Translations under genes and position numbers: made by a program
Notes under the pieces: generated by a model
What the model was told of the DNA's origin: nothing
The model's input: the letters and a program-made list of their open reading frames with translations, nothing else
Databases searched by the model: none
Source of the DNA: Bacteroidales bacterium
GTDB lineage: Bacteria; Bacteroidota; Bacteroidia; Bacteroidales; UBA932
NCBI GenBank assembly: GCA_017451395.1
Contig: JAFSPR010000046.1
Coordinates: 1-40,464, forward strand
Length of the DNA stretch: 40,464 bases
Direction of reading: 5' to 3'
Part shown: positions 1 to 40,464 of the stretch, in pieces
Layout: each line of letters starts with the position of its first letter
Numbering within the stretch: the stretch's first letter is position 1

Positions 1-146
1 CCACTGTGGGCGGTCTCATCGTAGCTATGATTCTCCAGATCTTCTACAACTACATCATCGCAAAGATTGACGCTCTGTCCATCGACATGGAAGACTCTTC
101 CATCCGCTTCGTGGACACCATGGTTAAGTTCAACAACAAGAAGTAA
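1..146 (+). CDS. exbB: ExbB/TolQ/MotA-type proton channel subunit, 3' end only
   Basis: Only the last 48 codons are visible, in frame from base 3. The peptide contains a hydrophobic stretch (GGLIVAMILQIFYNYIIAKI) followed by a polar tail ending in NNKK. This fits the last membrane helix and cytoplasmic tail of a MotA/TolQ/ExbB channel protein. The assignment rests mainly on context: two ExbD genes follow in the same operon, and the Bacteroidales order ExbB - small four-helix protein - ExbD - ExbD is common. The product would form the proton channel that energises TonB in the inner membrane. The start lies outside the window. Confidence 0.8.
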   Translation, partial: TVGGLIVAMILQIFYNYIIAKIDALSIDMEDSSIRFVDTMVKFNNKK

Positions 147-173
147 GTCAAAACCCTTTAAACACCAGTTAAA

Positions 174-620
174 ATGAACCAGAAATACGCTAAAATAATC
201 AAGATTGTTCTCTGGGTCCTCATGGTCCTGAGCGTCGGCGTCCTGGTCTGGGGGTTCTTGACAGGATTTGAAGCCAATGACGGTGCCGCCACCAACGTAC
301 TCCTGTACTGGGCATACATCGTTCTGGGCCTCGCTCTTGCTTCCGTCGTCTGCTTGGGCCTGTACATTACGGCCACTACCAATCCCAAGGGTCTTGTTAA
401 AATCGGAATCGCCCTGGTTGCCGCCGCCGTTCTTTTCGGCATCTGCTACCTCCTTGCTTCCGGTGCACCCGCTGTGGGATACTCCGGTGCCAAACTGCCC
501 AGCGCCACTGAACTCAAGATGACCGACACCATCCTCAACCTCGCTTACCTTGTTGGCGGAGCAGCTATCCTCGCCATCATCTGCGGCGAAGTCCTGATGG
601 CCATTCGCAACAAAAAGTAA
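174..620 (+). CDS. Four-helix membrane protein of the ExbB-ExbD operon
   Basis: This 148-residue protein has four clear hydrophobic segments (about residues 8-29, 43-67, 74-96 and 121-142) with short polar loops and a basic RNKK tail. I know no catalytic motif for it. It lies 27 bp after the ExbB-like gene and 8 bp before the first ExbD gene, so it is almost certainly co-transcribed with them. Proteins of this size and topology are a usual companion of ExbB/ExbD in Bacteroidales, so a role in assembling or tuning the proton channel is inferred from position only. The overlapping ORFs on both strands are shadows. Confidence 0.8.
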   Translation: MNQKYAKIIKIVLWVLMVLSVGVLVWGFLTGFEANDGAATNVLLYWAYIVLGLALASVVCLGLYITATTNPKGLVKIGIALVAAAVLFGICYLLASGAPAVGYSGAKLPSATELKMTDTILNLAYLVGGAAILAIICGEVLMAIRNKK

Positions 621-628
621 CGTAAACC

Positions 629-1195
629 ATGGCAAGAAGAAAATTTGAAGCAATCGGTTCCACGGCAGATATCGCGTTCCTGCTCCTGTGCTACTTCCTC
701 ATGACCACAACCATGGGAGATCAGTCAGGTCTGCAGCGCCGCCTTCCTCCTATCCCTGACAAAGAACAGGCTCAGGACCAGAAGGTGAACCGCCGTAACA
801 TCATCATCGTCAGAATCAATTCTGCCGATAAACTGTTTGCCGGTAGCGAAGCCATGGACATCTCAATGCTGAAAGACAAGATCAAGGAGTTCCTCACCAA
901 CCCCGCCAATGACCCCAACCTTCCTGAAAAGGAACCCAAGGAAATCGAAGGCAAAACCTACAACGTTTCCAAGGGCGTCATTTCCCTGCAGAACGACCGC
1001 GGTACCAGTTACCAGGCCTACATCGCAGTACAGAACGAGTTGGTTAAAGCCGTCAACGAACTGAGAGACGAGTTCGCCTACAGGGAATTCGGCAAGAAGT
1101 TCTCCCGCCTCTCCGAGGAACAGCAGGATATAGTAAAGAAGGCCGTACCTCAGAATATTTCTGAAGCAGAGCCTAAGGATACCGGTAAAAAATAG
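629..1195 (+). CDS. exbD: ExbD-family biopolymer transport protein (first copy)
   Basis: The 188-residue product begins with a short cytoplasmic segment, then one membrane helix (about residues 12-28, ADIAFLLLCYFLMTTT) containing the conserved Asp that in ExbD/TolR carries protons. A periplasmic domain follows. The family pattern 'x-D-I-AFLLLCYFL-TT' is clear. The periplasmic part is longer than in E. coli ExbD and carries an inserted charged segment (about residues 90-115). Together with the second ExbD copy it should form the rod that couples proton flow through ExbB to TonB. It lies 8 bp after the four-helix gene and 12 bp before the next exbD. Confidence 0.92.
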   Translation: MARRKFEAIGSTADIAFLLLCYFLMTTTMGDQSGLQRRLPPIPDKEQAQDQKVNRRNIIIVRINSADKLFAGSEAMDISMLKDKIKEFLTNPANDPNLPEKEPKEIEGKTYNVSKGVISLQNDRGTSYQAYIAVQNELVKAVNELRDEFAYREFGKKFSRLSEEQQDIVKKAVPQNISEAEPKDTGKK

Positions 1196-1207
1196 GAGGT
1201 AAAAGTT

Positions 1208-1681
1208 ATGTCAAAATTCGGAAGTTCCAGTAATAAGAAGGAAGTCCCCCAGGCATCGTCCAACTCCCTCTCCGATATCGTGTTCATGCTCCTGTTCTTC
1301 TTCATGGTTACCACCCAGATGAGGGAAACCGAGCAAAAGGTGAAAGTCACCATGCCCGTTGCCTCAGAGGTAGCCAAACTGGAGAGAAAAGACCTGAGCG
1401 CCAATATCAACATCGGTAGCCCCACCCTGCAGTATCAGGCAATGTACGGTACCGACGCCCGTATCCAGCTCAACGACTCTTTCAAGACAGTGTCCGACAT
1501 CCGTGACTTCATCGCTGCCGAGCGTGATGCTATGTCAGAGGCAGAAAGGTCTCTTATGACCGTCAACCTCAGGGTAGACCAGGATGTCCGTATGGGTATC
1601 GTTTCCGATGTAAAGCAGGAGTTGCGTCGCTGCTCCGCCCCAAAGATCATGTACGCCGCGCGTAAGCCGGCCAAAGACTAA
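1208..1681 (+). CDS. exbD: ExbD-family biopolymer transport protein (second copy)
   Basis: This is a 157-residue ExbD. The helix at about residues 20-38 (LSDIVFMLLFFFMVTTQM) keeps the proton-carrying Asp (D24). A periplasmic domain ends in a strand-turn pattern (LRVDQDVRMGIVSDVKQELR) typical of ExbD/TolR. The start is preceded by a good Shine-Dalgarno-like AGGAGGT. Paired, non-identical ExbD genes are usual in Bacteroidales. The gene is the last of its operon, and a hairpin with a T-rich tail follows 24 bp after the stop. Confidence 0.92.
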   Translation: MSKFGSSSNKKEVPQASSNSLSDIVFMLLFFFMVTTQMRETEQKVKVTMPVASEVAKLERKDLSANINIGSPTLQYQAMYGTDARIQLNDSFKTVSDIRDFIAAERDAMSEAERSLMTVNLRVDQDVRMGIVSDVKQELRRCSAPKIMYAARKPAKD

Positions 1682-1704
1682 GGGTCTTACATCGCTATTT
1701 TTAA

Positions 1705-1740
1705 CAGAGGGTGACCAAATGGCCACCCTCTGTTTTTGTT
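1705..1740 (+). terminator. Rho-independent terminator of the ExbD operon
   Basis: The arms CAGAGGGTGACC and GGCCACCCTCTG pair with one mismatch around an AAAT loop, and a T-rich tract (TGTTTTTGTTTT) follows. It lies between the plus-strand ExbD gene and the convergent higA gene, so it may also slow transcription coming from the other side. Confidence 0.85.
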
Positions 1741-1744
1741 TTCG

Positions 1745-2110
1745 TCACACCCCCAGGACAACGGAAGGAGGGATATCGAGGACCGTTGAAATCTTTCTGG
1801 CCTGTTTGAGCGTGGGTTCTGACTTTCCGGCAAGAATTTCGCTGATCTTGGATTGGTTCATGCCCAGAAGGGACGACAGGGCAGCCTGAGACAAACCCAT
1901 CTCATACATTTTGAGTTTCAACACTTCTGTCAGAGAAGGAGTACTTATTGGATAATGAATATCCTCATATTCTTCAACAAGGTCACTGAGCAGCGCTAAT
2001 TCAACAACGTTCTTATCATTGGCCGGCATGCCGTCATCAACAATCTTAAGGAGCTCCTCAATTCTTAGCATAACAGCATCATACTGCTCTAACGAATCAA
2101 TCTTTGCCAT
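1745..2110 (-). CDS. higA: HigA-type antitoxin, XRE-family HTH protein
   Basis: The 121-residue protein has an N-terminal helical half rich in Asp and Glu, which in this family binds the toxin. A C-terminal helix-turn-helix of the Cro/XRE type follows (about residues 60-118; MGLSQAALSSLLGMNQSKIS is the core). It starts 2 bp after the stop of the upstream toxin gene. The toxin-first order is that of higBA systems. HigA normally neutralises HigB and represses the shared promoter. Codon use is more AT-rich than in flanking genes, suggesting acquisition by transfer. Confidence 0.85.
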   Translation of the reverse strand: MAKIDSLEQYDAVMLRIEELLKIVDDGMPANDKNVVELALLSDLVEEYEDIHYPISTPSLTEVLKLKMYEMGLSQAALSSLLGMNQSKISEILAGKSEPTLKQARKISTVLDIPPSVVLGV

Positions 2111-2112
2111 AG

Positions 2113-2415
2113 TCAGATTTGTTTTATCATTTCTTCAGTCAGACGGTCATATTCGCTGTGCGTTCCGATGAAACGCACAAAGACTCGTTTCAGGTCATAT
2201 TGAACGATTGCAACAAGACGGTAATCGTTTCCCTTTATATTAAAAACTACACGCTTGTTCCCAACATTATCTGCAGACCCGAATGCCCGTCTCAGGTCAG
2301 AGAAATTGTTCCATTCCAATTGTTTTACCTTCTTATACCAAACTTCCAACGCTACTTTGGCATCGGCGTGCTTGGTATAATACTCCACAAGTGCTCTTTT
2401 ACTTATCACTCTCAT
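2113..2415 (-). CDS. higB: HigB-type toxin, RelE-like mRNA interferase
   Basis: The product is a 100-residue basic protein (MRVISKRALVEYYTKHADAK...). Its features are those of the HigB_toxin family: the start pattern, an aromatic and basic central part (W..FSDLR..FGSADNVGNKRVVFNIKGN.YRLV), and the end VRFIGTHSEYDRL. Such toxins cut mRNA at the ribosome. The open frame continues 27 codons further upstream, but that start would lie beyond a TATATTTG promoter box at 2425-2432. The Met at 2415 also gives the usual family length, so I place the start there. It is followed directly by higA. Confidence 0.85.
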   Translation of the reverse strand: MRVISKRALVEYYTKHADAKVALEVWYKKVKQLEWNNFSDLRRAFGSADNVGNKRVVFNIKGNDYRLVAIVQYDLKRVFVRFIGTHSEYDRLTEEMIKQI

Positions 2416-2424
2416 TCGTTTTCG

Positions 2425-2432
2425 CAAATATA
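2425..2432 (-). promoter_or_regulatory. TAnnTTTG -7 box of higBA
   Basis: Read on the minus strand, this is TATATTTG, a perfect match to the Bacteroidetes -7 consensus. It ends 9 bases before the chosen higB start, leaving a very short leader. It falls inside the longer open frame, which argues for the downstream start. I see no clear -33 TTTG. Confidence 0.6.
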
Positions 2433-2672
2433 GATAATTTTTCTGAAATTTAGAAACTAATACTGGTGTCTTTTTCAAAATTATCATGTTTATCACCTAA
2501 AATAAGAAGTAATTGTGTATTTTTTGTCCCAATAAAAACGGCCTCAGAAGGGATTGCAGTAGGGTTTTTAGGATATAACAGTTTGACACAACCAGACAAT
2601 TAACTAAATCTCAGGGACTTACCGAGGGACGAAATAAGCACAGCCATTTTTCATTATCTCTATGGGCAAATC

Positions 2673-2680
2673 TATTTTTG
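2673..2680 (+). promoter_or_regulatory. TAnnTTTG -7 box of the small HTH gene
   Basis: TATTTTTG matches the Bacteroidetes -7 consensus 21 bases before the ATG at 2702. A TTG codon inside this box opens the frame further upstream, but it cannot be the start if the promoter is real. The 240 bp between the higB promoter and this box hold nothing else I recognise. Confidence 0.5.
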
Positions 2681-2701
2681 CGGCCAAAATTTTCCGCAAA
2701 A

Positions 2702-3190
2702 ATGAACAATTCCCAAACTAAAAAAATGCTTGAAAATCTGCGCCTTTTCCGCAGCAGATACTACTTCGCAGGTCTTATCCTCACAATTCTTCTGAAAGAT
2801 ATAGATTCAGGTGTTCTTGTGATCCCGAAAAATTTGATGAATATCTATTCTGCCCTATGCGTCCGGCGCTTTGGCAGTTACCGGAGTACTGGACATCTCC
2901 AAAGAGAGCTGGACAAGCAAATGGACGGCATCCTTGGAGCACTAAAAAATGACTTCCCGTACCTGATCAAAGAGGATATCGCAATCTTCTGCTACAGTGC
3001 AGCAGGTTTTCCGGATTATCTGACCGCCAGGTTCTCAAACCAGAGTTCCGGTAAAAGAGTAAGCGCAAGAAGGAGCCAGCTCATCCAGCTTCTCAAAAAC
3101 ACGGACCGTGACAAACGGGAGATTTATCTGGCAATGCTGTCAACAACTCCCGCGGACAACCAGCGTAGGTGGAATCAGGATCTGGCGTGA
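2702..3190 (+). CDS. Small HTH-containing protein, possible remnant
   Basis: This 162-residue protein is helix-rich. Its C-terminal half (about residues 90-150; EDIAIFCYSAAGF...ARRSQLIQLL) resembles the sigma-70-region-4/LuxR-like HTH at the end of long Bacteroidales TPR-transmembrane regulators. The HTH core looks degenerate (SNQSSGKRVSARRSQ). The TPR and membrane parts expected of such regulators are absent. The last 17 codons overlap the 3' end of the convergent lacI gene by 51 bp, suggesting either a truncated gene fused to new downstream sequence or an N-terminally deleted copy. Base composition is AT-rich like higBA. Function is unknown; the HTH similarity is from memory only. Confidence 0.5.
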   Translation: MNNSQTKKMLENLRLFRSRYYFAGLILTILLKDIDSGVLVIPKNLMNIYSALCVRRFGSYRSTGHLQRELDKQMDGILGALKNDFPYLIKEDIAIFCYSAAGFPDYLTARFSNQSSGKRVSARRSQLIQLLKNTDRDKREIYLAMLSTTPADNQRRWNQDLA

Positions 3191-4153
3191 GGGCGGATCC
3201 GGACGGCCGGCACGGCGGGCATCCATAATCTCGAAGAGAGTGTCCACGGCAATCTGGCCCGCTTCCCTCAGCGGCTGCTCCACCCTTGTGACGGCCGGAT
3301 CCATAAAATCCAGGAAGCCGTTGTTGTCATATGAGATAATGCCCACATCCTTCCCGGGCCTGAGTCCAAGACGCCTCAGCGAATCAATTGCCCCAAGGAG
3401 GATAGTTGAACTGAAAGCAAATATGGCGTCAAACTGTTTCTGAGCGCCGGAAAAGGCGCTGAGCACCTCCCTCTTGCCATTTTCCACGGAAAAAGCGTCA
3501 CCTACCACGCTGAACGCCACGCCGTGAACGCCTATCGCATCCTTGAATCCCCTCACACGTTCCCTGTTGGGCATTGAATCCGGCACACCCTGGATGGCCA
3601 GGATGCTTTTATACCCCTTACCAAGAAGGTACTCCGTAGCCATTCTGGCTCCGGCATAATTGTCCGTACAGACGTATGACAGGGAGGTGCTCTTGAAATG
3701 ACGGTCTATGAGGACCAGGGGAATCTGGGAGGAAACCTGCTCGTGGAATTCCGGCGTTGAAGATGCCGGGATGCAGATGATACCGTCTACGCTCCGGCTC
3801 ATAAACATCCGGAGTTCCTGGACCTCGTCCTTTCCGGACTCACGGGAATCGGCCAGAAGCGTATGATATCCCTTTGCATTGAGTATACCTATTATTATAC
3901 CTGAGAGCGTCGCGAAGAAAGGATTATCCACGGACGGGATAAGAAGGCCGATGGTCTTTGACTGCTGGGTCCTCAGGGTCTGGGCAATGAGGTTTGGCTG
4001 ATAATTGAGCCTTTCGGCCTCTGCCGTAATCTTTTCCTCCGCTTCCCTGCTGATCCTATATTTACGCGCCTTGCCCGAAAGCACCCTTGAAACCGTTGAT
4101 ACTGAGTATCCGGTTTGTTCCGAAACGGTAAAAAGTGTGTTTTTTTGGCCCAT
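3140..4153 (-). CDS. LacI-family transcriptional regulator of the ribose locus
   Basis: The 337-residue protein has an N-terminal LacI HTH (residues 7-30: LFTVSEQTGYSVSTVSRVLS) and a hinge region (YQPNLIAQTLRTQ). A periplasmic-binding-protein-like sugar domain follows (IGLLIPSVDNPFFATLSGI... to the end, including LVLIDRHF and VGIISYDNNGF). It is transcribed divergently from ribokinase across a 142-bp gap containing promoters on both strands and a palindrome. By family knowledge it should repress the locus and be released by a sugar ligand, most simply ribose or a ribose derivative. Its 3' end overlaps the small HTH gene tail to tail. Confidence 0.9.
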   Translation of the reverse strand: MGQKNTLFTVSEQTGYSVSTVSRVLSGKARKYRISREAEEKITAEAERLNYQPNLIAQTLRTQQSKTIGLLIPSVDNPFFATLSGIIIGILNAKGYHTLLADSRESGKDEVQELRMFMSRSVDGIICIPASSTPEFHEQVSSQIPLVLIDRHFKSTSLSYVCTDNYAGARMATEYLLGKGYKSILAIQGVPDSMPNRERVRGFKDAIGVHGVAFSVVGDAFSVENGKREVLSAFSGAQKQFDAIFAFSSTILLGAIDSLRRLGLRPGKDVGIISYDNNGFLDFMDPAVTRVEQPLREAGQIAVDTLFEIMDARRAGRPDPPSRQILIPPTLVVRGSC

Positions 4154-4170
4154 TTGTTAAAAATCCGCTC

Positions 4171-4178
4171 CAAATATA
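4171..4178 (-). promoter_or_regulatory. TAnnTTTG -7 box of the lacI-family gene
   Basis: TATATTTG on the minus strand lies 17 bases before the regulator's ATG. It is back to back with the ribokinase promoter about 55 bp away. Confidence 0.6.
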
Positions 4179-4232
4179 CACACTTTTATGCATTTTTTTG
4201 AAACATACCGAAACAACCTAAAGTTTTTTTAT

Positions 4233-4240
4233 TATATTTG
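4233..4240 (+). promoter_or_regulatory. TAnnTTTG -7 box of the ribokinase-to-esterase operon
   Basis: TATATTTG lies 55 bases upstream of the rbsK ATG. It should drive the long operon from rbsK through the esterase, because no other convincing promoter or terminator lies between those genes. Confidence 0.6.
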
Positions 4241-4258
4241 TTAAGGATAGCACAATCG

Positions 4259-4268
4259 TTTGCGCAAA
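4259..4268 (+). promoter_or_regulatory. Candidate LacI-type operator
   Basis: TTTGCGCAAA is a perfect 10-bp palindrome with the central CpG step typical of LacI/PurR-family operators. It starts about 18 bases after the rbsK -7 box, so a bound repressor would block the beginning of the transcript. Assignment to the adjacent regulator is inferred from position and symmetry. Confidence 0.4.
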
Positions 4269-4295
4269 ACTTGAGCACAAAATAACACTAAAGAT

Positions 4296-5195
4296 ATGAG
4301 CCAAAAATCCATTCTGGTCATAGGCAGCAGCAATACGGATATGACCGCAAAAACCGCGGAACTTCCCCGTCCCGGTGAAACCGTCCTGGGAGGCGTTTTC
4401 ACAATGGGCGCCGGCGGAAAAGGCGCAAACCAGGCCGTGGCCGCACAAAGGCTTGGCGGCAAGGTCAAGTTCATCTGCAAGGTGGGAAAGGATATGTTCG
4501 GAGACAATTCCATAGCCCAGTATGAAAAGGAAGGCCTTGACACATCCGGAATCCTCCGCTCCAATCTTCCTTCCGGAGTAGCCCTCATCTATGTGGATTC
4601 ACACGCGGAAAACTGCATAGTGGTGGCATCCGGCGCAAACGGAGACCTCACGGAAGAAGACATTGAAAAATCCCGCAAGGACCTTGAGAACTGTGACATC
4701 CTTCTCCTCCAACTGGAGAGTCCCATCCCTTCCGTCCTCAAGGCGGCAAAGATTGCGCACCAGGCAGGAAAGACCGTGGTCCTCAATCCCGCTCCCGCCT
4801 GCCCTCTCCCGGAAGAACTCTTCCGAAACATAGACCTTTTCATTCCCAATGAAACGGAACTTTCCACCTTCAGCGGAATCGAAGTGAAGGACGTGGAATC
4901 GGCAGAAAAGGCCGCGGCGGCAATGCAGGCAAAGGGCGTAGGGAAACTCATAGTCACTATGGGCAGCAAGGGCGCCCTCATCTGCGAAGGCGGCCCGTCT
5001 GTCTTTGTCCCCGCCCATAAAGTGAAGGCCGTAGACACCACCGCCGCCGGAGACACCTTCTGCGGGGCTCTCTGCGTAGCCATCTCCGAAGGCAAATCCC
5101 TCAAGGAGGCCGCAGAGTTCGCCTGCGCGGCATCGGCCCTTACAGTCCAGAAGATGGGAGCCCAGAACTCCATCCCTTTCCGTAAAGATTTATAA
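4296..5195 (+). CDS. rbsK: Ribokinase (PfkB family)
   Basis: The 299-residue protein shows the ribokinase signatures in order. They are an N-terminal substrate motif (VIGSSNTDM), the first PfkB signature with a glycine pair (GAGGKGANQAVAAQRLGG, about residues 39-56), an NPAPA stretch, a NETE motif, and the catalytic C-terminal signature DTTAAGDTFCGAL (about residues 247-259) whose Asp in AAGD is the base. It phosphorylates ribose at O5 to ribose-5-phosphate in the cytoplasm. The length is normal. It is the first gene of the operon controlled by the divergent LacI-type regulator and is followed 19 bp later by a sugar permease. Confidence 0.94.
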   Translation: MSQKSILVIGSSNTDMTAKTAELPRPGETVLGGVFTMGAGGKGANQAVAAQRLGGKVKFICKVGKDMFGDNSIAQYEKEGLDTSGILRSNLPSGVALIYVDSHAENCIVVASGANGDLTEEDIEKSRKDLENCDILLLQLESPIPSVLKAAKIAHQAGKTVVLNPAPACPLPEELFRNIDLFIPNETELSTFSGIEVKDVESAEKAAAAMQAKGVGKLIVTMGSKGALICEGGPSVFVPAHKVKAVDTTAAGDTFCGALCVAISEGKSLKEAAEFACAASALTVQKMGAQNSIPFRKDL

Positions 5196-5214
5196 TAATT
5201 AAAACAATAAGACT

Positions 5215-6228
5215 ATGTTTATCGTTGGCAGTTACTCACTCGCAGTCATTTTCTGCTTCATCACTATGCTTTGCTGGGGTTCCTGGGGCAACACCCAGAA
5301 ACTTGCCGCAAAAAACTGGCGTTATGAACTGTTCTACTGGGACTACGTGATCGGTATGGTCCTCTTCTCCCTGCTTCTTGCCTTCACCGCAGGAAGTATC
5401 GGCAGTGAAGGCCGTCCTTTCCTCCAGGACATTGCCCAGGCCAACTGGTCAAGTATCGGCTGGGTGCTCCTTGGCGCCGTGGTATTCAACGTTTCCAACA
5501 TACTCCTCAGCGCATCCACATCAATCGCGGGCCTGGCAGTCGCCTTCCCTCTGGGAGTTGGCATTGCCCTGGTCATGGGTGTTCTCAATAACCTCCTCCT
5601 CCATCCCGTCGCTGGCCAGAACACCGGCCTCCTGTGGCTTGGCGTAGCCCTTGTCGTTGCCGCCGTAGTCTGCAACGGCATCGCTTCCGGCAAGGTTTCC
5701 AACGAGCAGAGGGACCCCAAACAGAACCGCAAGGGCATCATCCTGGCAGTGCTTGCCGGTCTCATTATGTCCTTCTTCAGCGCACTTGTATATAATGGTG
5801 TAGACCTGGCCGATTTCCACAATCCCGCCGCAGGAAAACTCACCCCTTACACCGCAATGGTTATCTTCGCCCTGGGCGTGTTCCTGAGTAACTTCATCGT
5901 GAACACCATAGTGATGAAAAAGCCCTTCGTGGGAGAGCCCGTCACCTATGCCCAGTATTTCAAAGGCAACTTCAAAACCCACCTTGTGGGTATGCTCGGC
6001 GGCGCCATCTGGGCACTTGGTACATCCCTCAACTATATATCGGCCGGAGAGGCCGGCGCAGCCGTTTCCTACGCCCTCGGACAGGGTGCTCCCATGATCG
6101 CCGCCATCTGGGGCGTATTCATCTGGAAGGAATTCAAGGGCGCCTCAAAGCAGGTTTACTGGCTCCTTGGCATTATGTTCGCCCTGTTCATCGCCGGCCT
6201 TGCAAGTATTGTTGTAGCAGGAATGTAA
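5215..6228 (+). CDS. GRP-family sugar permease, probable ribose transporter
   Basis: This is a 337-residue integral membrane protein with about ten hydrophobic helices. The N-terminal motif CWGSWGNTQKL and C-terminal segments (GGAIWALGTSLNYISAG, ALGQGAPMIAAIWGVFIWKEF) are those of the glucose/ribose porter and RhaT-like part of the drug/metabolite transporter superfamily. Its place between ribokinase and SusC makes free ribose the most likely substrate, carried across the inner membrane by ion symport. It ends 4 bp before susC. Substrate specificity cannot be read from the sequence. Confidence 0.85.
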   Translation: MFIVGSYSLAVIFCFITMLCWGSWGNTQKLAAKNWRYELFYWDYVIGMVLFSLLLAFTAGSIGSEGRPFLQDIAQANWSSIGWVLLGAVVFNVSNILLSASTSIAGLAVAFPLGVGIALVMGVLNNLLLHPVAGQNTGLLWLGVALVVAAVVCNGIASGKVSNEQRDPKQNRKGIILAVLAGLIMSFFSALVYNGVDLADFHNPAAGKLTPYTAMVIFALGVFLSNFIVNTIVMKKPFVGEPVTYAQYFKGNFKTHLVGMLGGAIWALGTSLNYISAGEAGAAVSYALGQGAPMIAAIWGVFIWKEFKGASKQVYWLLGIMFALFIAGLASIVVAGM

Positions 6229-6232
6229 TTGT

Positions 6233-9136
6233 ATGAAAAGACTAGTATCCTGTCTACTGCTCCTGGCGGTATTCTGGAGTGCATATGCCCAGAATATCAC
6301 CATATCCGGTACCGTCTCCGACGAACGTGGGGATTCCATAGCCGGAGCCACCGTCCTTTCCGGGAAAAACTACACGGAAACGGATCTGAACGGCCAGTTT
6401 TCCATCTCCGCTGCCAAAGGAGCCACCATTACCGTCTCCTTCCTGGGCTACGATGACTACGTTTTCAAGGCCGATGCATCCGGAGTCGCCATCCATCTTA
6501 CGCCATCGGCCTCAACCCTCCTCAACGAGTCCGTTGCCATAGGCTATGGCAAGACTACCAAGAAAGAGGTGACGGGATCCGTTGTGAGCCTCAAGACCGA
6601 AGACCTTGGCCTTGGTTCCTTCAACAATGCCGGCGGCATGCTTCAGGGCAAAGTGGCCGGCCTTACGGTTGTGAACCCCAACGGTGGAGACCCCAACGCC
6701 TCCTACCAGTTCCTCCTCCGTGGCACCAATACCCTTGCCGCAGGCCAGGGCCCCCTAATCATCATAGACGGCGTAATTGATGCCGATATCCGCAACATCA
6801 ATTTCCAGGAAATAGAGTCCATGGACGTCCTCAAGGATGGTTCGGCCGCGGCCATCTACGGCACCCGTGGCACCAACGGCGTCATAATCATCACCACCCG
6901 GAGGGCAAAGAGCGGTACCACTTCCGTCAAATATGACGGCCAGGTATCCGTCCAGACCATCCAGGCACGCGCCATCCCCATGACGGCCGAAGAATACCGC
7001 TATACCATAAACAACTACGCTCCCGGTCAGGCTGCTTCCATCAAGGACGCAAATACAGACTGGTTCAAGGAAATCACCCGCACCCCTATCAGCCACAAGC
7101 ACAGCATTGCAATTGCCGGAGGGACGGAGAAATTCAGCCACCGCACTGTCCTTAACACGGAGCAGAATCAGGGCCTCCAGAAAGGCAACGACGCAGCAAA
7201 GTATCTGATTAAGACCAATATCAACCAGAAAATCCTGCAGGGTTGGCTGGATCTGGACTATAACCTCTCCTATGTAAACAGGCAGGTCCACCCCGCCAAC
7301 TACGACGCCTTCCGTCAGGCATTCATCCGAAATCCTACGGAGCCGGTATACAATCCCGACGCAACCCTTTACGGCGGATACTATACCCTCACGGAATCAG
7401 ACTACCACAACCCCGTAGCCCTCATCAACGAGCGTGACCAGCAGAATCAGACCACAAGTGTGGGCGCAAGCGTAAGGGCCACCCTCAACATCCTGCCAGT
7501 GAAGGGTCTCAAGTGGGACAATTTTGTGAGTTACTCCGATGAAAAATACTTCAGCCAGGATTACCGCAGTTCATTCTACCCCGGTAGGGTTGGCAAGAAG
7601 GGCGTGGCAACATCCAAGGCCAATGCCTACGACAACCTCCAGTGGGAAAGCACCGTCCAGTACGCCAACACATTCGGCGGCCACTCCATACAGGGAATCC
7701 TTGGCTACACCTGGCAGAAGCAGATGAACTGGGAAACAGAAATGACCAATTCCGGCTTTGACTCTGACTTCTACAAATACAACCACATGAGCGGCGGCAC
7801 CGCATTAAAGGAAGGTCAGGCCGAAGAATACACCTACCGTTCCGAGAGCCGCTACATAGCCTTCTTCGGCAGGGCCATTTGGAATTACAAGGAGAAATAT
7901 CTTGCATCCGTGTCCCTACGCCGTGACGGCTCCTCCAGATTTGGAAAAGGCCAGAAATGGGGATGGTTCCCCGCCGTAAGCGCCGGCTGGCGCATAAGCC
8001 AGGAAGAATGGCTAAAGAATGTCAAATGGCTTGACGAACTTAAGATCCGCGCCGGATTCGGTGTTACCGGAAACCAGGACTTTGGGAACTACAAGTCCCT
8101 CATGCTCATGGCATCCGGCACCAATTTCTACTATAACGGCCAGTGGATCAACTCCTATGCCCCAGCATCAAATGCAAACCCCTACCTCGCATGGGAAAGG
8201 AAGAATGAGCTTAATGTAGGCGCAGACTTCTCATTCTTTGGAGGAAGGATCGGCGGAGCCATTGATTACTACTACAGGCTCACCACAAACCTCCTGTACG
8301 AGTATGACGTCCCCGTCCCTCCCTACGACAACAACAAGCTGTTCACCAACGTGGGTTCAATCAGCAACACCGGTATAGAACTTACCCTGTATGCCACTCC
8401 CGTCAAGACCAGGGACTTTGAATGGACCACCAACCTTGTCGCTGCGCACAATGAGAACAAGCTCATCAAGTTCACCAACGAGGAATTCCAGAATCAGGAT
8501 TACAAGATAGGATGGATGGCAACGCCAGTGGGCGCATACCTCCAGCGCCTCATGGAAGGAGAGAGCCTGGGATCCTTCTACGCTCCCATCTGGGAAGGAC
8601 TGGGAGCCGACGGTGAGGACATCCTGAAGGATGAATTTGCCGGTTCAGTATCAGAGAACAAGTGGGCCCGCATCGGCAGTGCATACCCTGATGTGACTCT
8701 GGGATGGACTAACACCCTGAAATACCGGAACCTCGCTCTCAGCTTCACGCTGAGGGGTGCCATCGGCGGAAAGATCTTCAACTCCTACAGGGCCTACTAT
8801 GAGACCCTTGACGCAATAGGCGTACAGAATATCCTTGGCTCCTGGCTTGACAACACTGCATACACCGGAAAGGTGCGCTACTCCTCAAAATACATAGAGG
8901 ATGCCACCTACTTCAAACTGGACAATGTGTCTCTGAGCTATGATATCCCTCTTAAGGAGAATAAGTTCGTCCACGGAATCAATGTCTTTGTGACCGGACA
9001 GAACCTCCTCTGCATATCCGGGTACAAGGGCGTAGACCCAGAGGTAAGCCTCTCCGGCCTTACCCCCGGTATCGAGAGCACCAGCTATTATCCCCGCACC
9101 AGCACTTTCACGCTGGGCGCAACACTCATCTTTTAA
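6233..9136 (+). CDS. susC: SusC/RagA-family TonB-dependent outer-membrane transporter
   Basis: The 967-residue protein has a signal peptide (residues 1-19, ending AYAQ). A carboxypeptidase-regulatory-like domain follows (about 22-92; ISGTVSDERGDSIAGATV), then a plug domain (about 95-225; MLQGKVAGLTVVN, LIIIDGV, IESMDVLKDGSAAAIYGTRG, NGVIIITTRR) and a beta barrel ending in the aromatic-terminated strand TFTLGATLIF. These are hallmarks of SusC proteins, which import ligands captured by a SusD partner, powered by TonB-ExbBD. It starts 4 bp after the permease stop and is followed 12 bp later by susD. The cargo is inferred to be a riboside or ADP-ribose-like compound from the operon content. Confidence 0.95.
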   Translation: MKRLVSCLLLLAVFWSAYAQNITISGTVSDERGDSIAGATVLSGKNYTETDLNGQFSISAAKGATITVSFLGYDDYVFKADASGVAIHLTPSASTLLNESVAIGYGKTTKKEVTGSVVSLKTEDLGLGSFNNAGGMLQGKVAGLTVVNPNGGDPNASYQFLLRGTNTLAAGQGPLIIIDGVIDADIRNINFQEIESMDVLKDGSAAAIYGTRGTNGVIIITTRRAKSGTTSVKYDGQVSVQTIQARAIPMTAEEYRYTINNYAPGQAASIKDANTDWFKEITRTPISHKHSIAIAGGTEKFSHRTVLNTEQNQGLQKGNDAAKYLIKTNINQKILQGWLDLDYNLSYVNRQVHPANYDAFRQAFIRNPTEPVYNPDATLYGGYYTLTESDYHNPVALINERDQQNQTTSVGASVRATLNILPVKGLKWDNFVSYSDEKYFSQDYRSSFYPGRVGKKGVATSKANAYDNLQWESTVQYANTFGGHSIQGILGYTWQKQMNWETEMTNSGFDSDFYKYNHMSGGTALKEGQAEEYTYRSESRYIAFFGRAIWNYKEKYLASVSLRRDGSSRFGKGQKWGWFPAVSAGWRISQEEWLKNVKWLDELKIRAGFGVTGNQDFGNYKSLMLMASGTNFYYNGQWINSYAPASNANPYLAWERKNELNVGADFSFFGGRIGGAIDYYYRLTTNLLYEYDVPVPPYDNNKLFTNVGSISNTGIELTLYATPVKTRDFEWTTNLVAAHNENKLIKFTNEEFQNQDYKIGWMATPVGAYLQRLMEGESLGSFYAPIWEGLGADGEDILKDEFAGSVSENKWARIGSAYPDVTLGWTNTLKYRNLALSFTLRGAIGGKIFNSYRAYYETLDAIGVQNILGSWLDNTAYTGKVRYSSKYIEDATYFKLDNVSLSYDIPLKENKFVHGINVFVTGQNLLCISGYKGVDPEVSLSGLTPGIESTSYYPRTSTFTLGATLIF

Positions 9137-9148
9137 CTGCATTGGGTT

Positions 9149-10669
9149 ATGAAAAAGATATTAAGCCTGGTTATCGCAATCGCCGCTTTTTCGGCCTGTA
9201 CCAATCTTGACGAGAAAATCTACTCCAACATATCCAAGGAGGATTTCTTCACATCTCAGGAGCAGTTCATAAAATATGCCGCCCGAGCCTACTCCTCCCT
9301 GCAGGTGTGGGGCACTGAAAAGAGTCTCTGGACACTCAATATCCAAATCACCAACGAGGTCTGCGTTCCCCTCAACCCCAACGGAAAATGGTGGGACGAC
9401 GGCAGGTACTACGACGTCCACGTCCACAGCATCTCCAACAACAACAGGCTGCTTGAGATGGCCTACAATTACTGCGTAGACGGAATTACCGCCTGTAATG
9501 ATGTCCTAGACGTATTCCAGGAGGTGGACAGGGACTTTGAAGGGAAAGAGAGCGTCATAGCGGAGATCAAGGTCCTAAGGGCCTACTACTACATGTGCGC
9601 CATCGACGGATGGGGCAGCGTTCCGTTCTCCATAAGCAAGAAGGAGAAGGGCCTTCCGGACAAGAAGGACAGGGCATTTGTCTTTGACTTCATAGTGAAG
9701 GAAATCACTGAGAACATTGACAAACTGCAGGTAGAGCCCACTCCGGCATACTATGGACGCATCACGCGCGGCGCCGCAGACGCCATCCTTGCAAAGATGT
9801 ACCTCAATGCTGAAAAATGGATAGGAAAGGAGATGTGGAAAGAGGCGGAGGATGTGTGCAAGGACGTCATCGACAGCAAACAATATCAGCTTGCCACCAA
9901 TTACAAGGACAATTTTGCGGTGTACAATGAAAACTGCCCCGAGCAGATTTTCGCAATCCCCTACAGCACGGTGTACACCACCGACGACCACCATGCATTT
10001 GTGATCTTCATGTCCACTCTCCCGGCCGATCTTTGCCGCCCCTTCGGCATCAACGCCGACGCCTGGGACGGACTGGTAGGAGAGCCGGATTTCCTGGCAA
10101 GTTATGATGCTGCCGATACCCGCAAGAAAGACACATGGCTATATGGTCAGATGTATGACAAAGACGGAAATCCTCTTGAACTTGAAGCCGGTGTCCCCTA
10201 TGTGATAGATCCCAATATGCCCGAAAGCGTGTTCGGCAAGGAATCCCGCCGCACCGCCCTTCAGGGCGCCCGAATTGGCAAATGGACTTACCAGAGCGAC
10301 GGTCGCCTTACAGGAGATGACACCGGCATGGAGAACGATTTCTTCCTCCTCAGGTATGCCGATGTAGTGCTCATGTACGCCGAAGCCCTTGTCAGGCAGA
10401 ACAGGGCTGGGGAAGCGGCAGCTATCCCCGAACTTCAGCAGATCCGCTCACGTGCCGGCCTTGGCCCCATGACCGCAGCAGACCTCACTCTTGACAACCT
10501 CTACTGGGAACGAGCCCACGAGCTTGCCCTTGAAGGATGGCAGCGCCAAGATATGATAAGGTTTGACAAATACCTTGAGCCCTGGTGGAATAAACCCCAG
10601 AAACAGGAGAAAGACTACATCCTGCCCATACCCAAGAGTGCAATTGCAGCAAACCCCAAACTCAAGTAA
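9149..10669 (+). CDS. susD: SusD/RagB-family surface nutrient-binding lipoprotein
   Basis: This is a 506-residue lipoprotein with a signal ending in a lipobox (AFSAC, Cys17). The SusD pattern is clear: FTSQEQFIKYAARAYSSLQ near the start, helices with VIAEIKVLRAYYYMCAIDGWGSVP (TPR-like part), ITRGAADAILAKMYLNAE, and the conserved end in which LRYADVVLMYAEAL, LQQIRSRAGL and ELALEGWQRQDMIRF are followed by a tail with LPIPKSAIAANPKL. It caps the SusC barrel and binds the imported ligand. The spacing to the next gene is only 2 bp, so it is translationally close to the ADP-ribosylglycohydrolase series. Confidence 0.94.
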   Translation: MKKILSLVIAIAAFSACTNLDEKIYSNISKEDFFTSQEQFIKYAARAYSSLQVWGTEKSLWTLNIQITNEVCVPLNPNGKWWDDGRYYDVHVHSISNNNRLLEMAYNYCVDGITACNDVLDVFQEVDRDFEGKESVIAEIKVLRAYYYMCAIDGWGSVPFSISKKEKGLPDKKDRAFVFDFIVKEITENIDKLQVEPTPAYYGRITRGAADAILAKMYLNAEKWIGKEMWKEAEDVCKDVIDSKQYQLATNYKDNFAVYNENCPEQIFAIPYSTVYTTDDHHAFVIFMSTLPADLCRPFGINADAWDGLVGEPDFLASYDAADTRKKDTWLYGQMYDKDGNPLELEAGVPYVIDPNMPESVFGKESRRTALQGARIGKWTYQSDGRLTGDDTGMENDFFLLRYADVVLMYAEALVRQNRAGEAAAIPELQQIRSRAGLGPMTAADLTLDNLYWERAHELALEGWQRQDMIRFDKYLEPWWNKPQKQEKDYILPIPKSAIAANPKLK

Positions 10670-10671
10670 AC

Positions 10672-12435
10672 ATGAAAAGGACAATTATCATCATATCGTT
10701 CTGCCTTCTTGCCGCATCCTGCGCCCAGAAACCGCTGGAGATTACGCGTACTGAGCTTAAGGACAAGATAGCCGGCGCCTGGCTTGGCCAGATGGTCGGA
10801 AACATCTACGGACTGGAGTATGAGAACAAGTTTGTGGAAGAGCCCGGTGAAGGCCCCTTCGTGTTCAACAAGGCCATCACCAAGATGACCGCCGTGGACG
10901 GCGCCTTCTCCGACGACGACACAGACGTTGAGTATCTCTATCTTATGATGATGGAAAAGGACGGAGTGGATCCCACCTACGCCCAGGTGCGGGACCACTG
11001 GATGTACCATATCCGTGACAGGGTGTGGCTTGCAAACCGTGCAGCCCTTGGTCTTATGCACTACGGCTTCACCCCGCCCCTCACCGGAAGCAAGGAATAC
11101 AACCCTCACTGGTTCCAGATAGACCCCCAGCTCATCAACGAGATATGGGCCTACACCGCCCCCGGAATGCCAGCCTATGCCGCCGGCATCTCCGACTGGG
11201 CGGCCCGCATCACCTCCGACGACTGGGCAGTGTCCCCTACCGTAGTGTACGGCGCAATGTACTCCGAGGCCTTCTTTGAAAAGGATATCCCCACCCTCAT
11301 CAGGCACGCAAAGGAGTATCTCCCCAAAAAGGACCGCTTCCGCAGGATAATCGACGAGTGCATAGCGCTTCACCGGCAGTACCCCGACAACTGGAAGGCA
11401 GCCCGCAAGGTCATTGCCGATGAACTCTATTTCAATGAGCCGGACATCACCAGGAGCATCTGGAACGCCGATCTTAACGGCGCAATGGGCATCCTCTCGC
11501 TGCTTTACGGCAACGGAGACATAGAGGAGACCCTCCTCATCGGCTGCGCCCTTGGCTTTGACTGTGACAACCAGACCGCCACCATGTGCGGCCTCCTTGG
11601 CGTCATCAACGGCATAGAGGGCGTTCCGCTTGACCGCGCAATGCCGTTCGATCACTGGAAAAAGCCCTTCAACGACCGCTACATCAACGTAACCCGCTAC
11701 GATATGCCCGACGCCTCCATCGAGGACCTCATCGAACGCACTGTGGTTCTTGCCGAAAAGAACATCCTTGCACGCGGCGGAAAGGTCCGTGAGGAAAACG
11801 GAGAGAAGATCTACACCATCAACCGCAAGGCCCGTTTCACTCCTGCAAAGGAGGCGGCAGCCTTGTTTGAACTCCCCGCCCCCAGCGGCCGCAACCTTGC
11901 CCCCGAGGCAGCGGAAATCCTTGCCGCTACCCGTCAGACAGACCGCGCCACGCTGGATTCCTGCTGGCTCACCATCCCCGTCACTTACCGCGCCTACACC
12001 GTGGATGTAATCAACGACGGCGTGGAGAGCGGCCCCGGAGCGGCTTTCTACTCACTTGGAGAGAAGTCCAACGCCCCCAAGCGTGACTTCTTCGGCTACC
12101 GCTGGAATGAGCCCATAACAACTGATATGATTTCATTCCACTACGGCCCGCTTGAGGAATTCGGCGGCTGGTACAGCAATATGCATCCGGAGTATCTGGA
12201 TGAGAACGGAAACTGGGTGCCCATAGAGGCAACGGTCACCCCCGCCCTTCCTTACTGTGATGAGGTTTTCTTCCAGCCCCACAATGCGGAATTCGTGTTC
12301 ACCTTCCCCAAGGTCACAACAACGGCCGTAAGGATTATCGGTGACGACGCTGTCCTCATCCACTGGCACAAATACACAAAGGCTGTATCGGCCTTCATTT
12401 CAATAACGGAATTAAAGGTTTATGAAGCAAAGTAG
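10672..12435 (+). CDS. ADP-ribosylglycohydrolase-family lipoprotein 1 with C-terminal domain
   Basis: This is a 587-residue lipoprotein (lipobox LAASC, Cys17). The ARH/DraG fold covers about residues 27-350. The start helix is LKDKIAGAWLGQMVGNIYG. The first metal cluster is SDDDTD at 80-85, matching the (S/T)DDT of the family. The second is DCDN at 297-300 within GFDCDNQTATMCGLLGVINGIEG, in place of the usual DTDT. A further domain (about 430-587) is beta-rich and ends FISITELKVYEA, recalling an F5/8 C or galactose-binding module. The family hydrolyses N-glycosidic bonds of ADP-ribose or related ribosides using metal ions. Its 3' end overlaps the next gene by 14 bp. The true substrate is unknown. 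Confidence 0.82.
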   Translation: MKRTIIIISFCLLAASCAQKPLEITRTELKDKIAGAWLGQMVGNIYGLEYENKFVEEPGEGPFVFNKAITKMTAVDGAFSDDDTDVEYLYLMMMEKDGVDPTYAQVRDHWMYHIRDRVWLANRAALGLMHYGFTPPLTGSKEYNPHWFQIDPQLINEIWAYTAPGMPAYAAGISDWAARITSDDWAVSPTVVYGAMYSEAFFEKDIPTLIRHAKEYLPKKDRFRRIIDECIALHRQYPDNWKAARKVIADELYFNEPDITRSIWNADLNGAMGILSLLYGNGDIEETLLIGCALGFDCDNQTATMCGLLGVINGIEGVPLDRAMPFDHWKKPFNDRYINVTRYDMPDASIEDLIERTVVLAEKNILARGGKVREENGEKIYTINRKARFTPAKEAAALFELPAPSGRNLAPEAAEILAATRQTDRATLDSCWLTIPVTYRAYTVDVINDGVESGPGAAFYSLGEKSNAPKRDFFGYRWNEPITTDMISFHYGPLEEFGGWYSNMHPEYLDENGNWVPIEATVTPALPYCDEVFFQPHNAEFVFTFPKVTTTAVRIIGDDAVLIHWHKYTKAVSAFISITELKVYEAK

Positions 12436-14038
12436 CATCATAGCGGCACTGCTGGCGCTCCTTCTTGCTGCCTCGTGCTCCGCGCCGAAGGCCCCCGAGT
12501 CCGTAACCCTCTCAAAGGACGCCCTTATGGACAAGATCAAGGGCGGCTGGGCCGGCCAGACCATAGGCGTAGTGTACGGCGCTCCTACGGAGTTCAAGTT
12601 CTGCGGAACCATTATCCCGGAAGATATTCCCATCGGCTGGGGAGAAGGCTACGTGAAGCACTGGTGGGACCGCAAACCCGGCCTGTTTGACGACGTCTAC
12701 AATGACCTCACCTTCGCCGAGGCCTTCGAACAGTTGGGCCTGGATGCATCGGCCCACAACCTTGCCCTCCGCTTTGCTTACGCGCCCTACCACCTTGCCC
12801 ACGCCAATCAGGCCGGACGATACAACGTTCGCCAGGGCATAATGCCGCCTGAATCCGGCAACTGGCTCAACAACCCCCACGCCGACGACCTTGACTTCCA
12901 GATTGAGGCCGATTTCATAGGCTTGATGGCTCCGGGAATGCTCCCTGAGGCCCTTGATATTGCCGACCGCGTAGGACACATCATGAACAGCGGCGACGGA
13001 TTCTACGGCGGAGCCTACGTCGCGGGCCTTTACAGCGCCGCGTTCGTTGAGTCAGACCCCGCAAAGATTGTGGATATGGCGCTGGAGGCAATCCCCGTGG
13101 AGAGCACCTTCCGGCAGTGCATCGACGACGTCATTAAATGGCACAGGCAGTATCCCTCCGACTGGAAGGCCACCTGGTTCCAGGTCCTCAAGAAATGGGG
13201 GGCCGATACAGGCTGTCCCAAAGGAGTGGGCCTGAGTTTTGACATCGACGCCAAACTCAACAGCGCATACGTCACCATCGGCCTGCTGTACGGCGGCGGA
13301 GACTTTGGAAAATCTATGGAGATAGCCACCCGCTGCGGCCAGGATTCAGACTGCAACCCTGCAACCGTAGGCGGCGTCCTTGGCGTAGTGTACGGCCTAG
13401 AAGGCATCCCCGAATTCTGGCGCAAGCCCGTCATGGAAATCTGGGACCTTGACTTTGAAGGCACTGACGTCTCCCTTTCCAAGGGCAGCAGGTATTCCTA
13501 CAATCACGCCCTCAAACTTATTGAGAAAAACGGCGGAGAGGTTCGTGAGAATGAGGTTGTAATTCCTGTTTCCAAGCCGGAAGTCCTACCCCTGGAGCAG
13601 AACTTCATTCACACCTATCCCCTTATGAGGGACCAGAAGGACGCCTGGCTCCGTGACACCTATGAGTTTGACTTCTCAGGCAACGGCTTTGTGATCTGGG
13701 GTAACCTTGTGTGCCTGAGGGGCATCACGGAAGACTACGCCCAGAGGGTGGCCAAAAAGCACGTCGGCTCAGAGGTATTTGCTATGGCAGAGGAAGGAGA
13801 CCCTTACGTAGCGGAGATAGAGGTTTGGATAGACGGAGCCCTGGACCAGGTTTCCATCCTTCCTATGAAGGGCACCTCCCGTAAACTGGAACCCGCCTGG
13901 AAATACTGTATGGAAGAGGGCCGTCACAACGTTAGACTGGTGTGGCGTAACCCCAGGCCGGAAACCTACCTCCTCAGGATAAACGCCATAGAATACTACA
14001 GCGAAAGGAAGAATGAAGACACGTATTACCATAATTAG
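12422..14038 (+). CDS. ADP-ribosylglycohydrolase-family lipoprotein 2
   Basis: This is a 538-residue lipoprotein (lipobox LAASC, Cys19). The ARH-fold core covers about residues 34-345. It contains DKIKGGWAGQTIGVVYGAPT, an acidic motif DDVYNDLT at 90-97 in the place of the canonical (S/T)DDT, HADDLDFQIEAD, and the second metal motif DSDCN at 308-312 followed by PATVGGVLGVVYGLEGIP. A beta-rich C-terminal region (about 380-538) follows. It is a close paralogue of the next gene, sharing long colinear motifs, and more distant from the previous one. The metal-binding carboxylates appear intact, so activity is plausible. It overlaps neighbours by 14 and 26 bp. Confidence 0.82.
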   Translation: MKQSSIIAALLALLLAASCSAPKAPESVTLSKDALMDKIKGGWAGQTIGVVYGAPTEFKFCGTIIPEDIPIGWGEGYVKHWWDRKPGLFDDVYNDLTFAEAFEQLGLDASAHNLALRFAYAPYHLAHANQAGRYNVRQGIMPPESGNWLNNPHADDLDFQIEADFIGLMAPGMLPEALDIADRVGHIMNSGDGFYGGAYVAGLYSAAFVESDPAKIVDMALEAIPVESTFRQCIDDVIKWHRQYPSDWKATWFQVLKKWGADTGCPKGVGLSFDIDAKLNSAYVTIGLLYGGGDFGKSMEIATRCGQDSDCNPATVGGVLGVVYGLEGIPEFWRKPVMEIWDLDFEGTDVSLSKGSRYSYNHALKLIEKNGGEVRENEVVIPVSKPEVLPLEQNFIHTYPLMRDQKDAWLRDTYEFDFSGNGFVIWGNLVCLRGITEDYAQRVAKKHVGSEVFAMAEEGDPYVAEIEVWIDGALDQVSILPMKGTSRKLEPAWKYCMEEGRHNVRLVWRNPRPETYLLRINAIEYYSERKNEDTYYHN

Positions 14039-15527
14039 CGCTGCTGCCCTTCTCCTTCTTGCGGCCTGCGCCCGGGAGGTCCCCAAGGTCCCTTACGGGA
14101 AAACCGTGAGCCTGGACAGCACCACCCTTATGGACAAGATCAAGGGCGGCTGGTACGGCCAGACCATAGGCTGCACCTACGGCGGTCCCACGGAATTCAA
14201 GTACAAGGGCGGCCTCATAATGGATGAAATCCCCATCCCCTGGTACGACGACTACATCTATGACACCTACATAGAGGATCCGGGCCTGTACGACGACGTA
14301 TATATGGACCTCACCTTTATGGAGACTATGCTCCGGTGCGGTCTGGATGCGCCCGTGGAAGAGTACGCCAAGGCTTTCGCCTATGCCGATTACAAACTCT
14401 GGCACGCAAACCAGGCAGCCCGCTACAACATCCTTAACGGCCGCGGCGCCCCCGAAAGCGGGCATTGGAAATATAATCCCCACGCAGATGACATTGACTT
14501 CCAGATAGAGGCCGATTTCATTGGCATGCTCTACCCCGGCCAGGTGAATAAGGCATCTGAACTCAGCGACCGCATAGGCCACATCATGAACTACGGGGAC
14601 GGCTGGTACGGAGGCGTTTTCATCGGCGCGATGTACTGCCTTGCATATGTGTGCGACGATATCCCCACAATTTTGACGGAGGCCCTGAGGACCATCCCTG
14701 AAGGCACCAAGTTCCACAGCACAATCTCTGACTGCATAAAGTTCTGGAAGCAGTATCCCAAGGACTGGAAACAGTGCTGGTTCGAGGTGACAAACCGTCA
14801 CGCCAACGACGTAGGCTGCCCCGAGGGCGTCTGGAACGGTTTCAACATTGACGCCACCGTCAATTCCGCGTTCGTCGTCATCGGCCTTCTTTACGGAGAG
14901 GGTGATTTCCTGAAGACTATGGACATAAGCACCCGCTGCGGCAACGACTCCGACTGCAATCCTGCATCGGCCGCCGGCATCCTTGGCGTGATGTACGGCT
15001 ACGACGCCATCCCCGATTACTGGAAAAAGGGTGCGGAGAAAATCAAGGACATCCCCTTCCCCTATACATCCCTGAGCCTTGACGAGGTGTGCCGGGAAAA
15101 CCTGAATCTTATCCTGAAATGCAACGAATCAGGGGATAACGGCATCTTATTTAATGTTGAGAAACCACAGCCCGTCCGCTACGAGCAGTGCTTTGAGGGG
15201 ATAAAGCCCGTGGAAAAGAGAGTGCTCAAGAAAGCCTTCACCACCGAGGCCCTGTTCCCGTTCAAGGGAAACAGCATTGTGGTGGAAGGAAGCGTCCGGA
15301 AAACCGGCCACGCGGATGACAGTTATGTGGCATCCGTCACGGCTATCCTGGACGGCACTGAACTGGAAACCTTTACTATGCCCGTAGATTATATCACGCG
15401 GAAGTATGAGATATTCAGCGCCTACTGTTTTGACAGCGGGGAGCACACGCTTACCCTCCGCCTCAACAACCCCCACCCCGATTTTGAACTGTACGCACAA
15501 GAAATGGTTGTATATGATAAGGAGTAG
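14013..15527 (+). CDS. ADP-ribosylglycohydrolase-family lipoprotein 3
   Basis: This is a 504-residue lipoprotein (lipobox LAAC, Cys19). It has the same architecture as lipoprotein 2: DKIKGGWYGQTIGCTYGGPT near residue 41, DDVYMDLT at 94-101, HADDIDFQIEAD at about 158-169, and DSDCN at 312-316 followed by PASAAGILGVMYGYDAIP. A shorter beta-rich C-terminal region follows. The gene begins 26 bp inside the previous one and ends 14 bp inside the esterase gene, so the four are very probably translationally coupled. It and lipoprotein 2 probably arose by tandem duplication and divergence. A role in cleaving ribosyl N-glycosides is inferred from family and locus. Confidence 0.82.
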   Translation: MKTRITIISAAALLLLAACAREVPKVPYGKTVSLDSTTLMDKIKGGWYGQTIGCTYGGPTEFKYKGGLIMDEIPIPWYDDYIYDTYIEDPGLYDDVYMDLTFMETMLRCGLDAPVEEYAKAFAYADYKLWHANQAARYNILNGRGAPESGHWKYNPHADDIDFQIEADFIGMLYPGQVNKASELSDRIGHIMNYGDGWYGGVFIGAMYCLAYVCDDIPTILTEALRTIPEGTKFHSTISDCIKFWKQYPKDWKQCWFEVTNRHANDVGCPEGVWNGFNIDATVNSAFVVIGLLYGEGDFLKTMDISTRCGNDSDCNPASAAGILGVMYGYDAIPDYWKKGAEKIKDIPFPYTSLSLDEVCRENLNLILKCNESGDNGILFNVEKPQPVRYEQCFEGIKPVEKRVLKKAFTTEALFPFKGNSIVVEGSVRKTGHADDSYVASVTAILDGTELETFTMPVDYITRKYEIFSAYCFDSGEHTLTLRLNNPHPDFELYAQEMVVYDKE

Positions 15528-17025
15528 AATCATAATTGCAGTAGCAGCGCTCTTTGCACTCACGTCCTGCGGCTGCGAAAAGAAACGCGTGCTGCCGGAA
15601 GTAGAACCCGCTCCGCTGGGAAGGTATAACACCAACCTTTCCTTTACCAGCGCCGTGCTTGACAGGAATGTTCCATACGACATCCTTCTGCCCACGGGCT
15701 ACAATGATAATCCGGACAAACGCTATCCTGTGATGTATATGTTCCATGGCCTTGGAGATGACAACACCTCCTGGAACGGCAGTTGGCTCAGGGGCGAGGA
15801 AAAGATAACCAAGCTTGAAAAAGAGGGCCTGGAGCCCATGATTTACGTCTTTCCCATGGGGTGGAAGGCGTATGGTAGTGACAGATATGACGGCCATTTT
15901 TCCTACATGACCATGATTGCCACGGAGTTTGTCCCCATGATAGACAAGACATACCGCACCATTGCCGACAAAGAGCACCGTGGCACCATAGGCTATTCCA
16001 TGGGCGGTTTTGCCGCCATGGTAAACGCCATGAAGCACCCGGAACTCTTCTCCATGAGCGCACCGCTTTCCATGTCAATGCGCACCGACGACCAATATAA
16101 GGCCGAATCCCAGACCGGATGGGATGGCCAGTGGGGCAAGATCTTCGGCGGCCTGGGACAAGGCGGAGACGGACGTATCACCGATTACTATAAGGAGCAC
16201 TGCCCCCTCCACCAGTTCACCGCCGAAAACCTTGACAAGTATACAAAGGTTCACTGGTTCCTAACCTGCGGAGACGACGAAGAGCAGCTCCTCATAGCCA
16301 ACGACGACCTACATGTCCTCATGCGTGACAACGGTTATCCCCATGAATTCCGCGTATGGAATGGAGGACATTCATCTTCATACTGGAGAGGTGCCCTGGA
16401 AGAGGTACTTCCATATTTCTCATCCATCATGGCAGGTCAAACCGAGTGGCAGAAATCACTTCTTGAGGTTAATGTTCCTCAGGACGTCCAGTTCACGGAA
16501 GACGGCATCTACGTATCTGAAGCATACTCCAAGGCCGATAAAAAAGAGGGCGTAGTGATCTACATCGCCTACGACGGCACGGACCCGTCATGGATTAAGG
16601 ACGGGATGTCCATCATCCAGCGCGGACTCTCATCAAAACAGTTTGTCCTTATTCCCTGCGACATCTCAAAGAAAGACATCCATGAATGGGTAGCGTTCTA
16701 TAAGGACATCTATCCCGCAACATATACCCAGGCACTTGCCATCGGCAAAACCGGCAATCATGTCCTGGAGAAGCAGAGCCTGTTCTCCTCCCTCTACTTT
16801 GAAAACGCAGTTGTCAAGGCCCCGGTTACCATAGACGCTGAGAAATACTACTATATCGGCCAGTGTGATGAAGACCCGGGATACAGGAGCGCAAACCTCC
16901 TCTACAAGGAGTGCAAGGCCGCCGGTGGCAAGTTCGAGTACCGGTGCCGCAATCATCTTGACGATCCCCGCCTTGACTTCCTCACCGGGATGGAGTATGT
17001 AAAAACGCAGTTAAACAACCTATAA
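15514..17025 (+). CDS. Esterase-D-type alpha/beta-hydrolase lipoprotein
   Basis: This is a 503-residue lipoprotein (LTSC, Cys19). The start at 15514 is chosen over an upstream in-frame ATG because it places the signal peptide at the N-terminus and gives the 14-bp overlap seen elsewhere in the operon. The hydrolase domain (about residues 35-305) has RYPVMYMFHGLGDDNTSW (oxyanion region), the nucleophile elbow GYSMGG with Ser162, an acidic CGDDEE near 253-257 and the likely catalytic His286 in NGGHSSSYW. This is the putative-esterase/feruloyl-esterase family. A second region (about 320-503) looks like a degenerate hydrolase-like domain. In this operon it may remove acyl groups from the ribosyl substrate; that is inference. 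Confidence 0.82.
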   Translation: MIRSRIIIAVAALFALTSCGCEKKRVLPEVEPAPLGRYNTNLSFTSAVLDRNVPYDILLPTGYNDNPDKRYPVMYMFHGLGDDNTSWNGSWLRGEEKITKLEKEGLEPMIYVFPMGWKAYGSDRYDGHFSYMTMIATEFVPMIDKTYRTIADKEHRGTIGYSMGGFAAMVNAMKHPELFSMSAPLSMSMRTDDQYKAESQTGWDGQWGKIFGGLGQGGDGRITDYYKEHCPLHQFTAENLDKYTKVHWFLTCGDDEEQLLIANDDLHVLMRDNGYPHEFRVWNGGHSSSYWRGALEEVLPYFSSIMAGQTEWQKSLLEVNVPQDVQFTEDGIYVSEAYSKADKKEGVVIYIAYDGTDPSWIKDGMSIIQRGLSSKQFVLIPCDISKKDIHEWVAFYKDIYPATYTQALAIGKTGNHVLEKQSLFSSLYFENAVVKAPVTIDAEKYYYIGQCDEDPGYRSANLLYKECKAAGGKFEYRCRNHLDDPRLDFLTGMEYVKTQLNNL

Positions 17026-17067
17026 ACTATATTTCCTAACACATTAACTCTTTAAAACATTTGCATT

Positions 17068-17811
17068 ATGAAAAGAATTCTCTGTGCAGTAGCAATGCTA
17101 ACAGTAGCATTCGGTTTTGTTGCCTGCAACAAGGGCGCAAAGGAAGAACCCAAGATTGTAAAGCGCCTCACGATGTGCGGTGACGAATGGGACAAGTATG
17201 TGTTCACCTACGGTAGTGACGGCAAGCTTGTCAATGTAAACCGTAACGAAGGCGAGCGCACCTGGGCATTCACCTGGAATGGCAAGGTTGGCACCGCAAA
17301 GTATGTCAAGGAAGGCGAGGAGCAGGGCAACTGGGTCCTCACCCTTGGCGACAACGGTTTCCTCACCACCTTCGCAAACGAATGGGAAGACACCTTCGGC
17401 TTCACCTATGACGCCAACGGTTACCTTCTCAAGATTACCCGCCCGGACCGCGACAACGCCGTAAAGTGCAACTACAGCTGGAAAGACGGCGACCTTGCAA
17501 AGTGGTCAAGGTTCAAGGATGACGGCTCAGAGGAATGGAAAATCCAGAGCTTCCTCGCCGACGAGAACGTAGCCGGCATCTTCCCCGATGCAACCGACAA
17601 GACCGACGTTCCCCGTTGGATCTTCGAGCTTGGCCTCTGCGGCAAACCTTCAAAGCATCTGCTTGACGAGGCTCTCTGGGAGGGTAGCGAAAGCAAAGCC
17701 ACTCACGAGTACGAGAAGGACAAGGATGGCTTTGTAACCAAGGTTACCAAATACTATGACGGAGAAGTAGACCAGGTCTACGAGTACCAGTGGGAAGAGA
17801 TCAAGAAGTAA
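17068..17811 (+). CDS. Lipoprotein of unknown function with repeated beta-strand pattern
   Basis: This is a 247-residue lipoprotein (signal with FVAC, Cys20). The mature part consists of short repeating strands with tyrosine, tryptophan and glycine turns (VFTYGSDGKLVNV, FTYDANGYLLKI, YSWKDGDLAKW, YEYEKDKDGFVTKVTKYYDGE). This resembles the YD/RHS-like strand pattern of DUF4595-type Bacteroidales lipoproteins. It lies 42 bp after the esterase with no overlap and ends at a strong terminator. It could be the last gene of the ribose operon or a separate gene. No catalytic motif is visible. Confidence 0.75.
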   Translation: MKRILCAVAMLTVAFGFVACNKGAKEEPKIVKRLTMCGDEWDKYVFTYGSDGKLVNVNRNEGERTWAFTWNGKVGTAKYVKEGEEQGNWVLTLGDNGFLTTFANEWEDTFGFTYDANGYLLKITRPDRDNAVKCNYSWKDGDLAKWSRFKDDGSEEWKIQSFLADENVAGIFPDATDKTDVPRWIFELGLCGKPSKHLLDEALWEGSESKATHEYEKDKDGFVTKVTKYYDGEVDQVYEYQWEEIKK

Positions 17812-17829
17812 TCTCTTATCATTCATTTC

Positions 17830-17864
17830 ATCGGCCTCCCGCACCCCGGGGGGCCGATTTTTTT
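17830..17864 (+). terminator. Rho-independent terminator after the lipoprotein gene
   Basis: ATCGGCCTCCCG pairs with CCGGGGGGCCGAT around a short CACC loop, followed by a run of seven T. The end of the T run overlaps the presumed -33 TTTG of the asnS promoter. Confidence 0.85.
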
Positions 17865-17893
17865 GCTAAGGTGGCAAAGAAATGCTATATTTG
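17862..17893 (+). promoter_or_regulatory. asnS promoter (TTTG, 20-bp spacer, TATATTTG)
   Basis: A -33 TTTG at 17862-17865 and a -7 TATATTTG at 17886-17893, separated by 20 bp, make a full Bacteroidetes housekeeping promoter. Its position inside the longest open frame shows that translation of asnS begins downstream, at 17909 or 17915. Confidence 0.7.
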
Positions 17894-17908
17894 CATGATT
17901 ATAGTAAA

Positions 17909-19318
17909 ATGTTTATGGAAAGCCTAAAAAGAACCAAAATCAAGGCTCTGCTTCAGATGGAGCCGGGGGTAGAGGTGCTGGCCAAAGGATGGGTACGCAC
18001 CAAGAGAGGAAACAAACAGGTGAAGTTCATCGCCCTCAACGACGGTTCCACCATCAATAACATCCAGATAGTAGCAAACACGGAACTCTTCGACGAAGAA
18101 CTCATAAAGAGAATCACCACCGGAGCGTCCCTTGCCGTAAAGGGAGACCTTGTAGAGTCCCAGGGAAGCGGCCAGGCAGTGGAGATCCAGGCAAAGGAAA
18201 TTGAAGTGCTTGGAGAATGCGACCCTATGCGTTTCCCGCTCCAGAAGAAGGACACCACCCTTGAGTTCCTCAGAAGCGTTGCCCATATGCGCCTAAGGAC
18301 CAACACATTCGGGGCCGTCCTCCGCATCCGTAACGCAATGGCCTTCGCCATCCACAAGTTCTTCAACGAGAAAGGCTTCGTGTACCTCCACACCCCGCTC
18401 ATCACAGAAAGTGACGCTGAAGGCGCCGGAGATATGTTCCAGGTAACCACCATGGACCTTAAGAACATCCCCCTTGACAAGAAGGGAAACGTAGACTTCT
18501 CAAAGGACTTCTTCGGCAAGAAGACCTCCCTTACCGTTTCCGGCCAGTTGGAAGGTGAACTTGGAGCAACGGCTGTTGGTGAGATTTACACTTTCGGCCC
18601 CACTTTCCGCGCAGAGAATTCCAACACACCCCGCCACCTTGCGGAGTTCTGGATGATTGAGCCGGAGATGGCCTTCTACGACATAAATGACAATATGGCC
18701 CTGGCAGAGGAATTCGTGAAATACCTTGTCCAGTATGCTCTGGACAACTGTATGGACGACCTCCAGTTCCTCAATGACAAATACGACGACGGCCTCATCG
18801 AGCGCATGCGCTCCGTCCTTGGCATCGCTTTCCAGAAGGTCACCTACACTGAGGCCGTGGAAATCCTTGAAAAGGCCATTGCAGACGGCGTCAAGTTCGA
18901 GTATCCCGTCCACTGGGGCACTGACTTCCAGAGTGAGCACGAGCGTTACCTTGTGGAAAAACACTTCCAGAAGCCCGTCATCCTCATAGACTTCCCCAAG
19001 GACATCAAGGCCTTCTATATGAAGCAGAACCCGGACGGCCGCACCGTACGCGGTATGGACGTCCTCTTCCCCAAGATCGGAGAAATCATCGGCGGATCTG
19101 AAAGGGAGGCCGATCTTGAGAAACTGGAAACCCGCATCGACGAACTTGGAATGTCCCGCAAGAACCTTGAGTGGTACATCGACACCCGCCGCTACGGCTC
19201 AGTCCCCCACTCCGGATTCGGCCTTGGCTTCGAGAGGCTCCTCCTCTTTGTGACCGGTATGGCCAACATCCGTGACGTCATCCCCTTCCCCAGAACTCCT
19301 AAAAACGCAGAATTCTAA
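17909..19318 (+). CDS. asnS: Asparaginyl-tRNA synthetase
   Basis: This class IIb synthetase is 469 residues from the chosen start. An N-terminal OB-fold anticodon-binding domain ([25 protein letters not shown]) precedes the catalytic domain. The catalytic domain contains [14 protein letters not shown], motif 2 ([20 protein letters not shown]) and motif 3 ([15 protein letters not shown]). The AsnRS-type features [16 protein letters not shown] and the ending [12 protein letters not shown] separate it from AspRS. It charges tRNA-Asn in the cytoplasm. The longer frame starting at 17882 would overlap the promoter, so ATG 17909 is preferred, with ATG 17915 as an alternative. Its stop codon overlaps the udk start by one base. 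Confidence 0.96.
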
Positions 19319-19950
19319 TGTTAGTAATCGGCATTGCCGGAGGTTCCGGCTCAGGAAAGACAACCGTTGTCCGCGCAATCACGGAACAACTTCAGGGACG
19401 CGTAGTGGTTATTCCCCAGGATTCCTACTACAAAGACTCCAGCCACGTGCCGCCGGAGGAGCGGAAGAACATCAACTTCGACCACCCGGACGCAATTGAC
19501 TGGAAACTGATGTGCCAGCAGATCCGTGAACTCAAGGCCGGAAAAACCATCGAGCAGCCGGTGTACTCCTACATCACCTGCTCCCGTTCCACCACGGAAA
19601 CCATCACCGTGGAGCCCGCAGAGGTGATAATCATTGAAGGCATCCTCATCTTCACCTGCAAGGAACTCCGGGACCAGATGAACATAAAGATCTTCGTGGA
19701 CGCCGATGACGACGACAGGGTTCTGAGGATTATGGTCCGTGACATCGCGGAGCGCGGCCGCACCATTGAAACGGCCATAGAGCACTACTGCGACACAGTG
19801 AAGCCCATGCACCTGCAGTTCATAGAGCCCTCCAAGCGTTATGCCGATGTTATAGTGCCCCAGGGCGGCCACAACAAAGTGGCTATCGACATAATCTCAA
19901 ATACCATTGAGAAGGCTCTCCACCAGAGGAAACGCCGCAGCAAGAAATGA
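19318..19950 (+). CDS. udk: Uridine kinase
   Basis: This 210-residue P-loop kinase starts with the Walker A motif GIAGGSGSGKTT. Next come QDSYYKD, INFDHPDAIDW (the substrate-binding DHPDA segment), a Walker-B-like VIIIEGILIF and the lid region RIMVRDIAERGRT, all characteristic of uridine/cytidine kinases. It converts uridine or cytidine to the monophosphate in pyrimidine salvage. It overlaps asnS (TAATG) and the TonB-like gene (ATGA), implying one transcript. It may indirectly connect to nucleoside use, but nothing in the sequence ties it to the ribose locus. Confidence 0.95.
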   Translation: MLVIGIAGGSGSGKTTVVRAITEQLQGRVVVIPQDSYYKDSSHVPPEERKNINFDHPDAIDWKLMCQQIRELKAGKTIEQPVYSYITCSRSTTETITVEPAEVIIIEGILIFTCKELRDQMNIKIFVDADDDDRVLRIMVRDIAERGRTIETAIEHYCDTVKPMHLQFIEPSKRYADVIVPQGGHNKVAIDIISNTIEKALHQRKRRSKK

Positions 19951-20654
19951 GACTGACTCCGGACCAGAAAGCAGGTATTTACATCACCGTGAGCATCCAT
20001 CTCGCGGTGATTATCGTATTGCTTCTGGTGCGGATTGGAATGGAAGTCCAGAAGGAGAACAGTTTTGTCCTGGATTTCACAAAGCAGGAGGAACTGGAAG
20101 AACTTCAGAAGAAGGAAGAGTTTCTGAAAAGCGCCGCGGAGCAACTTGAGGAGATGATTGCGACCGCCGGAGTGCCGGTCAGGAACGTCACCGTTGAAAG
20201 AAGCGCCCTCAAGGACGACAGAGGCACTGATGCCGAGCAGCTCTACAAAGAGGCCGAGCGTTTGGCTCAGGAATTGAAGGAAGGGCAGGAGCTTCCTCAG
20301 GAGCAGGACGAGATAGCCGTAGAGCCAATTAAGAAGGACGAGCCAAAGAAGCAGGAGGAGGTAAAGCCCTACAGTGGTCCTTCCGTTCTTTCCTGGAGCC
20401 TTGACGGCCGGAAGGCCACCCGCCTTCCCATACCGGCCTACCGCTGTTACGGAGCCGGAGAGGTCACGGTCATAATCACCGTGAATAACCAGGGAGATGT
20501 GGTAAACGCCAAGGTGGATGAGAAGGTATCGGCCACGGATGGCTGCATCCGTACCTTTGCCGTACGCGCTGCAAGGCTGTCCAAGTTCAACGCCTCCGCC
20601 CAGGCTCCCGCCCGCCAGATGGGCACAATTACATACGCATTCATAGCACAATGA
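19947..20654 (+). CDS. TonB-like energy transducer
   Basis: The 235-residue protein has one N-terminal membrane helix (about residues 12-28, YITVSIHLAVIIVLLLV). A charged coiled-coil-prone stretch (about 37-62) and a Glu/Lys/Pro-rich linker (about 90-130) follow. The C-terminal part (GEVTVIITVNNQGDVVNAKVDEKVSATDGCIRTFAVRA with an AARLSKFNASAQAP strand) resembles the TonB C-terminal domain. It may link inner-membrane energy to an outer-membrane receptor. It overlaps udk and the next gene by 4 bp (ATGA) each. The proline content of the linker is lower than in classical TonB. Confidence 0.72.
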   Translation: MRLTPDQKAGIYITVSIHLAVIIVLLLVRIGMEVQKENSFVLDFTKQEELEELQKKEEFLKSAAEQLEEMIATAGVPVRNVTVERSALKDDRGTDAEQLYKEAERLAQELKEGQELPQEQDEIAVEPIKKDEPKKQEEVKPYSGPSVLSWSLDGRKATRLPIPAYRCYGAGEVTVIITVNNQGDVVNAKVDEKVSATDGCIRTFAVRAARLSKFNASAQAPARQMGTITYAFIAQ

Positions 20655-21475
20655 GAAAAATGCTGATACTTCTTACTCTGTGTCTTATTGCAGCAATCAC
20701 GGCAATGGCCCAGGGCCGCGTCGAGACGCGGAGTTACATACTGTCCGATTTCCAGGACAAGGTCACGAAGGTGGTTCTCCCGGAAGATGCCTTCCTCCAG
20801 AGCGCACTCAGGCAGGAGGTTACAAATATCTGGGGCGCATCGGCCTTTGAATTCTGCACCCAGAAGGAGTTTGAGGCCCTGAAAGGCTCCAAGGATTACT
20901 ATTTCCTTACCGTCCAGGCATTCAAGTTCAAGGGCGAGAAAGAGCCCGGGCTCCTGTTCCTCAGCCTCCTGAAGGGCCAGGACCACGAGGTAATTTCCCT
21001 GCCCCTTGCCCCCGCCGACGACAGAAGCGGCCGTGAACTGGTGTACCTTGGCGCGCTTGTAAAGGCCATCCAGGACTACACCCTTGCCGCAATGGAAAGC
21101 GAAAAAACGGCGTACGCACCGGACAAATGGTTCAACGACAACTATGCAAAATGGGGCAGGATGACAACCATCTATATGGCAAGGGAAGACATCTCCCTCT
21201 CCGTGAAGGAGGCCGATATTGAGAAGTACCTTGACCCCGATTTCCATATCACGGATGCAGACACCGCAGACGGCATCTTCGTGGACGCCCCCGTGAACAC
21301 GCTGGTGAGTTACTGCGTGGCACCCGTGGATCCTTCATCGGCCTCATACAGTTACCAGATGCTCTTCAAGGCCGATACCCTTGAACTCTACTACATCTCC
21401 CGCCACAGGATCAGGCCAAGGTCCCAGGCCGGATTCCTTACCCAGGATCTGAAATGGCTGAAGGGGAGAAGATAA
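20651..21475 (+). CDS. Secreted protein of unknown function
   Basis: The 274-residue protein has a signal peptide (LILLTLCLIAAITAMA, cleavage likely after AMA at residue 20). The mature region is mixed alpha/beta with no recognisable catalytic motif. It has a repeated 'YFLTVQAFKFKGEKEPGLLFLSLLKG' type strand segment and ends with basic SRHRIRPRSQ...KWLKGRR. It overlaps the TonB-like gene by 4 bp and the M16 peptidase by 22 bp, so it is translated as part of a tight operon. A periplasmic or envelope role is the most that can be said. Confidence 0.75.
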   Translation: MRKMLILLTLCLIAAITAMAQGRVETRSYILSDFQDKVTKVVLPEDAFLQSALRQEVTNIWGASAFEFCTQKEFEALKGSKDYYFLTVQAFKFKGEKEPGLLFLSLLKGQDHEVISLPLAPADDRSGRELVYLGALVKAIQDYTLAAMESEKTAYAPDKWFNDNYAKWGRMTTIYMAREDISLSVKEADIEKYLDPDFHITDADTADGIFVDAPVNTLVSYCVAPVDPSSASYSYQMLFKADTLELYYISRHRIRPRSQAGFLTQDLKWLKGRR

Positions 21476-22107
21476 GGTGCGGCGCGGCGCCTTCCGGTGT
21501 TAAATATGCCCTCAGAAGGTCTTCCGGGCAGGTTGCCTGGTGCGCCCTTTCAATCGGCGCAGGCACCCGCGACGAAGACGGGTTCCCCGCCGGCATAGCC
21601 CATTTTACGGAGCACAATATCTTCAGGGGCACTTCCCGCAAAAGCGCCAGGGTGATAAGTTCATACCTTGACCGCCTTGGCGGGGAACTGAACGCCTTCA
21701 CCACCAAGGAGGAGATAGTGCTTCACGCAACAGTCCTGAGGGAGGATCTCCCCAAGGCTATCGGCCTTCTTTTTGAACTTGCCACGGACTCCGTTTTCCC
21801 GGAGGACGAGATTGAAACGGAGCGCGGCGTGGTGCTTGACGAGATTATTTCCTACAAGGATAACCCCGCAGAGGATGTCTACGACAAGTTTGAGTCCATG
21901 CTCTTTGAAGGCCATCCGCTCTCAACGCCAATCCTTGGGACATCGGCCTCCGTCAAAAAGATAAAGCCTGAGATGCTCCGACGCTTTGTCCGGGAGAAAT
22001 TCATCCCCTCCCGTATGGCCCTTTCCGTTGTGGCCGATATTGACCTTGACAAGCTTGAAAAGCAGATACTTAAATCAATAAAAAATGTCTTTCCACAAGG
22101 TAATTGA
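21454..22107 (+). CDS. M16-family zinc peptidase, N-terminal half (frameshifted)
   Basis: The 217-residue product carries the inverted zinc motif HFTEH (residues 50-54) and the third ligand region ERGVVLDEI (Glu130). With SRMALSVVADID this makes the catalytic M16 domain. The frame stops shortly after a run of six A at 22080-22085. The missing second half is encoded one base out of register in the next ORF. Removing a single A would give a continuous protein of about 400 residues, the usual size of short M16 peptidases. It is either an indel or assembly error, or a real split gene whose halves associate. It starts 22 bp inside the previous gene. Confidence 0.8.
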   Translation: MAEGEKIRCGAAPSGVKYALRRSSGQVAWCALSIGAGTRDEDGFPAGIAHFTEHNIFRGTSRKSARVISSYLDRLGGELNAFTTKEEIVLHATVLREDLPKAIGLLFELATDSVFPEDEIETERGVVLDEIISYKDNPAEDVYDKFESMLFEGHPLSTPILGTSASVKKIKPEMLRRFVREKFIPSRMALSVVADIDLDKLEKQILKSIKNVFPQGN

Positions 22108-22639
22108 CAAGCATAACCACGAGGTAAATGCCGTGATAGGAGGTCTGGCGCCGTCGCTGTACGAGATGCCGGAGCGGCTCATTGCGGCAATGCTGTGCAA
22201 CATCCTTGGCGGGCCGGCGTCAAATTCACTTCTGAATGCCGAACTCCGCGAAAAACGCGGATGGGTGTACGGGATTGAGTGTAATTATACCCAGTATGCC
22301 GATACCGGGGTGGTTGCCATATCCTTTGGCTGCGATAAACCAAATCTTGATAACTGCCTGAAAGCCATTGAAAAGATTCTTGCAGGGCTGCGGGAAAAGC
22401 CGCTTTCGGATGCGCGCCTCAAAGCATACCGGAAACAACTCCTTGGGCAACTTGCCATAAGTTCCGAGGCCGGCGAGGCCCAGTGCCTCTCCCTTGGAAA
22501 GAGTATGCTTGCATGGGGTGAAGTCTTGACATCGGCCAAAACCCGCAGCATAATTGACTCAATAACTGCAGAGCAACTCCAGGCCATGGCCGTAAGGCTG
22601 TTCTCTCCGGACAACCTCTCTTCCTTAATATACCTTTAA
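22085..22639 (+). CDS. M16-family peptidase, C-terminal half (out of frame with its start)
   Basis: The 184-residue ORF contains the second M16 domain elements: HEVNAVIGGLAPSLYE, an LLNAELREKRGWVYGI segment with the Arg/Tyr pair used for substrate binding, and a typical helical end. It begins with ATG created at the A run (AAAAATG) and overlaps the first half by 23 bp. If expressed alone it has no zinc site. It is best read as the continuation of the preceding gene. The upstream stop in this frame lies just before the A run, so the shift point is confined to about 22082-22104. Confidence 0.75.
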   Translation: MSFHKVIDKHNHEVNAVIGGLAPSLYEMPERLIAAMLCNILGGPASNSLLNAELREKRGWVYGIECNYTQYADTGVVAISFGCDKPNLDNCLKAIEKILAGLREKPLSDARLKAYRKQLLGQLAISSEAGEAQCLSLGKSMLAWGEVLTSAKTRSIIDSITAEQLQAMAVRLFSPDNLSSLIYL

Positions 22640-22646
22640 CCCTTCC

Positions 22647-22747
22647 GGGCCGCTGGTAACCTGAAAACGCCCCTTTTCCGGTAACGGGCTGCCCTTGGGG
22701 CCGCTGGTAACCTAAAAGAGGCCGTTTTACGGTAATTAGCTGCCCTA
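22647..22747 (+). repeat. Two tandem ~50-bp REP-like units (copy A)
   Basis: Two units (22647-22696 and 22698-22747) each start GGGCCGCTGGTAACC and end near GCTGCCC. Each is an imperfect palindrome, because GGGCCGCTGGTAACCG at the start pairs with the complement of the end. The same pair of units occurs in opposite orientation at 26356-26455. It begins 7 bases after the M16 stop codon. Confidence 0.85.
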
Positions 22748-22753
22748 TCGGAC

Positions 22754-22782
22754 AAAAAAAGGGTGACCCAAGCGGCCACCCT
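22754..22782 (-). terminator. Rho-independent terminator of the FKBP-DUF3127 operon
   Basis: Read on the minus strand, AGGGTGGCC and GGTCACCCT form a stem, followed by a run of seven T. It lies directly downstream of the DUF3127 stop. The stem sequence is nearly the same as in the terminator at 1705-1740. Confidence 0.85.
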
Positions 22783-22789
22783 AAAAGAT

Positions 22790-23212
22790 TCAGAACGGAA
22801 GGTCTTCTTCCTCCGGGCTTTCTCCCGGCATATCGTCCAGCGTAGGAGCCGGAGCATGTTCAAACGCCGGGGGCGGAGCCGGAGCGGCGTGAACCTGAGG
22901 CGCTGCGGGAGCGGCGGGAGCCGCCGTGGGCTGGCCGGCAGGAGCGATGCGCCAGATCTGGAGGTCGTTGTACCAGCGGCCGTTGAATTCACGGCTTCTG
23001 ATGTTGAAGGAGATCCTGATACGGTCTCCAATCTGGTACTTGTCCAGTTCTGCCACCTTGTCCTGGCCGAAAGCCGTGAAACAAGCCTGCGCGGTGTAAT
23101 TGCCGTCAGGGTATTCCAGGATGAACTCCTGTTTTGCCCAGGCGCCGCGTGCCGACGTTCCCTGCTGCGAAGCCAACTTGTGCCTCAGCGTTCCTTCCAG
23201 TTCAAGTGCCAT
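22790..23212 (-). CDS. DUF3127 protein with SSB-like acidic tail
   Basis: This 140-residue protein has a beta-rich N-terminal part (about residues 1-90; ELEGTLRHKL, WAKQEFILEY, GDRIRISFNIRSREFNGRWYNDLQIWRI) matching the OB-fold DUF3127 family of Bacteroidetes. An Ala/Pro-rich linker (about 91-123) and an acidic C-terminus EEEDLPF follow. The tail closely mimics the DDDIPF end of single-stranded-DNA-binding proteins that recruits repair enzymes such as RecQ. A role in DNA binding or repair is inferred. It lies 1 bp after the FKBP stop and is followed by a terminator. Confidence 0.8.
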   Translation of the reverse strand: MALELEGTLRHKLASQQGTSARGAWAKQEFILEYPDGNYTAQACFTAFGQDKVAELDKYQIGDRIRISFNIRSREFNGRWYNDLQIWRIAPAGQPTAAPAAPAAPQVHAAPAPPPAFEHAPAPTLDDMPGESPEEEDLPF

Positions 23213-23213
23213 A

Positions 23214-23957
23214 CTATTTCTCTTTCTCTACGTAGGGGTGAACCTCAAGGAGGTCTACGTCAAAGATAAGGGTGGAGTTGGGGCCGATGTTACGGGGACC
23301 ACGCTCACCGTAAGCGAGGTTTGCAGGGATCACGAGGGTGATCTTGCCGCCTTCACCGACGAGTTTCATGCCCTCGGTCCAGCCGCGGATGACGCGGTTG
23401 AGGGAGAACTCGATACCTTCGTTGGCGTCAAATTCCTTACCGTCAATGAGGGTGCCGCGATAGTTGACCTTCACGGTGTCACGGTCAGAGACAGCCTTTA
23501 CCTCGGAGCCGCTGTCCTGGATGAGGTAAACGATACCGGAAGCGGTGGAGTCTGCGCTGTTCTTGGCGTAGAAGTCCTTGCGGAAAGCGTCGCCTTTCTC
23601 CTTGTTCAGGGCGCCTTCGTAAGCGGAACGCTTGCGGAGGAACTCGTTGATGATCATATTCATATTTGAAGGATCAATCTTGAACTGCTTTACGAACACG
23701 GAGTCCATAGGCTCACCCTCCTTTGCGTTGAGGGCGTCTGCCATACCTTTACGTACCTGGGCCATATTGAGGTCACCGAAGCCGTTCTGGGTCATGACAA
23801 GACCGAAGTTAACACCGAGGAGGTAAGAAGTGGTGTCAATCTGGCCCTTGCCAGGGAGAAGGTCACGAACTTCCTTTGAGCCCTCCACCTTGGGAGAACC
23901 GCAGGCCATCAGCATAGCGGCTGCGCCGGCGATGGCAAGAATCTTAGAAATCTTCAT
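23214..23957 (-). CDS. FKBP-type peptidyl-prolyl isomerase lipoprotein
   Basis: This 247-residue lipoprotein (AMLMAC, Cys19) has an N-terminal helical domain of the Mip/FkpA type (about 35-130; SYLLGVNFG...VRKGMADAL). The C-terminal FKBP domain follows (about 155-240; VKVNYRGTLIDGKEFDAN, VIRGWTEGMKLVGEGGKITLVIPANLAYGERG, STLIFDVDLLEVHP). It catalyses prolyl cis-trans isomerisation and acts as a chaperone in the periplasm. A longer open frame runs upstream to 24155 but lacks a signal at its N-terminus and crosses the promoter at 24018-24025, so the start at 23957 is preferred. Confidence 0.93.
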   Translation of the reverse strand: MKISKILAIAGAAAMLMACGSPKVEGSKEVRDLLPGKGQIDTTSYLLGVNFGLVMTQNGFGDLNMAQVRKGMADALNAKEGEPMDSVFVKQFKIDPSNMNMIINEFLRKRSAYEGALNKEKGDAFRKDFYAKNSADSTASGIVYLIQDSGSEVKAVSDRDTVKVNYRGTLIDGKEFDANEGIEFSLNRVIRGWTEGMKLVGEGGKITLVIPANLAYGERGPRNIGPNSTLIFDVDLLEVHPYVEKEK

Positions 23958-24017
23958 CTTTATAAATTGTTTTAAGTTAATATTCAAACAATAAGAGCCC
24001 TTGAGGCGCTCAATCTG

Positions 24018-24025
24018 CAAATATA
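24018..24025 (-). promoter_or_regulatory. TAnnTTTG -7 box of the FKBP gene
   Basis: TATATTTG on the minus strand, about 60 bases upstream of the chosen ATG. It lies inside the longer open frame and so supports the shorter protein. Confidence 0.55.
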
Positions 24026-24148
24026 CAAAACTTTTGGAACAATTCATAGATAATTGCGACGAGCGGCAAAAATAGGCGCTGAACAGCATTTTTATTTGGT
24101 TTTTACATTTATTATGATTAATTTTATGCAACCACATTGATAAGGCAA

Positions 24149-26347
24149 ATGCCAATAGATCCCAATATTCTTCACTCCAAGCTGAAGACCTTCTTCGGCT
24201 GGGATGCCTTCAAGGGTGATCAACTGGACATTATCACTCATCTGATTGAAGGCGGGAACGCTTTTGTGCTTATGCCCACCGGCGGCGGCAAGTCCCTGTG
24301 CTACCAGATGCCCGCCCTGGTGATGGAGGGCACCGCCATAGTCATCTCCCCGCTCATAGCCCTGATGAAAAATCAGGTGGACGCCATCCGCGGCTTTGAA
24401 TCCTCGGAGGAAGGGATAGCGCATTTCCTCAATTCGTCCCTCAGCCGTGTAGAGATCGCCCAGGTGCAGGAAGACCTCCTGAGAGGCGTCACAAAACTCC
24501 TGTACGTTGCCCCCGAATCCCTTACCAAGGAAGAGAATATAGCCCTTCTCAAGAGCATCAAGATATCCTTCTATGCCGTGGATGAAGCCCACTGCATTTC
24601 CGAGTGGGGCCACGATTTCCGTCCGGAATACCGCAAGATCCGCTCTATCATTGACATAATCCAGCCCGCTCCGGTGATTGCCCTCACCGCAACGGCAACG
24701 CCAAAGGTCCAGTCCGATATCCTCAAGAACCTCCGCATCCAGGATGCAACCGTGTTCAAGAGTTCCTTCAATCGGCCCAATTTATATTATGAGGTAAGGG
24801 ACAAGGTGGAGCCGGAAAAGGACATAATCCGTTTCATCCGCCAGAATCCCGGCAAGAGCGGCATCATCTACTGCCTCAGCCGCAAAAAGGTGGAGGAACT
24901 GGCGCAACTCCTTGCCGTAAACGGCATCAGGGCCCTACCGTATCACGCCGGCCTGGATGCCAAGACAAGGGCCGATAACCAGGACAAGTTCCTGATGGAG
25001 GAGATAGACGTGATTGTTGCAACCATTGCCTTCGGGATGGGCATAGACAAGCAGAACGTCCGCTTTGTCATCCACTATGACATCCCCAAGAGCATAGAGG
25101 GCTATTACCAGGAAACCGGCCGCGCCGGACGTGACGGCCAGGAAGGCACCTGCATCACATACTACAGTTACAAGGACATCCAGAAACTGGAGAAGTTCAT
25201 GCAGGGAAAGCCCGTGGCGGAGCAGGAGATAGGAAAGCAGCTCCTCAAGGAAACCGTGGCCTACGCAGAGTCCAGCCAGTGCCGCCGTAAACTCCTCCTC
25301 AACTACTTTGGAGAGGATTATACCCAGGACAACTGCGGCGCCTGTGACAACTGCCTGCATCCCAAGGTGCGCTTTGACGGTCATGAGGAGATGTGCCTTG
25401 TCATTGAACTCATAGAGTCCCTCAAGGAGCATTTCAAACTGGAGCACCTTACCGGCATCCTTGCCGGGGAGGCCAGCGCAATGATAAAATCTTATCATCA
25501 CGACCAACTGCCGCTGTTCGGCGCCGGAAAGGACCGTGACCAGCGCTTCTGGGCGGCCGTAATCCACCAGGGTCTAATTCTTCACTTCCTTGAAAAAGAC
25601 ATTGAAAACTACGGTCTCATCTCAGTGACTGATGCCGGCCGTGAGTTCTATATGCATCCCAAGGAACTAATGCTGGTGGAGGACCGCACGTTCTCAGAAG
25701 GTGAGGACGATGACGAAGAAGACGCCGCAGCGGTACGCGGTGGCGGCGGCGGAGACCAGGTGCTTCTGGCTATGCTCAAGGACCTCCGCAAGGACGTTGC
25801 CCGCAAGATGAGGGTCCAACCCTGGGTGGTGTTCAGCGATCCTTCGCTGGAAGACATGACCATAGTGTATCCTCTCACCCTCAAGGAACTCTCGGAAAAG
25901 TGCCAGGGCGTAGGTGAAGGCAAGGCCCGCAAATTCGGCCAGCCGTTCATAGACCTCATCGGCAAATACGTTGAGGAGAATGAGATTGAGCGGCCGGACG
26001 ATTTTGTGGTCAAAAGCGTTGCCTCCAAGTCCGGCAACAAGGTGTATATCATCCAGTCCATAGACCGCAAACTGCCCCTGGAAGACATTGCAAGGGCCAA
26101 GGACCTTGATATGGATCAGCTTCTCACGGAAATGGAGGCCATCGTTAGCACCGGCACAAGGCTCAATCTTGGCTATTATATCTCAGAAAACCTTGATCCT
26201 GAGGTGGTTCAGGAACTCTACGACTGGTTCAAGAATGACGCTGCATCGGATTCTCTTGCCGATGCCCGCGCGGAATTATCGGCCGATTACGAGGACATCG
26301 AAATCAGGCTGCTCAGATTAAAATTCCTCTGCGAGGTCGCAAACTAA
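24149..26347 (+). CDS. recQ: RecQ-type ATP-dependent DNA helicase
   Basis: This is a 732-residue helicase. Domain order: superfamily 2 core with Walker A TGGGKSLCYQ and DEAH box (VDEAHCISEWGHDFR), and a helicase C domain with QETGRAGRDG. The RecQ zinc-binding region has Cys in QCRRKLLLNYFGE and CGACDNC. An RQC winged helix follows, then an acidic and glycine-rich linker (EGEDDDEEDAAAV and GGGGG), an HRDC domain (TLKELSEKCQGVGEGKARKFG) and a C-terminal helical segment. It unwinds DNA during recombination and repair. The ATG at 24149 with AAGG before it is preferred to an upstream TTG. It is divergent from FKBP and is followed after 8 bp by a repeat pair. Confidence 0.95.
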   Translation: MPIDPNILHSKLKTFFGWDAFKGDQLDIITHLIEGGNAFVLMPTGGGKSLCYQMPALVMEGTAIVISPLIALMKNQVDAIRGFESSEEGIAHFLNSSLSRVEIAQVQEDLLRGVTKLLYVAPESLTKEENIALLKSIKISFYAVDEAHCISEWGHDFRPEYRKIRSIIDIIQPAPVIALTATATPKVQSDILKNLRIQDATVFKSSFNRPNLYYEVRDKVEPEKDIIRFIRQNPGKSGIIYCLSRKKVEELAQLLAVNGIRALPYHAGLDAKTRADNQDKFLMEEIDVIVATIAFGMGIDKQNVRFVIHYDIPKSIEGYYQETGRAGRDGQEGTCITYYSYKDIQKLEKFMQGKPVAEQEIGKQLLKETVAYAESSQCRRKLLLNYFGEDYTQDNCGACDNCLHPKVRFDGHEEMCLVIELIESLKEHFKLEHLTGILAGEASAMIKSYHHDQLPLFGAGKDRDQRFWAAVIHQGLILHFLEKDIENYGLISVTDAGREFYMHPKELMLVEDRTFSEGEDDDEEDAAAVRGGGGGDQVLLAMLKDLRKDVARKMRVQPWVVFSDPSLEDMTIVYPLTLKELSEKCQGVGEGKARKFGQPFIDLIGKYVEENEIERPDDFVVKSVASKSGNKVYIIQSIDRKLPLEDIARAKDLDMDQLLTEMEAIVSTGTRLNLGYYISENLDPEVVQELYDWFKNDAASDSLADARAELSADYEDIEIRLLRLKFLCEVAN

Positions 26348-26355
26348 TGCCCGCC

Positions 26356-26455
26356 GGGGCAGCTCATTACCGGAAATATGGCGTTTTACGGTTACCAGCG
26401 GCCCAAAGGGCAGCCAGTTACCGGGAAAGGGGCGTTTTACGGTTACCAGCGGCCC
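26356..26455 (-). repeat. Two tandem ~50-bp REP-like units (copy B)
   Basis: Inverted relative to copy A at 22647-22747, the two units occupy 26405-26455 and 26356-26404. Each carries GGGCCGCTGGTAACCG, then TAAAACGCC, then CCGGTAA and GCTGCCC. The first unit matches copy A unit 1 at most positions. It starts 8 bases after the recQ stop. The rest of the gap to the next gene contains a promoter and a short palindrome. Confidence 0.85.
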
Positions 26456-26504
26456 AGCAACTGGAGTGGGCGGCTGTTTTGATCACACATTAAGCGGCAA
26501 ATAT

Positions 26505-26519
26505 ATGACAATGTGTCAT
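26505..26519 (+). promoter_or_regulatory. Short palindrome upstream of the small membrane protein gene
   Basis: ATGACA, then ATG, then TGTCAT is a perfect 6-bp inverted repeat located 26 bases upstream of the -7 box. It could be an operator. No regulator can be assigned from the sequence. Confidence 0.2.
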
Positions 26520-26545
26520 CGGCTCGGATTATCGCAGGATTTTTG

Positions 26546-26553
26546 TATCTTTG
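26546..26553 (+). promoter_or_regulatory. TAnnTTTG -7 box of the small membrane protein gene
   Basis: TATCTTTG lies 6 bases before the ATG at 26560, so the leader is almost absent. It overlaps a TTG codon that would otherwise extend the frame. Confidence 0.5.
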
Positions 26554-26559
26554 TGGGCT

Positions 26560-26859
26560 ATGATGAATATTGGATATAACAACAGGTGGTTAAGGCTTGC
26601 AAAGGACATAATCTTTGTGGCCCTTGCCGTCTGGATACTTACAAGGCACAGCATACTGGCATTCATTATTGGAGCGCTGGGCGCGTTCTGGTATGGGCGT
26701 GACGCCTATTTCCAGGCAAAGGCTCTGTGGCAGGAGAAGCATTACAAGGCTCCCGAGGCCCCTAAGGACGGCCCCACCACCCAGGCCCCTTCAGATGACG
26801 GCAAGGTAACCATCACCAACCTGTCAGATGCCAAAGAGGTGGATTTTGAGAAGGAATAG
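26560..26859 (+). CDS. Small membrane protein upstream of dnaG (possible DUF4834)
   Basis: The product has 99 residues, or 98 if the second ATG is used. It has one or two hydrophobic segments (about residues 12-42, IIFVALAVWILTRHSILAFIIGALGAFW), a charged middle and a soluble tail ending ITNLSDAKEVDFEKE. The start is set by the promoter box immediately upstream. It lies 3 bp before dnaG and is probably co-transcribed with it. The tail reminds me of DUF4834 proteins, but this is a weak recollection and no function is known. Confidence 0.65.
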   Translation: MMNIGYNNRWLRLAKDIIFVALAVWILTRHSILAFIIGALGAFWYGRDAYFQAKALWQEKHYKAPEAPKDGPTTQAPSDDGKVTITNLSDAKEVDFEKE

Positions 26860-26862
26860 AAC

Positions 26863-28812
26863 GTGATTCCAAAAGAGACAGTAGACCTCATCCTTGATAC
26901 CGCCCGGGTAGAGGAGGTTATAGGGGATTTCGTGACGCTCAAGCGCCGCGGGTCCAGTTATGTGGCCTGCTGTCCTTTCCACAATGAGAAAACCCCGTCT
27001 TTCCACGTAACCCCTTCAAAGGGCATCTACAAGTGCTTCGGCTGCGGAAAAGCCGGAAGTGCCGTGGGGTTCCTGATGGATTATGACCATCTCACATACC
27101 CTGAAGCCCTCCGTTACCTTGCAAAGAAATACAATATAGAGGTAAAGGAAGAGGAGGAGACCGCGGAGCAGATTGCAGCGCGCCAGCGCACGGAAAGTCT
27201 TATGGCGGTATCTGAATTTGCCCGTCAGTTCTTCTCCGACCAGTTAAAGACAGGTGAAGGCCGCGCTGTTGGTTACCGCTATTACCGTGAGCGTGGGATA
27301 GAGGACGCCACAATTGAAAAGTGGAGCCTTGGCTGGGCCCCTTCAGGGAAGGCTACCTTTGTGGAAGCAGCCCGCGCAGCCGGTTACAAGGACGAATTCC
27401 TTGTGGCGGCAGGCCTTGCCATCCAGCAGGAAGACGGCACCCTCATAGACAAGTTCCGTGAGAGGGTGATGTTCCCCATCCACTCCGTGAGCGGGCGCGT
27501 GATTGCCTACAGCGGCCGTACCCTCAAGAGTGACAACCCCGCAAAATACGTAAACTCACCGGAAACGGAGATTTACATAAAGAGCAAGAATCTCCTTGGA
27601 ATCTACCTTGCCAAAAGCGAGATAGCAAAGCAGGACTGCTGCATCCTCGTTGAAGGCAACGTGGATGTTGTGATGATGCACCAGATGGGCATTACCAACG
27701 TTGTGGCCTCCTGCGGCACATCCCTCACGGAGGAGCAGATCCGCCTCATAAAGCGCTTCACGGAGAACATCACCATAATGTACGACGGCGACAAAGCCGG
27801 CCTCCACGCCGCTCTCCGCGCTATAGGAATGATCCTCAAGGAAGGGATGAATCCAAAGGTTGTGTTCCTCCCTGACGGAGATGACCCTGATTCCTTCTCC
27901 CGGAAGCACACGCTGGAGGAGATACGGGAATTCATATCGGCCCACCAGCAGGACGGCATCGCCTTTAAGACGGACCTCCTCCTTGGAGAAGCCGGCGACG
28001 ACCCCCTCAAGAAAGCCAACCTCATCAACGAGATAGCGGATACCGTGGCCGATATCCCGGACGCCATCAAGCGCCAGGTGTACGTGGACACCGTTGCCCG
28101 CCGTTTTGGCATTGAGGCCGATATAATCCAGGACCGCGTGCGTAGAACCCGGGAGAATGCCAGGAAGGAGATGCCCGGCAGAAGAGGAGATTTCTCCGCA
28201 TCGCCTTCGGCTCCGGTCGAAATGACAGAGCCAGCGCAGGCAAGGACTCCGCAAAGGGCGGTGAACATCACAGAACCCTCCGAGCGCGAACTTTTGGGCT
28301 TCATCCTTCGGCACGGATGCTCCGAACTGAAGTTTGAAACGGACTCGGAGTTCTATAATCCTGACGGTTCCCAGACCGTGGCGGAATTCATAGACGCCGC
28401 CCTCACCGGAGATAGCGCCGCTTTCTCAAATCCCGCCTACCAGGCCGCCTACAACGCATATTTCGCCCTCTACGACGAAGGCCTGGACCAGGACGGCATA
28501 GTGCGTTCCCTCCTCAACGGTGAAGACCGCACCGTTGCCGGCGTGGCTGCAGACCTTGCCACGGAAAAGTATGAACTCACCGTCCATAACTTCTCCGACG
28601 CCCTCACCACAACGGATTCCTGGCTGGTAACCTATGTGCCCCGCGCCATACTTGCCTACCACGACAAACGCCTCCAGGCACAGCAGGCCGATATTAACCG
28701 CCGCCTGGCCAACGCCTCCCCGGAAGAGTCAACCCGGCTTCTGACGGAACTGAGCAGCGTAAACGCCCTCAAAAAGACCATCAACATAAAACTTGGAAGA
28801 ATAAAGAAATGA
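26863..28812 (+). CDS. dnaG: DNA primase
   Basis: This is a 649-residue primase starting at GTG with AAGGA 8 bases upstream. The N-terminal CHC2 zinc finger uses Cys37, His40, Cys58 and Cys61 ([13 protein letters not shown]...YKCFGC). The TOPRIM catalytic core contains [13 protein letters not shown], then CGTSLT and [10 protein letters not shown]-terminal helical domain binds DnaB helicase. It makes RNA primers at the replication fork. Between core and C-terminal domain, residues 442-455 are encoded by a short palindromic repeat (28187-28228). The gene overlaps metG by 4 bp (ATGA). Confidence 0.96.
28187..28228 (+). repeat. In-frame palindromic repeat inside dnaG
   Basis: GAGATTTCTCC at the start is near-complementary to GGTCGAAAT towards the end, around a small GCCTTCGGC hairpin. 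The ending CGGTCGAAATGACAG has the look of a dispersed intergenic repeat common in Bacteroidales genomes (from memory). Here it is translated as part of a Ser/Pro-rich linker. Confidence 0.5.
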
Positions 28813-31091
28813 GCAGTTACAAAAGAACCCTGGTGACCTGCGCGCTCCCCTATGCCAACGGTCCCGTACATATCGGCCATCTTGCCGGTGCCTACATCCC
28901 CGGAGACATCTATGTACGTTATCTCCGAATGCGCGGGGAAGACGTGGTGTTTGTGTGCGGATCCGACGAGCACGGCGTGCCCATTACCATCAAGGCCAAG
29001 GACCAGGGCGTAACTCCCCAGGACATTGTGGACAAGTACCATCGTGTAATGAAGGACGCCTTCACGGGTCTCGGGATCAATTTTGACATCTATTCCCGCA
29101 CGTCATCGGAGGTTCACGCAAAGAACGCCTCCGAATTCTTCCGTAAACTCTATGACCAGGATGTTTTCATCACCCAGGAAAGTGAGCAACTCTACGATGA
29201 GCAGGCAAAGATGTTCCTCACGGACCGTCTCATAGAGGGCACCTGCCCCAAGTGCGGCAACCCCCACGCCTATGGAGACCAGTGTGAGAAATGCGGCTGC
29301 ACCCTCTCCCCGGAAGAACTTCTGGAGCCAAAATCCAGGCTCTCCGGCAGCGCTCCCGTGAAGAAGAAGACCAAGCACTGGTACCTTCCCCTTGACAAGT
29401 ACGAGCCCTGGCTCCGTGACTGGATCCTGGAGCAGCACAAGGAGTGGAAGACCAACGTTTACGGCCAGTGCAAGAGTTGGCTGGACGGCGGCCTGCAGCC
29501 CCGTGCCGTCACCCGTGACCTTGACTGGGGCGTTCCCGTTCCGGTAGATGGCGCAGAGGGTAAGGTGCTTTATGTGTGGTTCGACGCCCCCATCGGCTAT
29601 ATTTCCAACACCAAGGAACTCCTGCCTCAGAGTTGGGAGAAGTGGTGGAAGGACCCGCAGACGCGTCTGGTGCATTTTATCGGCAAGGATAACATTGTGT
29701 TCCACTGCATCGTATTCCCTTCAATGCTTAAGGCCGAGGGAACGTACATCCTTCCGGACAATGTCCCTTCCAACGAGTTCCTGAACCTTGAAGGTGACAA
29801 GATTTCCACCTCCCGCAACTGGGCCGTTTGGGTTAATGAATATGAGGAGCAGTTCCCGGGCTGCGAGGACGTGATGCGTTATGTCCTTACCGCAAATGCC
29901 CCCGAGACCAAGGACAACGACTTCACCTGGAAGGACTTCCAGGCCCGCAACAACTCTGAACTCCTTGCCGTCTTTGGAAACTTCGTGAACCGCGCCGTGG
30001 TGCTTACGCATAAGTACTTTGGCGGCGCCGTTCCTGAAAACAAAAAGCCGGAAGCAATTGATGCAGAGACGCTTGAGGCCCTTAAGCCCTGCCGTGAGGC
30101 GCTTGAAAAATACATTGAGACTTTCCACTTCAGGGAGGCCCTGAAGGAGGCTATGAATATGGCACGCATCGGCAACAAATATATCTCAGACATGGAGCCC
30201 TGGAAGGTTGCCAAGGAGGATATGGACCGCTGCGCCAGCATCCTTTACACCTGCCTTCAGATCTGTGCCGATCTAGCAATTGCCTTTGAGCCTTTCACTC
30301 CGTTCAGCGCCCAGAAACTGAGGGACATCCTGAAAGTTGGCGTAAACGCCGGTCACGACTACCGCGCCGGTGAAGGCACTCCTACCGTCAATTTCTATAA
30401 GGCCGATGAAGGCAAGGCTGTGCACACCGTGTCGGTCGGAGGCAGTAGTGTCCAAATCGCCTCCGCTTACGCTCCGGCCCCTCCCATCGCAAGCGATGGG
30501 CCCCTCCCTCTTACCCGGCCGTGGGTGGCCATGGATTTGGGCACCACTGCCTCCGACCTCGTGCTAAGCTGGGACATGCTGGGGAACGCTGAACTTCTTC
30601 CGGCCGGGCATCAGCTTGGAGAGGCGGTGCTGCTGTTCCGTAAGATTGAGGATGCAGAGATCGATGCCCAGATTGCAAGGCTGGAGGCCATCAAGAAGGC
30701 CCGTGAGGAGGCCGAGGCCGCAAAGGCCGCTGCAGAAGCCGCAAAGAAGATTGAGCCGCAGAAACCGGAGGTCACCTTCGAGCAGTTTGGAGCAATGGAT
30801 ATCCGAACGGCTACGGTTCTCGCCGCAGAGCGCGTTCCAAAGACGGATAAACTTCTCAAACTCACAATTGATACGGGCATTGACCAGCGCACCATTGTCT
30901 CCGGCATTGCAGAGTACTATTCTCCGGAAGATATGGTGGGTAAGCAGATCTGCATCCTTGCGAACCTTGCTCCCCGCGTTATCCGCGGCATAGAGTCAAA
31001 GGGTATGATCCTTATGGCAAAGCAGGGTGACGGCAAGATGCGCTTCATCACGCCCCAGAAAGCTGTAACCAACGGAGCCTCAATAGGTTAA
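28809..31091 (+). CDS. metG: Methionyl-tRNA synthetase
   Basis: This 760-residue class I synthetase has HIGH at residues 21-24 (in [15 protein letters not shown]) and the zinc knuckle region with CPKCG and CEKCG. A KMSKS-type motif KISTS lies near residue 331, followed by the helical anticodon-binding domain ([20 protein letters not shown] at its end). A Lys/Ala-rich linker and a C-terminal EMAP-II-like tRNA-binding domain ([20 protein letters not shown]...GDGKMRF) complete it. It charges initiator and elongator tRNA-Met. Residues 542-584 derive from a palindromic element inserted in frame (30434-30558), absent from homologues as I recall them. The stop lies inside a long terminator hairpin shared with miaA. 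Confidence 0.96.
30434..30558 (+). repeat. In-frame nested palindromic element inside metG
   Basis: The outer arms (30434-30458 and 30534-30558) are inverted copies matching at 23 of 25 positions. The 75-bp loop holds GGCCCCTCCC, then an inner hairpin (ATCGC-AA-GCGAT), then GGGCCCCTCCC and a TTACCC tail. The same core order recurs in the truA element. It is read through as coding sequence without a stop. Confidence 0.8.
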
Positions 31092-31135
31092 AGGTATAGC
31101 GGTGCACCTAAAAGTGCACCGCTATACCTTTAACC
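31086..31135. terminator. Shared bidirectional terminator of metG and miaA
   Basis: There is a perfect 22-bp inverted repeat (31086-31107 and 31114-31135) around a 6-base loop (CTAAAA). The stop codons of both convergent genes (metG TAA at 31089-31091, miaA TAG at 31124-31122) lie within the stem. There is no long T run on either side, but the A-rich/T-rich ends of the stem act partly as one. Confidence 0.75.
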
Positions 31136-31982
31136 AGTTGATAGAAAGATCTTTGCGCCACCAGGTGAGTTGGCGCTTGGCGTAGTGGCGGGTATTCACC
31201 TGGATGCGGCGAACGGCCTCTTCACGGTCTGTGACACCGTCAAAATAATCGAACATCTCCTTGTAGCCAACCGTCTGAAGGGCGGGAAGGTCACGGTACG
31301 GGAGCATACGGCGGGCCTCGGCCTCAAGGCCTCGGCGCATCATCTGGAGGACGCGTGCGTTAATGCGCTCATAAAGATCTTCCCGGGGCCTTTCAAGGCC
31401 GATTTTCACTATCTCGAAGTCCCTTTCCTTGAAGCCCCTGGTTTTGAAGGAGGAGAACGGCTGACCGGTGTACATGCTTACCTCCAGGGCTCTTATGACC
31501 CTCTGGCCGTTGGAAAGGTCCAGTTCCTCATAAGAGACGGGATCCAGTTCCTTTAACTGCGCTGCAAGGGACTCCACGCCATCCTCACGAAGGCATTCCA
31601 TAAGGTGCTGGCGCAGTTGGAGGGGTACCTCCGGGAAATCATCCAGGCCATAGCAGAATGCATCAATGTACATCATTGAGCCGCCGCACATCACAAGGGT
31701 TTCGTGGCCCTCATTGAACAGGCGGTTCACAAGGGCCAGGGCATCGGCCTCATAAATCCCGGCGGTGTAGTTGCGGGTGATGGGGATTGAGCGGGTGAAA
31801 TAGTGCTTCACGGTGGCCATGTCCCTTCTGGAAGGGGCCGCCGTGCCTATGCACAGTTCCTTATAGATTTGCCGGGAATCGCAGTTAATGACGGGAGAGC
31901 CTACTTCCAGGGCACGTTTTATAGCGTAGGCGCTTTTACCCACGCCGGTTGGCCCAAGTATTATCTCTACCCTTTTAGGCAC
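31122..31982 (-). CDS. miaA: tRNA dimethylallyltransferase
   Basis: The 286-residue protein has the P-loop GPTGVGKS near the N-terminus. NCDSRQIYKEL (family DSxQxY motif), a GGSMMYIDAF segment (the GGTGLY-like motif) and TVGYKEMFDYFDG with NTRHYAKRQLTWWR near the C-terminus complete the DMATase signature. It adds the isopentenyl group to A37 of tRNAs reading UNN codons. The start is GTG, sharing one base with the stop of the upstream gene (TAGTG), with a good GAGGAG Shine-Dalgarno. The end lies in the hairpin shared with metG. Confidence 0.95.
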   Translation of the reverse strand: MPKRVEIILGPTGVGKSAYAIKRALEVGSPVINCDSRQIYKELCIGTAAPSRRDMATVKHYFTRSIPITRNYTAGIYEADALALVNRLFNEGHETLVMCGGSMMYIDAFCYGLDDFPEVPLQLRQHLMECLREDGVESLAAQLKELDPVSYEELDLSNGQRVIRALEVSMYTGQPFSSFKTRGFKERDFEIVKIGLERPREDLYERINARVLQMMRRGLEAEARRMLPYRDLPALQTVGYKEMFDYFDGVTDREEAVRRIQVNTRHYAKRQLTWWRKDLSINWLKV

Positions 31983-32527
31983 TACTCCTCACCCTCGTCA
32001 AAGATTTCCTTGCCGTCTTCGTCGTCATCCTCCTCATCCTCTTCCTCATCCTCCTCAAAATCATCATCGTCGTCCTCCGGTTCTTCCCCGGGGAGATAAC
32101 GCTGACGCTCAGGGAGGTCCTCATAGGCCACGTAACCGTTTTCAAACTCTATGGGGTTGGGACCCTTTGACTCCTTGAGGACAAGGCCCGTGACGCGCTC
32201 ACCCTCCGCTTCACCCTCTACGGTGAGAATGACGCTCTTTTTGTTGGTGACGTCATAGAAATACACCATGCTGTCCGTACCGGCCTTGACGGTGTCTTCC
32301 AGGGTTACGCGGTCTACGGTGCCGCTGCCAAGGTCAAAGAGGCCGTAGCGGGCAACTACGCCGCCCGTAACGTCCAGGGCCTTGAACATTATAATCTGGT
32401 CCTGGGCAAATTCCAGGTCACTGCGAAGCTGCTTATGGATGTTGTACAGCGTTGTGGCGCCGTTGATATGATACAGGCGATAAAAGCCTTTGATACCCGC
32501 AAGGGTGACACGAATCTTGAAAACCAT
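31982..32527 (-). CDS. pRiA4b ORF-3-like protein with acidic tail
   Basis: The 181-residue protein begins MVFKIRVTLAGIKGFYRLYHINGA and contains the domain with TTLYNIHKQL and MVYFYDVTNKKSVILTVE. This matches the plasmid pRiA4b ORF-3 family as I know it. The last ~40 residues are almost all Asp and Glu. Function is unknown; the domain occurs next to many unrelated genes. The start at 32527 is preferred to a frame extending to 32563, because a TATATTTG box lies 3 bases upstream of it. The stop overlaps the miaA start, so the two are co-transcribed. Confidence 0.75.
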   Translation of the reverse strand: MVFKIRVTLAGIKGFYRLYHINGATTLYNIHKQLRSDLEFAQDQIIMFKALDVTGGVVARYGLFDLGSGTVDRVTLEDTVKAGTDSMVYFYDVTNKKSVILTVEGEAEGERVTGLVLKESKGPNPIEFENGYVAYEDLPERQRYLPGEEPEDDDDDFEEDEEEDEEDDDEDGKEIFDEGEE

Positions 32528-32530
32528 ACC

Positions 32531-32538
32531 CAAATATA
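32531..32538 (-). promoter_or_regulatory. TAnnTTTG -7 box of the pRiA4b-like gene and miaA
   Basis: TATATTTG on the minus strand ends 3 bases before the ATG, predicting a leaderless or nearly leaderless mRNA. A TTG lies about 22 bp upstream and abuts the -33 of the divergent promoter. Confidence 0.55.
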
Positions 32539-32557
32539 CTGCTTTTTCTGTGTTTAA

Positions 32558-32588
32558 TTGCAAAATATCTCAAAAAACCGTAATTTTG
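32558..32588 (+). promoter_or_regulatory. Promoter of the YigZ-family gene (TTG, 20-bp spacer, TAATTTTG)
   Basis: TTG at 32558-32560 and TAATTTTG at 32581-32588 are separated by 20 bp. The -7 box touches the ATG at 32589, so transcription should begin at or within the start codon region. Confidence 0.5.
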
Positions 32589-33194
32589 ATGGAAGTGGAA
32601 ATTCAGGATTCATATAAGTCCATAGCGGCGACGTCGGAGGGTCTTTTCAAGGACAACGGGTCCCGCTTCATCGCCCTTGCCTACCCTGTAGAGACGGAGG
32701 AGGAGGTGAAGGAAATCGTGGCCTCCCTCCGCAAGGAGTACCACGACGCCCGTCATCACTGCTACGCCTACCGTATCGGCCTTAAGGGGGACGTGTGGAG
32801 GGCGTCCGACGACGGAGAGCCTTCCGGAAGCGCGGGAAGGCCCATCCTTGGGCAGATAGATTCCCTTGGGCTGAGTGACATCCTGGTTGTTGTGGTGCGC
32901 TATTTCGGCGGCATCAAACTGGGAATCCCGGGGCTCATACGCGCCTACAAGACTTCCACGGCCGATGCCCTCTCCGCCGCCACCGTTGTCCAAAAGATTG
33001 CGGGGCGGAACTACAGGCTTTCCTTTGACTACCTTTCCATGAACGCCGTTATGAAGGTCCTCAAGGACCTGGACCTTCCCCAGAGCGGGCAGGACTTTGG
33101 GGAGAAGTGCTCACTTTCTACGCGTGTACGCCTTGCCCAGAATGAGAGTTTTAAGGAAAGACTTTTTGGGATTGCAGAATTGAAAGAAATATAG
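32589..33194 (+). CDS. YigZ/IMPACT-family protein (UPF0029)
   Basis: The 201-residue protein shows the IMPACT-like N-terminal domain. It contains the stretch HHCYAYRIG, DDGEPSGSAGRPILGQI, and VVVVRYFGGIKLGIPGLIRAY, all signatures of the YigZ family. A C-terminal ferredoxin-like half (YLSMNAVMKVLKDLDL) follows. The family is conserved in bacteria and eukaryotes, and the eukaryotic IMPACT regulates Gcn2. The bacterial role is not settled. The open frame extends upstream to 32490, but the promoter and family length favour 32589. It is divergent from the pRiA4b-like gene. Confidence 0.88.
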   Translation: MEVEIQDSYKSIAATSEGLFKDNGSRFIALAYPVETEEEVKEIVASLRKEYHDARHHCYAYRIGLKGDVWRASDDGEPSGSAGRPILGQIDSLGLSDILVVVVRYFGGIKLGIPGLIRAYKTSTADALSAATVVQKIAGRNYRLSFDYLSMNAVMKVLKDLDLPQSGQDFGEKCSLSTRVRLAQNESFKERLFGIAELKEI

Positions 33195-33214
33195 GTTTTC
33201 ACAATAATAATCCG

Positions 33215-33222
33215 TAACTTTG
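33215..33222 (+). promoter_or_regulatory. TAnnTTTG -7 box of serC
   Basis: TAACTTTG lies 36 bases before the serC ATG at 33259 and overlaps the first codon of the longest open frame. That indicates that the 13-codon upstream extension is not translated. Confidence 0.5.
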
Positions 33223-33258
33223 AAAACCATAATTAATACAGATCATAACCTAAATAAA

Positions 33259-34335
33259 ATGTCCAAGAAAGTTCACGTTTTCAACGCTGGCCCCTGCCTT
33301 CTTCCGCAGGTTGCCATTGACAATGCCATTGAGGCCCTGAAGGATTTCAGCGGCACCGGAATCAGCCTCATAAGTATCTCCCACCGCACAAAGGAGTGGG
33401 ACGCCGTAATGGATGAAACCCGCGCCCTCTGGAAGGAACTCCTCAATATCCCGGATACCCACGAGGTAGTTTTCCTTGGCGGCGGCGCCTCCCTCCAGTT
33501 CCTCTATGTGGCAATGAACTACCTTGAGAGCAAGGCCGCATACCTTGACACCGGCGTATGGGCCCACAAGGCCCTTGTAGAGGCCCAGGGCATAGGAGAC
33601 GCCTATGCAATAGCCTGCTCCAAGGACAAGAACTACACCTATATCCCCAAGGGATTCGAGGTTCCCTCAGACCTAGATTACCTCCACATCACCACCAACA
33701 ACACCATCTACGGCACTGAGATAAAAGAGGACCTTGACGTCCCCTGCCCCCTCATTGCCGATATGTCATCGGACATTATGTCCCGTCCGGTGGATGTAAG
33801 TAAGTATGACCTCATCTACGGCGGCGCCCAGAAGAACGTGGGCCCTGCAGGCGTTATCTTCGCAATCATCAAGAAGGATTCCCTTGGCCGCGTAACCCGC
33901 CACATCCCCACTATGCTGGATTACCGCACCCACATTGACAAACTCTCAATGTTCAACACCCCGCCCGTTTTCAACATCTTCGTGATGAAGGAAACCCTGA
34001 AGTGGATTAAGTCAATGGGCGGAGTGGAGGCCATCCAGAAGATCAATCAGAAGAAGGCCGATCTTCTCTACGGTGAGATTGACCGAAACAGCCTCTTTGT
34101 GGGCACCGCAGCCAAGGAGGACCGTTCCCTTATGAACGTATGCTTTGTGCCTTCGGAAGGCCACGAGGACATCTTCGATCCCTTCTTCGCCTTTGCCAAG
34201 GAACGCGGCATGGTGGGCATCAAGGGCCATCGCAGCGTAGGCGGTTTCCGCGCCTCCCTGTACAACGCCTGCACCGTGGAAGACGTCCAGGCACTTGTAG
34301 ACTGCATGCAGGAATTTGAAAAACTTCATAAGTAA
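33259..34335 (+). CDS. serC: Phosphoserine aminotransferase
   Basis: This 358-residue class V PLP aminotransferase starts [16 protein letters not shown]. It has the family's [15 protein letters not shown] segment, then STNNTIYGT-like [13 protein letters not shown] and [10 protein letters not shown]. The PLP-binding lysine sits in [12 protein letters not shown], with [16 protein letters not shown] at the end. It makes phosphoserine from 3-phosphohydroxypyruvate and glutamate in serine synthesis, and often serves pyridoxine synthesis too. The Met at 33259 is chosen over an upstream ATG because of the promoter box. serA follows after 79 bp containing a G-rich structure. Confidence 0.95.
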
Positions 34336-34354
34336 AACCTCTTCCCTATCAAGT

Positions 34355-34387
34355 CCCTCCCCCGAGGGGAGGGGTTTCGGGAGGGGG
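34355..34387 (+). repeat. C-rich/G-rich element between serC and serA (hairpin or G-quadruplex)
   Basis: CCCTCCCC at 34355-34362 pairs with GGGGAGGG at 34366-34373 or, alternatively, with the later GGGAGGGG tract. On the transcript strand four G runs (4, 4, 3 and 5 bases) separated by loops of 1, 4 and 1 bases (34366-34387) fit an intramolecular G-quadruplex. It lies 27 bases before the serA ATG. The paired GGGAGGGG tracts recall the elements in metG and truA. Confidence 0.6.
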
Positions 34388-34414
34388 CAACGTTAATCAT
34401 TTAGTTTTCATGAA

Positions 34415-35335
34415 ATGAAAGTACTTTTAGCAACCCAGAAGCCCTTTGCAGCGGCTGCTGTAAAAGGCATTGAAGATATCCTCAAGGCCGCAGGCCATGA
34501 GGTTGTAAAACTTGAAAAGTACGCGGAGCAGAATGATCTTGTGGCTGCAGTTGCAGACGCCGAGGCCCTTATCATCCGCTCCGACAAAGTGACCGCAGAG
34601 GTACTTGACGCCGCTCCCAAACTTAAGATTGTGGTGCGCGCAGGCGCCGGCTTTGACAACGTGGACCTTGAGGCCGCAACCGCCCACGGCGTAGTTGTGA
34701 TGAACACCCCCGGCCAGAACTCAAATGCAGTGGCGGAACTCGCACTTGGCCTTATGATCTTTATGGCCCGCACGCATTTCACCCCCGCCACCGGCTCAGA
34801 ACTCCAGGGCAAGCGCCTTGGCGTCCAGGCCTACGGCAACGTGGGCCGTCTGGTGGGCCAGAAGGCAAAGGCCCTTGGGATGGAAATATCGGCCCTGGAC
34901 CCCTTCCTTACGGATGAGCAGATCATTGCCGGCGGGGCACAGCCCGTCCATTCCGTGGAGGAACTTTACGCTTCGGCCGATTACCTTTCAATCCATATCC
35001 CGGCGCTTCCTTCAACCATTAAGAGCATCGGCTATGACCTTATAATGCGCATGCCAAAGGGCGCCACCCTTGTGAATACCGCCCGTAAGGAGGTCATAGA
35101 TGAGGACGGACTGTTCAAGGCTCTCTCAGAGAGGGAAGACCTCAAGTATGTCACGGATGTCATGCCGGACAATTACGACCGCCTCACCAAGAACTTCGGC
35201 TACCGTGTCTTTGCCACGCCCAAGAAGATGGGCGCCCAAACCGCCGAGGCAAACGTGAACGCCGGCCTTGCCGCCGCCCGCCAGATAGTGGACTTCTTTG
35301 CAACCGGTAACCGTAAATTCCAGGTAAACAAATAA
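34415..35335 (+). CDS. serA: D-3-phosphoglycerate dehydrogenase, short form
   Basis: This 306-residue D-2-hydroxyacid dehydrogenase lacks the C-terminal ACT regulatory domain. The NAD-binding loop appears as GVQAYGNVGRLVGQKAKALGM, with the catalytic Arg region in LVNTARKEVIDEDGL. The usual catalytic His segment (TPHIG) is replaced by TPKKMGAQT, so the His is missing at the aligned position. As I recall, other Bacteroidales SerA proteins share this substitution. It oxidises 3-phosphoglycerate to 3-phosphohydroxypyruvate, the step before SerC. It is followed 2 bp later by the DUF1015 gene. Confidence 0.92.
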   Translation: MKVLLATQKPFAAAAVKGIEDILKAAGHEVVKLEKYAEQNDLVAAVADAEALIIRSDKVTAEVLDAAPKLKIVVRAGAGFDNVDLEAATAHGVVVMNTPGQNSNAVAELALGLMIFMARTHFTPATGSELQGKRLGVQAYGNVGRLVGQKAKALGMEISALDPFLTDEQIIAGGAQPVHSVEELYASADYLSIHIPALPSTIKSIGYDLIMRMPKGATLVNTARKEVIDEDGLFKALSEREDLKYVTDVMPDNYDRLTKNFGYRVFATPKKMGAQTAEANVNAGLAAARQIVDFFATGNRKFQVNK

Positions 35336-35337
35336 TT

Positions 35338-36600
35338 ATGGTAAGAGTAAAACCCTTTGCGGCAATACGCCCGCCCAAGAATCTGGTCACTGAAGTAGCG
35401 GCTCCGCCTTACGATGTCCTTAACTCCGAGGAAGCCCTTGCAATGGCCGGAGAAAAGAGCCTCCTGCATATCACAAAGCCGGAAATTGACTTCACGCCCA
35501 TTGCCGGAGAGCACGAGCAGCGCACCTACGACAAAGCCGTGGAGAATTTCAAGGCCTGGAAAGAGCGCGGCTGGCTGGTGCGTGAGGACAAGGAGAAATA
35601 CTATGTGTACGCCCAGACTATGGGAAAGCGTACCCAGTACGGCCTTGTGCTCTGCGCCCACACTGACGACTACGCCTCCGGAATAATCAAGAAGCATGAG
35701 CTCACCCGCAAGGACAAGGAAGACGACCGAATGGTCCACGTCCGCATCCAGAACGCAAACATTGAACCCGTGTTCTTTGCCTACAAGGACAACGAGGAAC
35801 TCAACAAGATTGTGGCCAACGCCGCGGCCGGAAAGCCGGAATACAAGTTCGTGGACGAGAACAAGTTCACCCACACCTTCTGGGTAATCTCTGACGACGC
35901 CGTAATCAAGCGCATCACTGAAATCTTCACAAATGACATAGACGCCTTCTATGTGGCCGACGGTCACCACCGTACCGCCGCAGCCGCACGCGTAGGCGCA
36001 GAGAAAAAGGCTCAGAATCCTCACCACACGGGAAATGAGGAGTACAACTACTTCATGGCAGTGTGCTTCCCTCAAAGTCACCTCGCAATCATTGATTATA
36101 ACCGTGTGGTGAAGGACCTGAACGGTCTTACGGAGGAAGAGTTCCTGAAGGCCCTTGAAGCGGACTTCGAGGTATCCGTTGCCACCAAGCCACGCTGCGG
36201 GCGTCCGGCAAAGCCCTATGCTCCATCGGCCCTCCATAACTTCTCAATGTATCTTGGAGACAAGTGGTACAGCCTCACGGCAAAGCCCGGAAGGTACAAT
36301 GACGCAGATCCCATCGGGGTACTGGACGTCACCATCCTAAGTAACCTTGTCCTGGACAAGATCCTTGGCATCAAAGACCTTCGCACGGACAAGAGGATAG
36401 ACTTCGTGGGCGGTATCCGTGGCCTTGGAGAACTTTCACGCCGCGTAGACTCCGGAGAGATGAAGGTGGCCTTTGCGCTTTACCCCGTTTCAATGGACCA
36501 ACTCATCAATATTGCCGATACCGGCAACATCATGCCTCCCAAGACCACCTGGTTCGAGCCCAAACTCCGCAGCGGCCTGGCAATCCACAGCCTGGACTAA
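35338..36600 (+). CDS. DUF1015 protein of the serine operon
   Basis: The 420-residue protein begins MVRVKPFAAIRPPKNL and contains the DUF1015 signature segments VAAPPYDVLNSEEA, FYVADGHHRTAAAARV (a ParB-like nucleotide-binding box with ADGHHR) and MPPKTTWFEPKLRSGL near the end. ADGHHR-type motifs in this family resemble SerK, an ADP-dependent serine kinase, so a serine-linked role is plausible given serC and serA upstream. The activity here is not shown by sequence alone. It starts 2 bp after the serA stop. Confidence 0.88.
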   Translation: MVRVKPFAAIRPPKNLVTEVAAPPYDVLNSEEALAMAGEKSLLHITKPEIDFTPIAGEHEQRTYDKAVENFKAWKERGWLVREDKEKYYVYAQTMGKRTQYGLVLCAHTDDYASGIIKKHELTRKDKEDDRMVHVRIQNANIEPVFFAYKDNEELNKIVANAAAGKPEYKFVDENKFTHTFWVISDDAVIKRITEIFTNDIDAFYVADGHHRTAAAARVGAEKKAQNPHHTGNEEYNYFMAVCFPQSHLAIIDYNRVVKDLNGLTEEEFLKALEADFEVSVATKPRCGRPAKPYAPSALHNFSMYLGDKWYSLTAKPGRYNDADPIGVLDVTILSNLVLDKILGIKDLRTDKRIDFVGGIRGLGELSRRVDSGEMKVAFALYPVSMDQLINIADTGNIMPPKTTWFEPKLRSGLAIHSLD

Positions 36601-36640
36601 AGAGCCGTTTTCACTAACTGCTTGAGAAATAGCACATTAC

Positions 36641-36678
36641 AACAATTACTCCCGGTCATTTGGCTGGGAGTAATTGTT
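36641..36678. terminator. Hairpin between the serine operon and the TrmH gene
   Basis: A perfect 13-bp inverted repeat (AACAATTACTCCC and GGGAGTAATTGTT) surrounds a 12-base loop, between two convergent genes. The AT-rich stem ends give a weak T tract on both strands, so it probably serves both directions. Confidence 0.6.
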
Positions 36679-36693
36679 ATAAAATGCTGATTA

Positions 36694-37227
36694 TTAATTT
36701 GTTAGCAAAAACGCCCATAAAACCACTCCCACGGAAACGGAGACGTTGAGGGAGTGTTTTGTACCCTGCTGGGGAATTTCAAGGGAAAAATCGCAGGCAT
36801 CAACTACGGACTGCTGCACTCCTTCCACCTCATTGCCAAAGACAAGGGCGTACTTGGCGCCGGGCACGCGGTGGAAAGCGTCCAGTTTTACGGAATTCAC
36901 AGTCTGCTCCACGGCAATGACGGTGTAGCCATCGGCCTGAAGGCGGTGGACCAGGTCCACGGCATCTTCCACGTGCTCCGACGGCACAACTTCCTCTGCG
37001 CCAAGGGCTACCTTGCGGAGTTCGGCCGACGGCGGTACGGGGCATATCCCGCAAAGATAGACTTTATCCACGCCGAAGGCATCCGAGGTGCGGAAGGCGC
37101 TCCCCACATTGTGGGCGCTCCGGACATTGTCCAGCACCAGCGCAATGCCGCTGGACGGCCTTGTGGTACGATATTCACTGGCCGATATCCGGCCCAGTTC
37201 CCTGTTTAGAAGTTTTCTGTCTTTCAC
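36694..37227 (-). CDS. TrmH/SpoU-family RNA 2'-O-methyltransferase
   Basis: The 177-residue protein has the SpoU motifs: LVLDNVRSAHNVGSAFRTSD (motif 1), ALVFGNEVEGV (motif 2) and LEIPQQGTKHSLNVSVSVGV (motif 3), which form the trefoil knot that binds S-adenosylmethionine. It methylates a ribose 2'-OH in tRNA or rRNA; the target is not readable. The start is taken as GTG at 37227, because a TAACTTTG promoter lies just upstream and the longer frame (to 37326) crosses it and the divergent glyA promoter. It is divergent from glyA. Confidence 0.9.
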   Translation of the reverse strand: MKDRKLLNRELGRISASEYRTTRPSSGIALVLDNVRSAHNVGSAFRTSDAFGVDKVYLCGICPVPPSAELRKVALGAEEVVPSEHVEDAVDLVHRLQADGYTVIAVEQTVNSVKLDAFHRVPGAKYALVFGNEVEGVQQSVVDACDFSLEIPQQGTKHSLNVSVSVGVVLWAFLLTN

Positions 37228-37232
37228 GGGAG

Positions 37233-37240
37233 CAAAGTTA
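37233..37240 (-). promoter_or_regulatory. TAnnTTTG -7 box of the TrmH-family gene
   Basis: TAACTTTG on the minus strand ends 5 bases before the GTG start, so the leader is minimal. It supports the short form of the protein. Confidence 0.5.
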
Positions 37241-37263
37241 AAGTTTTTCCCAATAATTATGAC

Positions 37264-37271
37264 TATATTTG
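37264..37271 (+). promoter_or_regulatory. TAnnTTTG -7 box of glyA
   Basis: TATATTTG lies 20 bases before the glyA ATG and is back to back with the divergent TrmH-family promoter 23 bp away. Confidence 0.55.
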
Positions 37272-37291
37272 TAGACCAATAACACATTCCA

Positions 37292-38635
37292 ATGAAAAAA
37301 GACATACAACTTTTTGAGTTAATCAAGAAGGAGCAGGATCGTCAGGCCTCAGGGCTTGAACTCATTGCATCTGAAAACTATGTAACCGATGAAGTCCTGG
37401 CCGCAATGGGCTCCGTATGCACCAATAAATACGCAGAAGGCTACCCCGGAAAGCGCTATTACGGCGGCTGTGAGGTAGTGGACCAGATCGAGCAACTTGC
37501 CATTGACCGCGTAAAAGCCCTCTACGGCGCAGAATATGCCAATGTCCAGCCCCATTCCGGCGCTCAGGCGAATATGGCCGTAACCATGGCCATCCTGAAA
37601 CCCGGAGACACCTTCATGGGCCTGGATCTCTCCATGGGCGGCCACCTCACCCACGGCAGCCCCGTAAACGCCAGCGGAATTCTCTACCACCCCGTAGCAT
37701 ATGGCCTTAACCCTGAAACCGGCCGCGTAGACTACGACGAAATGGAACGCAAGGCCCTTGAGTGCAAGCCAAAACTCATAATCGGCGGAGCATCGGCCTA
37801 CTCACGCGAATGGGACTACGAGCGTATGAGAAAGATTGCCGATGAAGTTGGCGCCATCCTCTGGATAGATATGGCCCATACCGCCGGCCTCATTGCCGCA
37901 GGCCTTCTCAAAAACCCCGTCAAATATGCCCACATAGTGACTTCCACCACCCACAAGACGCTCCGCGGTCCCCGCGGCGGCATTATCCTGATGGGTAAGG
38001 ACTTCCCCAACCCCTGGGGTCTCACAACTCCAAAGGGTGAGGTAAAGATGATGAGCGCAATCCTCAATTCCGCCGTCTTCCCCGGCATCCAGGGAGGCCC
38101 GCTGGAGCATGTCATCGCCGCCAAGGCAGTGGCCTTCTGGGAGGCCGCCCAGCCGGAATACGTGGAGTACCAGAAGCAGGTGGTGGCAAACGCCGCCGCA
38201 ATGTGCCGGGAGTTTATCGGCAAAGGCTACAAGATCATTTCCGGCGGCACGGACAACCACCTTATGCTCATTGACTTAAGGGGTAAGTTTGAGAACCTCA
38301 CCGGCCGCGTTGCGGAAAAGGAACTTGTAAGGGCCGATATAACGGTAAACAAGAATATGGTGCCCTTCGACACCCGCAGCGCCTTTGCAACCAGCGGCCT
38401 TAGGATCGGCACGCCTGCAGTCACGTCCCGCGGCTTCGAGGAGAAGGATATGAAAACCATCGTGGACCTGATTGACACCGTTCTCCAGAGCGCGTCGGAC
38501 CACTTTGACGCCATAACCGCAAAAGAACCAACGGAGCAGCAGACCGCGGAGCGCATTGCCCACAAGATGGTCCTTGACGAGGTCCGCCGCAAGGTGAATA
38601 TGATGACCGCCGGCCGGCCCCTTAACCGCTATTAG
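37292..38635 (+). CDS. glyA: Serine hydroxymethyltransferase
   Basis: This 447-residue PLP enzyme begins with a canonical SHMT N-terminus ([24 protein letters not shown]). It has [15 protein letters not shown], the substrate-binding [14 protein letters not shown] segment, the PLP lysine in [14 protein letters not shown], and [21 protein letters not shown] with [23 protein letters not shown]. It converts serine and tetrahydrofolate to glycine and 5,10-methylene-tetrahydrofolate, the main source of one-carbon units. The slightly long C-terminus is normal for the phylum. The nuclease lipoprotein gene follows 3 bp later. Confidence 0.97.
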
Positions 38636-38638
38636 GAA

Positions 38639-39982
38639 ATGAAACTCAGGTACATCATAAGCGCGGCGCTCATTGGCATACTTTGTTCCTGCAGCCCGGC
38701 TCCACAGCCGCAGCCGCAGGAGAGCGAAAAGCCTCAGGAGAAGCCCGACGAAAAACCGGACGACAAGCCGGACGACGGCGCCGGTGACAACACCGGAGAC
38801 GACAACACCCAGAATGATCCCGAGGTAGACGTCATCACCTGGGACGCAACCAATGTGTCCACTACATCGGCCCTCCTGTCCGGTAGTTACGAGCACGTCA
38901 CCACTGAACTCCGTGACCACGGATTCTACTGGGGCACCTCCGAGGAATCTATGACTGGGCAGATAGGCCTCAACAGCAGCACGGCAAAGGCGGCCGATTT
39001 CGAAGCCACGCTCACCGGCCTCGAGCCCGGCACCACGTACTATTTCAAGGCCTATGTGACCGTCTGGGACCCGGAAAGCCAGTCTTTCATTGACATAGAG
39101 GGCGCCGTAAGTTCATTCACCACCAAAAGCGGCGGAGACACTCCTCCCTTGCCTCCGGGACCGGAACCGGAAGGGGGACTGCAGTACCTTGGCTGCTATG
39201 AGATGCCGGCAATAAGCCTGCAGGACAAGAATGCCGCCAGCGACTCCGGAACCGAAATGGTAGGTTCCTCAAAGTGGTATAACTACCTTACCACGGACAG
39301 TGGCCAGATGGTGGTTACCCATACTTACAAGGACGGCGGAAAGGTTATCCGCAACTGGACCGCCCTTGTGGACAAGACCAAGAAGGCTTCCCTGTGGAAT
39401 GCGTTCGTGATGCACCGTGACGTGTATCCGGACCACGATGTGGGCCGATACGGTTCCTGGAGAGAGGATCCCGGCATCCCTTCGGAATGGCAGAGTTGCT
39501 TCTCCAGCAGCGGGTTCAGCCGCGGCCATCAGGTGGCGTCAAACTACAGGCAGGCAAGCACGGAGGCCAACAGCCAGACCTTCTACTACACCAACCAGGC
39601 CCTCCAGTACCAGAACTCCTTCAATGACGGAGTATGGAACAATCTGGAGAATGCCGTGGTGGCCAATGCTCCTTCAGGAAGGGACACCCTGTATGTGGTT
39701 GTGGGACTGCTCTATGAGGATGGCAAAACCATCAGCGGAGTTCCCTGCCCCAGCCACTTCTACAAGTGCCTGATGAAGTGCAGTTTCTCTTCTTCCGGTG
39801 AAATGACCGGCGCCAAGGGCTGCGCCTACATCTACACCAACGAGCCCCATTCCGGGATGAGTTATTCCCAGGGAATCACAACCATTGACGCTATGGAGCA
39901 GCGCTCCGGCTTTGACTTCTACGCCAACGTCCCGGCCCAGTTCCAGGACGCCGCCGAGAGCAGTTCCAGTCCCATCTGGTAG
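38639..39982 (+). CDS. DNA/RNA non-specific endonuclease lipoprotein
   Basis: This is a 447-residue lipoprotein (LCSC, Cys18). After the lipid anchor comes a Pro/Glu/Lys/Asp-rich linker (about 20-60). A fibronectin-III-like module follows (about 65-165; TTSALLSGSYEH..., LTGLEPGTTYYFKAYV), then a nuclease domain (about 200-440). The active-site motif, normally DRGH, reads SRGHQVASNYR. The partner motif is seen in TFYYTNQALQYQNSFNDGVWNNLE with its metal-binding Asn. The fold degrades DNA and RNA, here probably at the cell surface, which could feed nucleosides to salvage. It lies 3 bp after glyA and is followed by a hairpin. Confidence 0.85.
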   Translation: MKLRYIISAALIGILCSCSPAPQPQPQESEKPQEKPDEKPDDKPDDGAGDNTGDDNTQNDPEVDVITWDATNVSTTSALLSGSYEHVTTELRDHGFYWGTSEESMTGQIGLNSSTAKAADFEATLTGLEPGTTYYFKAYVTVWDPESQSFIDIEGAVSSFTTKSGGDTPPLPPGPEPEGGLQYLGCYEMPAISLQDKNAASDSGTEMVGSSKWYNYLTTDSGQMVVTHTYKDGGKVIRNWTALVDKTKKASLWNAFVMHRDVYPDHDVGRYGSWREDPGIPSEWQSCFSSSGFSRGHQVASNYRQASTEANSQTFYYTNQALQYQNSFNDGVWNNLENAVVANAPSGRDTLYVVVGLLYEDGKTISGVPCPSHFYKCLMKCSFSSSGEMTGAKGCAYIYTNEPHSGMSYSQGITTIDAMEQRSGFDFYANVPAQFQDAAESSSSPIW

Positions 39983-40021
39983 CCTGGCACGTAAGTTACT
40001 GACACTGAGTTAGTTGACGAT

Positions 40022-40051
40022 TCACGGGTGCACTTTGCGGTGCACCCGTGA
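40022..40051. terminator. Hairpin between the nuclease gene and truA
   Basis: A perfect 12-bp inverted repeat (TCACGGGTGCAC and GTGCACCCGTGA) surrounds a 6-base loop between two convergent genes. It lacks a T run, so termination efficiency is uncertain. The inner GGTGCAC/GTGCACC part is shared with the metG/miaA hairpin. Confidence 0.5.
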
Positions 40052-40089
40052 TTGCGTAAGTCACTGAATAATTGAGAGTTACACGCCAG

Positions 40090-40464
40090 CTAGTATTGAA
40101 CGCTGCTTAGGAAGAGGGCGTTTCCGGGGACGGATTCGCCGGCGTCACCGCGGGTGCCGCTCTCTATGAGTTCCGCAATCCATTCAGGCCGATGCTTCCC
40201 CCGGCCCACCTCTATCAGTGACCCTACCGTAGCCCGGACCATATTCCTAAGGAACCTGTCTGCCGCAATGCGGAAATACCAGTAGCAAGGCTCAGAGGCA
40301 GGAGGCACAGGTGCGGGGGACTCCGTTCCGCTTCGCTCCACTCCGGCCCCTCCCACTGCCTGCGGCAGCGGGCCCCTCCCCCTACCCTTGTGCGGGGGTG
40401 CACAAGCCCCCGCACCTGTGCCTCCTGCCTCTGAGCCCATGACCTGGAGATGTGACGGGGTGTA
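40090..40464 (-). CDS. truA: tRNA pseudouridine synthase A, 3' part
   Basis: The last 124 codons are visible and the frame is open to the window edge. The conserved TruA C-terminal segment [20 protein letters not shown] is followed by SLIEVGRGK and the typical end [10 protein letters not shown]. TruA makes pseudouridine at positions 38-40 of tRNA anticodon arms. Residues 10-59 of the visible part (Gly/Ala/Pro-rich) come from a 149-bp palindromic element inserted in frame just before the conserved block (40289-40437). The catalytic Asp lies upstream of the window. Confidence 0.85.
40289..40437 (-). repeat. In-frame nested palindromic element inside truA
   Basis: The outer arms (40289-40319 and 40407-40437) are a perfect 31-bp inverted repeat. 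The 87-bp loop contains CTCCGGCCCCTCCC, an inner hairpin (CTGCC-TGC-GGCAG), GGGCCCCTCCC and a CTACCC tail, the same order as in metG. It is read through as coding sequence without a stop. Confidence 0.85.

Follow-up and report, generated by a model that had tools for sequence, protein, structure and literature searches.

A probable ribose utilization operon with three ADP-ribosylglycohydrolase-fold lipoproteins and an exchanged putative surface module in Bacteroidales

Introduction

A 2020 paper by Glowacki reportedly describes diversified variants of the ribose utilization system (RUS). ADP-ribosylglycohydrolase (ARH)-fold proteins are known mainly as intracellular signal erasers, and the one encoded in yegTUV of Escherichia coli is presumably cytoplasmic. 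Like the locus studied here, yegTUV combines a putative nucleoside transporter, an ARH-family protein and a PfkB-type kinase in one operon, but it lacks SusC/SusD and is tied to ADP-glucose and glycogen (PMC10819704). The Rus PUL (BT2803-2809) of Bacteroides thetaiotaomicron has in common with our locus ribokinase, SusC/SusD, a DMT-type permease, a secreted riboside hydrolase and ribose use (PMC12596196, PMC10434189). Its published gene list includes a nucleoside hydrolase and DUF4969 and names no ARH (PMC10434189). In contrast, the locus analyzed here has three ARHs, a CE1-like esterase, a DUF4595 protein and a LacI-type regulator. It lies in a window of 40,464 nucleotides (contig JAFSPR010000046.1) from a rumen-type Bacteroidales genome.

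Results

Gene content and control of the operon

A single operon runs from a promoter at about 4233 to a terminator at 17830-17858, with a divergent LacI-type regulator alongside. It encodes ribokinase, a permease, SusC/SusD, three PF03747 lipoproteins, a CE1-like esterase and a DUF4595 protein (Table 1). Profile matches to Pfam and NCBIfam recovered every gene named in the first-pass annotation, including the LacI-type regulator, which is borne out by its two Pfam domains. The start of the unit at 4296 also stands, but its end does not, as the DUF4595 gene (17068-17811) and the hairpin (17830-17858) belong to it. The DUF4595 gene was absent from that account. The permease, previously called GRP-type, is present, but its best Pfam family is Ureide_permease and GRP (PF06800) scores lower (33 bits). 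Neither Rfam RNAs nor tRNAs were found in the window.

Table 1. Features of the operon and its control region
Feature	Position	Strand	Evidence and remarks
LacI-type regulator	3140..4153	-	Pfam LacI and Peripla_BP_3; divergent from operon
Bacteroidales -7 type promoter element TATATTTG	4233..4240	+	Sequence match to TAnnTTTG
Candidate LacI-family operator, palindrome TTTGCGCAAA	4259..4268	.	Just 3' of promoter
Ribokinase (rbsK)	4296..5195	+	TIGR02152 367 bits (cut-off 299.65)
Inner-membrane sugar permease, DMT/ureide-permease type	5215..6228	+	PF07168 1.3e-24; PF06800 4e-8
SusC/RagA TonB-dependent outer-membrane transporter	6233..9136	+	TIGR04056 677 bits (cut-off 368); exchanged module
SusD lipoprotein	9149..10669	+	PF07980; surface-type acidic signal CTNLDEK; exchanged module
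ARH1	10672..12435	+	PF03747 105 bits (cut-off 26.2); C-terminal region past ARH domain
ARH2	12422..14038	+	PF03747 136 bits (cut-off 26.2); lipoprotein
ARH3	14013..15527	+	PF03747 136 bits (cut-off 26.2); lipoprotein
CE1-like esterase lipoprotein	15514..17025	+	PF00756 2.2e-23; extra C-terminal region of ~190 residues; exchanged module
DUF4595 lipoprotein-like protein	17068..17811	+	PF15283 44 bits (cut-off 34.2); exchanged module
Terminator-like hairpin	17830..17858	+	12-pair stem with 9 G-C pairs, then TTTTTT; closes operon

The nine genes, each at 80% or more of full length, were found together again in 34 other loci. The arrangement is therefore not due to chance. As expected of an RUS, the operon contains a ribokinase (PDB match, ribokinase 4x8f, E 7e-72) and a SusC/SusD pair with a sugar permease. 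The candidates for secreted riboside cleavage are the ARHs, which carry lipoprotein signals and are linked to ribokinase.

The best NCBIfam match of the LacI-type regulator is RbsR-like (184 bits, under the cut-off of 382). Of 10 multi-ARH genus stretches, 8 (L140-L147) have a divergent lacI gene (360-517 bits), while L148 and L149 have weaker lacI genes (245 and 235 bits) on the operon strand. TAnnTTTG, which we take as the consensus of the Bacteroidales -7 element, lies 38-77 bases 5' of the ribokinase start in 21 of the 25 close loci with at least 60 bases upstream, the window included. The palindrome occurs once in the window against 0.04 expected from shuffles. Its form TTTGCG[C/T]AAA was found in 16 of 50 upstream stretches, all within the 25 close loci. 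The exact sequence accounts for 13 of these, at 34-43 bases, and the variant with T for 3, at 71-73 bases; the palindrome was not found in 9 of the 25.

Three distinct families of ARH lipoproteins

All three ARHs belong to PF03747 by profile. ARH1 carries SDDDTD, GxDxDN and GLxxEN motifs. Residues E51, D82, D83, D297 and D299 are invariant across 23 aligned ARH1 rows, as are E57, D90, D91, D308 and D310 across 66 aligned ARH2/3 rows; we take them to be the catalytic Glu and Asp metal ligands of PF03747. Stricter text patterns around these residues failed in a few rows, matching 59, 64 and 65 of 65 for ARH1, 90, 80 and 86 of 91 for ARH2, and 120, 118 and 120 of 120 for ARH3. Profile comparison found matching motifs in PDB relatives, and at the sequence level the metal-acid motifs are intact.

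The Thr positions, which we assume to be ligands of the classical ARH metal site, are occupied by F/Y and C in ARH2/3; ARH1 keeps the Thr after DD and has N in the second motif. Since the full set of Thr ligands of a classical ADP-ribosyl hydrolase was not found, we do not file the ARHs as such, and the chemistry of ARH2/3, which also share a conserved HADDIDFQIEADF-type motif, may differ.

In the tree, ARH2 and ARH3 of triple loci correspond to the starred clades. This tree was a quick one without a mixture model, in which row L148_ARH2 is a fused ORF trimmed to its ARH1 part. ARH1, ARH2 and ARH3 appear in it as separate old families, so the "three divergent ARHs" noted earlier are distinct conserved families. 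Given these deep separate clades, we reject redundancy of the three through recent duplication. ARH1-ARH2 fusions occur as ORFs of 1173 and 1193 aa (L047 and L148). GH188, considered as an ARH family, proved to be a wrong lead, being a sulfoquinovosidase family.

A PDB search with the single ARH1 or ARH2 sequence gave no match, and a profile search gave weak ones centered on the two metal motifs. Among relatives of solved structure, those closest by profile are MJ1187, two bacterial ADP-ribosyl-dinitrogen-reductase hydrolase entries and classical ARH3. These relatives, together with the fold profile and the metal acids, are what would be expected if the operon harvested ADP-ribose or NAD, the ARHs removing ADP-ribose from proteins or splitting NAD-like or acyl-ADP-ribose compounds and ribokinase using the ribose. 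However, the similarity to classical ARHs is weak and centered on those motifs, and the Pfam matches of the operon include no phosphatase, nudix or phosphodiesterase for the diphosphate. Moreover, triple-ARH operons were found in MAGs whose isolate labels point, in our reading, to a sulfidic cave, a lake and a digester (L059, L054 and L062), which means that a host-derived substrate is not required; host-protein ADP-ribose as a required source was set aside on these labels. We consider harvest of ADP-ribose or NAD quite unlikely.

Esterase, DUF4595 protein and lipoprotein signals

The esterase had been given a start at 15406. The ATG at 15514 is most likely the start instead, because the signal sequence MIRSRIIIAVAALFALTSC begins at that point. 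Its PDB match is ferulic acid esterase 7xrt (E 2.9e-34). The Ser of the GxSxG motif, the Asp and the His are present in 94, 93 and 94 of 94 aligned rows (S163, D255 and H287 in numbering from 15511, each lower by one when the ATG at 15514 is used). The triad, assigned from sequence position, appears intact, as in carbohydrate esterase family 1. The DUF4595 protein is a candidate surface binding protein.

Lipobox-type N-termini were confirmed in the three ARHs and the esterase, as claimed before. An acidic signal in lipoproteins is taken here as the mark of surface export. The lipoprotein end has an acidic pair in 92% of 52 SusD rows and in none of the ARH rows (ARH1 0/43, ARH2 0/69, ARH3 0/88), which suggests a periplasmic rather than a surface position for the ARHs, a point absent from the first-pass annotation. 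Most esterase ends are basic and 9% of 55 carry an acidic pair, which leaves the location of the esterase at the surface unsure. For DUF4595, signals were counted in 15 rows, only relatives above 200 bits and thus near the type in the window.

A mosaic between close relatives

A ribose utilization system is a kind already known in Bacteroides; the unexpected part of this locus is its mosaic structure. Compared with its relative L004, the core is 95-98% identical (ribokinase and permease 98%), whereas SusC is 60%, SusD 53%, the esterase 49% and DUF4595 29% identical. After correction for the core, these four genes co-vary across 35 loci carrying this operon, although the ARH genes, nearly 5 kb, stand between SusC/SusD and esterase/DUF4595. 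Close relatives have exchanged the SusC/D-esterase-DUF4595 module while keeping the same ARH core.

Coupling is not absolute, since L011, L012, L015 and L022 combine SusC/D/DUF type 3 with esterase type 1. L040, L042 and L059 hold two esterases, of which the best-scoring was compared, so their esterase values may compare paralogues. Exchange of this kind had not been remarked on in the first-pass annotation.

The genomes concerned are metagenome assemblies, and a mosaic could arise from faulty assembly or binning. We regard this as extremely improbable: the breakpoints lie close to gene boundaries, there is a 96% match in the downstream flank, discordant pairs occur in many separate assemblies, and the L004 and L037 SusC proteins share 92% identity.

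Escape from phages, bacteriocins or antibodies could also drive the exchange and would be compatible with a ribose system. The exchange affects an outer-membrane protein and lipoproteins, and RagAB of Porphyromonas gingivalis has four alleles and horizontal transfer (PMC11817032). However, the esterase, an enzyme whose triad is intact, usually moves together with SusC/D, an indication of function. We hold surface escape to be plausible, falling a little short of an even chance. What we propose is that a surface capture module swaps specificity and feeds a fixed, probably periplasmic ARH module; the exchange would change the decorated form of the substrate that the cell captures.

Gene neighborhoods of ARH relatives

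Neighborhoods were read from six-frame ORFs with phmmer labels, a sample of which was checked by Pfam. Among 20 multi-ARH stretches, ribokinase and SusD are present in 20, the permease in 18 and the esterase in 19, the remaining one stopping at ARH3. In the order sample, ribokinase and permease lie near a single ARH in 13 of 43 stretches. With 17 ribokinase matches in 149 genomes, about 0.03 would be expected by chance across 43 windows of 20 kb.

The 70 single-ARH rows, which represent at most 69 places, include a ribokinase in 22 (3 weak), nucleoside hydrolases in 16, both ribokinase and an IU nucleoside hydrolase-like gene in 14, and GH106-like genes in 13. No ribokinase-like gene was seen near the ARH in 48, some of these stretches ending at contig ends. 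Pfam confirmed nucleoside hydrolase-type neighbors in L087, L117 and L121; the window's own genome (81% complete) has no PF01156 match. Some ARH loci with ribokinase or nucleoside hydrolase have no SusC/D in the stretch. Rows are not all independent, since L058/L100 and L059/L104 share contigs and L140-L147 are eight of L007-L042. Left out of the fetched matches were 7 in one search and about 11 in another, mostly partial, contig-end or broken-frame, among them two multi-ARH contigs (G471:C18 and G419:C63).

The recurrence of stand-alone relatives beside ribokinase and nucleoside hydrolases makes a ribosyl substrate for the operon well supported by genomic context. It also strengthens the earlier proposal that a ribosyl compound is harvested as a nutrient outside the cytoplasm, with ribokinase.

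SusC/SusD together with a CE1-like esterase is typical of glycan loci. The combination in this operon would suit ARHs that act as glycosidases on ribofuranosyl residues of an acylated bacterial or plant glycan, with SusC/D importing oligosaccharides and the esterase deacylating them. The surface parts vary as though recognizing variable decorations, and close ARH relatives share loci with GH106-, GH28- and SASA-like genes. One ARH branch lies beside GH106- and mostly GH28-like genes in 11 loci; a ribokinase-like hit is absent from 8 of these and, in the other 3, is weak and on the opposite strand. That branch is therefore not bound to ribose. However, Pfam finds no further glycoside hydrolase in the operon, and ribokinase and nucleoside hydrolase are commoner than GH106-like genes among the single-ARH rows. 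We judge the ARHs somewhat unlikely to be such glycosidases. Unlikely, too, is that they are new ribofuranosidase families for an acylated ribose-containing glycan, with the four-gene surface module (SusC, SusD, esterase and DUF4595) traded by recombination to read variable decorations while the three periplasmic enzymes stay fixed.

Discussion

This operon very likely releases ribose from a larger compound by means of three secreted ARH-fold enzymes. With moderate confidence, we favor a ribose utilization system with surface capture and a periplasmic ARH step. SusC/SusD, probably with the DUF4595 protein and the esterase, would capture a ribose-containing molecule at the cell surface, where it would be partially de-esterified. 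In a further, probably periplasmic, step each of the three ARH-fold lipoproteins would hydrolyze a different ribosyl bond; the permease would then take ribose in and ribokinase would phosphorylate it, with TTTGCGCAAA as the site of the LacI-type repressor. We infer here that ribose is the sugar released, where in the cell the proteins lie, how the labor is divided among them and which site is the operator.

If this is true, secreted ARH-fold proteins gain a concrete role as nutrient enzymes, and three orthologous ARH families are defined for assay. The mosaic is a natural experiment in which near-identical catabolic cores carry different SusC/D-esterase-DUF4595 types, and can reveal what the outer-membrane part recognizes and which proteins cooperate there. 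No ARH-containing ribose loci were found among the literature matches listed, which does not establish the gene set as unpublished.

Classical ADP-ribosylglycohydrolases (DraG, ARH1 and ARH3) share PF03747 with the proteins of the window, and their metal-center Glu and Asp pairs can be aligned with those found here. In contrast to them, the window ARHs are lipoproteins with extra C-terminal regions in a nutrient operon, with Thr replaced and the added HADDIDFQIEADF-type motif in ARH2/3. In the levan and dextran utilisomes, one complex unites SusC/D, a surface binding protein and a surface enzyme (PMC7618045), whereas here a complex is suggested by co-variation and the enzyme is an esterase. 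RagAB of P. gingivalis likewise presents a SusC/D-type pair as exchangeable types (PMC11817032); in our locus, however, an esterase and a DUF4595 gene some 5 kb away co-vary with the pair, and they do so across species-level genomes.

Layout of the operon

The source genome, a Bacteroidales metagenome genome of 2.15 Mb in 133 contigs, is 81% complete, and in the scan with ARH3 its nearest named relatives were mostly rumen MAGs, RUG478 first. The first-pass annotation had described a ribose-type operon with three ADP-ribosylglycohydrolase (ARH, PF03747) lipoproteins. Our analysis confirmed this and extended it slightly, to nine closely spaced or overlapping plus-strand genes from 4296 onward, in the order ribokinase, permease, SusC, SusD, ARH1, ARH2, ARH3, esterase and DUF4595, followed by a terminator-like hairpin. 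These ARHs are the only PF03747 proteins found in the genome. The upstream palindrome occurs once in the window (0.04 expected). TTTGCG[C/T]AAA was found in 16/50 upstream stretches, every one within the 25 close loci with sufficient upstream sequence (window included), and is absent from 9 of these 25.

Coordinates of features in the window and in related loci (L-numbers, stretches from other genomes)
Feature	Stretch	Position	Remark
Promoter-type element TATATTTG	window	4233-4240	5' of operon
Perfect palindrome TTTGCGCAAA	window	4259-4268	5' of operon
LacI-type gene	window		divergent, upstream of operon
Exchanged block, SusC/SusD	window	6233-10669	relative to L004
Exchanged block, esterase and DUF4595	window	15514-17811	relative to L004
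Terminator-like hairpin	window	17830-17858	12 pairs, operon's 3' end
ARH1-ARH2 fusion	L047	6460-9981	single frame, 1173 aa
ARH1-ARH2 fusion	L148	5419-9000	single frame, 1193 aa
Lone ARH3 of the PUL clade	L138	~8960-10770	directly 5' of genes resembling asnS and udk
Peptidase_C10 gene with inhibitor-type prodomain	L041	8188-9994	inserted between ARH2 and ARH3

Exchange of a proposed surface module

Compared with L004, a close relative of the window, the core proteins are 98% (ribokinase, permease and ARH1), 96% (ARH2) and 95% (ARH3) identical, against 60% for SusC, 53% for SusD, 49% for the esterase and 29% for DUF4595. The divergent genes form two separate exchanged blocks between these sister genomes. 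In 250-base steps, DNA identity is 81-99% over 4251-6250, 55-72% to 10750, 85-98% to 15500, 48-63% to 17750, 84% to 18000 and 92-98% over 18001-21000. At 30-base resolution the breakpoints lie at about 6190-6250 (SusC start), 10710-10770 (codons 13-33 of ARH1), 15480-15510 (ARH3 end) and 17810-17840 (just 5' of the terminator).

A quartet comparison bore on whether exchange or speed of change produced this mosaic. In its core, L004 is nearer to the window (0.969) than to L037 (0.917). Its SusC, SusD, esterase and DUF4595 show the opposite, with identities of 0.92, 0.94, 0.78 and 0.91 to their L037 counterparts against 0.60, 0.53, 0.49 and 0.29 to those of the window. Because of this reversal, the cause is exchange and not rate. 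Some close pairs are exceptions in keeping the same SusC type: 3/4 pairs with a core identity of at least 0.95 and 12/35 pairs at 0.90-0.95.

The exchanged genes also vary together. In identity matrices over 35 loci, corrected for the core, SusC correlated with the esterase (0.72) and DUF4595 (0.89), and the esterase with SusD (0.66) and DUF4595 (0.68); each value was reached by 0/2000 permutations. Controls were near zero (SusC-permease -0.02, SusC-ribokinase 0.09, esterase-ARH3 0.06). Four loci (L011, L012, L015 and L022) are exceptions, combining esterase type 1 with SusC/SusD/DUF4595 type 3. We regard exchange of the surface module as the most unexpected part of the operon; a limited literature search found no report of SusC/SusD pairs being exchanged in concert with an enzyme gene that lies at a distance.

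In Bacteroidetes, acidic residues beside the lipoprotein cysteine direct export to the surface. Among signal ends, which include near-identical loci, an acidic pair adjoins this cysteine in 92% of SusD (n=52), 40% of DUF4595 (n=15) and 9% of esterase (n=55) rows, and in 0/43 ARH1, 0/69 ARH2 and 0/88 ARH3 rows. Based on these counts and this rule, the ARHs are probably periplasmic and DUF4595 is possibly at the surface. The esterase signal ends indicate no clear side, and its co-variation groups it with SusC/SusD.

Conservation of the three ARHs

Relatives of the operon ARHs (E ≤1e-40) occur in 52/393 genomes of an even draw of the order and in 42/151 genomes of the window's genus. ARH1-type genes (E 1e-60) were found in 5 of 395 genomes drawn from the phylum, the window's own included. 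Searching genome contigs with ARH3 turned up 59 loci; 34 of these, and the window, carry all nine genes at ≥80% of full length. We compared 87 stretches from the order (53) and genus (34) scans; about 18 matched places, including two multi-ARH contigs, lie outside these. Multi-ARH stretches hold ribokinase and SusD in 20/20 cases, the esterase in 19/20 (the remaining stretch stops at ARH3) and the permease in 18/20. A quick tree (112 rows) groups the ARH2 proteins from multi-ARH loci into a single starred clade of 20 rows; the ARH3 proteins form a second starred clade, of 21 rows plus two stand-alone genes. Given this recurrence and the separate clades, ARH1, ARH2 and ARH3 are old, distinct and retained together.

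ARH1 and ARH2 are fused in two loci. The lone ARH3 of L138 occupies the position that the full operon has in the window, as if left over after the rest of an operon was lost. In L041, the ARH2-ARH3 gap also holds a small gene lacking a Pfam match.

In the PDB, a profile of 18 ARHs gave only weak matches (1.8e-7 to 3.9e-3), centred on the metal motifs, to MJ1187, DraG, ARH3 and 6dre, whose label is ADP-ribosyl-dinitrogen-reductase hydrolase. The Glu residue and the Asp pairs are invariant in all aligned rows (66/66 ARH2/3, 23/23 ARH1). Alignments of ARH2/3 show other residues where the classical site has its Thr metal ligands. Among known structures, those of ferulic acid esterases come nearest to the esterase (7xrt, 2.9e-34), and its presumed Ser, Asp and His are conserved in 94/94, 93/94 and 94/94.

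Link to ribose and other settings

The earlier proposal of riboside harvest is well supported, by the constant ribokinase of multi-ARH stretches and by stand-alone ARHs beside ribokinase or nucleoside hydrolase genes; ADP-ribose would be one possible substrate. Of 70 stand-alone rows (at most 69 places; a sample checked with Pfam), 22 have a ribokinase-like gene nearby, 3 of them weak and on the opposite strand; in 48 none was seen. An IU nucleoside hydrolase-like gene lies near in 16/70 (14/70 together with a ribokinase-like gene), a GH106-like gene in 13/70 and a GH28-like gene in 10/70. In the order part, ribokinase and permease are close in 13/43. With 17 ribokinase relatives among 149 genomes (~3.6 Mb each), about 0.03 such neighbours are expected by chance. 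When the two lists were compared, 13/15 genomes with such a ribokinase were also among those with an ARH match. Since PF01156 had no match in the window's genome, which is incomplete (81%), the ARHs are, within that limit, likely its riboside hydrolases.

A strict ribose rule is weakened by two other settings. In 11 loci, a branch of the same ARHs accompanies GH106-like and mostly GH28-like genes, with a weak opposite-strand ribokinase-like match in 3; this is a second, pectin-like setting of the fold within the genus. Outside the order, ARH1-like lipoproteins of L160 and L161 adjoin ORFs that we take, from a sequence impression, to resemble glycogen-branching and amylomaltase-type enzymes.

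The GH106/GH28 loci (L124, L128, L130, L131, L132, L134-L137, L139 and L150) carry ARH3-type lipoproteins (Pfam check for L128 only), and some also hold a SASA-like esterase. In other ribose-type loci (L101-L109, L087, L091, L113 and L115), a divergent gene of ~500 residues, weakly TPR-like in L113, adjoins ribokinase and is perhaps the RusR-type regulator. In L117 and L118, a ribokinase-permease-nucleoside hydrolase-ARH locus lies near ORFs resembling queC and a queuosine-precursor transporter, and a link to queuosine salvage is possible.

Comparison with known systems

The L160/L161 setting can be compared with the yegTUV operon of E. coli, which has been linked to ADP-glucose and glycogen (PMC10819704). 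SusC/SusD and the esterase may form a complex like the known levan and dextran utilisomes (PMC7618045), and RagAB offers a precedent for exchange of SusC/SusD-type pairs (PMC11817032). Ribose use by B. theta requires the Rus PUL BT2803-2809 (PMC12596196), whose gene list comprises ribokinase, SusC/SusD, DUF4969, nucleoside hydrolase and permease (PMC10434189). The window's operon would work like the Rus PUL, with the ARHs standing where Rus has the nucleoside hydrolase.
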